NCBI GenBank assembly: GCA_019054805.1
Contig: JAHQIY010000001.1
Span: 5,284,501-5,348,500, forward strand
Direction of reading: 5' to 3'
DNA length: 64,000 nt
Source of the DNA: Brachionus manjavacas
Lineage: Eukaryota; Rotifera; Eurotatoria; Ploima; Brachionidae
Position numbers and translations under genes: made by a program. Position 1 is the stretch's first letter. Each line of letters starts with the position of its first letter. Shown piece by piece: positions 1-64,000 of this stretch. Under the pieces are notes generated by a model. It did no database searches, was not told the origin of the DNA, and was given only the letters and a program-made list of their open reading frames with translations.

Positions 1-869
1 AGTTAGCCGGGTCGATAAACTAGCTTGGTAAAAAATTATCTTTTAAATAGAAGAATTTGATCTTAACTAATGCAAAAAGTCTTCTTCAATATTTTCTCTC
101 AATCAATAACGCAATGTTATATGGAATTCAGACTTGAGCAAAAATCAAAGGAGTCATTGTAAGGCTTCAATTTTTGAATTTTTGATTTTAATGTCTTAAT
201 GCTGTTTTTTTTTTAATAAATTAATTAAATGAATGGTCAAATCAAGTGAATTCAATTGCAAACAAAGAGAACTTAATTTTAAGCCAAACTTGTTTAAGAG
301 TCCTATAAAAGTAATGATTTTGACTCGTTAAAAAAATGTTTGCTAAGTTCACACTTCACTTCTGGTATACTAGAATTAATTTTTATTTTTATTTAAACTT
401 TATTCGGATTGAAAGCTTGATAACTGAAGAGTGATATGCATAATAGTGTGTGTATAAAAAGTTAATGTTGAGATGAGAAATGTTTCTTAATAATAATATA
501 TATAAAATTTTTATATTAATATTTTTATAATGTAAACAATGCTACCCTAAAGACAAGTTAGCCTACAACATAATGAATAGAAAATTATAAGTCGGCAACT
601 GGTCTGCACTGAACCTTACTAATTATTAGGAATTATATTATATTAAAAGCTGAATCTAATTTCTCTTTTTGGAGTTTAACCATTTCTTTTTTTTAGATTT
701 TCTCAATTCTGCATTAAAATGAATTAAATCGCCATAACAAGGAATCGTTGGTAAGAATATACGGTAATTTGTTACTGTATAAAAAAAAATTTTTAAGCTT
801 ATTATATTTTTAGGTTTGGAAATCAGTAAAATATATTTCTCATATTTTGCTTCTAAAGAACAAAACTTA
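1..869. other. AT-rich intergenic DNA downstream of sacsin
   Basis: No coding frame, RNA gene or clear repeat is visible. The sacsin transcript is expected to end within the few hundred bases below 1369. Confidence 0.5.
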
Positions 870-1097
870 AACTGTATAACTTTTCAGTAACAGCAGCGCT
901 GATATACGAAAGCAAATGATATGGAATGTGTTCCAGAGTAGAAGTCTGAGGAGGATTCTCGTGATAAATTGGCCTGAGACATTTTCGAAAGTTAGGACGA
1001 TCATAGAGCGTCAACATGCAGTAACATGGAGGTTAACAATCACCAAAGAACTCACCAAAATGGGAATGAGAAATTAAAAATTAAAAATTAAAAATCA
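870..1097 (+). mobile_element. Non-LTR retrotransposon 3' remnant
   Basis: One plus-strand frame reads like the C-terminus of a LINE ORF2: a FQSRSLRRILVINWPET-like stretch, the common 'RCLRRIL.I.W.D' pattern after the reverse transcriptase. It is followed by a short (TTAAAAA)n run at about 1072-1097 that looks like a LINE tail. It is short and degenerate, with no intact ORF. Confidence 0.45.
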
Positions 1098-1368
1098 TTT
1101 TTTAATTTAAAAAAAAAATCTTTATAAATAATTTATTCAATATTTAAATTAATATTTTTAATGTTTTTTAAACAATTGATAATTCTAAAATAAAAAAACA
1201 AATTTGAAAGAAAATTATTTTTATTTAGCATAGAATATAAATTAATCATTGTCAATTGAGTGAGAAAAAAAATAAATTCAAACAATATTTTATCAATATT
1301 TTTTCGAGAATTTTACAATTAATTAGGCAACAAAATTTCTTCTTATAGAGTAAATAAAATCTCTACAT

Positions 1369-4300
1369 TTAACTTGCATAAATAATATCTTCAACTAACT
1401 TTAACAATTCTTTACCATATTCTAAAGCTTGCTCTGCTTTAGCTAAAAATTTTAAAATTAAATCATATTGAAAAATATTTATTTTTAAAAATTAAAACTT
1501 ACTCAATGGGAAAACCTCATTTGGTGTTTTTCCAAATCTCGCAATTCCCGGATATTGCATAGAATTAGCTTCGTTGCCAATAAAATTACAAAATCTAAAC
1601 GCTATGTCCCTAATGTTTGTATCAACTCCGAGCAATAAGCCATGAATGTCACTCGCTGGTAGCTTACCGTTTCCTTTAAAATAATGGTATGCTCGTAGTG
1701 CCTTTTCTACAGCACGATAGCATTTGTAACAAACCCATTCGTAGGCTGGCTTGCCCGTTAAAGGATGCATGTCATTATTTGCTGATTCAAGATCTGCCTT
1801 TGCTTGGGTGAACCAAAGACCTGCATCCATTTGAGTGAAATCAGTTCCACGACGTCTTGCAGACGACGGACTGCTTCGATCTCCTATGATAGAAAAAAAA
1901 TAATTATTTGTAACTAAATAAAGATCAAGATTTAAAAGGGAAGAATCCAAAAAGCCACTCGAAAAAACACGGAGTAAAACAATTACCCATATAATGATCT
2001 CTTGAAAATGACCTATATCTTCGATCTATATCAAATTAGTAAAAAATTAAATTCAATCACAAAAATCAAATGCTTAAATGCAACTAAACCAGAGTTATAC
2101 AAGTCATCAGACTTTGGTGAGAAAGTATGTATTTTTATGGTACTATAATATTAAAATAAAATTTATTATACAATATTATATATTTGAATTTATTTGGCAA
2201 TTTTTTTTATTTTTAATTTTTTTGATCAAAATATTAGTTGAAATAAGATTTTTTTTAGAAATTAGAAAAATTTTTAGTTTTTGATTAAAAAGAAAGAAAT
2301 TTTTTAGAAATTTTTTTTACAATAAATGACTAAACTTTATTAAACATGATTTTTTTATTCCTTGATTAGAAAGAAAACTGCATAAATTTTTATCTGAAGT
2401 AAATATAAAACCTTAATCAATATTTTGACATTTTTCAACACAAAATTTAACTTTTTTTATATATTTTAATTAATTTAAAATATCATCTAAAGCCATATTT
2501 TGGTTACCTTAATGCGGATTATAAATCTGTTTTTATCATTTAAATATTTTAGAAGAATCAATTAAAGATCAATTAGAAAGAAAAAGATATGTTTTTTTAA
2601 TCAAAATAAAAAAATCTTTGTTTAATTAAAAAAATATAAAAGATTATTTCATCAATTTTAATAATATCTTAATAAACTATGTTCTGATAAAGTGATCATG
2701 ATAATGAACTTCAAGTTGCCAAACTAAAAATGAAAATCTGGTGCAGACTTTTTTAGAAGGTAGAATCAGAATTTGGCAAAAGTAAAAAAAAAAGTCATTT
2801 TAAAGTTTTTTAAAAGCCAAGTCAGTGACTTGTCATTTGACTTAAAATTAAAGTCTTGACTTGACTTTGATTTAATGACTTTTGCCCAAGTCTGGGTAGA
2901 ATTATATTTGATTTGTATTCAACATGGTTAATAAGCTATTCACTGACTTGAAAGTTTTTGAAAATTTTCTTAAATATAAAAAATTACCTAAGTGTAGTTA
3001 TTATGCAATTTTTGCGCAACTATTATTTTTTACATCAAAATTATTTTGCTGATAAACTAATAAAAAAATAAAAAAATAGATTCTCTTTGCCAAAGTAATT
3101 ATTAATTCCATTTAAATGAACACATTTTTTATTAAGTCAGCCTAAAGTGTTATCTGATGGCGCTGAGAATTTAAAATACAAATTGAACAAAAATTTTTCC
3201 TTTTTTGATAAATAAAAATTAATGATAGTATTAGAAAAGAACTCCAACTTTTTTACCTGAATTAAAATCTCATTTTTTTTTAAAGTAAATCAATTCAATA
3301 ATCAATTTAAATTTCATTGATTTTTTATTATATGTGCTTTTTTAAAATTAGAAAAAATATTTTTAATATTAATTTTTGAAAATAGCAGAATTTTTTGTTC
3401 ACTTTTTATTTGAATTTCACAATACTTTGTCTGATGACCCTTAATTTTTTTAATACAACTCTGATCAGCCAGAAAATGTGTTATAAACGAGCTTTTTTTT
3501 TTTATTATTTTAAATAATCTTATAACTAACCATTTTCTGCAGAATCTGGTAAAAAATAAAAAATTAAAAAAAAAATCAGCTAAAAAAATTTATTAAAAAA
3601 AAAAACTCACTCGAATCAGTTCCTGTTCCAGTTTGTCTTTTTTGTTGTCTTCGCCTCTCCCACTCTTGCCTAAAGCTTCCAGCACGGCCCAAATTGCTGG
3701 GCCCAGGTCCTTTGGCGTCATAGTCAAATCCCCCAGTTGCGCCAGTCGCCCCAGGATCACGACTGGGACTAGAATGTGGCGAGTGACCACCACTTCCACT
3801 CGGACTGCCCTTGCGGTTCAAGTTCTCAAACGAATTGTAGTGTCTGGATCTGTAGTCGTCGCCAGTGGCCGTGGAAGTGTAGGCGCCGGCCGAAAAGCCG
3901 CCCGGCGTGTACGACGAGTACGCCGAACGATAATTGAATCCGGCCATGAACGGGTCGTTTTTGTACGTCTCAATTTGTTTCTTCAAGTGCTTGAACACCT
4001 CGCTGGCAAATTTTTCCTTGCCAGTATTTTTGTCCGGGTGCCATTTGAGCAGCAAACGATTGATTTTTTTCTTGCGTTCGTTTTCCTCGAGCGACCAGAG
4101 CGAGCGCAGTTCGCTGTTGACCTCGTTTTTGGCCTGTTCGAGCTCGAACGCAGTCGGTATGTTCTCCGAGCTTCCGTCATAGTTGGACGAAGTCTCGGAC
4201 TTGACGTCCGAAGTGTCGGACGCGTTGCTCGAGTCCTCGTAGTTGGACTCGTTCGAGTTGTTCGACGAGTGCTGATTGCTGCTAGGCTTGGGCTTGCTCT

Positions 4301-7300
4301 CGCCAAAGCTGTCCGAGTACTTGAAGGACTCGCGCTCGTCGGCCGGCTTCGCTTGCATGGCGTCATAAATGCGGTGCCAATTTTCCAGCACAAACAAGTC
4401 CTTTTTGTCAATGTTGAGCAGTTGGGCGGGCTCGTCGGACACCTGCACCTGGACATTGGAGTCGTCGTTGCCGATGTCGACTATTTGGCAGTACAAGTAG
4501 GCGCCTTGTTCGTTCAGAAAGACGCACAGGTCGCCGACGAGAACCGAGTGCAGCTTGGGGTCGTAGGGAGCGAGGAGTTGGACGTCGTCGCCGTACAACT
4601 TGCCGCTGGACGGCACGTACTGCAGCTTGATCACCGACAAAATGTTCTCTTCGGTGGCCACGTTGACCAGTTGGAGGAGGCGGCTCATTAGGCTGACGCT
4701 GGTGGCCATGAGCGACGTGAATATGGAGTAGTCGAAGTGGAGATCGAGCAGGAGCGGTTGGAGGCTGCGCGCGAGGCACAGCGAAAAGTAGGGCTGTTCG
4801 ATGTGCTTTTTGGACACGTAGAGAGTGGAAAATTGGTGATTTTCGTTGGTCAAATAGCAAGCCTTTTCTTCGACGGTCTGCTCGATTTTTTGCTGATTGG
4901 AAAGCTTTCGGTAGGACAGCGACGTTTCCAGATACTCGACACACGTGACCTTGATTGAGCTGAGGCGGTCGCGGATCACTTTTTCGACTTCGTCGATGGC
5001 CAGGTGCTTGGGCGAGGTGCGGCGCGCCTCTTCGTTCGAAATGCAGCGCGCCAAGCACCGGTGCAGCTGCCGGCTCGTGAATATTTGCTGGTACTTGCGC
5101 TCCAGAGACGTGAGCAGGTTTTGGCGCTGCGAGTCCGGGTCGTCGGGCAGCGTGTAGTCGTAGGTGGACTCGTACTTTTGGGTGAAGAGAGTGGGCCGCT
5201 GCGAAATGAATATTTTGTCAATGAGCGGCTTGATTTCGCCGGTGGACATTTTGAAGCACTTTTCGCCCGGGTTAAACACAAACTTGTCGTGCGTGAGCTT
5301 GGCCAAGTCGTCGAGGCTGTCGCGGCTGTCCACTATGACACAATTGGCCGACTTTTCCAGCTTGAGCTCGGTGGTGAGAAAATAGAGGCCGGGCAGCTTG
5401 AACTGCGGCGTAATGGTGTCCGCATTCAGCTTGAGATACTTGAAAAAGCCCTGCATGGCCTTGAGCGCCTTGCACAGCTCGTTCGAGTTCAAGTAGTCGT
5501 TGGCGCACACTTTGGCCATTTTTCTCAATATGTCGCCGTAGAGCATGGCGTACGGCTTGTCCTTGGCGCCCAAACGAATCAACAGACTCTTGTAGTCGTG
5601 CAGCTCGTTGGCAAGCGAGTACAAAAACGGGGCGCACTCGTCCCCAGCCTCCAAGTTCACGCAAACCTTGTTCGGACTGACGAACTTGCGAGTGGTCGCG
5701 CTCCACACGATTTCCTTGTCCTCCAGCTGCTTGAGTATGTCCTTGTCGGCCTCGGTCACGTTCATTTCGTTCAAGTACTTGTAAATGTGGCACAGAGCCT
5801 CGATGAGACACTTTTGGTCGAGGGCGTCGCTCTCGGCACAAATGTTGCTCAAGTGCGCGTTGACGAGCGCGAAGCACGGCTTCTTGTTCAGCTTGAGAAA
5901 TTCGACGGTGTTTATGTCGAGGGCAGTGGTGTCGACGAACTTGGGCAGTATGAAGCTGGAGGTCCAGACGAGCAGCTCGTGAGTGTGCAGCTCGGCGTCG
6001 CTCAGCTTCAGGCAGCTCTTTGAGAACTGGTCGTACTCGAACGGTTTTTTTAGTCGGACAAATTTTTGGTCGGGTGCGTAGGGCTCGAGAAAGCGCTGCT
6101 GCAGCACCGAGTCGTCGAACCGTTGCCAATTTTCGACCAAATGCTGATAGATGTACTTGGACTTGAGCCGTTGCTGGTCGGACCAGCCCGACTCGCTCAC
6201 TTTGAGCTCGATGTCGTTCATGCAGCGTTTGCACAGCTCGGACGGCAAGTAGGTGCGCAGGCCGGCCTCTTTCAAAAAGCGAATGCACATCGGCGAGTCG
6301 AACACCTCGTCCGGAAAGTACGACTCGTTCAAAATGTGAACCAAACACTCGGACTTGAGGTCGTACAAGTCGGTGATTAGTTTGTGCTCGCCGGAGCGCG
6401 TCTGAATAAAGAGACGCTCGCGCAGTATCTTCATGCATTTTTCTTTTTCGTGCGAGTAGATCTTTTCGAGTATTTCGTCGTACAAGTACTTGAGAAAGTT
6501 GTTCTGGGTCTTGGCGTCTATTTGGGGAAAGAGCGGCAAACAAATGTTGAGGAAGTTTTCGACGTCGTTCAAATTGTTGAGGCCGAGATGAGCGTAGAGC
6601 TTGAGCAGCTCGGTGCGCTTGATCAAAATTAGGCTGGCCTCGTTGAACGTCTGCTGTTGTTTGAACAGGGACCGTTTGATCAGAGAGAACAGGTCTTCGT
6701 TGATTAGATAGACTGAGGTGGTGAGTGGCGGGTAGGCGTGCAGGCTCACGTATTTGTCGCTCCACAGCGGCCGGTAGATTTTGAGCTCTTTCAAACGAGT
6801 AAATTGCGAGGGCTGATAGTTGCGCGCCAAAAAGTCGTTGAAATATTTCAATAGGACAAAAATGTCGTCGTCGCTCAAAAATTGACTCAGCGAATGCACC
6901 CGGTTGCACTCGAGCAAGTACTCGAGCACAACTAGTGGGTTGCCTTCGTCCAGCGACGACATTAGGTTGAGGTCGATGCGGTCGTCGTCCAGCCGCGTTA
7001 AAATGCCCTCCAAGCGTTTGTTGCCGAATCCGCGCGGAAAAACTCGCTGCTCGGCCACTAGCGCCAAATTCGAGTCGGTGAACTTGCATCCGGCGATCAG
7101 GCACACGCGTCTATCCACAGACGCGTGCACAAAATCAGACAAGTTCTCTGTCTTGCTCTCGATCGAGGAACTAACGCTGAGCAAGCGACCTGGCACCAAC
7201 ACCGAGTTCACATTGGGCAAATACAAGTTGTTTATTGACTTGTAGCCATGGTCGATAATTAGCGCGTAAACGTTTAGTATCAGATTGAAATCGTCCTTGT

Positions 7301-10300
7301 TAGTGACCGCTATGTCTTTGTACTTGCGCCTGACCACGTCGATGATTAGCAGCAGGTCGTTCAGATCAAGGTCTGGCTTGATTGGCAACACTTGGCTAAA
7401 CAGGTATTTGAACGAGCGGTGATACTGCTGCGGCAGTTGATAATAAATGGGCTTTAGGTTGAAATTGAGTGAGAGGATAACTTGGGAGACTAAAACAAAG
7501 TCGTCGTTGATTAAAATTAGTTTTTTGTCATTGAAAAATAGCCGAATGTATTCGTTCAATTGGGGCGCTTTTAGACATTCGGACTGAATGTATTCGTAGA
7601 CTTGATAGACCATGTCATTGAGCAGTTTGACTTCTTTGGGGTCGTCAAGGTCCGACAGATTGGATTTGGACAGCTCTTCGAGATGCTTCAGAACGTCTTT
7701 GAATGTCAATTTAGACGTCCAGTCGTCAATTGACAAAAATTTCTCCACTGATTTGGTTAAGAGGTTCTCTTTTTTTTTGTATTCGTTCAACGGGATGGAA
7801 ACTATACTCGATGCTATGAGCTCATATTGGGCTGACAAAAGCTCTTTTGGCTTGGCGAATCGATACTTGAATCTGTCGCCGAACCAGTACACGTTCAATT
7901 TTTGATATGGCTTTTGTTTGACAGCAATAAAGCTGATCTCTTTGAGGCTTTCGCCGATTTCTTTTAATTCTTGACTCTCATCTTGGTTGGCTAAAGAAGG
8001 AAAAAATGTTTAAAATTGGCTTTTATTTTTTTTTTTAAATCTAAATAAATATCATTTTTTAAAAGCAAAATTTGTAATTTTTTGTGTTATTCAATAGAAG
8101 GTCACGCAAACGCTTAGCATTTTTTAAATAAAAAAATTCAGGTTTTACCACTATTTTTTAAAAAGTTAAACATTATAACCAAAATTAAATAAAATAAAAA
8201 ATATGGCAAGGTTTTTATATTTATTTTTATTTACCTTAAATTTATATGGTATTTTTTTAAGTAAAAATTAATTTTTTTTTATTTTCTAATTATTATTCAT
8301 TTTTGACATTTCTAAAGCTTTTGATAAAGTTTGGCATGATGGACTAATTTATAAGTTAATTAAAATAAATCTACCTCCTTATCTTATTCATTGTATAAGA
8401 TCGTTTTTGCATTTAAGATCCTTTAGAGTAAAATGGTCATTTAAGTGATCAATATCCTATTAAAGCAGGAGTTCCACAAGGGTCGGTAATTAGTCCTCCT
8501 TCTTTTTAGCATTTTTAAAAAGACAGGAAATCTTGAAAAAATGATTAACAAGTACTTAAAAAAAGTTGAAAGATGGCTTTTCAAATGGAAAATGAAAATT
8601 TCTACCGAAAAGTCATGTTACATGATCTTTGAGAAAATAACTAAATTTAAGATAAATCTTTACCTTAAAATTAATGACAGCAACTTAAATAACGAGGAAA
8701 AAGTGAAATTTCTAGGTATCACGTTAGACTCAAAACTTACATTTAATCCAATGATGGATGAAATGAAAGAGCGCTGTAATTCAAGACTTAATATAATAAA
8801 ATATCTTTCAAATATGAAATGGGGTCTAAAACCAAAAACATTAGGTAATCTTTACAAATCCTTAATAGGATCAATCTTGGATTATGCTTTTCCTTATTTA
8901 AATTCATCCTCAGAAATTAACATCAAAATATAAGACTTATTCAAAATTCAGCAGTTCGATCTATTGTGAAGCTGAAATATAATATTCCCTCCAACATAAT
9001 GCATTACAAGGCCTTTGATAAACTTAATTTATTAGCAGTCTCAAATTGACTTCTTGAGTTGAGTGAGAGATATGTCAAGGGAGGAGTGAGTTATTCTGTT
9101 CCATTGGTCGTCAGATTGGTGAAAGAATGTAGACAAGGTTTTGAATCAAGATTTATCGAATATCCAACTGTTTTTTTTATATTTTATCCTATTTAACTTT
9201 AATTTTTTTTTATTTTTATACATTTTTCTTCTGAAGGAGAATTAGCTCGATACAGATTCACAAATAAATAAATTAGCTTTTTAATTTAGGGTAATAATCA
9301 AAATGTAGAATAAAAAAAAATATAGAAAGGTAAAAATATCGAAAAAAAATAAAGAATTTTATTAAACGTAGAATAAAAAAAAATATAGAAACAATAAATA
9401 TAGAAAAAAATATTAAAGTGTCATTTGAAGAAACAACTCTTTTTCTACCACTCAAGTTTTTTTTTGTTCGCTTTATACTTTCGCCTTGAAGAACGCTCAC
9501 TAAATTTGACTCTATGTAACTCTGCTCTTGCTTAAACAAGTCTATTATCTTGCCTACAGTCAAATTCTGCCCCGCATCAGGCTTTAGTCGTGAGTCGGAG
9601 TCTATTAGCGATCGGAGTATTAGCATTCATTTTAAATTTCATTAAAAAAAGCAAGATGTTTTTTTAATTATTTATTCCTTTCAAATAAATGTTTTTTTTT
9701 TCTTTATTTTTTGTGTTCTATATTTTTTTCTATATTTTGATATATCATCTTTAATTTAAGTTTTAGCCAAAGTCTCTCTTTTTTTCCATAATTAATATTT
9801 TCTTTATTTTTAAGAAAAATCTACATTTCGTCTTTCTATATTTTGTCCGCCTAGCATGTTTTCTTTTTCAAAATATAAATTCTTTTATTTAAAATTTTAG
9901 TTAATTTAATTCTTTGACCTATTATTTTAATAAAATTTAAATAAAATATCAAAACTATCTGTTTTATTACTTTTTTGGAAGTAAAGTAATTTTGACAACC
10001 GAACCTTAAAGTTCACCCAAAAAAAACAAAAAAAAAAAAAAAAAAAACAAAAAAAAAATACAATTTACTTTTTTTCATTAAATCCTCTTGACTGTTGAGC
10101 ATTTCGTTGAGAATGTTCAAAATAGCAATTGACCTCTCGACAGCTTGATCGTATTCTCTTATTTTAGAAACCGATTCGGCTCGCTCGATAAGCTCGCTCC
10201 AAGTGAGCTGGTCGCATTTCATGCCAAGGATTTTCAGTATCTGCAACCTGTCCTCCCTGATGTAGGCCTGTTCGGAGCCGAACGGAAATCGTTCGTCCGA

Positions 10301-13300
10301 TTCGGAGTACAGCGGCGCCAGCTTGCCATTCGGATGAATCAACTTGTTTGGTTTTTTGATGCGTCTGCCATAAGGACTGACAGGAATGCACGGATGATCT
10401 TTCAAAATCTCCAGCATCTTTGTATCCGCATGGTCCAGTGCAAAGAGCACAACCGAATCCTTCACATTTTTGGACAGATTGTTCAGATTGGGAAGTATGA
10501 TCTCGTTGTAGACGCGATAGTGGTCGTACAAATTGGTGGACTGGTGCGACTTTTTGATCAAATAGGCCTCTTCGTCCAAAATTTTAAAATGCTTTGTCTT
10601 AATCAAACTCATCACCGAATTGATCAAATTGTCCTTGATGTCCACTGACTTGTACGCGTCCGGCAAATACAAATAGATCAAGTCAGTTGTGGTTTCGTGC
10701 ACGGCGTTCATTGACACGCCGGCCGACGGCTGACTAACAAACGGATTTAGCGACGAGCTCAAGTTAATCAGCGACTCTTCGTAGTCCTTGATGTTGTTGA
10801 TCAACTTGGCCTCGTTGGGATAGTTGAGCTTGATGTAGTTGATGAGCGGATAGTTTTTGGCGGCGTTCTCCAAAATTTGATCCTTTGACATCAGCTTGGC
10901 ACTGTTGATCAGCTTGTGTGTGTTCTTGACACACTTGAGAATGATCAATTCCAGTTGCTTGGCATCGGGCGTTTTTTTCATGCCAATGCTTTCGAAAAAG
11001 GCCAAGTAGGGATAGAGCTCGTAGGGCAGCGTGTCCAAATGAGAGCTTAGCGGATGGTCCTTGTCGTTCAAGAGGTACACGGACGAAATGGACGAAAAGC
11101 GCTCGCCCGTCCACACCCATTCGGTCAAGTCGTTGGCCTTTAGCTCGCGGTTAATGTTGGCCGCCTCGTGCACACACATAAACTCGTAGCACTTTTTGGC
11201 CACGGTCAAATAGTCGTACCATTCGATTTTGAGCGCCGACGACTCAAAACACTTGGTGGTTAGCTTCAAGTGACGCACCACCTGATCCAAATAGACTTTT
11301 TTCAAGTCGAGAAAGTCTTTTAGTTGATTGGGAATGTCGAGGTCGGATATGCAGTTGACCGATCCGACGCAGTACGAATAGGACTGGTCGACGCAGTCCT
11401 TGGGCGACGAGAAGCGATTGTTCATGGCCGGATCGGCGCCCCGCCACGCCAACGACTGCGGATAGGACTGCGGCCGCTCTTTTTTCAGCGGAATCCAATT
11501 GACCGACGTCAAGTAGTGGCGCAGGTTGACCGCCTTGCTGGCCGAATACTCGACGAGCAGCGTTTCGTTTTGCTCGTGCCGGCTCACCAAAATTTCGACA
11601 ATCAACTCGGCCAGCAAACGTCGGCTCGCCTCGTTCATCGACTTGATCGATTGCTCGAACAAATCGATTATTTCGTCGATTTTGAGCTGGGTGTAGGAGC
11701 GCATCTTGAGCTCTTTGAGCACGCTGACACACTTGTCGTCTTGGAGCAGGTCCTGGGAGGGCAGAATTTTGGGCTCCAAAATGGCCAGGTACTTGTCGTT
11801 TTTGCCCGGGTTTATGAATTGACTCGGCGAGCACAACTCCTGGCTTTGGTTGAGAAACAATTTGGTCGATCGCACCGACTCGTTTAGATCGCTGGAGGCG
11901 AGCACGTACGTCGAACAATTGGACAGCAGCCATTTGCCGAGCAAGTGGATTTTGATCGAGTTGAGCGAGTTGCGCTCGCGGTCCCGCACATAGCTGATTA
12001 TTTCGTGCAGTATGAACGTGAACTCTTTGCATATGTTCAGGCCTAGTTTGTCCTGGATGAGAATTTTGGTGTCGAGTGAGTCGACGAATATGAACGACTG
12101 GAGGCCTGGTAGTTCGAATGGCAAGCGGATTTGCGTGTCGTAGTAGACGTGCGAACACTCTTTGATGGCTATGTACTTGTCCATGCACTCGACGGCCGCG
12201 TTTTCGAACATGGGCACGAATTTGATGAACTCGAGGAGCTCGCGCTGGTTCGAGTCAAGGCTCGGACTCGAGTGGGCCAGCTCGACTTTGGCCAGGTACT
12301 TTTGGACTAGTCTTATGTCCAGGTCGGTGAGGAGAGCGTTGAAGTCTTGGATTATTTTGACTGTGGACGCGTGGCGGTACTTGTTTTTGAACGCTTGGAG
12401 CAGGCCGAGCCGGCTTTTTCTCACGTTGGGCACGTAGTTGAAGAACAGGGGATGAGAGAGCACTGTGTCCGGTATGGAGTCGATGCATTGAAAGTCGAGT
12501 TTTTTTAGGATGCGCACCAGGTTGTCGTAGAGCTCGATGCTGATCGAGTCGTCCAAAGTGGTGTAGGTCGGCGTGTAGACCAAGTTTGAATTGTTCGAGA
12601 GCTTGTACAAGTTGAGAACGCTCGAGGAATGAGACGCTGGCCCGGTGTATATGATGTTCATGTTTTCCACTATTGACAGGTTGGTGGCAAAGTTTTCGTT
12701 CAAATATTTCCAGAGGGTTTCTAGCCAAGTTAGGTTGTGTTTGTCATGGTTTCGTGGCCACTGGATTTTTTCTTCGCCGCATCGCCACTCTTTGGGCACG
12801 CTGATCAGCTCGCTTAGCTCCGAGTCCGGTATCATCTGAAGCTGAGTTAGACCTTTTAATTAGCCAAAAAAATTAATTAATTTTTTTTCTCTATTAATTT
12901 TTTTTATTTGGTTTAACAGCAAAATGAAGGGCTCAAATAGAAGAGAGAAAGATAACAAGAGCTTGTTGATTTTATCAAAAAATAAGCCGTAGAAAACAAA
13001 ATAATTATTTTAATTTGTTCGAGTCAGTTAAACGCTCATTATTAGAAGTGCAAATAAATGAGCTGAGGTGAATTAGTAACACGATACTTGTCGATTTTAA
13101 TTCAAGTCCATTAATCAAATTTTGAGAGTAATCGCAAAGCTCAGGTGTTTTAGTTTTTTGTTGTTTTTAATTAAAAAATTGATTGATTAAATTTAGTATA
13201 TCAATGAAATAATTTTTTTTCAAAATAAATTTAAAAAAAAAATTTTATTTTTTTTTTCAAAATCTGAAAGAGCCGTAAATCGTTACAGATAAACTAAAAA

Positions 13301-16300
13301 ATAAATAAGAATTAAGAGGTAATTGCTAGCTAACTATTTCATCTTTCTTTTTTAGCTATTGACGCTGAGTGTTTTTTTAAAGCTAAATATTATTTTGCCT
13401 CCTTTTCTTGGTAAGGAGAGTATTCTGTCCTTTTGAGTGCTGTTGTGTCCTTTACTTAGTAATCCTTTAAATTGGATCTGGCTAATAAAACAAATAAAAA
13501 AAACTTCTCTATTATTTAAATTATCCCGCCCCGGACCCCGTTTTTCTATGCCACTTATTTATTCCAGAAACGACAAATCTCAAGACGTCGTAAACATCTT
13601 GGACATGAAATTTTCTTCGCAAAAATAATTAAAGGACCAAAGGACACATAAGGACAGAATATTATGCTTACTAAGTAAGGCACACAAACATTTTTGTAGC
13701 ATTAAAAATAAGCTCATTGTCAATTCATATCATATTTAACTTATTTTACTTTTATTTTATTCAATAATTTTTTTTTTTCTAGATTTTTTGTTTTTCCTTT
13801 AATCTGAAGGAGCTTTAGTGTGGCACAGATTTATTTTACTAATTTTAGGAAAGCACCCCATGTTCGTCCGAATAGCTTTCGCTTTCATTAAACCGAATTT
13901 TTGTACAAGATTTATCTAATAAAAAATAATACATGAGTTAAAAAAGTTGGACATTAGTGGAATCTTATTTTTGAGCACTTCTTTTTGAAAAACGGCTCTG
14001 ACCCTGACACAGAGTTTACAATTGTCCTGTTGAAACCGGTCCATTTGATAAAAGGGCCTCAAACATTCGTCTCTTACTGCAGAGATATTTTTAAAATTTT
14101 TTCTCCCTTAGCTAGATTCGACCCTTGGTCCCTTTGCTTGGGTGACTAACACACAAATCATTTGACTATTAATACACTTTTTAATTTTTTTTTTAACTTT
14201 GACTTGTGACTTTTAAATAACTCTGGTGTCTATTTTCTTCTAATTTTTTTTTAATTTTTGTTCTTTTTTATCAAATTTGAATTTACTTAGAGTAAATGAA
14301 GTGTAAACCGGTCTTTAACAAACAGATAGACTAGCCTGCTGATTAATTTTGAATCTCTTAATCTAAACTTATCTTTTTTGATTTACATTGCTTAAATTAA
14401 AGGAGTTTTCGATTGATAAAAATAAACAAATAAATAAATTATAAAGGGTTTCTTCTATTAGAAGATTTGTCGCTTCAATAAATTGCCTTTTTCTTGTCTA
14501 TTAGAAAGTGGAAAAAAATTATGTTTAAAGTGGTTCATGATTTAAATTTTATCTTTTAAACTGGACACCTTTTTATAAGAAAACAACTCAAATACTATCT
14601 GCTTTTTTCTATTCGTATTTTGTGTAGTAAATTCGGTAGTTACATTTATGTCACATTTACTCGATTAAAAGAATAATTAAATGCTCTTACATTGAATTAA
14701 TTTTTTTTGATGAACTCCGACTCAAATAAAAATAAATTCCCAAATAAAAAAACAATGCAAAAATAATCAAAATTCATTTTTTTCTTCAAATAGAATTGAA
14801 AAAAACCGAATCATTCTTTTATTCTAGTAAATACGGTGATAACACAACTACCGTATTTCTTGGAAATAAAAAAGTTCCACCATTAAAGGATTCCTTTTCT
14901 TATTTATTTATTTATTTCAAAAACACTTCTTGGATGATCAAGAAAACAAAAAACAAAATAAAATTGAAATTTAAAGACAGATATTTGAATTTTTTTGACT
15001 CCAAAAAAGTGAATCAAATAAAAGAAATATTCAATTGTAATTTAATTTATTCATAAAAATTACGCCAGATTCCGCCATGCTGAAAAAAATGAACTAAAAA
15101 AAATTTTTTTAATGTTTGTTTTTAAAGAGTTTTTAATATAGTTTAGTCAATTATAGTGGTCTTTTCTAAACAAAATAAGTAAAAACCGATTTTAATCTGA
15201 AGATTTATGAAAATAAAATTGAGAGCCAAAAAATCAAGTTTACGCACCATTAAATTTGATTCAAAATTAATTTTTGCCTCAATGGTAGATTAAATTAGAG
15301 AATGTTAATTCAAGGCTTAATTTATTTAAGATTTGGTCAGACAACAAAATTGGCTCAAAATTATAGCGCATTGGGAAACCAAAGTAAATATCTAGTCGAA
15401 GCTAATATCTATTCGAAGTTTTTCCCTTGATTAAACTCATTCTCAAAAAGCAAGACGTTGTCATAGAACAGCTCGATCTCACACAATAAAAACTATTTAT
15501 TTACAATCATTTACTTATTTTTTTTTTTTTTTTTTTTTTTATTTATACTTTTTTTATTCACAATTTTATATTTTCTATAGTCAATTGTAAAATTATATTC
15601 TAAATTATGATCTAAAGAATGCAGGCTGAAAAGAAGGTTTACGCCGTTCTGAACTGCCTGGGGCCTCGGCCCAAATTATTTTTAAAATAAATAAATAAAT
15701 TAAAAGCAAGATCAGCAAAAAATAAAATCAGTTTATTCTAAAATAATACTCCATCGATCATTAAACACCATGATGGCCTTAATACTAGTATTGTCTGAAC
15801 TGTGCAATACTACTAACATCTCCTAAGCAGCTGTCATTCTTTATTTTAATTTATCTATTTTAGTTTTCTTTTACATTTATTTTAACTTATAAAATTTTTA
15901 ATCTCAAAATGATAAACTAATAAAAAAAACAAAATTGAAATAAAGCCACTATAAATCGTACTTCACTATGAATTTACGTTTTTTTGAGGTAACTGAAAAA
16001 AAACATAAACTCCTACAAAGACAAACATTGTCTCCTTTATTTTATTCGCTTAGTAAAAATTGCTAATTAAATTTGTATACTAAACGAGCTAGTTATATAA
16101 CTTATCTGTGTTTAAATCTAAAGTATTAAATTTTTTAGTCATAATGGTCGCCGATTGTCAATTTTTAAACCCAATTAAACTTTGTTAAGTATTTTGTTTT
16201 TGAGTTTGGTTTTGTAGACAATCTTAATATTTATCAACAAGTTTAATATTTTTTCTTGCTTCTTATTTGGAGTTACAACAAAAAAACTTGATTTCACTTT

Positions 16301-19300
16301 CTTTTTGTTGTGTCTTCTTGCTTTGACAAAAAATATTCTGCATCAACCCAACAAAAAAAACAACAAGATCTAACTTAAGTGATAAGCGAGAAAATATTGA
16401 ACATATTTAGTAATCCTATTGTTTTTCGAATTGCAAACTAAGCATTTATAATCGACAAAAAAATAAACAATAAAAAAAACTTACTTTCTGTGTGATACTA
16501 GCATAAATCAAAATTCAAATGATCAAAATTCTTTTTGTCCCGATTAATTACTCTATTTATTCTCAAATGATTTCAAAGAACAATTGCTATCAATTCAGAG
16601 TTAATTGCGCTCTTTTTATTTATCTCAAAAAAATCCTTCACTAAAAGCCAAACTATCTTAATCTCATAAATTAATTAAATTAAAGACTGCTAATTATTTC
16701 GCTGGTGGAAGTGGTTTATTTTGATTTTTAAAGAACGAAAAAATTATTAAAAAAAGAGACTTTAGAAGGAGTATAGGCATGCTAGCACAAAAATCTAAGA
16801 AATTCAATAAAGCCCATTGTGAGGTGAACTTTTTTTTTCAAATAAGAAATGATTTAAAAAAAAAAAACACAACGAAAGAAAAAATTCAACAAAAGGTAAA
16901 GATATAAAACAAAATTCAAATAGAAATTGCTTAATTTAATACTAATAACAACAATAATTTATTTTCTTTTCTCCAATAAGTTGTTCTTGGATTTTTTTCT
17001 ACTTTTTCATGAGCTTCTTTACCTTTCTTATTTTATATTAATAGTATGGCGTTTTTAGCTAAATTTTTTTCTCTGTATGCTTCTAATTTTTTTCTATTTT
17101 ATTTTAAATTCAAACAAATCGGGTCACAAAATATATTAACAAGAGCAAGAAAAAAAAAACAAAAACATTTAATAATCAATTATACTCACGTTGAAATTCG
17201 GACTTTTTGAATATGCTAAGTATGTCTTTAGGAAGATCTGGATTTATGTATTGCATGTTTGATTGATCATTCAAATTGAATAGCTTCAAATAGTCTTTTT
17301 CGACCAAGTAGACCGATTTTGCTTTGTTGGCAGATTGAAACTTGACAAATTTCTGATTTGAAAGCAACAAAAGAGGCAGATCTAGGACGTATCTGGCGGC
17401 TGCACTTGGCCACGCATTTTGGCTGTTGACCGCTGGCTCCTTGATCAAATATCGTAAAAGCTCTATTCTTTGATTTGGCTTTAATGTTTCGATCAACATC
17501 ACATTGTTGTGTAGAATGTCGCTAGTCTGCGAAGGGCTCATTATTTGCAAGCTGTCTTTGGGGCTGAACTTTTGCAGCGCATTGAGCACATGCGGAGGCA
17601 TGATCACAACCGGATAGTTAGTCTCAGAGTAGATCTTTGTCAAAATCTCTTGCAAAATGGACTTGTCGTCCACATCGTTGATAATCATGTCTTCGATAGC
17701 TACATAGCCCCAGCCTTCAGTTGACGAATAAAACAATTCGTGCTTGGCAATTTCTTGCCATATTTCACCAAGTAGTTCAGAGAATTCAGTGTTCTTGTCC
17801 AGATCAGGCATTAGAGACCACAATAGAGTGGGGTCTTTGCGAATTATTTTGGTCAGATCTTTTAACATTAAAGCATATGCATCGTTGAAATGAGATAGTT
17901 TGAGAGAATCGCTAATGTTTAGACGACAAAAATGCGACATCAAAATGCCCTCTTTGTCCTCAATGTAGCAAATGATTGGCTTGGACAAGTAGAGGGTTTT
18001 GATGAAGCCTGTGTCGCTTGATATCAGATTTGACTTGTGACTGAATCGAAGATCTTTGTCACAGTTGTCCGAAATGGGAATAGCCAATTTCATGAGAAAG
18101 TAATTTGAATTCAAGAGACGCATTGTGTCAGCGAATATTGATAAAATCCACTCGGTTTTTTCTATTTTGGTCTCGATTTGTTTCCTTAGTGTTATTATGA
18201 TTGTGCTGGTGCGTGGAAATTCTCCTTCTTGAACAGCATCGTTAATCTTCTTGTATTTGTGCTTGAACTGTTCCATACACGATTCTTCCACGTTAATGCT
18301 GTAGATCTGTTCAAACATTAAATTTAATCATTATTTTCTAGGCTTGAAAAAACCTAATTTTGGTCACAATTTTGAGAATTTATTAGGAAAAAGCAAATTT
18401 AAAACTTGCCATAATTCTATCTAAGGTTTATTTTCTAATAAAATTTTTAAATTAATTTTTATCTTTGACCTATACATGAAATTTAATGTATTGGTTTGTA
18501 TTTAAATGATAATTTGAATTAATTTAATTATTAAATATTGTGTATTTTTTTAAACTATTTTTCTTCGCTATTATTATAAAGCTATTTGTTTAAAATATTA
18601 AATATTTGTAAAGAAATAGTAATTTATATGTCAAATTGAAAGTTTGATTTTTTTGATAAAATCATTTATTTTTGTGGTAGACCACAATTTAAACTCGGTT
18701 ATTTAACACTTCATGTTTTCAATTATTTATTCAAGTTTCTTTAATAAAATTATTGACTCGAACAAATTTCTCAACTAAAAATTTTGTCTTAAAAAATCTT
18801 AATATATATCAAATTGTCTCATTTAAATCAATTGCGTTTAGAAAGTTAAAAGAATTGATAACACCGTAGTCTAATCTGTCTTTGATCCTTTAGTCATAAG
18901 TTTACCATTAAGGTGATATAGTTAATTTTAAGAAGGATCACAAAAATGGAATTTATTTTTCCTATTCAGATGAATCATTGAATCATCACATATTACCAAA
19001 AAATTGTTGACATTTCTAATGATTTTTTCTAGCAAACTTAACATAATTAAAATCAAATTCATTTTTTTGTAGAATTTAATTAAGTACTGTTGTGTTTAGC
19101 AGAATTTTTTTCATTCTCTACATGAGTCTCTCGAGACCTTATTAGGAGCCCTTTTGACTTGTGAACCTTAGCTCCCGCAACAGGACAACCATGTTGCACA
19201 TATTATATGATTAATGGTAACAACCATCTAGAATAAAAAATGAGTGATTAATTCAAATCAACTGAAGAAGATTAGCGCAATTTAAAAATTTCAAAATTTA

Positions 19301-22300
19301 ATAGATTGATGCAATAAATGATTGATGAGTGTTTCAATTCAATTAATATACGCAGAGCTCACAGTAATTCTAGTCACTGACTTTTACTTGTCTTTATTTA
19401 TAAATAAAACTCTTGGTTTTTAGTTTGAGGTAGATTTTGGTGTTAGATAAAAATTCTTTTACCTTGTCTAAAAAAATTTTTAAATTTATCATCAGTCTAA
19501 TGTGAACACAGATAAGACATCTGATATGGCCTAAAAAATAAGTCAATTCAAATTTCTTTAAATTTTGTTAATGTAAAATTGATGACAGAATATTTAAAAA
19601 AAAAATTAATTTAGTAAAAAAAAATTACTTTTTCGATATTTTGGTTGTCTTTGCTTCGACAAAATTGAATGTTGGATATATTTTTGGAGAAAAGAATGTG
19701 CAAATGAGCTTCTTTCATGAAGTCTTTGGCATTTACGAGAATATCCTTGACATAAACAAGCTTATTTGACACACTACAACTACTGTTCTGGGTTCTAAGC
19801 GGCAGTCGAATTATGGTGCCATTGTAAAATTTACTTTTCAGCAAAGGTACATTGAAAATTTTCTCCAATGGCTTAAATTGATCTTCAAATTGTTCGATGT
19901 CATTAGTGTCGTTTTTTAGATCGAAAATGGCCACATACGAGCGTTCGTCCGTCGATATTCTTTCATAGGGGTCGACAAATGCAACTTTGAAGCCACTTAG
20001 AATGGCTATAAAATCCGAAATGTGAAAAAAGGACATAAACTTGGACGCTTGGCTGTTCAGGCCTGGCTTTTGGTTTGGCTTAGAGCGTGGCAAATGAGAG
20101 GACTTGTTTTGGGTCTGGAGTGAAGCGTCGTCATCGTTGTTCACAAATATTTCATCCCAGTGTTCATCTTTGAGTATTGCATCGTATGTTATACAAAGTG
20201 CTGGTCCTTGATAAATGTCATAATCGGTCGCGATGAGATTTTGAGTTTCGTAGGAATTTTCGTTGATCAAACACTTGACAACTTTGGCGCCAATGTTGTC
20301 GCCATAGTGGACCAACGACTGAAATGTGTTTAAATAAAAATGGTTATGATGAATATGATTATTAAAAGGATGGAAACTATTGCTAAACGGCAAATTACTA
20401 AACATTAAGAAAAAGTTTAATTTGGACTGTCTTCTCAGGTAAGTGTCTGGCTTGTTTGTCCGAGCTTGGCAGTGATTGCTTTGAGCAGTGTTTGCTACTA
20501 CCTTGGGTCTTGATCTAGCGTTGCTAGTAGTGATTATGGGTTTGCAATTTTGGCTTACGTTTTGAATTGATAAAGAAGATGATAATTTATTTCCATTCGA
20601 TACAGATAAATTGCTAGTAGGAGAGTTAAGCGAGGAAATCGTACTTTTTACAATTTTTGCTTTTGAATTATTATTATAATTAATTGCATTTATTTTTAAA
20701 TTATGATTATGATAATTATTGTTGTATTTAGCTTTTGGATTAAGAGATGACATTATAAAAGCTAAACCCAAAAAAGAGAAAAACGTGAATAATACGAATA
20801 TCCTATTCAACCTTAGCTCTCGCTATTATTCATAAAACAAATTCTAAAATTTTAAAAAATGTAAAGTTCGATATGCTTCTTTTTTCTAGCATGTTTTAAG
20901 TGAGAGAGAAATTTCTTCATGAGTCAGAAATTACTTGGATTAAATATATTTACTTTATTACTGTAGAATTTTAATATTTTGAATCTTTTTGTTTTCCTTT
21001 ACTCACACACACTTTATCATTAATTTAAAAAAAATCAACTTTTTCACTCATTTCACAACAAACAAAAACTGCTTTTACTTAAAGGTTTTTCTTTAATTAA
21101 GGCCAACCTAATTATTCAACGAGGTTAACAAACAAAAACAAAAAAAAACTCAGGTCAAATTACAGAATGTAATAAGGCAAATAAAAATATGTCTAGGGTC
21201 TACCCCGTTTTGTGGCTTTTTGGCTCGCTTTCGTTATGGTGACCAAAAAAAATTAAATAAAAAAATTTGGTAGAAATTAGCTTTTGTACTAACAACTAAA
21301 AAAAAATATATCAATTAATTAATGTAAATCAATTACAGAGTAAGAAATAAAAAATTCATTTATGCATTCCCAAGTCTTGTTTATAAAAACTACCACACTT
21401 ATCACATTCTACTCGAGTATACCACTCGATTGGTAAAAGATTTGTTTAATAAACAATAAATACTATCAATCACGCTCCTATTTAACTTTTGTTCGTCCTC
21501 TTTTGGAATTTGCTGTGCCTGTATGGTCTCCATTTCTTAAGTCAGATTGTGAGAATCTTGAGAGGATTCAACGCAGATCTACGAAATTTTTTTCTTCAAT
21601 TAGAAACAAACCGTATGAAAGCAGATTGAAGGCTTTGAACATTCCAAATCTGGTGGAAAGAAGAAAAAGAGGTGATCTAATTCAATTATACAAGTTCATG
21701 CATGGAAAAGAAATGGTTGAAAAAAGCAACAATTTTAATGTCACCAAAATCCAAGGAAGAGGTCACTGCTTTAAATATCACAAAGAAATTTCGAGGCTCC
21801 AACATAGAGATAACTTTTTTTTTCGACAGAACCGCTAACATATGGAACTCACTGCCAAATCAATTAGTTGAAGCCCCCAATGTTAACAGCTTTAAAGCAG
21901 GCATTGATTGCTGGATGAGCAGCAATCAATGACATCAGCTGTCATAGTGTGCCTTATCAGCACACTCGCTGGCTAGCCAGCTACAGTCAAAACTGCTACT
22001 ACTACTATTTTGTGTTTTGGCTTAAATTAAATTGAATAAATTTTAGAAAAATGGTATTCAATAGAAAGTCTTTTTAGCCTGGAAATAAACTGTTCATTAT
22101 TTTTAAACACTTTTGTTTGCAGCAAAAGTTAAATTAAAAATAAGTATCTTTATTATAATTTATTAAGCAATCTGCTAAGTTTTAAATCTTTAGATCAGTC
22201 TTGATACTACGATAATTGCTGTAATCAAAAATCTAAATTCAAACCTTAGCTTAAAATCTGACATTAATAAAATTTTTAAATGGTCAAATGCCTGGTCAGC

Positions 22301-25300
22301 TAAATGTTAAACAGTGTAAATTGTTTAACTGGGTCGTAACAACACAAAATTTGAGTACACAATGTTTGAGACCCAGTTGCTAAACACATCAAATTGCGAA
22401 AAGGATTTGGGCATTTTTATCCAGAGCGAGTTAAAATGGGACGCCCAGGTCAAAAGCTCAACTCCTATAGCAAATCGTATTCTAGGATTGCATCATGGTC
22501 TCCATTTTATGAAAAGGATGTCAATTAACTTGAAAAAGTTGAACGAAGATTTGCAATATCTTGATTATTCCCAGCGTTTATTGAAACTTGATTTAACTAA
22601 TCTTAGAATAAGAAGACTTCGAGGTGATTTGATTCAAATGTGTAAGATTGCAAACAATTTAGAAAAAGTTAGTTTTGAAAACGGGATAAATTGTAGTCTA
22701 AACATAATGCCTGATACCAGAAGATACGACTTGGGAAGGAATAGCAAGAATATGCAGAAAACTGTCTTCGAAGATTTTTTGGCTAAAACACTTGTGAATT
22801 AGTGGAACAAATTGCCAGAGGAAACAAGATTGACGGCGAAGCGTATTAAAACAACTTATATAGCTTATTAAAGCTTGGCTTGCAGAATCTCCAAGCTGCA
22901 GCTAATTTTACTTCTGCTCCTAGTTTTAGCACTAACTTTTGGATATCCTCTCTTGAATATCCAAAATAATTGAAATATCCAACCTAATAAATTCGAGTTT
23001 ATCTATTGATACCCAGTAACGAAACTAAAACATTAAATCAGAGACAGCTATCTCCCGCTAAAACTTTGAAAATCCACTTTTTTTCACACAAAAAATCTTC
23101 ACAATAAAAAGACTAAATATTTTTCATGTAACCAGATTGATGGAATTTCTTGGCTAGATGAGCCGCCATTGTGGTAGTGAGCCTGGCAAAACGGGTTAGA
23201 GCCAGAAAATGAGCTGTTTTTTTTTTTAAATTAAATTTTGTGAAAAATTTATTTTTCAAAAATAATTAAAACTTGAGAATTTAAATACTTGAGACATACG
23301 GATAATTTTCGCGTCGTCTTAGTTTTTATTGCAAAGAATCTGACTCATAAATGGAAAAAGAAAAGAAAAATTTTTGTTCTAATGAAATAAATATTGAATG
23401 TTATTACCTTTTCTATTCAAATAAGATTTAAAATGTATCGTTTGATGCTTGGAAAATCATAAAATTTCTATAAATAACAATAGTCATTTCGAACAATTTT
23501 AAATGACATTAATGAGCTATTAATCAAAAACCAAAGGCCTTATTTGGACACTTGCTGCAAGCAATCTTTTCAACTAACTTAAATAGGGATAGTTTTAAAC
23601 TTTTTCTCATTTGTTGAATCTAAAGTCTTTCTTGAGTCAAATAGATACAAAAAAATCACATACCTCTATGGTCTCGGTTGATTTGGGCACATTTTTTAAA
23701 AAACACTTGAACAAATCGGCAATGCGTATACTCGGGCTGGATACGATTCGCATTTTTAGCTCAATGTTTTCTAGTGTCTTTTTTATCGAGCTTGAACTCG
23801 TCAATAAATTATTTTGTGAAGATGAACTATTCAAATCTGTCGTCTTTGATTTAGATCTAGCCCGGAGCTGAATTTCATTCGTAATCGGTTCGGCCTGATC
23901 CAAACTACTTGCCTCGAACCGACTTGGCGAAAAAAATGTTTTGGGCGTTCTTTTGTGAATTACCGGCTTAATACTGGATGAGTTTGTGTACGTGGGATTT
24001 ATCACATTAAGATTGACGATGTTATTGGAGTGGTTTGGTGGCTGGATAATTGCTGGCCTGGCCGGATTTTTGAGTGAAGTGGATTTTTTGACCGCGCTGG
24101 ACGATGGATTAGGTCCTGTTGAGTAAAAACGATTAGTCTGCACTTTGCTGCTGGGAGTCTGCTTGAGAAAAAAAGAAGAATTGGACGAAGGGTCTTCTAG
24201 GCTTGGATATGATGGCGTCGAGGGCGATGGTCTGCGGGTCCTATGCTGGCCGTAATTTAGACTTGGATTATTTGCTGGTTGATGAATGAAAGTCGTGGCT
24301 GTTAGCTTTTTCTTTGGGCTCGTTAAAGCATCCGTTTCTTTGTCTTAACAATAGAAGATTATTTAGATTGTTAAGCTTTTATAAAATAGTTTATTTGCCT
24401 TTTAAAAAAATATCTCAAATATTTTTATATAGCTTATTAGAAGAAAGAATTTTTGGAAAAACTAATCTTTAAACACTTTAACAAGTTATTAAATAAGATG
24501 AAATTATTTTTATTTCTACAACCTCCTCGCTTTTACTTATGAATAATCAATTTATCATAATCTCCGAGAATATTTTTTCGCCTACTTAGATCACTGATCA
24601 TTTTTCTAGAATAAAAATAATTATCAATCTTAGAACAAAAAAGAAAGAAAAAAGCTAAAGATAAGTTCTCATTCTGGGCGGTTGAGATTTTTATTTAAAG
24701 TTGACGCTTGCTTCTTATTAGATTAATATTTTTGTTGTTGCCTTGCAACTTGAATTTGAGTTTTTTTTTTTTTAATTTTTTTGATTACGAATAGAGGATT
24801 ACCGGGTTATAAAAGTACAAATTTTTCTTTTAAACTAAACTTTTTTCTAAAAACCAATTAGCCATTTGATTAAAATTTTTTATTATTTGACTGAGCCAAA
24901 ATTGTTTTAAGTAGCCTTGCTCATAGCGGTGAATCGATGATTTATTGATTTTTTTCTTCTTAATTTGAAGTAAAAAAGCTAGCTCTGAAAATGTAAATTT
25001 TAATTAATTTCGTTATGTTTGATTTTTAATAAAATATTATAAAAATATTTAATTTTATTATAAACAAGAGCAATACAGGTAAATTTTAATTAAGTAAAAA
25101 TAACTAATTTGTTTGCCTATTGCTTTTTTGAATTGTAAAATACACAAACAAGCATTTTGAAAATCAAAGAGAGTACGTGACCATATACTCACAAAATATT
25201 TTAAAAACCTCAATACCTTTTAGTGATAACCATGGCCCCGAAAAAAATTGCTAATTTAAACTAGAATACATTGCTTTTGTGGAACAAGATCTATAAAGCT

Positions 25301-26014
25301 AAAAATGTTAGATTGGAAAATTCTAGTCAAATTTTTCAAACAAAACAACTTTCTTTTATTTTTGTTTTTAATTTACTAAAAAAAATTAAAAGTCTCAATT
25401 AAAGTTGTTAATCCAAGTTAGCAACGAATTTACTAAAAAATAGTTCAAATTAAATGCATAGAACAAGCGCTTTATTTAAATAAAGAAATAGGTCAAGCAA
25501 AATTAGAAAAAAAAGTTATCTAAATTACAAATATATATATATGATGGCAAATAAAGCCTAAAAAATCCAATTTTGATTCTAATCTAAACATAAAAAATCC
25601 GAATTTACTTGTATAAAATAATGAGATAATAAAAATCATATATTTCATTTTTATCTCTCTACTAAACTAGTTCAAGAATATAAAAACTCATTTAAAGAAT
25701 GTCATCAATCTTCTTTGGGAATAGATAAAGCTCTAAAAATACTTACCATTTTTTAATGGATATTGGTAATAATCATTTGGATTTGGCTTATTTGAATATG
25801 AATATGGAGAGGCTGTATAGAGCTTATTTGACGAAAGATTATTTGAGTCGGATGAAGGCCCAAATTTCAACAAACTTGAGCTTGACAAACTATTAAGCGA
25901 GCCAGTTAAGGGTTGTTGTGATAGGGACGAATTGAATTGAAGCGTATTATTTGAGTTAAATGTTGGCGTTTTACGAGAAGGCGATAGTATTTGATTTGAG
26001 CTATTAGAATGCAT
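1369..26014 (-). CDS. SACS: Sacsin-like giant co-chaperone, 8 exons, 3625 aa
   Basis: Exons in transcript order: 25747-26014, 23664-24343, 19629-20822, 17190-18306, 10069-12852, 3611-7990, 1503-1883 and 1369-1442. Every junction is GT..AG, the phases match (1,0,0,1,1,1,1) and the total is 10,878 nt. Residues 1-480 are Ser/Asn/Pro-rich and look disordered. Residues about 485-710 align with the Hsp90-like ATPase of a sacsin repeat (QGPALC at about 521, then HISDF..LSG..VAFVDP), but the N-box reads SLVHYGDNIGA. About 2,500 residues resemble the rest of sacsin repeats. A J-domain follows with HPD at residue 3332 (4032-4040), then a Gly/Ser-rich linker and a HEPN domain in the last two exons. Human sacsin is about 4,579 aa with a UBL and three ATPase repeats; here I see no UBL and one ATPase. 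The family acts in chaperone and mitochondrial/cytoskeletal quality control. The C-terminal architecture makes the family secure. The linkage of the first two exons rests on phase and composition only. Confidence 0.85.
1503..1883 (-). CDS. SACS: Sacsin exon 7: HEPN domain
   Basis: This is the penultimate exon of the sacsin-like gene. The acceptor is TATCATAG at 1884 and the donor is GTAAGT at 1502. It encodes the helical HEPN core (WFTQAKADLESA, then CYRAVEKALRAYHYFKG), which in sacsin follows the J-domain and dimerises or binds nucleotides. A 60-nt intron separates it from the terminal exon 1369-1442, which encodes about 24 residues of a final amphipathic helix and the stop. Confidence 0.85.
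1884..3610 (-). other. SACS: Sacsin intron 6, with degenerate AAGTC repeats
   Basis: A 1.7-kb AT-rich intron. At 2790-2895 many AAGTC/GACTT words sit in both orientations, as at 54270-54330 and near 44800-44830. No coding frame was found; open frames such as 2078-2284 are low-complexity A/T. Confidence 0.55.
3611..7990 (-). CDS. SACS: Sacsin exon 6: repeat-like region plus J-domain, GC-rich
   Basis: A 4,380-nt exon. The acceptor CTTTAG lies just above 7990 and the donor GTGAGT at 3610-3605. It holds sacsin-repeat-like sequence, then a J-domain with the HPD tripeptide at 4032-4040 (Hsp70-stimulating motif), then a Gly/Ser/Pro-rich tail before HEPN. The exon is strikingly GC-rich for this locus: bases 5101-5160 count 39 G/C of 60. 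This produces long spurious antisense and frame-shifted ORFs, which I do not annotate. Confidence 0.88.
8309..9274 (+). mobile_element. Jockey/CR1-like LINE 3' part, antisense in sacsin intron 5
   Basis: The frames contain SKAFDKVWHDGL, GVPQGSVISP (RT motif B region), then KVKFLGITLDSKLTF and LIGSILDYAFPYLN, all typical of a LINE reverse transcriptase and its C-terminal part. Frames are broken by stops and shifts. The element ends with a T-rich 3' UTR and the tail TTCTGAAGGAGAATTAGCTCG... followed by AAATAAATAAATT (9234-9274). Related tails occur at 13801, 38396 and 63515 (reverse). Confidence 0.85.
9280..9850 (-). mobile_element. Unidentified repeat with inverted AATATAGAAA-type flanks and ORF fragment
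   Basis: A minus-strand frame at 9420-9626 encodes a hydrophilic 70-residue stretch (LTVGKIIDLFKQEQSYIESN) that is not part of the sacsin reading chain. On the left flank GTAGAATAAAAAAAAATATA-type units repeat (about 9306 and 9367). On the right flank the same words appear in reverse complement (9715-9845). The layout suggests a small inverted-repeat transposon or a nested LINE ORF1 piece. I cannot name the family. Confidence 0.35.
10069..12852 (-). CDS. SACS: Sacsin exon 5: repeat-like region
   Basis: A 2,784-nt exon. The acceptor AAAAG at 12853 gives phase continuity with exon 4 (C+GT = Arg). The donor is AAAAAAA|GTAAAT at 10069. The opening residues (LTQLQMIPDSELSELISVP) and the following WLETLWKYLNENF resemble the start of a sacsin repeat segment. 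No second ATPase N-box is visible. Immediately beyond the donor the minus strand is a T-rich tract (10021-10060 is nearly all A on plus), which might affect splicing. Confidence 0.85.
13421..13661. repeat. Foldback element of about 240 bp
   Basis: TATTCTGTCCTT at 13421-13432 is the reverse complement of AAGGACAGAATA at 13650-13661. Further in, TGTGTCCTTT and AAGGACACA pair at offset positions, and TACTTAG/CTAAGTA words add to the symmetry. This looks like a small non-autonomous element in sacsin intron 4. Confidence 0.5.
13801..13846 (+). mobile_element. Isolated LINE 3' tail
   Basis: Bases TTTAATCTGAAGGAGCTTTA and the following GGCACAGATTTA resemble the 3' tail of the LINE at 9234-9274 and are preceded by the same kind of T-rich 3' UTR. 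It is probably a heavily 5'-truncated copy. Confidence 0.45.
13985..14172 (-). mobile_element. Candidate tRNA-derived SINE
   Basis: On the minus strand, TAGTCAAATGA (14168-14158) resembles a pol III A box. About 35 nt on, GGGTCGAATCT (14124-14114) resembles a B box (GGTTCGANTCC), as in tRNA-headed SINEs. The body downstream (GAGGCCCTTTT...CAACAGGACAA) has a second copy on the plus strand at 19115-19198. No functional tRNA fold is claimed. Confidence 0.5.
14790..15056 (+). mobile_element. LINE reverse-transcriptase fragment
   Basis: An 86-codon open frame contains VFLGNKKVPPLKDSFSYL, matching the post-catalytic RT segment in which a target name and 'FKYLG..F' follow the active site. It lacks the other RT motifs. 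It lies antisense in sacsin intron 4. Confidence 0.5.
15610..15700 (+). mobile_element. Putative retroelement 3' end with (AAAT)n tail
   Basis: A GC-rich island (CTGCCTGGGGCCTCGGCCC, near 15656) is followed by A/T and then AAATAAATAAATAAATT. This resembles other retroelement tails here but is too short to classify. A 20+ base poly-T run lies just before it (about 15518-15540). Confidence 0.3.
19115..19198 (+). mobile_element. SINE body fragment, second copy
   Basis: AGGAGCCCTTTTGACTTGTG ... CAACAGGACAA (19144-19188) aligns with the minus-strand body at 14072-14034. The tRNA-like head is not visible here. It lies in sacsin intron 3 (18307-19628), which is otherwise featureless. Confidence 0.45.
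21440..22012 (+). mobile_element. LINE 3' end with (CTA)n tail, in sacsin intron 2
   Basis: The frames read EFAVPVWSPFLKSDCENLE, then ERRKRGDLIQLYKF, and after a frameshift at about 21835 NIWNSLPNQLVEAPNVNSFK. This is the standard C-terminus of CR1/Jockey-type ORF2. The element ends in CTACTACTACTA (21996-22007). The 45.4-kb copy has the same kind of tail. Confidence 0.85.
22195..22880 (+). mobile_element. Second LINE 3' fragment in sacsin intron 2
   Basis: It contains KWSNAW, then LLNTSNCEKDLGIFIQSELKWDAQVK, RRLRGDLIQMCKI and a final WNKLPEET-like stretch. This is the same class of ORF2 C-terminus as the preceding copy, but its target-name segment is separated by stops and its middle appears deleted. 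No (CTA)n tail is visible. Confidence 0.8.
24344..25746 (-). other. SACS: Sacsin intron 1
   Basis: AT-rich intron of 1.4 kb. Donor ATG|GTAAGT at 25746, acceptor TTGTTAAG at 24344, phase 1 (G+AC = Asp). Nothing else is recognisable. Confidence 0.55.
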
Positions 26015-28231
26015 TAAAATAAACTTTGATAAAGAAATAAACTAAAATTTTGATTTTAAAACATTGATTTTAAGCTAATGGTTATAAAAATCTAAACAAA
26101 AAATAGAGTACCTTGAGATTAAGTTCGAAATGATTTTAGAATAATAAAATTTTTTAAAACACTTTATTCAAAAAAAATTCAATTTATTATTTTTTTTATT
26201 TTCTATGTATACAAATTTTCTTGATCGCATAAATTCACGATAAAACAAAAAAATTTATCAGAAAAAAAGATAATAAACAAAACGAAATTTTCTAACCTAC
26301 TGACAATATGCATTATGTAATCATTTCAAATTTAATCAAATTAATTTTTTCTAATTTAAGTGAAACAAATCAAAAAATATATATACTGAAAATTTTATTG
26401 TAAACCTTATTTTTGGCGAGATTGACTCGAAAATTGTAAAAAAAAAAAATTGACTAAAGTTATTTAAATTATAAAATTCCAATAAAATTAAAAACTCAAA
26501 TAATTCCTGATTAATTATTAATTCAATTTTTAGATTTGTGGCGAATCGATCATTTATTAATATCTTTAGCCTTAAGAGAAAACAAATGAATTTTTCTGAC
26601 TAGACACAATCTAGAGTTGACCAATATTCGAGAGATATACTGAAAACTCAAGTATTTGAAATAAAAAGTAAGGTTTTTGTTTTGAAAAGGCCACGTTTAA
26701 ATTAAAAAAAATTAGCTTCATCTTTATGTAAACTTAATATAAGTGTTCTTGGTTTAAACAAAATCCGAAGAAGTGTGTCGAAGTAGTTTTATCGCTAAGA
26801 AAAAAAATAAATACAAATTAAAAGCAAAATAAAGTTTTTTCATTTTTCAACGAATTAAAATAATTTGGAATTTGACTATTCTATTTTGCCTAGGTTTTAG
26901 CCCGCGCAAGATTCGATCGAATCCTTTGTAAAAATAAAATAATATCCACTCACAGCAAAATAAAACTCTATTTTTTAAATATAGCTTCATATTGTTAACA
27001 AACGGTAAAAATTACTAAATCTAAATTTTTTAAAATTTGAACAAAATACATTTTAATTACTGAAAAAATTTAAAATTGTATTTTGTTTTATTGTCACAAG
27101 CGTTTAAATTATTATTACTAGAATTTAATTAAAGTTTTAATTATTTGTCTTGACCATATTCCTCATGGTCCTTTTCTTCTATAATTTATTCTGTTTATTT
27201 AATAATTTATTCAAAGTTCTCCATACTATTAAGTTACCGTAGTTTCAATATACTAGTAGTCATCATAACAATTCTATTAAGTAATAAGTTTAACCTATGA
27301 ATTACTTTTTATAAACTTTTTATAACTGAAAATTTGTACAATAATTATACATAATACTATAATAATATGAAACAAAGTAGCGTCTTTTATAGTATTATTT
27401 TCAAAAAAATTGAATTATATATTAAAATTTAATTTATTCGTATCTCAAATGATTCACTTGAATTTCATTCTTAGGTAAGTCGCGTTTCTGTTTTGCTAAG
27501 AGCATATCATAGGCCTAGTTCGAGTGCTGTTTGTAGACAAATTTTAGAAAATTCAAATTTATCTGGTCATGATTATGATTGAAATACATTAATTACTCTT
27601 CAAAAATATCAACATCTGAATAGATCAAAAATTTTTATTCGAAATAATAAAGACTAAAATGAATTCAAAAATATGTTTGGTTCAAATTATGAATATAAAA
27701 ATTAAAATTTTGAAAGTAAACTTCAAAATCTTTTAAATTAAAACATTAATATTCAAATTAGTTTTTGATATTTCTAGTTAATTTAAATATTGAGTCTGTT
27801 TTATTTTAATTTTTAATCTGATCACAAAACTTTCTTGTTATTTAATTTCCTAAAAAAAATTATTTTGGTCAGAAAATTCAAAAAATTAAAAAATGATAAG
27901 AGCTAGAATATTTTAAAGCTTTTTTGAGAGTCTCAAATCTGGTCAATATTTTAAAATTAGAGAATATAATGACCCAAATAATGAATTCATTTTTTAAAAA
28001 TTATTAAACAAAGATTTTGATTGCATAGAACTATCATTTCACGGTCTATTTAGCCATTTCTTAAGAACAGATCAAACTTTTATGTTCATGCTTAGAAAAT
28101 GTTCTTGAAAAAATTGAATTTGACAAATTATTGATAAATTAGAAGAAAATTGATTCAATTGAATATTAGAATTGATTTTTTAAAAGTTTATTCATATTAA
28201 ATAGAATTTAAATTATTTGATCTGTTAAAAA
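26015..28231. other. Intergenic DNA between sacsin and HINT
   Basis: Very AT-rich. The sacsin promoter should lie just above 26014, but no core element stands out. A plus-strand stretch at 27490-27580 (SVLLRAYHRPSSSAVCRQIL) looks coding but meets a stop. It may be a transposon relic. Confidence 0.4.
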
Positions 28232-28758
<527 letters not shown>

Positions 28759-28984
28759 TTATTGAAGACTTGTATACAATTTATGACCAAGATAAAAATA
28801 AAATTAAACATTTTTTTTCATAAAATTTAAAAATTTAATTTTTATTTGAATTCATCAAATTTTTGTCTGCATTGAATTTATTTTAAAATTTTTTGAACAT
28901 CAAAATTGAAAAAAATAAATTACGATACTAATTTTTTAATATCAAATCAGCTAGTAATATTCACTAAACAGACACATTTAAGCG

Positions 28985-29300
28985 TTAATTTTACTCATTT
29001 AATTATTATTATTATTATTTATCTGCAACGCTTGAAACTTTAGCCTAGCACAAACGTTCTTCGCCATGGCTGATGTTTCTGACTATTTGAAAATTCGTAG
29101 TATTTGTTCTTAAAGTTGACAGAATCGGCTATTTTGATATTTTTCCGGTAGTTCGTTCCAAATTGTCTGTAGTATGTAGAAATTATTAAATCTCTTCTGT
29201 AGAGCCAGCTGGTTTTGAGCAATTTTAGTTTGGACTGTGGTTGAACAAATGGAACCCGTCTACATTATTAAAATTTCTGCAAATTTTAAGTATAGGATTA
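28985..29300 (-). mobile_element. LINE 3' end fragment with (AAT)n tail
   Basis: The minus strand reads RFNNFYILQTIWNELPEKYQ, the 'F..R....WN.LPE' signature near the end of non-LTR ORF2, then stops and a GATAAATAATAATAATAAT tail (about 29020-28990). Confidence 0.6.
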
Positions 29301-30179
29301 AATCACCCCTTTTTCATTGATGATTGATGCGAGTTTTGTGGTCTTCCTTTGGACATTAATAAAAATAATAATATATATAAGCTACAGCAAGACTTGCTTA
29401 CGCAGGTGGCGTACTAGGAGATCACCTATGGTAGCTATTTGCACATAACACATAGAAAAATACTGAAAAGAGAAATACTGTTTGAATTTAGGTCAAAATA
29501 AGAGCTAAGATTACAGATATAAAAAGCTGTAAAAGAAATTTTTATAAATTAATTATTTATATTAATTTATTATTATTGATTTTTTGATTTGCTTAATTTC
29601 TATTTTACTTTTTTAATGAAATGGAATTATTTTTTTGAACATATATTGAAACCTGAATAAATAAAAAATTTAAAAAGACAATTTAATATGCAATTTAGTT
29701 GAATAAAATTTTGAATACCATTTAAATTTGATTCATTTTTACTTTTGAAATTAAATTCGAAAACTGCCTGTTTTTAAATTGAAATTCGAACTATATTTAA
29801 ATTTGAAAAGCAATTTTTTTAATTTTTTGTTGATCTAAATTGTTATTTAAAAATGATTTGATTTAAGTATCGCTTGTATTTCAAAAAAAATTAAATCGAT
29901 GAATTTACAAAAAAAATTTATTTAATATTAGCAATCATGTCTGCTCGAGGAACAGGTCGAAGAAACCAAAGCTTTCAAGAAGTTTATACTTCTCGGGTCT
30001 TAAATTGAATTTAATGATATTTCTGTCATGTGATTGTCAAAACGCTGACATCTTTTCTCTTTCTCTCTTTCTAAGGCTAATAGAAATGGGTTCAGACACG
30101 AATATATTAGCCAAAATACCTATTTTTCTTAAAATTAACCGGAAAATATTCTTGAAAATACTCAAACAATGTCTTTAAT

Positions 30180-30675
30180 TCCTTAATGTGCATCTGATAG
30201 CACTGTCTGGATTATCGTTTCTGAATTTGCTCAGTTCTGCTGAACCTTTGGCGATAATGTCGTAAATCTTAGTCAAGCCAACCATATAATCTAGCGCAAA
30301 GTTTTTTGGGCAGTACCCATTCTTGTTCTAAGTGATGATCTCCTCCCGCTGAACAAAGTTAAGAACAACCTTCATGCGTTTTGCAATCGTAGTATCAATA
30401 ACTTTTTTACTAGCGTTCTTGCGAGTCTTAGGGACTTGATACATAGGTTTTGTCATTTTTAATGCGAATAACAGAATGACTCACATCGTTTATGTCTATA
30501 TATTAAGGTTTAACAGGAAGTAATACGGAAGTAATGCTGTTCTAATTAGCTCAAAGCCTAAAAAGTAGGAAGCGAAAAAGCTCAAAGTAAAAAATCAAAA
30601 ACTTTTGGTCCGAAAACTGATTCCGGATAATCGGGCATTCCGGATAAAAAAATTCGGATAATCGGTTATTGACTG
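30180..30675 (-). mobile_element. pogo/Tigger-like element: 5' TIR and transposase N-terminus
   Basis: The minus-strand end begins CAGTCAATAACCGATTATCC at 30675, flanked by TA, as in pogo/Tigger TIRs. An ATG at 30456 opens a frame with RMKVVLNFVQREEII, then NGYCPKNFALDYMVGLTKIY, matching the psq/CENP-B-type DNA-binding domain. It is broken by a stop at 30328-30330. The DDE domain is missing, so the copy is dead. Confidence 0.75.
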
Positions 30676-30839
30676 TATAATGATTTTCATACATATATTT
30701 TGGACAAACAAAAAATGATTAAATATAAAGTATGATAGCCATACACAAATTTTTAATACACGGATTGTATTTTTAAATTTATTAATCAATTCAAAAACTC
30801 AATTTGAATTCCTAAATTCAAAGTCGAATATAATAAAAA

Positions 30840-31650
30840 TTTCTGATGCGAACAAACGGAGAACCACAAGGCTGTTGCTTATTTCGAACACTATTTTTAG
30901 TATACTTTAGCGATATTGTTAAATCAATACCAAAAAATACACAGGGCGCCCTAGTTGCAGACGATTTATGTATTTGGTTCACGGTCAAATGCTTAAAAGA
31001 TTTAAAAAAAGGAATCCAACAAGCCATTGATCAACTTCAAAATTTTTGCTCTAACTGGGGTTTCAAAATAAACAAGAACAAAACATGCTACTGCGTTTTT
31101 CCCACAGCTTGACTACGAGAAAGCTATCAGAGAATTTATCGATTAATCCTTAAAATTCAAAATCAAACGATTCCTCTTAACCCATTACCAATCTTTTTAG
31201 GTGTATATTCGACCCGAAACTATCTTTTCGCCCACTACTCGACTTACTTACAACAAGAATTTTGAAAAAATGTTACTTGATACGCCGTTTAAAAGCGCTA
31301 AAATTTAAGAATTCGATCCAGTTAAGTATATTAATTTTCAAGAATTTCGTCAGATCACTAACAGACTACTTTTTTTCTCTCTCTCTCTCTTGCTCAACAC
31401 AAAAAATACTAAACTCATTACAAAGAACCCAGGATAAAATGTTAAGAACAATCAAGTTTTTCCTAATAAAAACAAGGATCAGCTACATTCATTAAACTTT
31501 AAACATTCCAAAGCTAGAAAATCGATTAAATTTAACCAAAAAAAAATCCGATTATTCACAAAAAATGATAGACGTGGCACAATTCAACGAGGAAAATGAA
31601 TTAACCAACAACAAATATTCATGTTTATTTAACAGCTTATATTACTAAAA
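30840..31650 (+). mobile_element. Jockey-like LINE ORF2 3' part
   Basis: It starts with a B-motif relic (GEPQGCCL), a mutated active-site motif VADD (usual FADD) and WGFKINKNKT. After frameshifts come YLIRRLKALKFKNSIQLS, LQRTQDKMLRTIKF and LNIPKLENRLN. This order is that of a LINE RT plus C-terminus. It is frameshifted several times and carries a (CT)n run at about 31377-31390. Confidence 0.85.
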
Positions 31651-31849
31651 TAATTTTATTTTTAAATTTATTTTTTTTTATACAACCTTTTCAATTTTTT
31701 AATCGAATTTTAACTCGAATTTTATTTATTTAATTTAAATTTTATTTTTAAAAATTTAAATAATTGAATAATTTTGAGTTAATTAATTAAATATTCTTGA
31801 AAAATTGCTTGTACAATAAAATTTGAAAAAACATAAAAGATTGTTAATT

Positions 31850-32200
31850 TTTTTGAATTTTTTCTTTAAATAGGTCGAAAGGGGTTTTCCATTTTTGATT
31901 TGTGCTTTTTTGATACTGTTCTGTTTCTTTAACGATAAGTGTGTGGGTTAATTTGCTTTCCACAAATTTGTCGAATAATTTATTAACTTTAACTAATACT
32001 TTGTCTACTTTAGTTTGTCATGGATGGTGTTGATTTTGGTCCTCATTGGGAAAAAGTGAATCGTCTTCAGGATCCGATTTTGAAGCTTTTGAATTTCGTC
32101 AGAGATTTTTTGTGTTGCTACGAGCAATGGTATGAATGCGTAGTCGAAGTTTGATCGTATAAGACTTTTAAATACTTAATTACCTGATAGTATTAAGTAT
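31850..32200 (-). mobile_element. Related LINE C-terminal fragment, converging on the previous one
   Basis: The minus strand reads LIRSNFDYAFIPLLVATQKI, then LQNRILKTIHFFPMRTKINT and a KWKTPF-like end, homologous in layout to the plus-strand copy at 31370-31600. There are stops and a frameshift. The two 3' ends face each other about 200 bp apart. Confidence 0.7.
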
Positions 32201-32936
32201 TTCTGATAATGATATGAAATGGTTTTGATAAGTTAAGATTCATTAACAACAAAAAAAAATGGTTATAAATTAGTCTTTTTGCATGAGTATGCAAATTAAG
32301 AAAAAAATTATCTGGAAATAATTAAAATTCGTGGAGAAAACATACTTGTTGTGAAAGAATTTTGTTTATTAGGCTTTATAACTGATCAATATAAATCTAA
32401 AAAGAATTTTTTTTTGCTAAATTCAGTGAAAGTTCTATTTTTAAGACCTTTATTATACTATATTTTGATTATTATAATTATGGTTTATTAAAAATAAAAA
32501 ATTAAAAAAAGGAAAAACAAATTATTTTGAATTTATTTTTTAATTATAAATTCATTTTAGATAAATAGATTGTCGATGAGACTTAAGCTTTAATTAAATA
32601 AATTAAAATAAATATAACTTCTGAAATCATAAAAAATTCTGAAAAGATTTTGGCATTGATTTTTAAATGTTTTGCTTTATTTTCCAAATAGTTAAAATTA
32701 AAAAATGACTATTTTTGGTAAAAAATAAACACAAATGTACTTTTTCAAAAATTGAAAAAAAATTCAAATAAAATTTAAAAAGGGTCATTTTTAATTTTTT
32801 TTAGTGAGTATTATATAGTTCTGAAAACTTCTACTACTACTAATAATAATTCTAGAAATTATCAAGAACATTTAAAAAATCTTAAATACCAAATTAAAAT
32901 AATAAAATAACTATATGTTAAAATCTCGTAGGTACA

Positions 32937-33302
32937 ATGAGCGGTAATTACAAACGTAGAGAGGAGTATATAAAATAATTTGAAGAGAACGCAGAAGCCG
33001 CAGAATGCGCTTTAAAAATGATTATTAAAATAAAAAAGCATCTTTCAAAGTCTAAACATAATTTTGAGTCATCAATTGATAGCTTAGATTCGATTGAGAA
33101 TGAAATCTTGGGTCTAATGGTTAAACAAAAAACCATCTCCGATTATTTTAAAAAATAAAAATATTTTTTTTTAATATTTATCATTGTTATTTATACTTTT
33201 TAATTAAACAAAAACTTTAAAAAAATAATTTTTTTGTCTTATTCGGTTATAACGAACCTTTTTTGATTCCCCCAGCGACTTCGTTATAACCGTTCTTTAC
33301 TG
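32937..33302 (+). mobile_element. Tigger-like element 3' end with TIR
   Basis: The plus frame reads SGNYKRREEYIK(stop)FEENAEAAECALK and ends IENEILGLMVKQKTISDYFKK, a typical Tigger transposase C-terminus. The right end, CGTTATAACCGTTCTTTACTG, finishes at 33302 next to TA. Its TIR differs from that of the 30.2-30.7 kb copy, so this is a separate family. Confidence 0.7.
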
Positions 33303-33306
33303 TATA

Positions 33307-34000
33307 ATCAAATTTTTCATTTTTCTCTTTTCCCATTTTTATTATAAAATGTGATAAATTGATGTACAATTGCTTGAATTGTTAATGTCACATTAATACG
33401 AAATATTTAAGTTCAACATTTTTTCATCGGGGATATAACCAGATATACTAGTTGATATACTTCTATATTTATAATTTCTTTGACCATAATCAAAATATTA
33501 AACTTTTTAATATTATTAATATTTTGAATAAGCCAATTTGTTTTTCCTGTAATTGAATTGTCGTCTAAATCTACTCATTTTTTTATTTAAATAATTAGAT
33601 AAACATAATCTTCGTCTGCTTTTCTGTTTTCTTAATACTTTAATACAGTGTATTTTTTCAAAGTTTAGTTTTTTGACTTAAAAATTTACCTCGTCGAAAA
33701 TTTTCGGGATAATTTTTGCTTCGAAGTATTAAAATCTCTAAAATTATGTCGAAGAGTTAAGAATGAGTTACTCATTATTGCTACTTTGAATTTCTATCGG
33801 ATAAGGTAACAACTATATCTAGTTGAATCTTTTTCAAAATTAATATTTAATTTCAAGACCCTAAAAAAAACCTGAGCTATAAAAAATATAATTATAATTT
33901 TTAAAAGATAATAAATTATGTAAAAAGCTTTTCATTTTATTTTTTCATTTATGTACAAATATTATAAAAAATTAATTAATAAGTCCAAATTTTTTTTAAA
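33307..34000. other. Upstream region of p38 MAPK
   Basis: AT-rich; no motif could be assigned. The p38 promoter and 5' UTR are expected here. Confidence 0.4.
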
Positions 34001-35405
34001 ATGAGTCAATGGAACCAATTCGAGATTAATAATTCAATTTGGAATGTACCGCATCGTTATTCAAACTTAAATCCTCTCGGTTTCGGTGCTTATGGACTTG
34101 TTTGGTATTTTAAATAAATACAGCTCTTTTTAAAAATATTGATTAACTTTTTAAATAAAAGCTCGGCGACTGACAGTGTATCAAATCAACAAGTTGCCAT
34201 AAAAAAGCTCTCTCAACCATTTTTGACTAAGGTTCATTGCAAGCGAGCTTTAAGGGAGATCAAATTGCTAAAACATGTTAGACATGACAATATTATTCAA
34301 CTATTTGATATTTTTACGCCTGCTAGCAACAATGAAACAATGGAAGAAGTGTAATTTATCCTTTTGCCAAAATATACTTTAAATAATTAAAAATAGATAT
34401 GACAGATAATCATTTTTTTTTAGATATTTGGTCACTAATCTAATGACTTCTGATTTGCATAATGTTTTAAAAACCACAAGACTAAGTGAAGATCAAATAA
34501 AATTTTTCACATATCAAATTTTAAGAGGACTGAAGTATCTTCATTCTGCAAATATAATACATCGAGATCTGAAACCGGGAAATTTGACAGTGAATGAAGA
34601 TTGCGGTCTTAGGGTAAGTTTCATTAATTAAAATTTTTAATAGAAATATGGATGTTTTTTTTTCTAAACATAGATAATTGACTTTGGGTTGGCCAGAAGT
34701 GAAAGCGATGAAATGACAGGTTATGTTGCTACTCGTTGGTACCGAGCTCCTGAAATTATGCTAAAATGGACGGAATATGGAAAAGAAGGTAACAGAATCC
34801 AAGTTTTATTTTGTTTTATTAAAAAGTTAAAAAGTTGATGTATGGAGTGTTGGTTGTATTTTAGCTGAAATGTTTATTCAAAAAACTCTATTCCCTGGAT
34901 CCGATCGTAAATTCCACTTAAATTCCAAATAATTAATTTTATTTATTGTTGGTTTTTAGACGTAAATCAATTAAACAGAATTCTTGATGTGGTCGGCTAT
35001 CCATCCGAAGAATTTCTACAAGATGTTACACCTGAAGCTAGGCAATATTTAGAAAGAACACAGCTTCGTCAAAATAGAGCAGACTTTTATGACTACTTTC
35101 ACGAGATACCAGATCAATTAGCCATTGATTTAATTGATCAAATGCTTCAATTAGACCCACGCCGTAGAATAAATTGTCAGCAAGCGTTAAATCATCCTTA
35201 TTTGGAAGCATACCATGATGAAGATGATGAACCTGATGGAGAGTATTTTAACCAAGAATTCGAAAACCAAGATTTACAAATTTCTGAATGGAAAGGTAAA
35301 ATTTTTTGTATTAAGTTGCTAAAAAAAATTTAATATGTCCATTTTTAAGTTTTAATATTCAACGAAATTCAAAGTTTTACTCCTCCAAATTATGAGGAAG
35401 TCTAG
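34001..35405 (+). CDS. MAPK14: p38 MAP kinase, 7 exons, 353 aa
   Basis: Exons 34001-34104, 34162-34350, 34424-34613, 34674-34788, 34835-34906, 34960-35295 and 35350-35405 total 1,062 nt. All have GT..AG ends with matching phases, and introns are 46-73 nt. It is a stress-activated Ser/Thr kinase. Visible are the Gly-rich loop GFGAYG, catalytic lysine in QVAIKKL, gatekeeper Thr in [19 protein letters not shown] and the TGY dual-phosphorylation motif ([16 protein letters not shown]), which is diagnostic of p38 rather than ERK (TEY) or JNK (TPY). The C-terminus [16 protein letters not shown] matches the p38 docking extension. Length is normal (human 360). The gene symbol is by family; which p38 paralogue it corresponds to is not decided. 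An aquaglyceroporin follows on the same strand. Confidence 0.95.
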
Positions 35406-36277
35406 TTTGCTAAAATTTAGTTTGGCCCAATTTTTTTATGCTAGAATAAAATTTATTTTTTATCTAAATAAAATAATTTCTATACTTTTTATAAAATTTG
35501 GTGTTTAAAATTATGAGATAAATCTAAAACTTAAATATTACCATCTAAAAAAATTATTAAAAAATCTTTAATTTATTTTTTATGGATTTTTGAATTCAAA
35601 TATTTCTTGAATTGTTATCAAAATTGAAAATTATCTTTTCCATAAATTAAAAATGAAGTTAACTTTTTATCACATGAAAAAATAATGAGCTTAAATAGTG
35701 TTAAGTTTGCATTTTGAGATAAAATTAATTTAAATTATAAAATCTAAAAAAGTTTTTTTAATTTTAATTGATTCCATCACCAAACCTTTAATTAAAAACA
35801 CTTTGAATTATTTTCTAAAATTTTATTTAGAGTAGTCAAATCCTGAGCATTATTTTACATGTAAAATTCTCATCTAAAATTGATATTTAATAAGAATCGA
35901 ATGCATTCTAAGATACATTAAATAGTTATGATTGCCCTTAAAAGAAAATTTACAGAAATGTTAAAAATTTTTATTTGTTTTCAAAATGAAGTAAAAAGAG
36001 AAGCACTTTTTAACATTTTTTGCCATATTTCGAACTTAAAACACTCAATATTAAATATTTGTATAAAGCTTAAGAGACTTAAAATGAAAAAAAGGGTACC
36101 AACCTGCGGACATGTACCTTATTAAGATATAAATTTAAAACTTCTTTTAGTTATAAAAGGCTTAACTTCAGTCCTGTTTAACTCTTTACATTTAATTTTC
36201 AATTATGATTTACTTTTTTCTCATCATATATTTAGAACATTTTTTTATTTAAGAAACTTTACTTTGGATTGTTAAAA
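35406..36277. other. p38-aquaporin spacer
   Basis: About 870 bp of AT-rich DNA with no coding frame of note. It must hold the p38 3' end and the aquaporin promoter. No element is recognised. Confidence 0.4.
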
Positions 36278-37351
36278 ATGGAAGTCTCAGAGATCGTAAT
36301 TAATTTTCCTCAGTTAATAATGAAATAATAAAAAGTTTGTTTCAGAATGACAATCAATTAAACACATTGGAAAACAAAAATAGTCAAATATTGATCGAAG
36401 ATAATTTGCTCAAGAGTGTCGACATGTCAGATGTCGTAACGAATAAGCAAAATTTGTAAGATTATTTCGATAGAATATTTGGAACATTTAAAATTTAAAT
36501 AATTAACAGTAATTTACAAGAAAGCTTGAAAAAAGCTATCAACATTACTAACCCTTTGGTCAAAGAATTCATGGCTGAAAGCTTTGGCACAATGATATTT
36601 ATTTTCATTGGATGCTCTGGTGTTGCTCAATTTAAATTAAATAATAAACAAGATTCAGATTTGAACAATCTTTTGTCTGTAAATATAGGATTTGGCTTTG
36701 GAGTGTTAATGGCAATTCTTCTTGTGGGAACAATATCTGGTAATTTATAAATTTTGAAAAATTTCATAAGATTATTTATCTTGATTAGGAGCTCATTTAA
36801 ATCCAGCAGTGTCTTTTTCATTAAGCCTCACCGGTAAAATGACTTGGCGAAAGTTTTTTATTTACTCCTTAGCGCAAACTTTGGGAGCTTTTCTAGGAGC
36901 AACACTGGTTTTTCTGGTCTATTTAGACGGTTTAAAAAGTTTTGGAGATGAAATGTATTCTTTGGATACTGCTGGCATTTTCGCCACATACCCTAATCAA
37001 GTTCTAGGAGTTTTCGGAGGATTTTTGGACCAGGTTCTGGGCACAGCGGTCCTTATCATGGTTATTTTGGCAATCTCGGATAAGAAAAACAATGATATAT
37101 CGAAAGAAATAAGTGCTATTTTGATAGCTTTTCTGGTTATAGTTATTGGGTGTTCATTGGGCTTTAACTGTGGCTATGCTATAAATCCAGCTAGAGATTT
37201 TGGACCGCGATTATTTACTTTCTTTGCTGGCTGGGGCTCTCAGGTTTTCAAGGCAGGAAATGGCTTTTTTTGGATACCGATTATAGGACCTTTGGTTGGA
37301 TCATTTATTGGCACTTTATTTTATTTAATTATAATTTCAAATAATTTGTAA
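36278..37351 (+). CDS. Aquaglyceroporin, 4 exons, 306 aa
   Basis: Exons 36278-36295, 36346-36455, 36510-36739 and 36789-37351 total 921 nt in consistent phase. It is a membrane channel of the MIP family. It has AESFGTMIFIFIGCSGVAQF (TM1), the first NPA box in AHLNPAVSFSLS and the second in NPARDFGPRL. The Asp after NPAR is typical of glycerol-conducting aquaporins (AQP3/7/9/10), as is the long loop between halves. The N-terminal 60 residues are hydrophilic. The 18-nt first exon is inferred from phase; an in-frame ATG in exon 2 (MSDVV) is an alternative start. AATAAA lies at 37380. Its neighbour p38 is on the same strand, 0.9 kb upstream. Confidence 0.9.
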
Positions 37352-37708
37352 ATTTTTTATAGCTCAAAATTTCACCACAAATAAAAAATTCTCTTTCTTT
37401 CGAAATAAATTTTAAGATTTAAATCGAGCAAAAATTAAAAATTTTATTTTAAGTTTTTTTTCGATTTTTTTTTATAAATTTTATCAAATAATAAAACTTA
37501 ATATATTTCAATCGTTTTGCTTCAATTTTAGAGTAAATAATTGAATTGACCAAATAATGGTATTTTTTTCTTTGGCGCTTCTAATTATTATTAGTTATCC
37601 TTTAGGAAATCTAATAATTGGATTAAGTTTACGAAACTCAACATGTTCATATTCAATTAATTTAAAATAATTAAAAAAATCTTTTATTTATATTTTTAAT
37701 CACTTATT

Positions 37709-38187
37709 TTACAAATAATTGTCTTGAAGTAAGGCTCGATCAAAATTTTCAGTTCCGGTTTTCGGACTAAAATTCGTAATTTGGGTTGATGAAACCACTG
37801 CACTCTTAACTCTTGAGAAAAATTCTCTAATGAGCTTTCTATGTGTCAATAAATCACACATATCTGGATATAGAAAATGTATTTTTTTTAATTTGGTAGA
37901 GAGGTTTTAGGCAACAAAAATATGATATTTTGGCGATTAAGTTTGGCATTGATCATTCAACATAAATTTAAAAACAAATACAAAATATTGTTTCTTTATT
38001 GATGTTTTTGTTGAAAGCTCAAGAAGTTCTGAATTTAAAACCCTGCTTTGTAAAGTCTTAAACGAGCTCTTCCAATGAACGACAGTTTTTCTGTAACATT
38101 TCTAATTTCTCTTTCAAATTCTAATTAATTTACTTTTTTAAAATTTTAAATACCAATGACGAAAGGAGTTTTATTACTCAAAGCCAT
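37709..38187 (-). CDS. Small 3-exon gene, 73 aa, unknown
   Basis: Exons 38178-38187 (ATGGCTTTGA), 38064-38120 and 37709-37863 join in phase 1 and phase 1 to 222 nt. Introns are 57 nt and 200 nt, and donors are GTAATA and GTTTAAG. The protein is MALKFEREIRNVTEKLSFIG followed by RAHMCDLLTHRKLIREFFSR and a Ser/Thr-rich part ending ALLQDNYL. It is predicted helical and soluble, with no signal peptide. No frame in this gene exceeds 60 codons, so ORF callers miss it. AATAAA-like signals follow the stop on the minus strand. I do not recognise the family. Exon 3 looks clearly coding; exon 1 is the least certain. Confidence 0.55.
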
Positions 38188-38395
38188 TTTTTAAATATTA
38201 AATAAACTAAAAAAAATTTAATTTTTGAATAAATGTAATATCAAAGAAATTTTAGCTAAAATATTTATTTTTAAATTTTCCTATCATAAATTTATGAAAT
38301 ATGTATAATAGAAATTGGTCATTTGTATCACACCTAATTGCTGTCACAAAAATTAAAAAATTAAACATAATTAGATTTTACTTAAAAACAGAAGA

Positions 38396-38442
38396 TCAGT
38401 GATCCATTAGCTCGATTCAGATTAACAAATAAATAAATAAAA
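38396..38442 (+). mobile_element. LINE 3' tail
   Basis: CCATTAGCTCGATTCAGATTAA followed by CAAATAAATAAATAAA, the same tail family as at 9234-9274. No coding part is attached. The rest of 38188-38886 holds nothing recognisable. Confidence 0.5.
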
Positions 38443-38886
38443 TTCAGAATTGTTCTATTTTTTATAAAATCAATTTTAAGATTGCTCATTTCACCTAATA
38501 AATGATGAAGATATATGATAATAAGTTTTATATGTTTGGTATTATTTATTATCAATTGGAAGAGTGTAAGATACCTTTTGTAAACATTAAAATATTCAAA
38601 AGATAAGATATTTTTACATAATGATATTTTTTTTAGTTGCCAACAGATGAAATTTTTGATTCATCTTTCACTTTTTATATTGCGGCTTTCTTAATTCTAA
38701 TTATAAGAATTTTAAAATTAGAAAAAAAATTTTAAAGCTAATAAAAATTAATAAAATTTATTTTAAAGCATTTTATAAAATTTATAAAAAATCAGTTTAA
38801 CTGTTAACTTGATGACACAAATTTTGTTTTGTAGAGAATGAAAAATGTAGCATTTTCCAATTTCTAAAATTTTGTAAAAACTAGTG

Positions 38887-40430
38887 TTAAAATCCGGTCT
38901 TGAAATAAGAACTACTGTAACCATATGTATTTGCCATTTCAAGTGCTTGGGCCAGTCGTTGTTGTTTTCGAGATCTTCGACGTTTCGAGACCCATTTCTT
39001 ATTTTCCAACTTTTCTATTCGCACCATCTCATTTTTTTCCCGCAATTTTCGACTAATCCATTCCTTGAAAGCCTTGGAACGTTCCTCATGGGTTGACTTT
39101 CTTTTGTCCAACATAATCACTTGTTCCAATTTTTTCTGATAGTCTCTCTCTCTTTGAACTTGTTCTCGTTTTTTTTCTAACCAATTTTCATATGTTATCT
39201 TATTCTTTACAGCTCTGCTGGATTTTTTTTCATCCGTTTTGTGTCTCTGCTCCAACAGCTGCCTTTCCTTCATTTTTACCCAAGCTTCAAACACTTCCTG
39301 ATTCAGCTTTTTTTTTTCTTCTTCTTCCTGAAGTCTTTTCCTGCGAGCTTCAGCCCTAAAAAAAATCTCTAATTGACGCATTAGTTGAATAAATAAACCT
39401 ACGATTCGACTGGCTTAGTGATCCTGATAGTGGCTTGATATGGCGATTTGTAATCTTTGGCATATTCAGGCGTCGTATGTTTTCCCACTGGCGAGTGGCT
39501 TTTGGCTCTGTTCTTTTTGGGATCACTCGACCCGGATACTCGCCGAACTTTGTCATTTAATAATTTACTTTTCCTAAATTCATTGTTAGATGTTTTAGGC
39601 CTTTGTGGTGGATGAGGTAAAATTGGCTCTTTTTTTTCCAAAGCTGTGTATTCATATGCACTAATCAGCTCAAATTTTCCATCTTTTTCAATCAAAACAT
39701 TATTCTCTTCTGTTTTTTGAAGCTCAGGTGAGTTAATCTGCGGCGAAAGTTGAGGAATAGGGGACGGAAATTTTGTTTCAGAGTCCGTCTCTTTTGAATC
39801 AACAATTTTGCTTATCAATTCAAGATTTGACTTATCCATTTCGGGACTGTTTCGTGAGGGTGGAGAAGGAGTTGAATTTTTGGCTGAATTGGCATGATGG
39901 TTAGACAGCAACTTAAAGTACTCTTCCACATCATCGTTTTCATCATTATACTCATTGCTTAATTCATTGTGTCTATTCATTTCGTCATATCTTTGAATGG
40001 CCTCTTTAATCTTATTCATGAAAGCATCTGGGTCTTTTTTTTCAACAGTGTCATTTAATGGCACAACAGCAATCTCTTTTTTTTCATTTTCAGGGTCATC
40101 CTTTGGAATATCAAATGCTTTTACCGTATTATCAAATGAAACCGTAGTGGGTCTTTCTTTGTCGACTACAGGCTCATTGCTGAATTCTTGGTTGGCTATT
40201 TTGAGCCGTTCCTTGATCACCCGCTCATAGTCGTACCCATAGCCATAGTCAAAATTGATTTCGTCCTCCTCCTCGTCATCACTAGCGCCAAGGTTAAGCG
40301 TGGGTTTGACATTGCTAAAATCGTACAAATCTTCGTCACCAAAGTTATGCCCGTCCAAATACAGATCTGGATCGGGACTAGCTGTTTGATCATCCTGAAG
40401 TATATCGCTCAAGTTTTGATTTTGATTCAT
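38887..40430 (-). CDS. CCDC181: CCDC181-like microtubule-binding protein, 2 exons, 498 aa
   Basis: Exons 39403-40430 and 38887-39355 are split by a 47-nt intron (donor TC|GTAGGT, acceptor TTTTTTTAG). Vertebrate CCDC181 (about 509 aa) binds microtubules in cilia/flagella and the sperm manchette. Matches seen: an acidic N-terminus; a conserved central box NVLIEKDGKFELISAYEY followed by LPHPPQRP; and a C-terminal coiled coil with three repeats of the form 'F..W...K..Q' (VFEAWVKMKERQ, TYENWLEKKREQ, AFKEWISRKLREK). Length and order agree with the family. The start is the first ATG after stops. A candidate RFX X-box lies about 410 bp upstream. Confidence 0.88.
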
Positions 40431-40840
40431 TGCCTAAATGAGATTTTTATTAGAAAAAAAAAGAGATCTGCTTGATTTTAGAATATCATGCTTAAGGTGC
40501 AAATTCACAAGCGGACTAAGCGTCGAATGTAAAACATAAAATGTAAGAATAAAATTACTATTTTGTTAGAAAATTTCTAAAACTTAATATTAATTTAGGA
40601 AAGTTATTTATAAAACTAAGAAAACATGGTATACCTTTATTGAATTTATATGTGGTGCATATAAATCGGATTTGTTTAGGCCGAAGTTGGATCTGGTAAT
40701 GCCGTTCATTCAGTATATTCTCCCGATTGTCTTTAATTTAGGTATTAAAAAATCGCTCGTTTTCGGCTTTATTCGGTTCTCAAAACACACAAATAATAAT
40801 ACAAATTCCGAATTTTATTATTATAAATCGTTTTTTGTTA

Positions 40841-40854
40841 GTAGTCATGGTAAC
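40841..40854. promoter_or_regulatory. Candidate RFX X-box
   Basis: GTAGTCATGGTAAC fits the RFX-factor X-box (GTNRCC, 0-3 nt, RGYAAC) with a perfect right half and one mismatch in the left half. It lies 411 bp upstream of the CCDC181 ATG. X-boxes drive ciliary genes in animals, which suits this neighbour. Confidence 0.35.
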
Positions 40855-42422
40855 CTATGCATTCAAATCGAATTTTATTAAAATTTATAATTTTGACAAA
40901 AATAAACAAAATTTCTTTTAAAGTTTTACCGGTCTGATTTAAATAACAAATAAAAAATCCAAATTGAACTTATTAACAAGTTTTTGTTTAACTTTAAGAT
41001 TGTAAAATTAACAAAAAATTTCCTCCTTTGCCTCAAAGACACTTGTTGAAAGTCAATTATTTTTTTAGATTAAAATTTTGAGTTTTTTAGAAAAAATTTT
41101 ATTAAAATTTATTGAGTTATTAGGACCTGGCATACATAAAAATATTTTCACTAAAACCAAAAATCCCAACATTATAATTTTTTTAATAAACATAGCAAAA
41201 TATCAACCTGTGTATGAAAATAAAATTTTTGAAAAGATTTGAAATATGATTTTACCCAAGCTACGTGTTACCAGAGGCCTGAGAAACATTTTACTTCCTG
41301 CAAATTACGGCTTAATTACAAATAGGGATCTTTAATGTTATTATAAACATATAATTTTTTTGTGAAAAAGCGTCCGAGGCTCAAAAAAATTCCTAAATCA
41401 ATTTTACTCATTCAATTATTTTTAATTTATAATGTTTTTAATAAGAAATTTTTTGATAATCAGCAAAAAAAAATTTATTTTAATCAATTTTTTTTAATTA
41501 TTAAATTTTATTCCACAGATATTTTGATAAGTTTTTAGGATATGAAAGAGTATATGAAATAAAAAGTTTAAAAATGAATCTTACCAATTAAATTTTAAAT
41601 ATTTATATGATTTATAATATAAAAATTCTAACTGAGAAATCCAGAGATGGTTCAAATTTCCACGAAATAAAAAATTGTGTTAATAAAATGTTTTTAAAAC
41701 ATTTCGAATTTTAAACTATTTTATCGTTTCATGTTAAAATTTAAAATGCCAAAAAAATATATTTTGATTTTATTAAATTTTCGAAAATTGTGGTAAAAAA
41801 ATTAAATTTTTTAACAGCAAATAATATTTTACGAAAATTATCCATTTTCTTATTTTCATCGGATTCTCTCAGAATGTCTGAAGACAAACCAACACCTATC
41901 TACGCAATATAAATTACCATCATACGCTTATCAGCTGAGTTTTATCAATCAAAACAAGAGAGATTTAGAAAATTAGATATTTTTTAAAATAAATTTTAAG
42001 ACTTCAAGTAATTTTTTTCTTTTGACATAATTTTTTGAGATTAATTGTTAATAAAAAATCCACAAATATAGCTTTTAAATTGCTATAACTTTGTTTAAGT
42101 TTAAACAAGTTAAAATTGTATTCTTAAAATTATTCTAAAACAAAAAAATACAAAATTTATCCAAAATAAAAATTAAATTAAAGAATTGGACTGAGAGTAT
42201 AAGTCATTTTAATTAACGAAATTAAATGGTCTGAGTACCTTTTGTTATAAAAAGGATATTTAAAAATGCTAAATAAGTGCGTTTAACTTCAAAGAGTTAA
42301 CTTTGTGTTTTTTTTATATTAAGTAAATAAATAAATTAAATAATTTGAAATAAAAATTAACGAATGCTCAATATATCATTATTGTTGTTTCTAATTAAAA
42401 TAAAATATGATTCTTGCAGTAC
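40855..42422. other. AT-rich intergenic DNA
   Basis: No coding frame, RNA gene or repeat family is recognised. Confidence 0.4.
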
Positions 42423-42564
42423 CTAATTATTATTATTGTTATTATTATTTTCATCATCATCATCCTTAACTTCCAAAATGGTATCAGACGGTTCAAATAG
42501 CCTGACTAAACGATAGAACAGAAGATTAACAGTATGTGGTAGTAGAATCCAAGGCATGTAGGAT
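42423..42564 (-). CDS. Exon-like segment: possible C-terminal exon, unknown gene
   Basis: After an acceptor-like ATTTAATCTAAG, the minus strand reads SYMPWILLPHTVNLLFYRLV, then RLFEPSDTILEVKDDDDE and an Asn run to TAG at 42423-42425. A hydrophobic segment followed by an acidic/Asn tail resembles the end of a membrane protein. Another exon-like piece with a strong GTAAGT donor lies upstream at 43314-43369, but the phases of the two do not join directly, so a linking exon would be needed. Could be chance. Confidence 0.3.
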
Positions 42565-42769
42565 CTTAGATTAAATCAGAAACTTTCTCTTCTATCTTCA
42601 TATCTATCTAAGAAAACGATATTATAATTTGCAACTTACATTTTCTTTTAAATAATAAACATATTTTTCAATACAAAAAATATTCTAAATTTTATAGTAC
42701 ATGAATTTAAAACATGTAATTTGATTCAAAAAAAATATTTTTATGTTTTTATACAGTGCCGGAAATTAA

Positions 42770-43010
42770 CTTGTCACATCATATCATCTGATATCATTTA
42801 ATATAATTTTTTTAAACTTTCTTCACATCAGCTGATATCGGCTATTATCATTTGATATCAGAATATATCAGGTGAATTAAAATTTAAATTTCTAGTGTAA
42901 AAATATGTAAATAATTCTTTTTTTCATGATATTAGCTGATATCGGTTGATACCATATGACCATCTGATATGATCTTCATCAGCTAAAGATAGTTGTTTTT
43001 ATTAAAAATA
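42770..43010. repeat. Cluster of degenerate TGATATC motifs
   Basis: GATATC occurs at 42790-42795, 42834-42839, 42854-42859 and 42938-42943. Two share the longer word AGCTGATATCGG, and several one-off variants lie between. The block begins near ACAGTGCCGGAAATTAAC, which resembles a DNA-transposon end. Confidence 0.4.
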
Positions 43011-43313
43011 CGTAGCTGATTCTTAAATAATTTAGGTAAGAATTGGTACAATGTCCAATGTCTATATTTTCCCATTATTATAGATAGATCTTATCTTGTT
43101 TTTGTGTTATCTTTATCATCATATATATCTTCATTTTCAAATTGCAAATATGCAATTGCTTTATTTAAAATCATCTATTGTATTAGCAACTTATTCAATT
43201 ACAACTTCCAATTTTAATTTAAAATTTCAAATTAAAAAAATTTTAATTCAAAATATGAATATCATTTAAAAACATTTGACAAAATTATGATAAAATAATC
43301 CAAGAATACTTAC

Positions 43314-43369
43314 TTTTATGAATTAGCTTAGAAAAAAGTGCAAATGCCACTACTTTGTTCCAGATGCAA
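43314..43369 (-). CDS. Exon-like segment with GTAAGT donor, unknown gene
   Basis: The minus strand reads CIWNKVVAFALFSKLIHK in an open frame, entered after AG at 43370-43371 and left at AAAA|GTAAGTAT. Entry phase 2, exit phase 1. If real, it belongs to a minus-strand gene that would share its upstream region with the methyltransferase starting at 43589. Confidence 0.25.
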
Positions 43370-43588
43370 CTCAAAAAATAATAATATATTTTTTTTTTGT
43401 TTGATTAAGTTAGATTTTTTATTAAAGTTTATTAAAGATAATTTAAAATTCGCCTTTCATGCATAAAAATTTTCAAAAAAATTCTATACATCAAAATTTT
43501 CATTAAAATTTGGACAAAATAGTTTCTATAGTAAACTTTAATGTAGCATAAAAATTATAATTCATTTTTATCTCAACTAAAATTTAAA

Positions 43589-44512
43589 ATGTCAAATAAA
43601 TTATTCTTTTTATCCATTTTTTATTTTGTTCTTTTAATTCTTTTCGTATTTATACAATTGGACAAATATCTAAATCCAAAAGTTCTATTGAAATGTAGTC
43701 ATACAGCCTTTAATTTTGCCGAGAACAAATGCTTGTTTGATTCATGGAACGATATTTTCAATATTTCAAAATACCAAAAGCTAATAGATTCGGAAATTTT
43801 AATAAAAACAGCAAAATTTATGATTCAAGAGCGAAAAGAAGATGACGAAGAATTAATTAAGTTTGTAAGCTCTCAGATTCATAGTCCAAATAGTGAAAGG
43901 AGAAATATTTTTTCAAAAAAACTGGACTATAGCGAGTACAAACAATCTAGAATCATAGATGATATATTAAAATCCAAGGAAAATGGTTTTTTTGTTGAGG
44001 CTGGCGCTTACGATGGAGAAAAAATGTCTAATTCTTTATTTTTTGAATTAAGCCGCAATTGGACTGGTCTACTTATTGAACCTGTTCCTCAGCATTTTCA
44101 AAATTTATTAACTAAAAATAGGAATGTGTTTTCTATAAACGCATGTCTAGCCAAAAAGTATCCAATTGTGGCAAAATTTAAGGAAATGGATACACTATCA
44201 GCCAGAACTGTCCACATGTCAAGAGGATTGTCTTCTTCTATTGGAAATGATTATTTGTATGTTCCATGCTTTCCATTGAATACAATAATGAAAGCAATAA
44301 ACAAAACAGTTATAGACTATTTTTCTTTAGATCTGGAAGGTGGAGAATATGACTTCGTTAAAAGCATTGATTTTTCGAAACTAGATATAAAAAGTATTTC
44401 AATCGAATTGGGTACAAAACATGATAAAATTGAACTTTATTCTAGTTATCTAAAAAATTTGGGTTTTCGTTTGGCCTCAATTGGATATGTAGACATTTTT
44501 TTTATAAAATAA
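43589..44512 (+). CDS. FkbM/Star-like methyltransferase-fold protein, single exon, 307 aa
   Basis: It has a type II membrane anchor (residues 5-23, very hydrophobic) and then a lumenal FkbM-type fold. The SAM-binding loop is VEAGAYDGE (136-144), with LLIEP (161-165), MDTLSARTV and SLDLEGGEYDF (246-256). The metazoan relatives include Drosophila Star, which assists export of EGF-type ligands; whether they methylate anything is unclear. Cys residues at 35, 48, 186 and 228 could form lumenal disulfides. No intron interrupts it, unlike its neighbours, so it could be a retrocopy or an intron-poor family. The ATG follows an A-rich leader (AAAATG). Confidence 0.88.
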   Translation: MSNKLFFLSIFYFVLLILFVFIQLDKYLNPKVLLKCSHTAFNFAENKCLFDSWNDIFNISKYQKLIDSEILIKTAKFMIQERKEDDEELIKFVSSQIHSPNSERRNIFSKKLDYSEYKQSRIIDDILKSKENGFFVEAGAYDGEKMSNSLFFELSRNWTGLLIEPVPQHFQNLLTKNRNVFSINACLAKKYPIVAKFKEMDTLSARTVHMSRGLSSSIGNDYLYVPCFPLNTIMKAINKTVIDYFSLDLEGGEYDFVKSIDFSKLDIKSISIELGTKHDKIELYSSYLKNLGFRLASIGYVDIFFIK

Positions 44513-45430
44513 ATCTTTTATCAAAATTGATTTGGTTTTTATAGTTAATATTGAATCGGAATTCAAATTATTATATAACTTAATTACAAATATATTTTTA
44601 AACTTAAAAAAAATATTACTTTAAATTTTCTATTTGGCTTTAATAAAATTAGAATTATTGTCTAAGAGTCTTTTACTAAAAATTTAACTTAATTTTGGAG
44701 CTTTAAGTTTCAAAACAAGAATTTTACAGGAAAAATTCTTTATTTATAAAAATTAATCTGAAATTAAATTAAAATCTTAATCATATTTTGAAATTTTGCA
44801 AGTCAAGTTAGTCAAGTAATGTCAAGTAATAAAAAAAGGAAAAATATTTCCTTTTTTTTTCAAATAAGGTTTTGTTACTATTGTTTTATTTTTTGAGACA
44901 AGCAATTATTTTTTTAAATTAAAATTATAGAAATTTAGGACAAAAGAATTGAAAAAAAGATTAAAAAATTTAATACTTCAGCTATTCCTCTATAAGTTCA
45001 AAACTAGCTCTGTGAATGCAAATTAGTGCATAATTTATGGCTGTTTAATCAACCAAATTCTGGTAAAAATATTGCTAAAATTAAATTTCCATATTTTCTT
45101 GCATAGTATATTTTGCAGAGATTTTGCACATCATTAGCAAACTTTGAAACAACTATGTTGGTCCAACTATGTATTTTGCACCTTGTTGCACTTGCAAGAC
45201 TAATTTTGAATTTTTAGAAAAAATGTGGCAAATTTTCATCATTTTATCTTACCCTTTTGTAGTGAAATTCACAAAACCTCATTAGCAATCTTTTGTGCTG
45301 AAATTCTTTTTTTTATTCTTTTTATTCCAATATGAAGTTTTATTTAAAATCTAGAAAATTAGAAAATAGTAAAGACAGATTATAAAGAAAAAAATAAAAT
45401 AAAAATAAACACTAATATATAATTTCATTT
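44513..45430. other. AT-rich intergenic DNA
   Basis: It contains AAGTCAAG words at about 44800-44830 and a direct repeat of CAACTATGT near 45150-45170. No gene is seen. Confidence 0.4.
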
Positions 45431-45439
45431 CATGCGGTA

Positions 45440-45886
45440 TGTAAAGAGGCTGACAAAATTAGGACTGACAAAGCTGAGTGAAAGAAGAGTGAGAGGGACT
45501 TGATTGAAATGTACAAATTAGTGAATTGAATAGAAAAGGTAAGCTTGGTCAAGAATCTAGTGAATAAATCAGAAAACAAGGGACCAGCCGGGGCGTTAAG
45601 AGGAAATAGCATCAGAGTCCAGAGAGAAAGTTTCCCAGCTAAAATTAGAAACGATTTTGCGGCTGCAGTAAATGCCAGACATGTAGTTTTCTCAAACAGA
45701 GTAGTTCCGCATTGGAAATGTTGCCAGAAAACGTGGTGAAATCCAAGTCAACCGCTAATTTTAAAATGGCTTTAGATAAGTTCAATGGAATCGGCTGCTA
45801 CAGCTCTACAGGGTCAAATGGCGGTGATGGGCTTAGACAATCTACATGTTAGGTGTCACAGCTAGAACTACTACTACTACTACTAA
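45440..45886 (+). mobile_element. LINE 3' end with (CTA)n tail
   Basis: It encodes LRGNSIRVQRESFPAKIRND, then AAAVNARHVVFSNRVVPHWK and a frame-shifted LPENVVKSKSTANFKMALDK, the CR1/Jockey ORF2 terminus. It ends CAGCTAGAACTACTACTACTA (to about 45885), sharing the tail type of the copy at 21996-22007. Confidence 0.85.
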
Positions 45887-46390
45887 TTTAAGGAAATTCA
45901 GTCCAATAAAATGCTTGATTTTATTTTTACCAATAACTTGATAAACGATTATAAAAGTAAATCTATATATATTTTTTACACTGAGTTGATAGGACTTTGC
46001 TCCAATTATTCTTATCTCATACCTCTCATAATTCAAAAACATTTGACCAATTATTTTTTATTTTGAATATTAAATACTAAATAGTGTATGGTAATTTTTC
46101 TCAATACCAACATATAAGAAAAGGAACTTACATGCCGAAAAAGATATAATACCACAACAAAAATATGATAAACATTACAACTTTCTAAAAAAAGAGTTAT
46201 AATAATTGATAACACATTAAAAGCATTATCCAAATATTAGCTTTTTTCTTTTTTTATTAATTTATTTAAATAATTTTATAGATTATTTGAGGCAGCTTAG
46301 AATGGAAAAAAGTCCTAAATTAATATATTAATTCAATGCTCAAGTTTTCAGCCTGAGCAGTGAATTAATATTTTCTGAAATTAAAAAATA

Positions 46391-46520
46391 CAGTCATCTT
46401 TTAATTATGTCACGTCCCTTTTAAGTCCCATTTTGAATTTATCCCCGAAAAATGCCCCAATTTGATTATATCCCCATTTTTGTCTGGAACAAACACCGTG
46501 AGATAATCGAAGGATGACTG
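46391..46520. mobile_element. 130-bp pogo-type MITE
   Basis: CAGTCATCTTTTAATTATGT (46391 on) is matched by the reverse complement of the right end, CAGTCATCCTTCGATTATCT. Both ends are flanked by TA. Imperfect TIRs of about 25 bp. CAGT ends with a TA duplication are typical of pogo/Tigger. No coding capacity. Confidence 0.8.
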
Positions 46521-46967
46521 TAGTAGGTTTACCTGACATTCAAAGCTCTTATTAATATCGTCAAAACTCTTTTTGTATTTTTTTCTTTTTCACTTATATT
46601 ATTATATTTTTTATATTTTTTTTCATTTTATATTTATAATTTGAAAATATAATTAAAAAAAATTAAAAAAAAACATACAGCCAGATGAACCTAATGGAAT
46701 TTTACTTATTATCTTTTGCTAAATTCATTTATTTACCAAAAATAAAAGCCAATTTCTATTACAATTACTTAGTTTATGTCATAGCTCTTCTTTTTTAAAT
46801 ATTTTCATTCTTATACTCTCAGATAAGAGGGTGGCTTATAATTGTTTTTCTTTTTTCAAAAGATGCTTTATCTTTCGGCATTTTCGAATTGAATAAACAT
46901 TATTGTTATTTAGAATTTTCTGTATATATTTGTATATAGCTTTCATTCTTTTATTCAGATATAAAAC

Positions 46968-47417
46968 ATGTCTAAAAAATTCAAAATAGAATTAGACGAT
47001 GATTTGTTAAAGAAGCTTAAACATGAAGATTTGATTCTGGTATTAGGAATTCAGAAGCTAAGTGAATCAAAGAAATATGAGACTGAAAAAAGTCTGTCAG
47101 AAATCGGAAAGCTAAGTTTTGAAGAGACAACTAAAGCCAATAAATCGAATCCAATCATTGACATTATACAAAAAAAATCGACTAGCGTAAACAAAGTAGA
47201 GAATACACAGAAAGAACCTAATAACAGAGAAGAGAAATTAGATTCTAAGTCAATCGTCCAAAAAAAGGACCAAAAAAATGAGATAGAAACCATGAATGAA
47301 GCATTTTCATCTATTCAACCTAAAAAACCGCAATTGAATATTAATTTTGAGATTATCTCGATAAATCAAAATTTGACGATTGAAGATAGCATCATTATGC
47401 AAAAAAATGGTCTTTAA
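46968..47417 (+). CDS. Orphan Lys/Glu-rich protein, 149 aa
   Basis: A single open frame begins MSKKFKIELDDDLLKKLKHE and ends SIIMQKNGL. It is charged, Lys/Ser/Glu-rich and has no hydrophobic segment, with a short leucine-rich start (residues 13-30). TTATTCAG lies 9 nt before the ATG, so a 5' UTR intron is possible. No family is recognised. It could be a lineage-specific gene or a transposon ORF. Codons look coding, but composition alone is weak evidence. Confidence 0.5.
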   Translation: MSKKFKIELDDDLLKKLKHEDLILVLGIQKLSESKKYETEKSLSEIGKLSFEETTKANKSNPIIDIIQKKSTSVNKVENTQKEPNNREEKLDSKSIVQKKDQKNEIETMNEAFSSIQPKKPQLNINFEIISINQNLTIEDSIIMQKNGL

Positions 47418-47839
47418 CTAATCTATTTTTAACGTAATCAATCAATTTTTTTTTACATTGAATTTTAAAATAAAAAAAAATAAAAAAAATAATCCGAGTT
47501 TTAGTTATTTCCCAAAATTCTATTCAGTATGAATTAATTAAATTATTGCATAAAAACTAATTAAATTTTAATCATCATAATTCAAAATATCATAGGAAAG
47601 TTGGCAATAACTGTTTAGATAAGAAATAAAATTATTTGTTTTTGAATATTTTATTGAATTAAATTTTTTATGATTGATCAATTTTTAAAAATATATTTTT
47701 CTTATTTCATTTTGATTTTACTAAAATGCAATAATTTAGCTTAATAAAAAAGAGAGAATTGATTATTTTACTCAAATGATCATTATTTAGGCTAAATAAT
47801 TAATTTTGCTTTTTAAATTCGACACACCCAAAAATTTAA

Positions 47840-48616
47840 CACTAGAAGCACCAAAACGAGTCAAAATGACTTGTTTTAAAAGAATCTAATGGATAAAAAT
47901 GGATAATAATTTATTATTTGGATAAATCTATTCAAAACTTAATTTTAATTGAGTAAAAATAAAAATTTTGCTTAAAAAAAGTATCTTGCAAAAATTTTAT
48001 CTTCTACTGAATTCATTCCTTTTTGAACCAATTTTTCGTCTTTCATGTAAAATACGCAAACTTTAATTTTTGCATTTTTTAAATTTGCTTACCTTCGTTC
48101 CAGTATTACGATTTTAGTTAGTTTTTAACGATTTGTATACTTTTTATAAATATTTTATGACTCATCCATTTGAAATATCTCTTAAGCCGGATATTAATTT
48201 AAATAAAATATAATAAGCTTTGGTTAATATTTTATTTTCTAAATGAAAGTGGCCACTCTGAGCCAAAATGGTTCATATAAAATAATATAAGAAAAAGAAA
48301 TAAAATAAAGTAAAACAAGAAATTAACTAAGTTTGAATTAACAACACAACACTTAATATTTATTTAATAATAGAAAAGAACAAACTTAGTACCGTGTGCA
48401 AAAGATGTTTCTGTCCTTAACAACTTGTTTTTCTCTAACAACTTGAATCAAAGAGTGGCTTTAATTTTGTTAACACAATCAATTTAGTTAATTAAGAAAG
48501 TTATTCTTATTTTTATGCTGAAAAAAAAAAATTGTGTTCAAATAGCAAAAATTGACTTAGATTTTAGCGGCCAAAAATCGAAAAAGAGTCATTTTGACCC
48601 GTTGGTGCTTCTAGTG
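47840..48616. mobile_element. 777-bp TTAA-flanked MITE (piggyBac-like ends)
   Basis: The left end CACTAGAAGCACCAAAACG (47840 on) and the reverse complement of the right end, CACTAGAAGCACCAACGGG (48616 down), match for about 30 bp including GTCAAAATGAC. Both ends abut TTAA (47836-47839, 48617-48620), the piggyBac target duplication. The interior is AT-rich with no ORF. A related word (GAGCCAAAATGGTTC) recurs at about 48259-48273. Confidence 0.8.
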
Positions 48617-48949
48617 TTAAAGCAATTCTAATACTTGAAATATTTCTGTTTAGATTTCAAAAACTTTATACTTTAAGTGTTAATATTAAAAAAAATCTTT
48701 CATTTGGGCAATACACTACTGATTCTTCCAAAATATAAGCCTAGCTTCATACAAATCAAAAAGAAACTAGATGATTTTTTTACAAACCAATTTTTTCAGT
48801 AATTCACAATTTCAATAATTTAAAATTAATTAAGTTCTGCAAAAGCTTTTATTTAAGAATTTTCAAATCTGGATTTAAAAAAAATTAAAAAATAGATTTC
48901 AAAATCTTACATTGCAAATCGTATCAGCCAACAAATCTATGAATAATCT

Positions 48950-49240
48950 AAATCCATTTTTTGTTCAGTTTTAGCTTCAATTTGTCTCTTAGTTCCCTTA
49001 TCTGTTCAATGATTTATTTTGTCGTCGTATTTCTTAATAGTCTCCCAAAAAGAGCAAATCTCATATTTGTCACTCGAACGTCAAAACTATCAAATCCTAA
49101 TGCATTTGAAACGGTCGTATTTTTAAGCTTATTTGATTCCGTCGTCTGTGCTTTTCAAAAATCATCTCAATTTCTCATCTCGTATAAATCATCTCATCCA
49201 TGCCACAAAGCAGTAATGGCCTTGCGTAAGTGATGTTTTA
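48950..49240 (-). mobile_element. Possible LINE C-terminal fragment
   Basis: The minus-strand frame reads VSNALGFDSFDVRVTNMRFA followed by LFGRLLRNTTTK, a stop and IIEQIRELRDKLK. It recalls the post-RT region of some LINEs, but the match is loose and the copy is interrupted. Confidence 0.35.
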
Positions 49241-49689
49241 TTTGAACTTTTAGTCAGAGCATGGAGAAATTCTTCTCCAATTCAGCTTTAAACGAAGTTT
49301 TTTAAGAATATTATCTTTCGACATAAAAATGTTATTTAAATTATTATTAATCTGATATATTTCAGATTCAATCTCGTACTTATATTTTTCTTTTAGGCAA
49401 ATAATTAAAAGAAAAGCTAACCTTTGAAATTCGTCCAAGCTAAAGAAAAGCGATATCTACGAAGATATGGATATGGAATTTTAAAAAATTGCAGATTTTT
49501 CAAAATAAATTGTTGGTCCTTACAGAAAAATAATGATAGGGGATTTCAAAAAAAAAAAGACGATACAGGATTTTTTAAATTTATCCTCACCTTTAAAGAA
49601 ACTTTTGATTTATAAAATTCTTTTATTTTTATTAAAATAATCCTCAAATGAATATTTTTAATGCTATCATTTGATACACACAAAATTTA

Positions 49690-50880
49690 TAGGCAGTGTA
49701 ATTATCTTAAATAAAAATACTTTTTTCCTAAATAGATATAATTTTTTTATATAAAAAAAATTACTTAATATAAACAATTTAATTCTATTTTAAATAAAAT
49801 AATTTTTTTCTCAAACAACTTTTGACTCTCCTAAATAAAATAATTTTCTCTATAAATAAAAAAAAACTTTTACAAACAGTTTTGTTTTTTTCTAAATAAA
49901 AATAATTTGAAAATAAATAAATTATTAAAATTGTGTCTTCTTGGTGTTCATATTCTCATGTGCTGGTTTCATTTGAAGCAAGCAGTCAAGACTCACATAA
50001 CAAAATCAATCGACTCGTACAAAACAATGATTGAACAAGATATTGTTAAAATGCACTATACGAGTACCAGTGAAGAATTCGAAGAAGTTAAGCAAGGTTG
50101 TGTGACGAAGTGGCAATCGATTACCGAGTTAGGAGAATTTACACAATACTTTATCGATCAATGGCTAGCTAGTCAAGAGATTAATTGGAAATTGTTTAAT
50201 CGCCCAGCAAGGTTTTCAACGACAAATAATAATACCGAAGGTTTTAATTAAGTTATTAAAAAGATATACACAAATTGCGAACGCTCAAATGTGCTTAACG
50301 CTTGCAAAATGATAACTGCCATGATAACTGATTTAAGTAAATCGAAAATTTCGTTCGAAATAAAACTAAAACGGGATAACGAATTGATACGTAAGGCAGA
50401 CAAATTAACAGCAAACGATTTTCAATTTATAAGTTCAACGTCTGCGAATCGTATTGTTAATGGGCAGGTAACATCCGCAGTTTATTCTGAACCGAGGTAT
50501 TGTACTTGCATATATTTCTTGGAGTTTGGAATTTGTAAGCATTACATAGCGTTTTGCAAGTTGACCAATAAAGAATTAGATGAAGGTGATCGTGAATTTG
50601 TACAGTTAAAGAAAAGAGGAAGACCACCAAAATCAAATAATGGTCCTTTAAAAAAGAGCTAAATATATTTAGCAAAAAACTAAATTATTTAAAAGAGTAT
50701 TTTTTTTATTTAGTCAAAAATCTTTTTCTTATACTAGGAAATAAAGCATATTTAGGCAGGAACTTTTTTATTTATATAAAAATATTTTTATTCTAATAAT
50801 AAACTATTTAAAAAAAAACTATTTCTATTTAGGAAAAAATAATTTATATTTAGTTTAATTGTTATCTCAAATTTATATTC
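49690..50880 (+). mobile_element. MULE-type transposon with broken transposase
   Basis: Two frames, 49907-50248 and 50252-50662, form one reading frame split by TAA at 50249-50251. The first has CWFHLKQAV and ends FSTTNNNTEGFN, typical of the end of a Mutator-like DDE domain. The second carries a SWIM zinc finger (CTCIYFLEFGICKHYIAF, CxC...CxH) and a basic KKRGRPPKS tail. The N-terminal and catalytic parts are missing. Both flanks (49690-49905, 50670-50880) are arrays of variable CTAAATAAAATAATTT-like words in opposite orientation, as in long MULE terminal repeats. Confidence 0.78.
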
Positions 50881-50889
50881 AGAATTATT

Positions 50890-52522
50890 TGTTAATTCAA
50901 AAAAATTAAACCCATCAACTCATTGAATAATCCCTCCAAAAAAAAAGAAGAGCGGTTAAGTAGAACCGGAAAAAAATGAAGAGTAGTATTGTGCAAACTT
51001 TTTGTCGGATGGCCATTCATTTACCATTTTATCTCTGAATTGATAAATTTGGCTGATGAGTGCAAAAATCTCTTCCGTATTTGATCTTAGTCTGTGAATC
51101 TACATTTTAATGCTCTATGCATCAATGTACTCTTAATTTTCCATCAGAATTTGTCGAACAGATGCAAAAAAATTATTTGCGAAATTATGAAAACAAGAAA
51201 CCTAAGGTCAAACTAAAAAAACTCCGATTTATCAATCACCAAAAATTTTTTCATATGAAAAATAATAAAGAGCTAAAATATTTTAATTGATCTATTGGAA
51301 AAAAAGAAGCGTTTTTTGAAAACTCTTCTTTTTAATTATGAAAATAAAATTTAATTTTTTAGTTTAGTAAGTAATCGCCAAAACCTCATCCATTACACTT
51401 GTACTAATTCTAATTAATCAATAATATTCGAACTACAAATTGGAGTTTTTTTTTTCGACTGTACCAGCTTAAATTCAAGGAAAATCAACTAATTTATTGA
51501 CAGAAAATTTTTTAAAATTAATACTTATCATTTATCAAATTTGATTTTTATAGGAGAGCTTTTGAATATTCTCTTATTTCAAATGAACAATTTTTGACAA
51601 TCGGTATCACTGTTTTCTTCTCGGTTGACGGATTATCCAAAAAAACAACCAAAGAAGAATTAAAAACGTGACTAAAGTGGACTCCTTCAGTCAATCGATT
51701 AAAAATTTTGCGAAATATTTTTAATCGATTGTCCAGAACTTTAAAAAAAAAAATTTATCGAAATATTAGTAACAAAAGGATTAAAATTACCTTAGCGCAT
51801 GTAAAAATTCAGCGATTTCCCCTCAAATCCTGGTGGATAAAAAGCTTTTCTTGAATTTTACTGATTTCCAAATTTTTTTAAAAGCGTTATTTGATTTAGC
51901 CATCATTGATCAAAATTCTTTGAAAAAAATCTTGACAAAAACAAAAAAAAATTTAAGTAATTAAAATCCGTAAATCTCAAAAATACAGTCATTAAATTAA
52001 ATTTTAAACTTAAGGAACAAATAATCCTTGAAAAATTATTTTTAATTTAAATTTATTAATATTGAATAGATAACAAGCGGTTAATACGCTAAAGCCGGAT
52101 TTCTGAGTTTTAGTTTTAGTACCACGTGTAATGTTTACATAAGTACCCTTAAACCCGTCTATCCGATCTTGTCGTTAGACGTTTTGGAGCAGCTATTTAT
52201 GCTCCTTCTTAACTTAAACGCTCATGGTTAAGTTAACCTGACTTACCCGTGATATAGGCAAATATGTCGCTATTTTATACCACGTTTAAAAAAAGCTATT
52301 AACAGTATGGAAAAAATTAAATTAGATTTTGTTTATTTACGTTAATTAATTAGGTTAATTAGGCTTTAGCTTTTTAATAGAAAAAAATTTCCATTTTGGT
52401 TAATATAATATTTATTAAATTTTAATTTTAATTTTCTAAAACATTCCAAATTTAACGTTTTATTTGCAAATTTAATCTTGTGTATTTATTAATAATGAAA
52501 AATATAAATTATTATTCAGAAA
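50890..52522. other. Intergenic DNA upstream of symplekin, with coding-like scraps
   Basis: A minus frame after AATGTAG at about 51100 reads IHRLRSNTEEIFALISQIYQ... to a stop at about 50953. Another stretch at 51555-51705 is open on both strands. At 52080-52290 lies a less AT-rich block with short inverted repeats (GGAGCA/TGCTCC, TTAACTTA/TAAGTTAA). None could be tied to a gene. Confidence 0.35.
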
Positions 52523-55500
52523 ATGGAAGTTGATAATGAAAAAATGCTTTCAGTTGACGATACATTGGAAAAAGTAGCTGATTTGCTAAATGAAGCTTCA
52601 ATAAGCTCAAAAGACTCAGTCCGTCTATCTAACTTAAAAAATGTTCAAGAATTAATTGTCCACAAAAATCCAGAACTTCTGGACAACTTTCTTGATGTAG
52701 GTCTACTCATCAACTAGCAACTTACTTGTAAAAATAATTTTTTTTTCAGGAAATTCTTCAATTTCAATTAGACAAATCGGGAGAAGTTAAAAAATTTGTT
52801 GTCTCTTTTATTGAAGAAGCATGCAAAAAAGACTCTGAAACAATTTTCAAAGTAATCGACAACTTTCGCTATCTTTTATTTGATGAAAATGTAGGCGTCC
52901 AAAAAAGGTCCTACCTAGCTATGATAAACATTTACAAAAATACTTTAAAATGGATAGTTAGACACCAGAGTCAACTGAGTGAACATCACAAACAAACATG
53001 GTACACTATTTTGGACTTGAAAAATCACATCGCCGCTCAACTTGATTCAGACAACGACGGCATTCGCACATGCTGCATCAAATTTTTAGAAGTTTTGATT
53101 TTGTGCATGTCCGAACGATTGAAGGAGTCCATAATTTTGCATACAAATAGATCTGACTTTTCAGTAGACCAGCTTGAGCAGGATGAGAGTGAATTATTCA
53201 ACCGTGAAGACATGAAAGAAGAAGGTCGCTATCACCTCAAAAAGCTACTCGAATACACTTTGTCTAATCACATATCATCAGTTAATTTGATAACTTCTAT
53301 ATGTGTTTTGAGCAATTTGGCAAAACAAAGACCCGAATTCATAAACACAGTGTTGGATACCTATTCGAAAATATTGGCAAATATGCCGCCCACATTGGGC
53401 AAATCTCAGGTGAATGCAGTTAAAAAACAAATGAAACTTCAAATTCAGTCTATTTGCAAGTCAAGTCTATGCATTGGTTTTGTGACTGAATTGACAAATT
53501 TGCTAAACGATTTAGGATGTTCAACTAACGAGATAAATAGGCTGATGCCAAAAAATCTCGCTGCCGAGTCGAACAAGAGGCGCGTGAATCAAAGTCAGCA
53601 TGGATCAGATTCAAAAAAGACCAAGCTTGATAAAAACCAAGAAAAATCAGTCGAAAGCTTGGTTGAAAAGCTCAGAAACAAAGAAAACGTTGCTGATTTG
53701 GTCTTAGTTACTATGTCAAAATTGCCTGATAATATGACATCGAAATTTTCCCAAGAATACAAGCCAATTTCTAATGCAGGTACTAGTCAACAAATTCGCC
53801 AGCTGGCTCAGATGATGATTAGCTTTATGGGAGATTTGTCAGATTCACAGCCAATCCTAACTGTTGACGATGAAGATTTAGATGAAGAGGAAGACGAAGA
53901 GCTTAAATTTAAAATGAAGATTAAAGCCGAAAAAATTGACTATTCCGAGTCAACTAAAACCTCCTTTAATAGACAGCAATCTTTGACCACGACCCCTAGC
54001 AAAACTTTGCCTTCCAATCTCAATAAGCCAGCATCCAACAAGACTTTTAAGTTAAATGACGTAACAAACAACATGTCTAGCAAGTTCAATCAAGAACAAA
54101 AACATGATTTGTTCAATAAAACCTACAAAAGGATCCTTGATTCGGATGAAATAATTTCAAAAAATAAAGAAGCCTCTCTTATCCGAAAAAAGACACTCAT
54201 TGAATCCACAATTATTGACACATATGACCAAAGTAAGCTGATAAATAAAAGATAAATCCAGAGTTGTTTTAAGTCATAAGTCATAAGTCTTAAGTCAAGT
54301 CAAGTCACTACTTTGACTTAAACTTGTAACTTAAAAACAAGCCTCCATAAATTCCAAACAAAAAGCATTAATTTCCTTTTCATACTGAATATCTTTGGCA
54401 AAGACTCATAAAAACTTGTAATTAATTTCGGGTTTAACTCGTTTTGTGATGAAATGAAAACCAATTATAAAATTAAAAAAATAAATAAGAAATTTTCAAG
54501 CTCCTATAAATTCTTTTACATAATGAAATTAAGAAAAAAGGAAAAAATAATCAAATATTCCATTAGGGTTTATTTTGTTAATATTCCATTGCGATAAGTA
54601 AGGCATAAAAAGCCAATTTTTGATGCAACTTACAGTTATATAATTTACTAAAAATTACTAAAAATTTTGATTTTTGCAAAATCCTTTTAATTTTAACTTA
54701 AATTTTCCAAAAAAATATTAATTGGACAGACATATTTAGGCACGATTTCCAAGTTTCTAAATTTGAAATTCAAATTTAAATATTATTATTTAAAACTTTA
54801 ATGCATAAAATAAATAATTATACTAACTCAATAGTTATTTTCCTTGTACAATTAAATTATTTAATTCCGTGATTTTCTTTATTTTAAGATCAAAATCAGT
54901 TCTTTTTTTCTTTAAAAAAAAACGATTTTATAACATTAAATTAGAGAATACAGAATGCATTATTAATAAATTCTTTATATTTTATTGAAGAAATTTTAAC
55001 ACATTTTATTTAGATCTGATGAACTATGTTTTTGAAGATGTCAAAAAACGACTAGACTTAGCTCTAATTTGGCTGTTCAATAGTTATATCAAATTAAAAA
55101 GTGCGTTTCACAAAAGAAATGTTTTGGAAGATACAAGATATAAGCTTGAAAACGGTATGGAAATTAAGGATGAAGAAGAAATAATAGAAGTTGGAAAGGA
55201 CCGAATGGAAATTGTTGAAAAGAACGAAAAAATAGTTAATTCAGAGATAGAGATTTGCCAAGCTGAGTATGACAAAATCCTTAATTTGATTCTCTTCAAT
55301 CTTCAGACAAAAAAGGATCAAAAAGATATGTTATTTTCAAAATTTATTACTCAAGTTCCGCATTTGACAGATAATTCACTTGAACTTTTAAAAGAAGCTT
55401 GCAAAGATAAAGAAAAATACTTGTTTAATATGAGCACATTGTCCGAGCTGATTATCACAAGATACAAGCAACGAAATCAATTAATTCAAATATTACTTTA

Positions 55501-58048
55501 TTTTACTGGACTCTCAAACCAAATCTTACGTGAGAATGCTTGTGCAATTTGTTTGAATTTGTACGAAAGAAAGCAATTTTCTCATGTCATAGAGGTAATG
55601 TATTTTTCTAATGAAAGTCAGATTTTTACAACCACAGTTGAAATTTAATTTTGGACTATTTAAATAATTAATACTTTTAAGAAAAGGTATTCATTTTGAA
55701 ATTTTTATTCAAATATTCATACTTAAAAACAAATAAAAAACTTTTTTCACATATGAACCAGAAATTCCAACTGAATAAAACTAAATGTGAGTAAAATTAA
55801 GAAGTCTTAATTACTATTGGTATTTTAGCCTTAAGCCTCATAGATAAAGATGAAAAAATCAGATTATATTAACACTGAAATGAGCGGTGTGATTTTTAGA
55901 CTCATCTAGTCAACTAATTTTGAGTTAAACATCGATTTTTCGATTGGAAACCGATGAGATCAAAATAATTTATCGTTTAGTTAAAAAATTTTTGATTTTT
56001 TTTTAATTTATCGATAATTTTTCCTTAACAAAAAACAATGATAACTGATTCAATATTCAAAATTAGTTGACTGTAATTAATTTAGAAAAAATCAGAAGAA
56101 GATGTGTTTTTGTACAAAATGATAAAGAAAAAATAATATCAATTATAGATGAATTTGAAGAAGCTGATTAATTTAAAAATCAAAAACAAAATTTTTTAAA
56201 AATATTTCAAAAATTAGATGTTTAGTTTGTTTATATTATTTTAATATAATATAAATAAAATATTATATTATAAAAAATATAATATTTGTATTATTATATA
56301 TATATAGTATATATATAATAATACAAATATATATATATATATATATTATATTATTTATAATATTAAAATATATTATTAATTTTATTAACTTTTGCTTCTA
56401 ATTTAAAAGCAAAAATTCAAAAAAAAACTCAAAAAAAATTTAGGTTATAAAAAGTTTATTTTGATTATATATAAACATAATACAAATTCAAGATGTCTTT
56501 CATTTTATAAAGAAATATAATATAAGCTAGAAAAAACATGAATATCTTATGCGTTCAATGAATGGTTTTTTGAAACGCGCTTAAACAGAAACTTGAACTC
56601 GCTTTTTTTCCCGGATAGTTTATTTATTTTTAATCTAAATAATATCATAAAGTTATGGAATAAATAAAATTAAAATATATAAATTTAATTTATCAAACAG
56701 GCTAGCTTTATAAAAATATAATTGTTACTAATGCATTAAAATTCTTTTTAAAAACAATTTTCGATCAATAAATTTTTTTGCCGCTTGATTGCTCGTTCTC
56801 GGACTGATTCTTACTCAGCAATGTCTTTTTAAAATATTTTCTAAAAAAGATATTATTTATTTATTATAGTTATTTACGGACATTTTATTTTATTATTATT
56901 CACTTAACTAATTTAATTGAAAAATATAAATTCAACTGAGCTCACATTTAAAAAAAAATCTAATATAACTTAAAAAATTTAAGGATTATGCATTGACACG
57001 ATTAAAATATTTAGATGAACCGACACCTCCATCAAATATTATCAACGAAATGATTGAAGAAAGTCAAGAATTACTTGATGCAGATAGTTGGAACGAAGAC
57101 ATGATCAAATCATGTCTCTATCTCTATTTAAACTTAATGTCTGTCAACCATAAACTAATAAATGGATTAACCGATGTATACATTGGTGCAGTTTCTGAAA
57201 TAAAAAGAGTTATTTTAAAAACACTAGAAGCGCCTATAAAAAAAATGGGTATGGAAAGTCAAGAACTACTTAAATTAATTCAAGATTTTCCGCCTAATTC
57301 TGAAACATTAGTGCTGAGAATTATTCACATATTAACTGAAAAGACATATCCATCCATTGATTTGATCAACAGAGTGAGACATTTGTATTCATCTAAGTTG
57401 CCTGATGTTCGCTTTTTGATTCCAATTCTAAATGGATTGACCAAAGCTGAAATAATTGCATCTTTACCTCAATTAATAAAACTTTCTACTGCCGTTGTCA
57501 AAGAGGTTTTCAATCGGCTACTAGGAATCAATACAAATATACCAATTCATAAAACTCCGATTTCACCAAGTGAGCTTCTGGTTGCTCTTCATCAAATTGA
57601 CCCGGCTAGTTGTGACTTAAAAACAGTAATCAATGCAACATCTCTATGCTTTGCTGAGAAGCAAGTTTACACCCAAGAAGTGCTGGCTAATGTCATTCAG
57701 CAATTAATTGAAATAAATCCAATACCAACTCTTTATATGCGTACAGTGATACAGTCACTGACAATTTATCCCAAGTTGTCCTCTTTTGTTGTGAATATGA
57801 TGCAGCGTTTGATAGGTAAACAAATTTGGAAAAATGCCAAAGTTTGGGAAGGTTTCATAAAATGTTGTCAACGCATTAAGCCAATATCACATCAAATATT
57901 GCTCAAACTTCAACCCCCACAGCTAAAAGAAGTTTTTCAATCGGCGCCTGATCTAAAAGAACACTTAAGCAACTATGTTCAATCGATAACTCCGCTTGAA
58001 AGGGCTCAAATAACTACAGAAACATTGGAGCTTATTGAACAGACCTAA
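52523..58048 (+). CDS. SYMPK: Symplekin, 4 exons, 1100 aa
   Basis: Exons 52523-52696, 52750-54232, 55014-55594 and 56984-58048 total 3,303 nt with matching phases (0,1,0). It is the scaffold of pre-mRNA cleavage/polyadenylation and histone 3' processing, acting in the nucleus. The N-terminal HEAT region has LLDNFLD|EILQFQLDKS, KKFVVSFIEEACKKD and LDSDNDGIRT, where human symplekin has near-identical blocks. The middle is acidic and disordered with an RRVNQSQ..KKTKLD basic stretch. The C-terminal symplekin domain has LKYLDEPTPPSN, LPDVRFLIPILNGL, VVKEVFNRLLG and KVWEGFIKCCQR. It is slightly shorter than human (1,274 aa). Introns are 53, 781 and 1,389 nt. It converges on the polycystin gene, with 0.64 kb between stop codons. 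Confidence 0.95.
54233..55013 (+). other. SYMPK: Symplekin intron 2 with AAGTC repeats
   Basis: It starts just after CAAA|GTAAGC. At 54272-54320 there is a run of AAGTC/AAGTCAT words. The rest is AT-rich without features. Confidence 0.5.
55595..56983 (+). other. SYMPK: Symplekin intron 3 with AT palindrome
   Basis: An intron of 1.39 kb (GAG|GTAATG ... TTTAAG). It contains the 49-bp palindrome at 56282-56330 within a (TA)n-rich tract. No exon-like frame was seen. Confidence 0.55.
56282..56330. repeat. Near-perfect 49-bp AT palindrome
   Basis: The left arm begins ATATTTGTATTATTATATAT and the right arm is its reverse complement, ending ATACAAATAT. The arms are about 23 bp around a centre near 56306. 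Apart from two G and two C it is all A/T, so cruciform extrusion is plausible. Confidence 0.75.
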
Positions 58049-58683
58049 ACTAATTTAGTGTGAGAATCTCGTTTTTGTTTATACATTTTACATAAAAAAA
58101 TGGACTTTATAATTTTATTTAATAATTAAAAATAATTTCAATTTTAAAAATAAAATTCAAAAAATTTGTTTTTAGTTCATTGATTTGATCCAAATTTAAT
58201 TCGGGATTTTAAATAAAAGAAAAATTAACAAGTTAATTTGGAAAATTAATTTATCTTTTTAAATTTCGATAGGGCTAAAGCGAAAATTTTATTAGAAGAA
58301 ATAAAAACGGATTTGCTTAATTACCACACACTCGATAAAGCTATCAATTTTTTTTAAATATTAAAAGATATTTCTTAAAAATTTTTTCATATTACTTTAA
58401 TTTTTAGATATTTAAATTTTTTATTTGTTTAAGTGTACAAAAATAACGATTCTCATAGCGCTATTTTGGTGAATTCAATATTTTACATTTTATTTTCTGT
58501 TTTTGGCCTATATCAATTGTTTTCATTTAATTCACTTCTTTTTGGTGATCACTTTTATTTTATTCAAATAATAAAAATTAAAAAAAAAATAATAAAATTG
58601 AATATTAAAACTCAAAGATTAGTAAAAAAATCTTCTATCTATTAAAATGTTGAATGAACTCTGAATTAGTTATTTGTTTTTCT
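58049..58683. other. Convergent 3' intergenic region of symplekin and polycystin
   Basis: AT-rich DNA with AATAAA words (for example near 58150) that could serve symplekin polyadenylation. The plus frame at 58433-58645 is low-complexity and not annotated. Confidence 0.45.
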
Positions 58684-60765
58684 TTATCGTAGCATTAATA
58701 TAAGATCTTTTATTTTGTCTTTTATGTAGACTAAAATATAAGAATCTTCTTCACCATATCTAGCTCCAATTAATCTTACCATTGAAAAGCTATCTGTTAT
58801 AATCGAAATTATGATGTTCAGTAGAACCAGCACAACAAAGCCATAAAAAATGATTATAAGCAAATTTCCCAGTAAGTTAATATTTCCTTTGATTACATCG
58901 TTTGGTAATTTGTTAAGCATCATCAAAAAAGTTGTCTCATAGCTTGATATTATTGATGAAAAATATTTTGACTTTTCCATTAGAATCAAGTTAAACATTT
59001 GAACAAAAGCAGTCCAATAAATCAAAAATATCAATGCAAAAAAAAACAGCTTTTTCATACTCATTCTCATTGTAATAGAAAAGTATTTTATGTTTCTATT
59101 GTACCTCAAGACCTTGAGAAACTTAATAGTTCCTAAAAAAGATAGAATTCCCAGACACATTTGCAATACATTGTTCCAATAGCTTAAAGCTTGCAACTTG
59201 ATCAATTTTTCTGACTTGGTGAATTCTTTTCTGTTGAAAAAAAAATTGCCAGTTGCATAAAGTCGATGTGCATAAATAAAAAATGCTGTCCATGAGAACA
59301 CAAAAATTGACCATTCTGCGTAAATCCAAAAATGTTTTAAATAGTTAAATCTTTGCTTCACTATTAAAAAAACTTCTTTTACCATAAAGAAAATAATAAA
59401 ACAAAAATATACAAAACATATGACATTGATCAAAACCTGAAGAGATCGCTCTTTGTTCACAATAATTGGCTCAAATCGAACAGATTTTATCAAATTACCT
59501 GTTAATAAAACTTCAAATAGAATAGTATTATAGGAAAAAAGATTCAAATTTGGGTTGTATAGTGAAAATTCTAATACAATTGCTCTTGTTTTTTTATCTA
59601 TCCACTTCAATTTTTCCAATTGAGTCAGATCTTTAGATAAAATGGTTGAATTTTTTTTGTCCAAATTCATTTTGTAAACATATCCACCACCAAAATAGAC
59701 CGAATTTATTCCAACTAAAGGATAAGCTTCCAATTCTCGAGAGTGCGTATATTTAAATGAATCAAATACATCAGAGTTGCTTAAATTGTACAATACAATA
59801 CTTTTGCTTAGATGTATCCATCTGGGTGCAAAATCACGTTTTTCTCGATTTATAAGACCAAAATCAGAAAAGCATTCCTTTTTTTCTAAAAAAAATTTGC
59901 ATGGTTCAGATTCAACTCTAAACTGTCTTAATAAAGGATATCCAGTTAAAAGAGAAACTTTGTCGTTTAAAAGATCAGGCTTATTTTGATCAAAACTCTT
60001 CAAGAAATCAGTACGCATCCAGTCCCAAAATGAGGAAACACGCTCAATTTTAGAAAAATTAGGCCTTTTTGTTCCAAATACATCGCCCAAATGATTTTGA
60101 TAATTAAATGAATTTTTATCTTTGTTTACATATATCATTAAATAAAGAATTAATACAAATATAAAGTAAGAAATAACCTCTCGAATGGCTAATTTTGATT
60201 TTCTATGATATATTTTCTTTTTTTTCAATTTTTCACGATTAATTGTATAAACTGATTCCATTTCATATTTGATTATTCTAAGCTCATCTTCCAGGTCAGT
60301 AAATTCATGACCTGGACTCTCTGAAGAATCCATGTCAGGAACAATGTAAACAAAATTTGTCAAATTGTCAATTTTGCGGACAATGAACACGACAAAAGTG
60401 GTAATTAATGCCACTTGAAAAGGTTGGGTTAAAAAGAATGAAGTCAAAACTGAAACCACAAATGAAGTAAGCCAGTTTGTAACTTTTTCGTTACCAAATG
60501 AAATTCCTTTGACAATTATGAAAAAAATTGATACGATGCAAATAGCAAGTGATAAAAGATAAGCAATTATCTTTGTCCACCATGGAAATGAGGGTTTTAA
60601 AATTTTAAATGATCGTGTTCTCTTTTGATTATCATGAATTTTCATTTTTGACAAATGACTAGCTTTTGTTGACTCGTTTCCTCGGCGTCTAGAGCGTCGA
60701 AATAATTGAATAACAATGTAACTTGGAAGAATTATGATCAAATTGGACATAATACCAATTCCTAT
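58684..60765 (-). CDS. Polycystin-1-like channel, C-terminal exon (693 codons plus stop, partial)
   Basis: One long exon begins after AAATTAG at 60766 with IGIMSNLIIILPSYIVIQLF followed by RRSRRR, the second-helix motif of polycystin-1/PKD1L proteins. It then holds helices near residues 55-75 and 85-120; the TOP-domain start with FWDWMRTDFLKSF and PLLRQFRVESEPC; GGGYVYKM and WIDKKTRAIVLEFSLYNPN; the voltage-sensor-like bundle; and the channel segment with MLNKLPND and the last helix LLNIIISIITDSF. It ends 15-20 residues beyond with no coiled coil. GAIN/GPS, PLAT and first-helix exons are not visible between 60,766 and 64,000, so they lie beyond the window or behind a large intron. The family is cation channels/receptors of cilia and sperm. 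Confidence 0.85.
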   Translation of the reverse strand: MGIGIMSNLIIILPSYIVIQLFRRSRRRGNESTKASHLSKMKIHDNQKRTRSFKILKPSFPWWTKIIAYLLSLAICIVSIFFIIVKGISFGNEKVTNWLTSFVVSVLTSFFLTQPFQVALITTFVVFIVRKIDNLTNFVYIVPDMDSSESPGHEFTDLEDELRIIKYEMESVYTINREKLKKKKIYHRKSKLAIREVISYFIFVLILYLMIYVNKDKNSFNYQNHLGDVFGTKRPNFSKIERVSSFWDWMRTDFLKSFDQNKPDLLNDKVSLLTGYPLLRQFRVESEPCKFFLEKKECFSDFGLINREKRDFAPRWIHLSKSIVLYNLSNSDVFDSFKYTHSRELEAYPLVGINSVYFGGGYVYKMNLDKKNSTILSKDLTQLEKLKWIDKKTRAIVLEFSLYNPNLNLFSYNTILFEVLLTGNLIKSVRFEPIIVNKERSLQVLINVICFVYFCFIIFFMVKEVFLIVKQRFNYLKHFWIYAEWSIFVFSWTAFFIYAHRLYATGNFFFNRKEFTKSEKLIKLQALSYWNNVLQMCLGILSFLGTIKFLKVLRYNRNIKYFSITMRMSMKKLFFFALIFLIYWTAFVQMFNLILMEKSKYFSSIISSYETTFLMMLNKLPNDVIKGNINLLGNLLIIIFYGFVVLVLLNIIISIITDSFSMVRLIGARYGEEDSYILVYIKDKIKDLILMLR

Positions 60766-61940
60766 CTAATTTATAATTTTATAATTTTTCACAAATATAT
60801 TTTTTAAATAAAATACAAATTTATAAAAGGACAATTTGAATTAAAATTAAAGTATTTGAAAATTTTTAGATTTTAAATCGTGTAATCAAACAAATCTATT
60901 GTAACGATAAATAATTTTTCTAATTCAAAAATTTTATTTTCAGTAAAATAAGCACCTGAGTTTCAATAAAATTTAAATATTTTAGCCATTTTGCTTGACG
61001 TAAACCTTTTTAGTTTATTACCACAAGTACTGATATCTAAATATATATTGTCTCTGGTAAATGGCGATGATATAACTTAGGATTTTTTGATTTTTCATTT
61101 TAAAAACATTATTAATATCTTTTTTTAAACACGATGAATATTAGAAAAGTGTAAGTTTAAAATTGAATCAATAAAGTTTTTTTATTAACAAAAAAATTAA
61201 TATTTTTCAGATTTTGTTTTCTAGTCGTAAAAATTTTTTTTTTAGAAAATCTAGGGTGAAACTATGCCTTTATCTGTAAGTTTAATTGCACAACTTTATT
61301 AGATGGTTTTAAATTTAATGAATATTTTTTAAGATGAAGAGAATATAATGCTAAAAATTGCTCTGCTCCAAATTATACACCACCAAATATAGTTACCAAT
61401 AATGAGATGGTCTAACCGGGCGACCTATTTTTAAAATAATTTAAATTTAAGCAAACTAAGGCGAGAAAATTCGAAATCTGATCAATTAATTTGCCCCAAG
61501 ATTTTGACTCACCCATAAAGACCAAACGGTTAACCGGGTGAGGGGCAATTGGGTTTATAGGGTTAACCTAATTGCCCCATTTTTTAGTAGGATTGCCCCG
61601 CATATAAAGTTTATTAATAAAAATTGAATTTTTTTATTCCTTTTGAATATAAATTCAATTTTTGTTAATAAACTTTATTAGCGGGTTTATTAATAAATTA
61701 ATTTTTTCAAGATTTACTCTCTTTTACAATTAATTTTTACAAATTTTTAAAAATAACTTTTTAAACGAAACTGAAATTTAATTTTTGATAGATCATTCTA
61801 ATTAAAAAAAAAGCAAAATTATTGATAAAACCCGAGAACAAGAATATTTCGCATAATTCGAGTACTAGGAGTACTGTTTACCGAATTTAAACGTAGTGAA
61901 TATTTTTAACCAGAAAGGAAACAAGGATCTGGTCTAACAC
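60766..61940. other. Intron or intergenic DNA above the polycystin exon
   Basis: AT-rich. At 61542-61578 the arms GGGGCAATT/AATTGCCCC enclose about 19 bp, inside a patch rich in GGTTAACC words (61400-61600) that looks like a decayed transposon end. A possible micro-exon chain at 61134-61415 (plus) is described under findings. Confidence 0.35.
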
Positions 61941-61949
61941 CGAAAAAAA

Positions 61950-62620
61950 TGACTAAAGTACAACTCAACAAGCTAAAAAAGGCTTTTGAACACAAAGACA
62001 ACATCAGTCAGGGTCAAGCAGTCAAAAAGTTTGATATAAGCCAGTAAATGGTCTCAAAATCAGAAAGTCTCAGAAGCTTCAAATAACACCTTGAAAAAAA
62101 TGAAAATCCCAGACCGAACCGAAACGCAAAAAAAAGTAACTAGAGTTAAATTTAGTAATTTGTATTTAAAAAATCCAAATATTTCCTGGATTTTAGACGA
62201 CGAATCCTATTTCACTCTCAGTCATAGTAAAATCAATGGAAATGATATATTTTACACAAGTAACATTGCTGCAACACCAGCAAGTACAAAATAAATCCCA
62301 GTTAAGAAATTTGAACAGAAATTACTTGTTTGGTTGGTCATTTCTGAGAGAGGCATTTCGGCGCCAATCATACGAAAAAGTGGACTTGCTGTCAACCAAA
62401 CTGTCTATTTAGACTTTATAAAGCGTGTAGTCATTCCGTTTATTAAAAAGCATTATTCAGACGGCAACTATAGTCGGCAACTATAGTCGGGCCAGAACAT
62501 ATAAGCATTATAAGTTCTGGCCCGACTTGGCGAGCTCTCATTATGCAATGATGTTATTTACCAGCTTATAAAGAGTTCTAATAATATCAAAAATAATTCG
62601 CTTAAACCCTCAAACAACAG
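61950..62620 (+). mobile_element. Dead mariner/Tc1-like transposon
   Basis: The fragments read MTKVQLNKLKKAFEHKDNIS (DNA-binding HTH), then SWILDDESYFTLSHSKINGN (first catalytic Asp), LVWLVISERGISAP, and FWPDLASSHYAMM (second Asp). Several stops and frameshifts separate them. A 50-bp disruption at 62463-62526 splits the segment before FWPDLASSHY. No TIRs could be matched by eye. Confidence 0.8.
62463..62526. repeat. Tandem 13-mer plus 13-bp hairpin inside the mariner copy
   Basis: GGCAACTATAGTC is repeated in tandem (62463-62475, 62476-62488). GTCGGGCCAGAAC (62486-62498) is followed 15 nt later by its exact reverse complement GTTCTGGCCCGAC (62514-62526). The right arm is the original transposase sequence; the left arm appears to be an inverted copy of it. 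Confidence 0.85.
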
Positions 62621-63514
62621 ACCAGTAGTATCAAATTAGATTTTATTTTTTATTTTTTTTCTAAGTAAGATAGCTTTTGGAGTAGCTTTTGGCTCAGAAT
62701 TTCTCTGATTTTATTTTCTTTAGCTAAATAAGAATTTATCCGTAAGATTTGGACTCTTTATTTATTTCAAAATATAAAATTTAATATTCAAGACTCAAAA
62801 AAGAAAGGAAGGAAAAACATCTTTTTAATTTAAGAAATATCTATAGCTTATAGAAGATAAATCTTTTGATAAAATAACTATTTCTATTGAGCTTTTTTGC
62901 ATTAAGTTTTTAAATCATTTATCAATAGTTTGTTAAAAAAATGTGTTCTTATTGACCGAATATTGTATCATGATAATATAAATGTTTAATAATTTATTTT
63001 AAAGATCAATTAAAACGATCAAAATAGCTCTTAATCATTTTTTAAGACACACCAAAAGTTCAAAAGTTATTTGAATCTGTCCAATTTTACTTTTTGCTAA
63101 AGACTTAGAGAAATAGAAAAATAAAGTTTCTCGAAAATGTAAACGTAAGTTTAAACCAAAAAGCATTAATTTTTTTTTTAATTACTTAAGAATAAGTTAA
63201 TTGGTTTACTTACATAATATAGTTAAGAAAGAACATTATCTATTACGAAGCGAGTAAAAAAATTTTTATTTTTTTTGAAAATATATACAATTCCCATTTA
63301 GAAATTAATTGAAAACATATTTATTGTAAATTTAAGTAATTAAGTTATTTGAGTTTAAAGCCTCAAATGAATTAGACTTTCTATTCGGGAGATATGAGAA
63401 AAAGTAAATAGGTACTTATTTTTTTAAGTAACTCAATTTTAATCATTTTTTCCAACAAATTTCGAACGATTGCATTATCTAATATCATTTAATATCATAT
63501 CCGAAAATATCATT
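62621..63514. other. AT-rich DNA, nothing recognised
   Basis: No frame longer than a few dozen codons and no repeat family seen, apart from the tentative micro-exon near 63226-63254 mentioned with the terminal exon. Confidence 0.4.
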
Positions 63515-63575
63515 TATTTTATTTATTTGTTTTCTGTACCGAGCTAGGGCTCCTTCAGAATAAATTAAAAAAATC
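63515..63575 (-). mobile_element. LINE 3' tail, minus strand
   Basis: The minus strand reads TTCTGAAGGAGCCCTAGCTC..GTACAG, then AAACAAATAAATAAAATAAA, the same tail as at 9234-9274, preceded by a T-rich 3' UTR (63576-63655 on plus is A-rich). Confidence 0.65.
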
Positions 63576-63667
63576 AAAATCAAAATAAAAAATAAAATTA
63601 AAGATAATAAAATGAGATAAAAAAAAATCAAAAAAAGTAAATAAGCTAAAAAAAAATGAAAGTTTAG

Positions 63668-63877
63668 AAGGCAGATTAGTGAAAGAACGGCATCGATCAG
63701 TAAACTCGACTTAAAAAACGAAGCTCGTCGTTTTTGGCAAGTTAACAGCATTAGCAAACAGCGGGTTTCACGATTAGATGCAGCTCGATTGCGTTTAATT
63801 AAAAAAATCACAGACGAGGAAAACAAAAAAAAAGATTTGGACTTCCTAAACCGATACAAGGATAATCCACACTATTA
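63668..63877 (+). CDS. Possible 3'-terminal exon of an unknown gene
   Basis: After GTTTAG the plus strand is open for about 69 codons: RQISERTASISKLDLKNEAR, then FWQVNSISKQRVSRLDAARL, RLIKKITDEENKKKDLDFLN and RYKDNPHY, then TAA. It is less AT-rich than its surroundings, as expected for coding DNA. The charged helical character resembles a C-terminus but no family is recognised. A 29-nt micro-exon at about 63226-63254 (KKEHYLLRS) with an AATATAG acceptor and GTAAAA donor has the right phase to precede it. The alternative is an unknown retroelement ORF. Confidence 0.35.
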
Positions 63878-64000
63878 ATCATTTTTTTATTATTGAAATT
63901 TTTTTTAATTAATTTAACTTTTTTTATTCCAATAAAAAATTTAAAATAATTTACTTTTTTTTATTGTTTCAATTATGGCTCAAATCTTAAATACTTTTTT

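Follow-up and report, generated by a model that had tools for sequence, protein, structure and literature searches.

Can a sacsin retain its co-chaperone parts after the ATP site of its only remaining Hsp90-like head has been lost? This question is raised by a gene in a 64,000-nucleotide stretch of the genome of the rotifer Brachionus manjavacas, which was analysed as a whole and is referred to here as the window. ATP binding by the Hsp90-like domains of sacsin has been called debatable, and an ATP-driven chaperone has also been argued for (PMC9880540). A sequence-only reading of the window had proposed a sacsin that combines its co-chaperone parts with a pseudo-ATPase, and the domain and ATP-site comparisons support this proposal. 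We suggest, with a probability of roughly 0.85, that the only gene found in the genome with a J and HEPN tail is a sacsin turned into a non-ATPase, which would act as an ATP-independent J/HEPN scaffold.

The gene runs on the minus strand from 26014 to 1369, and our splice model gives 10 exons with 3503 open codons and one terminal stop (Table 1). The exons were placed by open frame, GT-AG borders and phase, and the weak points of the model are exon H and the acceptors of exons E and F. The protein starts with a low-complexity N-terminus, followed by one complete repeat with an altered head, two headless repeats, the J domain and the HEPN domain. The acceptor of exon C is CATTTCAG/TCGTTGG, where the solidus marks the exon border, here and below. 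This exon had been placed at 19629..20822; its 19629 end stands, but the true exon starts at 20318, and 20822-20319 is an open frame of 168 codons within the preceding intron. Similarly, the N-box had been put at about residue 485 of 3625, but its Ser is residue 317 of 3503; the figure of 485 fits if the 168 extra codons are included. A longer exon C starting at 20822 was rejected because helices that directly follow each other in the aligned relatives would then be separated by 168 codons of low complexity. The open frame at 20319-20822 (minus strand) has an ATG near 20753 and shares the Ser/Asn-rich content of exons A and B. As a possible alternative first exon, it would leave the N-box unchanged.

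Table 1. Exons of the sacsin gene, in window coordinates.
Feature	Coordinates	Strand	Content	Basis
Exon A	25747..26014	-	residues 1-89; Ser/Asn-rich; likely start codon	splice model
Exon B	23664..24343	-	residues 90-316; low complexity, then first SR1 helix (~296-316); ends ...STETIE/	splice model
Exon C	19629..20318	-	residues 317-546; single Hsp90-like SR1 (SACS) head, ATP site lost	Pfam PF25794, 5v45, site scoring, AlphaFold2
Exon D	17190..18306	-	residues 547-918; Hsp90-middle-like sr2	profile alignment
Exon E	10069..12852	-	residues 919-1846; remainder of repeat 1 (to ~1467) and part of repeat-2 tail (from ~1594)	hhalign with sacsin-repeat profile, E 2e-26 and 3e-5
Exon F	9479..9601	-	residues 1847-1887; within repeat-2 tail	in-phase splice model
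Exon G	3611..7990	-	residues 1888-3347; end of repeat-2 tail, repeat-3 tail (2266-2664), J domain	hhalign E 1e-7, 1iur match
Exon H	3531..3545	-	15-base micro-exon, residues 3348-3352	GT-AG and phase only; least certain exon
Exon I	1503..1883	-	residues 3353-3479; HEPN domain without Rx4-6H	Pfam PF05168, 3o10
Exon J	1369..1442	-	74 bases; last residues to 3503, stop	splice model

Several other genes occur in the window. Just upstream of the sacsin gene and on the same strand, there is a gene at 28235-28758 (minus), which we take, by eye from its sequence, to be a HINT-like histidine-triad gene. An FkbM methyltransferase ORF is situated at 43547-44512 (plus). The N- and C-terminal domains of Symplekin are on separate ORFs in the region of 52738-58048 (plus) and 58687-60765 (minus), beside a polycystin-type channel that is encoded on the opposite strand.

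The assignment of the gene to sacsin was based on matches in both Pfam and the PDB. Exon C matched the SACS family (PF25794) with 83.4 bits at a cut-off of 32.8, and all four of its PDB matches were sacsin, with the SR1 entry 5v45 as the best (E 2.9e-18). For the end of exon G, the best of 17 PDB matches was 1iur (E 2.5e-12), listed as KIAA0730 protein, which we take to be the human sacsin J domain. The J domain of the window protein keeps the HPD motif (WHPDKN; H3205) ahead of the C-terminus, and its Pfam DnaJ score of 20.5 bits is below the cut-off of 27.8. Exon I matched the HEPN family (PF05168) with 42.4 bits at a cut-off of 22, and the best of its four PDB matches was the sacsin HEPN entry 3o10 (E 1.7e-7). 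At least one copy of the HEPN family was found in the genome, and it is located in the window. The J and HEPN domains had been described as intact, and both are indeed recognisable; however, the HEPN RNase motif Rx4-6H, as defined in PMC3710099, had no match in residues 3353-3503.

The remaining exons carry less information from the databases. Exon A has no known domain and matched no Pfam family at E 1 or below, exon B has a sub-threshold Pfam match only, and exon D has no Pfam family. Residue 296 in exon B is where the sacsin-repeat profile starts (position 1), and the helix at the end of this exon precedes the N-box. Exon E matched nothing else in the genome (E up to 1) and nothing in the PDB (E up to 5); exon G had three weak matches in the genome, to the J region, on contig C20. 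No ubiquitin-like family was found by Pfam in exons A and B, to which this search was confined. Ubiquitin-like fusion to sacsin was reported for vertebrates (PMC3710099). Because the fusion was reported for vertebrates and a coral sacsin-like protein has no such domain, it is not required for sacsin membership. Judged by these matches, the gene is a sacsin, and the only gene found in the genome with a J and HEPN tail.

In the ATP site, ten positions are identical in Hsp90 and in all three human SR1 heads, namely E116, L117, N120, D123, A124, G188, G191, G193, F194 and T269 (PMC9880540, Table 1). The window head has S, L, Y, N, I, Q, G, N, F and T at these positions in one alignment, or S, L, Y, N, I, N, A, K, F and T in another, and thus keeps four or three of the ten. 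In comparison, 25 other sequences keep 8-10: the three heads of a second sacsin-repeat gene of the same genome (the C3 gene) 8, 9 and 10, a protein on C2 9, and 20 bacterial heads 9 or 10. The sacsin chain 5v44, the last of the 25, has all 9 of the positions that its aligned stretch covers, with its Glu just outside. The bacterial heads were picked by a pattern including NADDA, and because of this bias they give no base rate. A fairer control comes from the same genome. As the sequence-only reading had advised, we compared the head with paralogues of the same species, and the window head stands apart from them: eight other SACS-type N-boxes (three on C3, one on C2, two on C5 and two on C6) keep both Glu and Asn, with the C5 pair and the C6 pair each being near-identical copies. 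The SACS-type matches in the genome form 11 stretches, some of which are pieces of one domain, and the N-box of one C5 stretch is outside the count.

The altered N-box SLVHYGDNIGA is present as described, in a minus-strand exon with an open frame. Its catalytic Glu has become Ser317 and its Mg-binding Asn has become Tyr321. The border between exons B and C (E/SLVHYGDNIG) is a phase-0 intron, and so is the corresponding border in the C3 gene (K/ELLQNAEDSG). The shared position places Ser317 on the Glu codon. Further losses are Asp123 to Asn324, Ala124 to Ile325, Asn160 to Tyr361 and Phe164 to Leu365, of which Tyr361 occupies the adenine-Asp/Asn position. Asp168, a position for which the mutation D168Y is known (PMC3629688), aligns with His369 in the PDB match alignment and in one of the site-scoring alignments, and with Asp in the other. 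The glycine segment was said to be replaced. This is true for two or three of the three glycines of the phosphate loop G..G.G: an ungapped alignment keeps none of them (N, A and K instead), but one with a 5-residue insertion keeps Gly402. The rest of the fold is kept as had been noticed, with QGPAL and LSG..VAFVDP, to which GTIIRLPLR can be added.

Changes in the head were not limited to the ATP site. Only 15 of 41 columns conserved in the bacterial heads are kept by the window head, and the 26 others, three of them gaps, include positions beyond the ATP contacts, so general divergence contributes to the losses. The identity of the window head to the 20 bacterial relatives is 12-27%. A claim that the ATP contacts were lost preferentially over other conserved columns was rejected, as other columns had also been lost. 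In the middle domain, the putative catalytic Arg corresponds to human R474 (PMC9880540). The Arg column of our alignment has Arg in 28 of 29 repeats (repeat 3 of the C3 gene has Asn and then Arg), and the window protein has Asp679 there; this column is equated with R474 by its spacing. The distance from the Glu position to the Arg is 358 residues in human, 372 in C3 and 362 in the window. The W-N motif behind the Arg column is missing from the window protein in the profile alignment. Of the features expected in an active ATPase of the GHKL/Hsp90 type, the window protein lacks the N-box Glu and Asn, a complete glycine loop and the middle-domain Arg. We infer that its head probably neither binds nor hydrolyses Mg-ATP.

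The fold of the head seems to have outlasted the site. AlphaFold2, supplied with exon C and 20 bacterial relatives, gave a model with a pLDDT of 81.4 and a pTM of 0.80, in which residues 64-87 (the lid) were below 50. The bacterial head L046, the ATP site of which is intact, reached 80.9 and 0.83 when modelled from the same 21 sequences. Both models show a helix, a strand, a helix, a strand, a helix, the lid, a helix and strands. The L046 model has in addition one front helix, which is coded in exon B of the window gene, and a short helix in the low-confidence lid. Relative to the conserved Phe, the post-lid helix of the window model begins, by manual count, about three residues before that of L046 and spans the place of the glycine loop. 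The exon C model thus has a predicted Bergerat-like order of elements, and the fold assignment was based on this order and on the sequence matches.

It had also been noticed that no second or third ATPase could be seen, and our searches gave the same picture. Pfam SACS matched in one of eight exon queries (exons H and J, with 15 and 74 bases, were outside the queries). An HMM of 25 relatives was run on all six frames of the window, over open stretches of at least 15 aa, and returned exon C with E 8.6e-22 and the next piece with E 1. A loose N-box pattern occurred at two further sites, 32602-32688 on the plus strand and 15514-15675 on the minus strand in the intron after exon D, and neither is an HMM match. 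When a head-only HMM was run on residues 1481-3190, two marginal pieces appeared (E 0.0053 for the whole, 0.04 and 0.08 for the pieces) at profile positions 414-482, past the ATPase domain; they were taken as noise or sr2 remnants.

Whether the heads had escaped detection or had gone was addressed through the repeats behind them. Comparison of the window protein with the C3 protein by single-sequence hhalign and blastp was set aside, as it gave weak tail matches, with a chain score equalled in 3 of 60 shuffles and a best single match above all 60. Because this comparison was weak, we built a sacsin-repeat profile with bacterial members instead, from the three C3 repeats and 26 bacterial sequences. 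In hhalign, window residues 296-1467 matched the profile nearly end to end (E 2e-26) and represent repeat 1. Two further stretches matched from profile position ~788 onwards: 1594-2024 as the tail of repeat 2 (E 3e-5, probability 73%) and 2266-2664 as the tail of repeat 3 (E 1e-7, probability 94%). These tails scored 55.2 and 75.4, compared to 26.4 for the best of 60 shuffles. Three repeats can be traced in this way, the first whole and the others as tails. Ahead of the tails of repeats 2 and 3, there are 127 and 242 residues, whereas the C3 heads occupy 524-557, so there is no room for heads in these repeats. On these lengths, heads 2 and 3 appear to have been physically lost and not merely to be unseen.

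The C3 gene (C3:7916257-7904125, minus strand) encodes 3991 aa. Pfam found three SACS stretches in the 3255 aa scanned; no J or HEPN domain was found in these 3255 aa and the C-terminal 624 aa, and the latter had no match at all. The C3 gene resembles the window gene in its sacsin repeats and in the intron of the first head, which agrees in codon boundary and phase. This agreement in position suggests that the first heads share their descent. The C3 gene differs in having three intact-looking heads and no J or HEPN domain found, and the two genes form a complementary pair, one with heads without J and HEPN and the other with J and HEPN without an intact ATP site. Other GHKL proteins of this genome carry ELIQNVDDA at C5:3642001-3672000 and 3708001-3728000, as near-identical copies, and EIIQNFEDT at C6:2306001-2326000 and 2332001-2352000, again as near-identical copies. 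Viral contigs gave 222 pattern matches, with no relative among them.

The low conservation of the head might indicate that the whole gene is decaying and that its head was lost as it became a pseudogene. The 15 of 41 conserved columns kept and the identity of 12-27% to the 20 bacterial relatives would agree with this, but decay is hard to reconcile with 3503 open codons in 10 exons separated by GT-AG introns, or with an exon C for which 0 of 2000 base shuffles stay open. Moreover, HPD is present and the HEPN domain is recognisable. Codon usage points in the same direction. Third-position GC is 0.72 in exons E and G, in a window with 29% GC and introns with 8-30%, so codon choice departs strongly from the AT-rich background. 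For comparison, it is 0.27-0.57 in eight actin ORFs of the same genome, 0.31 in the C3 sacsin-repeat ORF and 0.22-0.38 in five neighbouring ORFs; expression, biased conversion or another cause is possible for the high value. We consider decay of the gene very improbable. An artefact of the gene model, in which another exon with a normal N-box replaces exon C or the preceding intron is misplaced, has hardly any probability in our view. The model was indeed made from genomic sequence alone, other starts are conceivable with a frame that is open for 168 codons upstream of exon C, and a loose N-box pattern exists at 15514-15675 (minus). However, the latter is downstream of exon D and thus in no position to supply the beginning of exon C. 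In the six-frame HMM scan, every other head piece stayed at E 1 or worse, and no exon with a canonical N-box was found ahead of exon C. The junction between exons B and C corresponds to the phase-0 intron of C3, and exon C extended upstream still gives ...TFQ/SLVHYGD. Neither the glycine loop, which is found midway through exon C, nor the Arg column of exon D depends on this junction.

Two other explanations accept the loss of the ATP site and differ in what the protein does. The head may have been re-purposed, such that its altered pocket binds another ligand or a Mg-free nucleotide, or such that it serves as a regulated protein-binding module. The conservation of QGPAL, VAFVDP and GTIIRLPLR and a model that is confident outside the lid suggest that the domain may be maintained for some use. 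However, with Tyr at the adenine-Asp/Asn position and most of the loop glycines lost, there is no evident nucleotide site, and positive evidence for any ligand is lacking; we regard this explanation as possible but rather doubtful. Alternatively, sacsin may be split in this animal, with the C3 protein providing three ATPase heads and the window protein providing J and HEPN, the two acting in trans to restore sacsin function, possibly in one complex. The C3 heads with 8, 9 and 10 of the 10 ATP-site residues, the absence of J and HEPN from the C3 sequence scanned, a HEPN family with at least one copy in the genome, found in the window, and the common intron position are all consistent with a split. 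Nevertheless, sacsin paralogues occur in other animals (PMC3710099), and C3 may be an independent paralogue; we regard a split as unlikely. If it were true, the ATPase-driven role of sacsin and its recruitment of Hsp70 would be genetically separable in a living animal.

We return to the proposed ATP-independent scaffold. The pseudo-ATPase head and the long repeat tails would form a static scaffold that binds clients or the cytoskeleton. The HEPN domain without Rx4-6H would dimerise the protein, as dimerisation by HEPN is a possible role in sacsin (PMC9880540), or it might take part in RNA binding of the non-catalytic type proposed for sacsins that lack this motif (PMC3710099). The J domain, with its HPD intact, would recruit Hsp70 and pass clients on to it, and Hsp70 would provide the ATP turnover. 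An ATP-driven function of sacsin repeats, if needed, would fall to the C3 paralogue. In sacsin-less neurons, the J domain of sacsin resolved neurofilament bundles, and SIRPT domains scaffolded neurofilament assembly (PMC9779362). The J-domain result makes a J-centred role plausible, and both results are consistent with the proposed division of labour.

From its sequence, the window sacsin would have its scaffold role separated from ATP turnover. A sacsin with J and HEPN but without ATPase heads is a natural experiment, suggesting that some conserved role can do without ATP turnover in the heads. The same genome also offers C3 as a comparison gene in which the heads are kept and the tail is absent, and these roles are joined in one gene in human. 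In the open-access literature searched, we found no described sacsin with a pseudo-ATPase or a comparable loss in its heads, and a rotifer transcriptome paper mentions sacsin expression only (PMC3701536). What looks new is that the last remaining head, too, has lost its ATP site.

Among the known systems, the bacterial sacsin-repeat proteins (mostly from cyanobacteria, and also from Verrucomicrobiaceae and Polyangia) have repeats of up to ~1240 aa, and the profile that unites them with the C3 repeats matches the first repeat of the window protein along its whole length. They differ in the ATP site, with 9 or 10 of 10 positions kept in the 20 aligned sequences, a selection biased by NADDA. Long proteins with sacsin repeats were seen in L029-L045 (mostly cyanobacteria), L046 and L049 (Verrucomicrobiaceae MAG), and their alignments with the C3 repeats exceed 600 residues in some cases. 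L046 and L049 also have a weaker sr2-like piece ~1000 residues further upstream, which is suggestive of a tandem arrangement of repeats. A sacsin-like protein of the coral Acropora, compared by its description, is reported with one Hsp90-like nucleotide-binding domain, J, HEPN and no ubiquitin domain (PMC8626496). With one Hsp90-like domain in the coral protein, loss of heads may not be unique to the window gene. Vertebrate sacsin (SACS), with SIRPT1-3, J and HEPN, is longer (4579 aa, compared to 3503 in the window). In the window protein, repeats 2 and 3 are headless, the ATP site of repeat 1 and the catalytic Arg are lost, and no ubiquitin-like domain was found in exons A and B. However, SR1, a J domain with HPD and the HEPN domain follow each other in the same order in both proteins, and three repeats can be traced in the window protein, the last two as tails.
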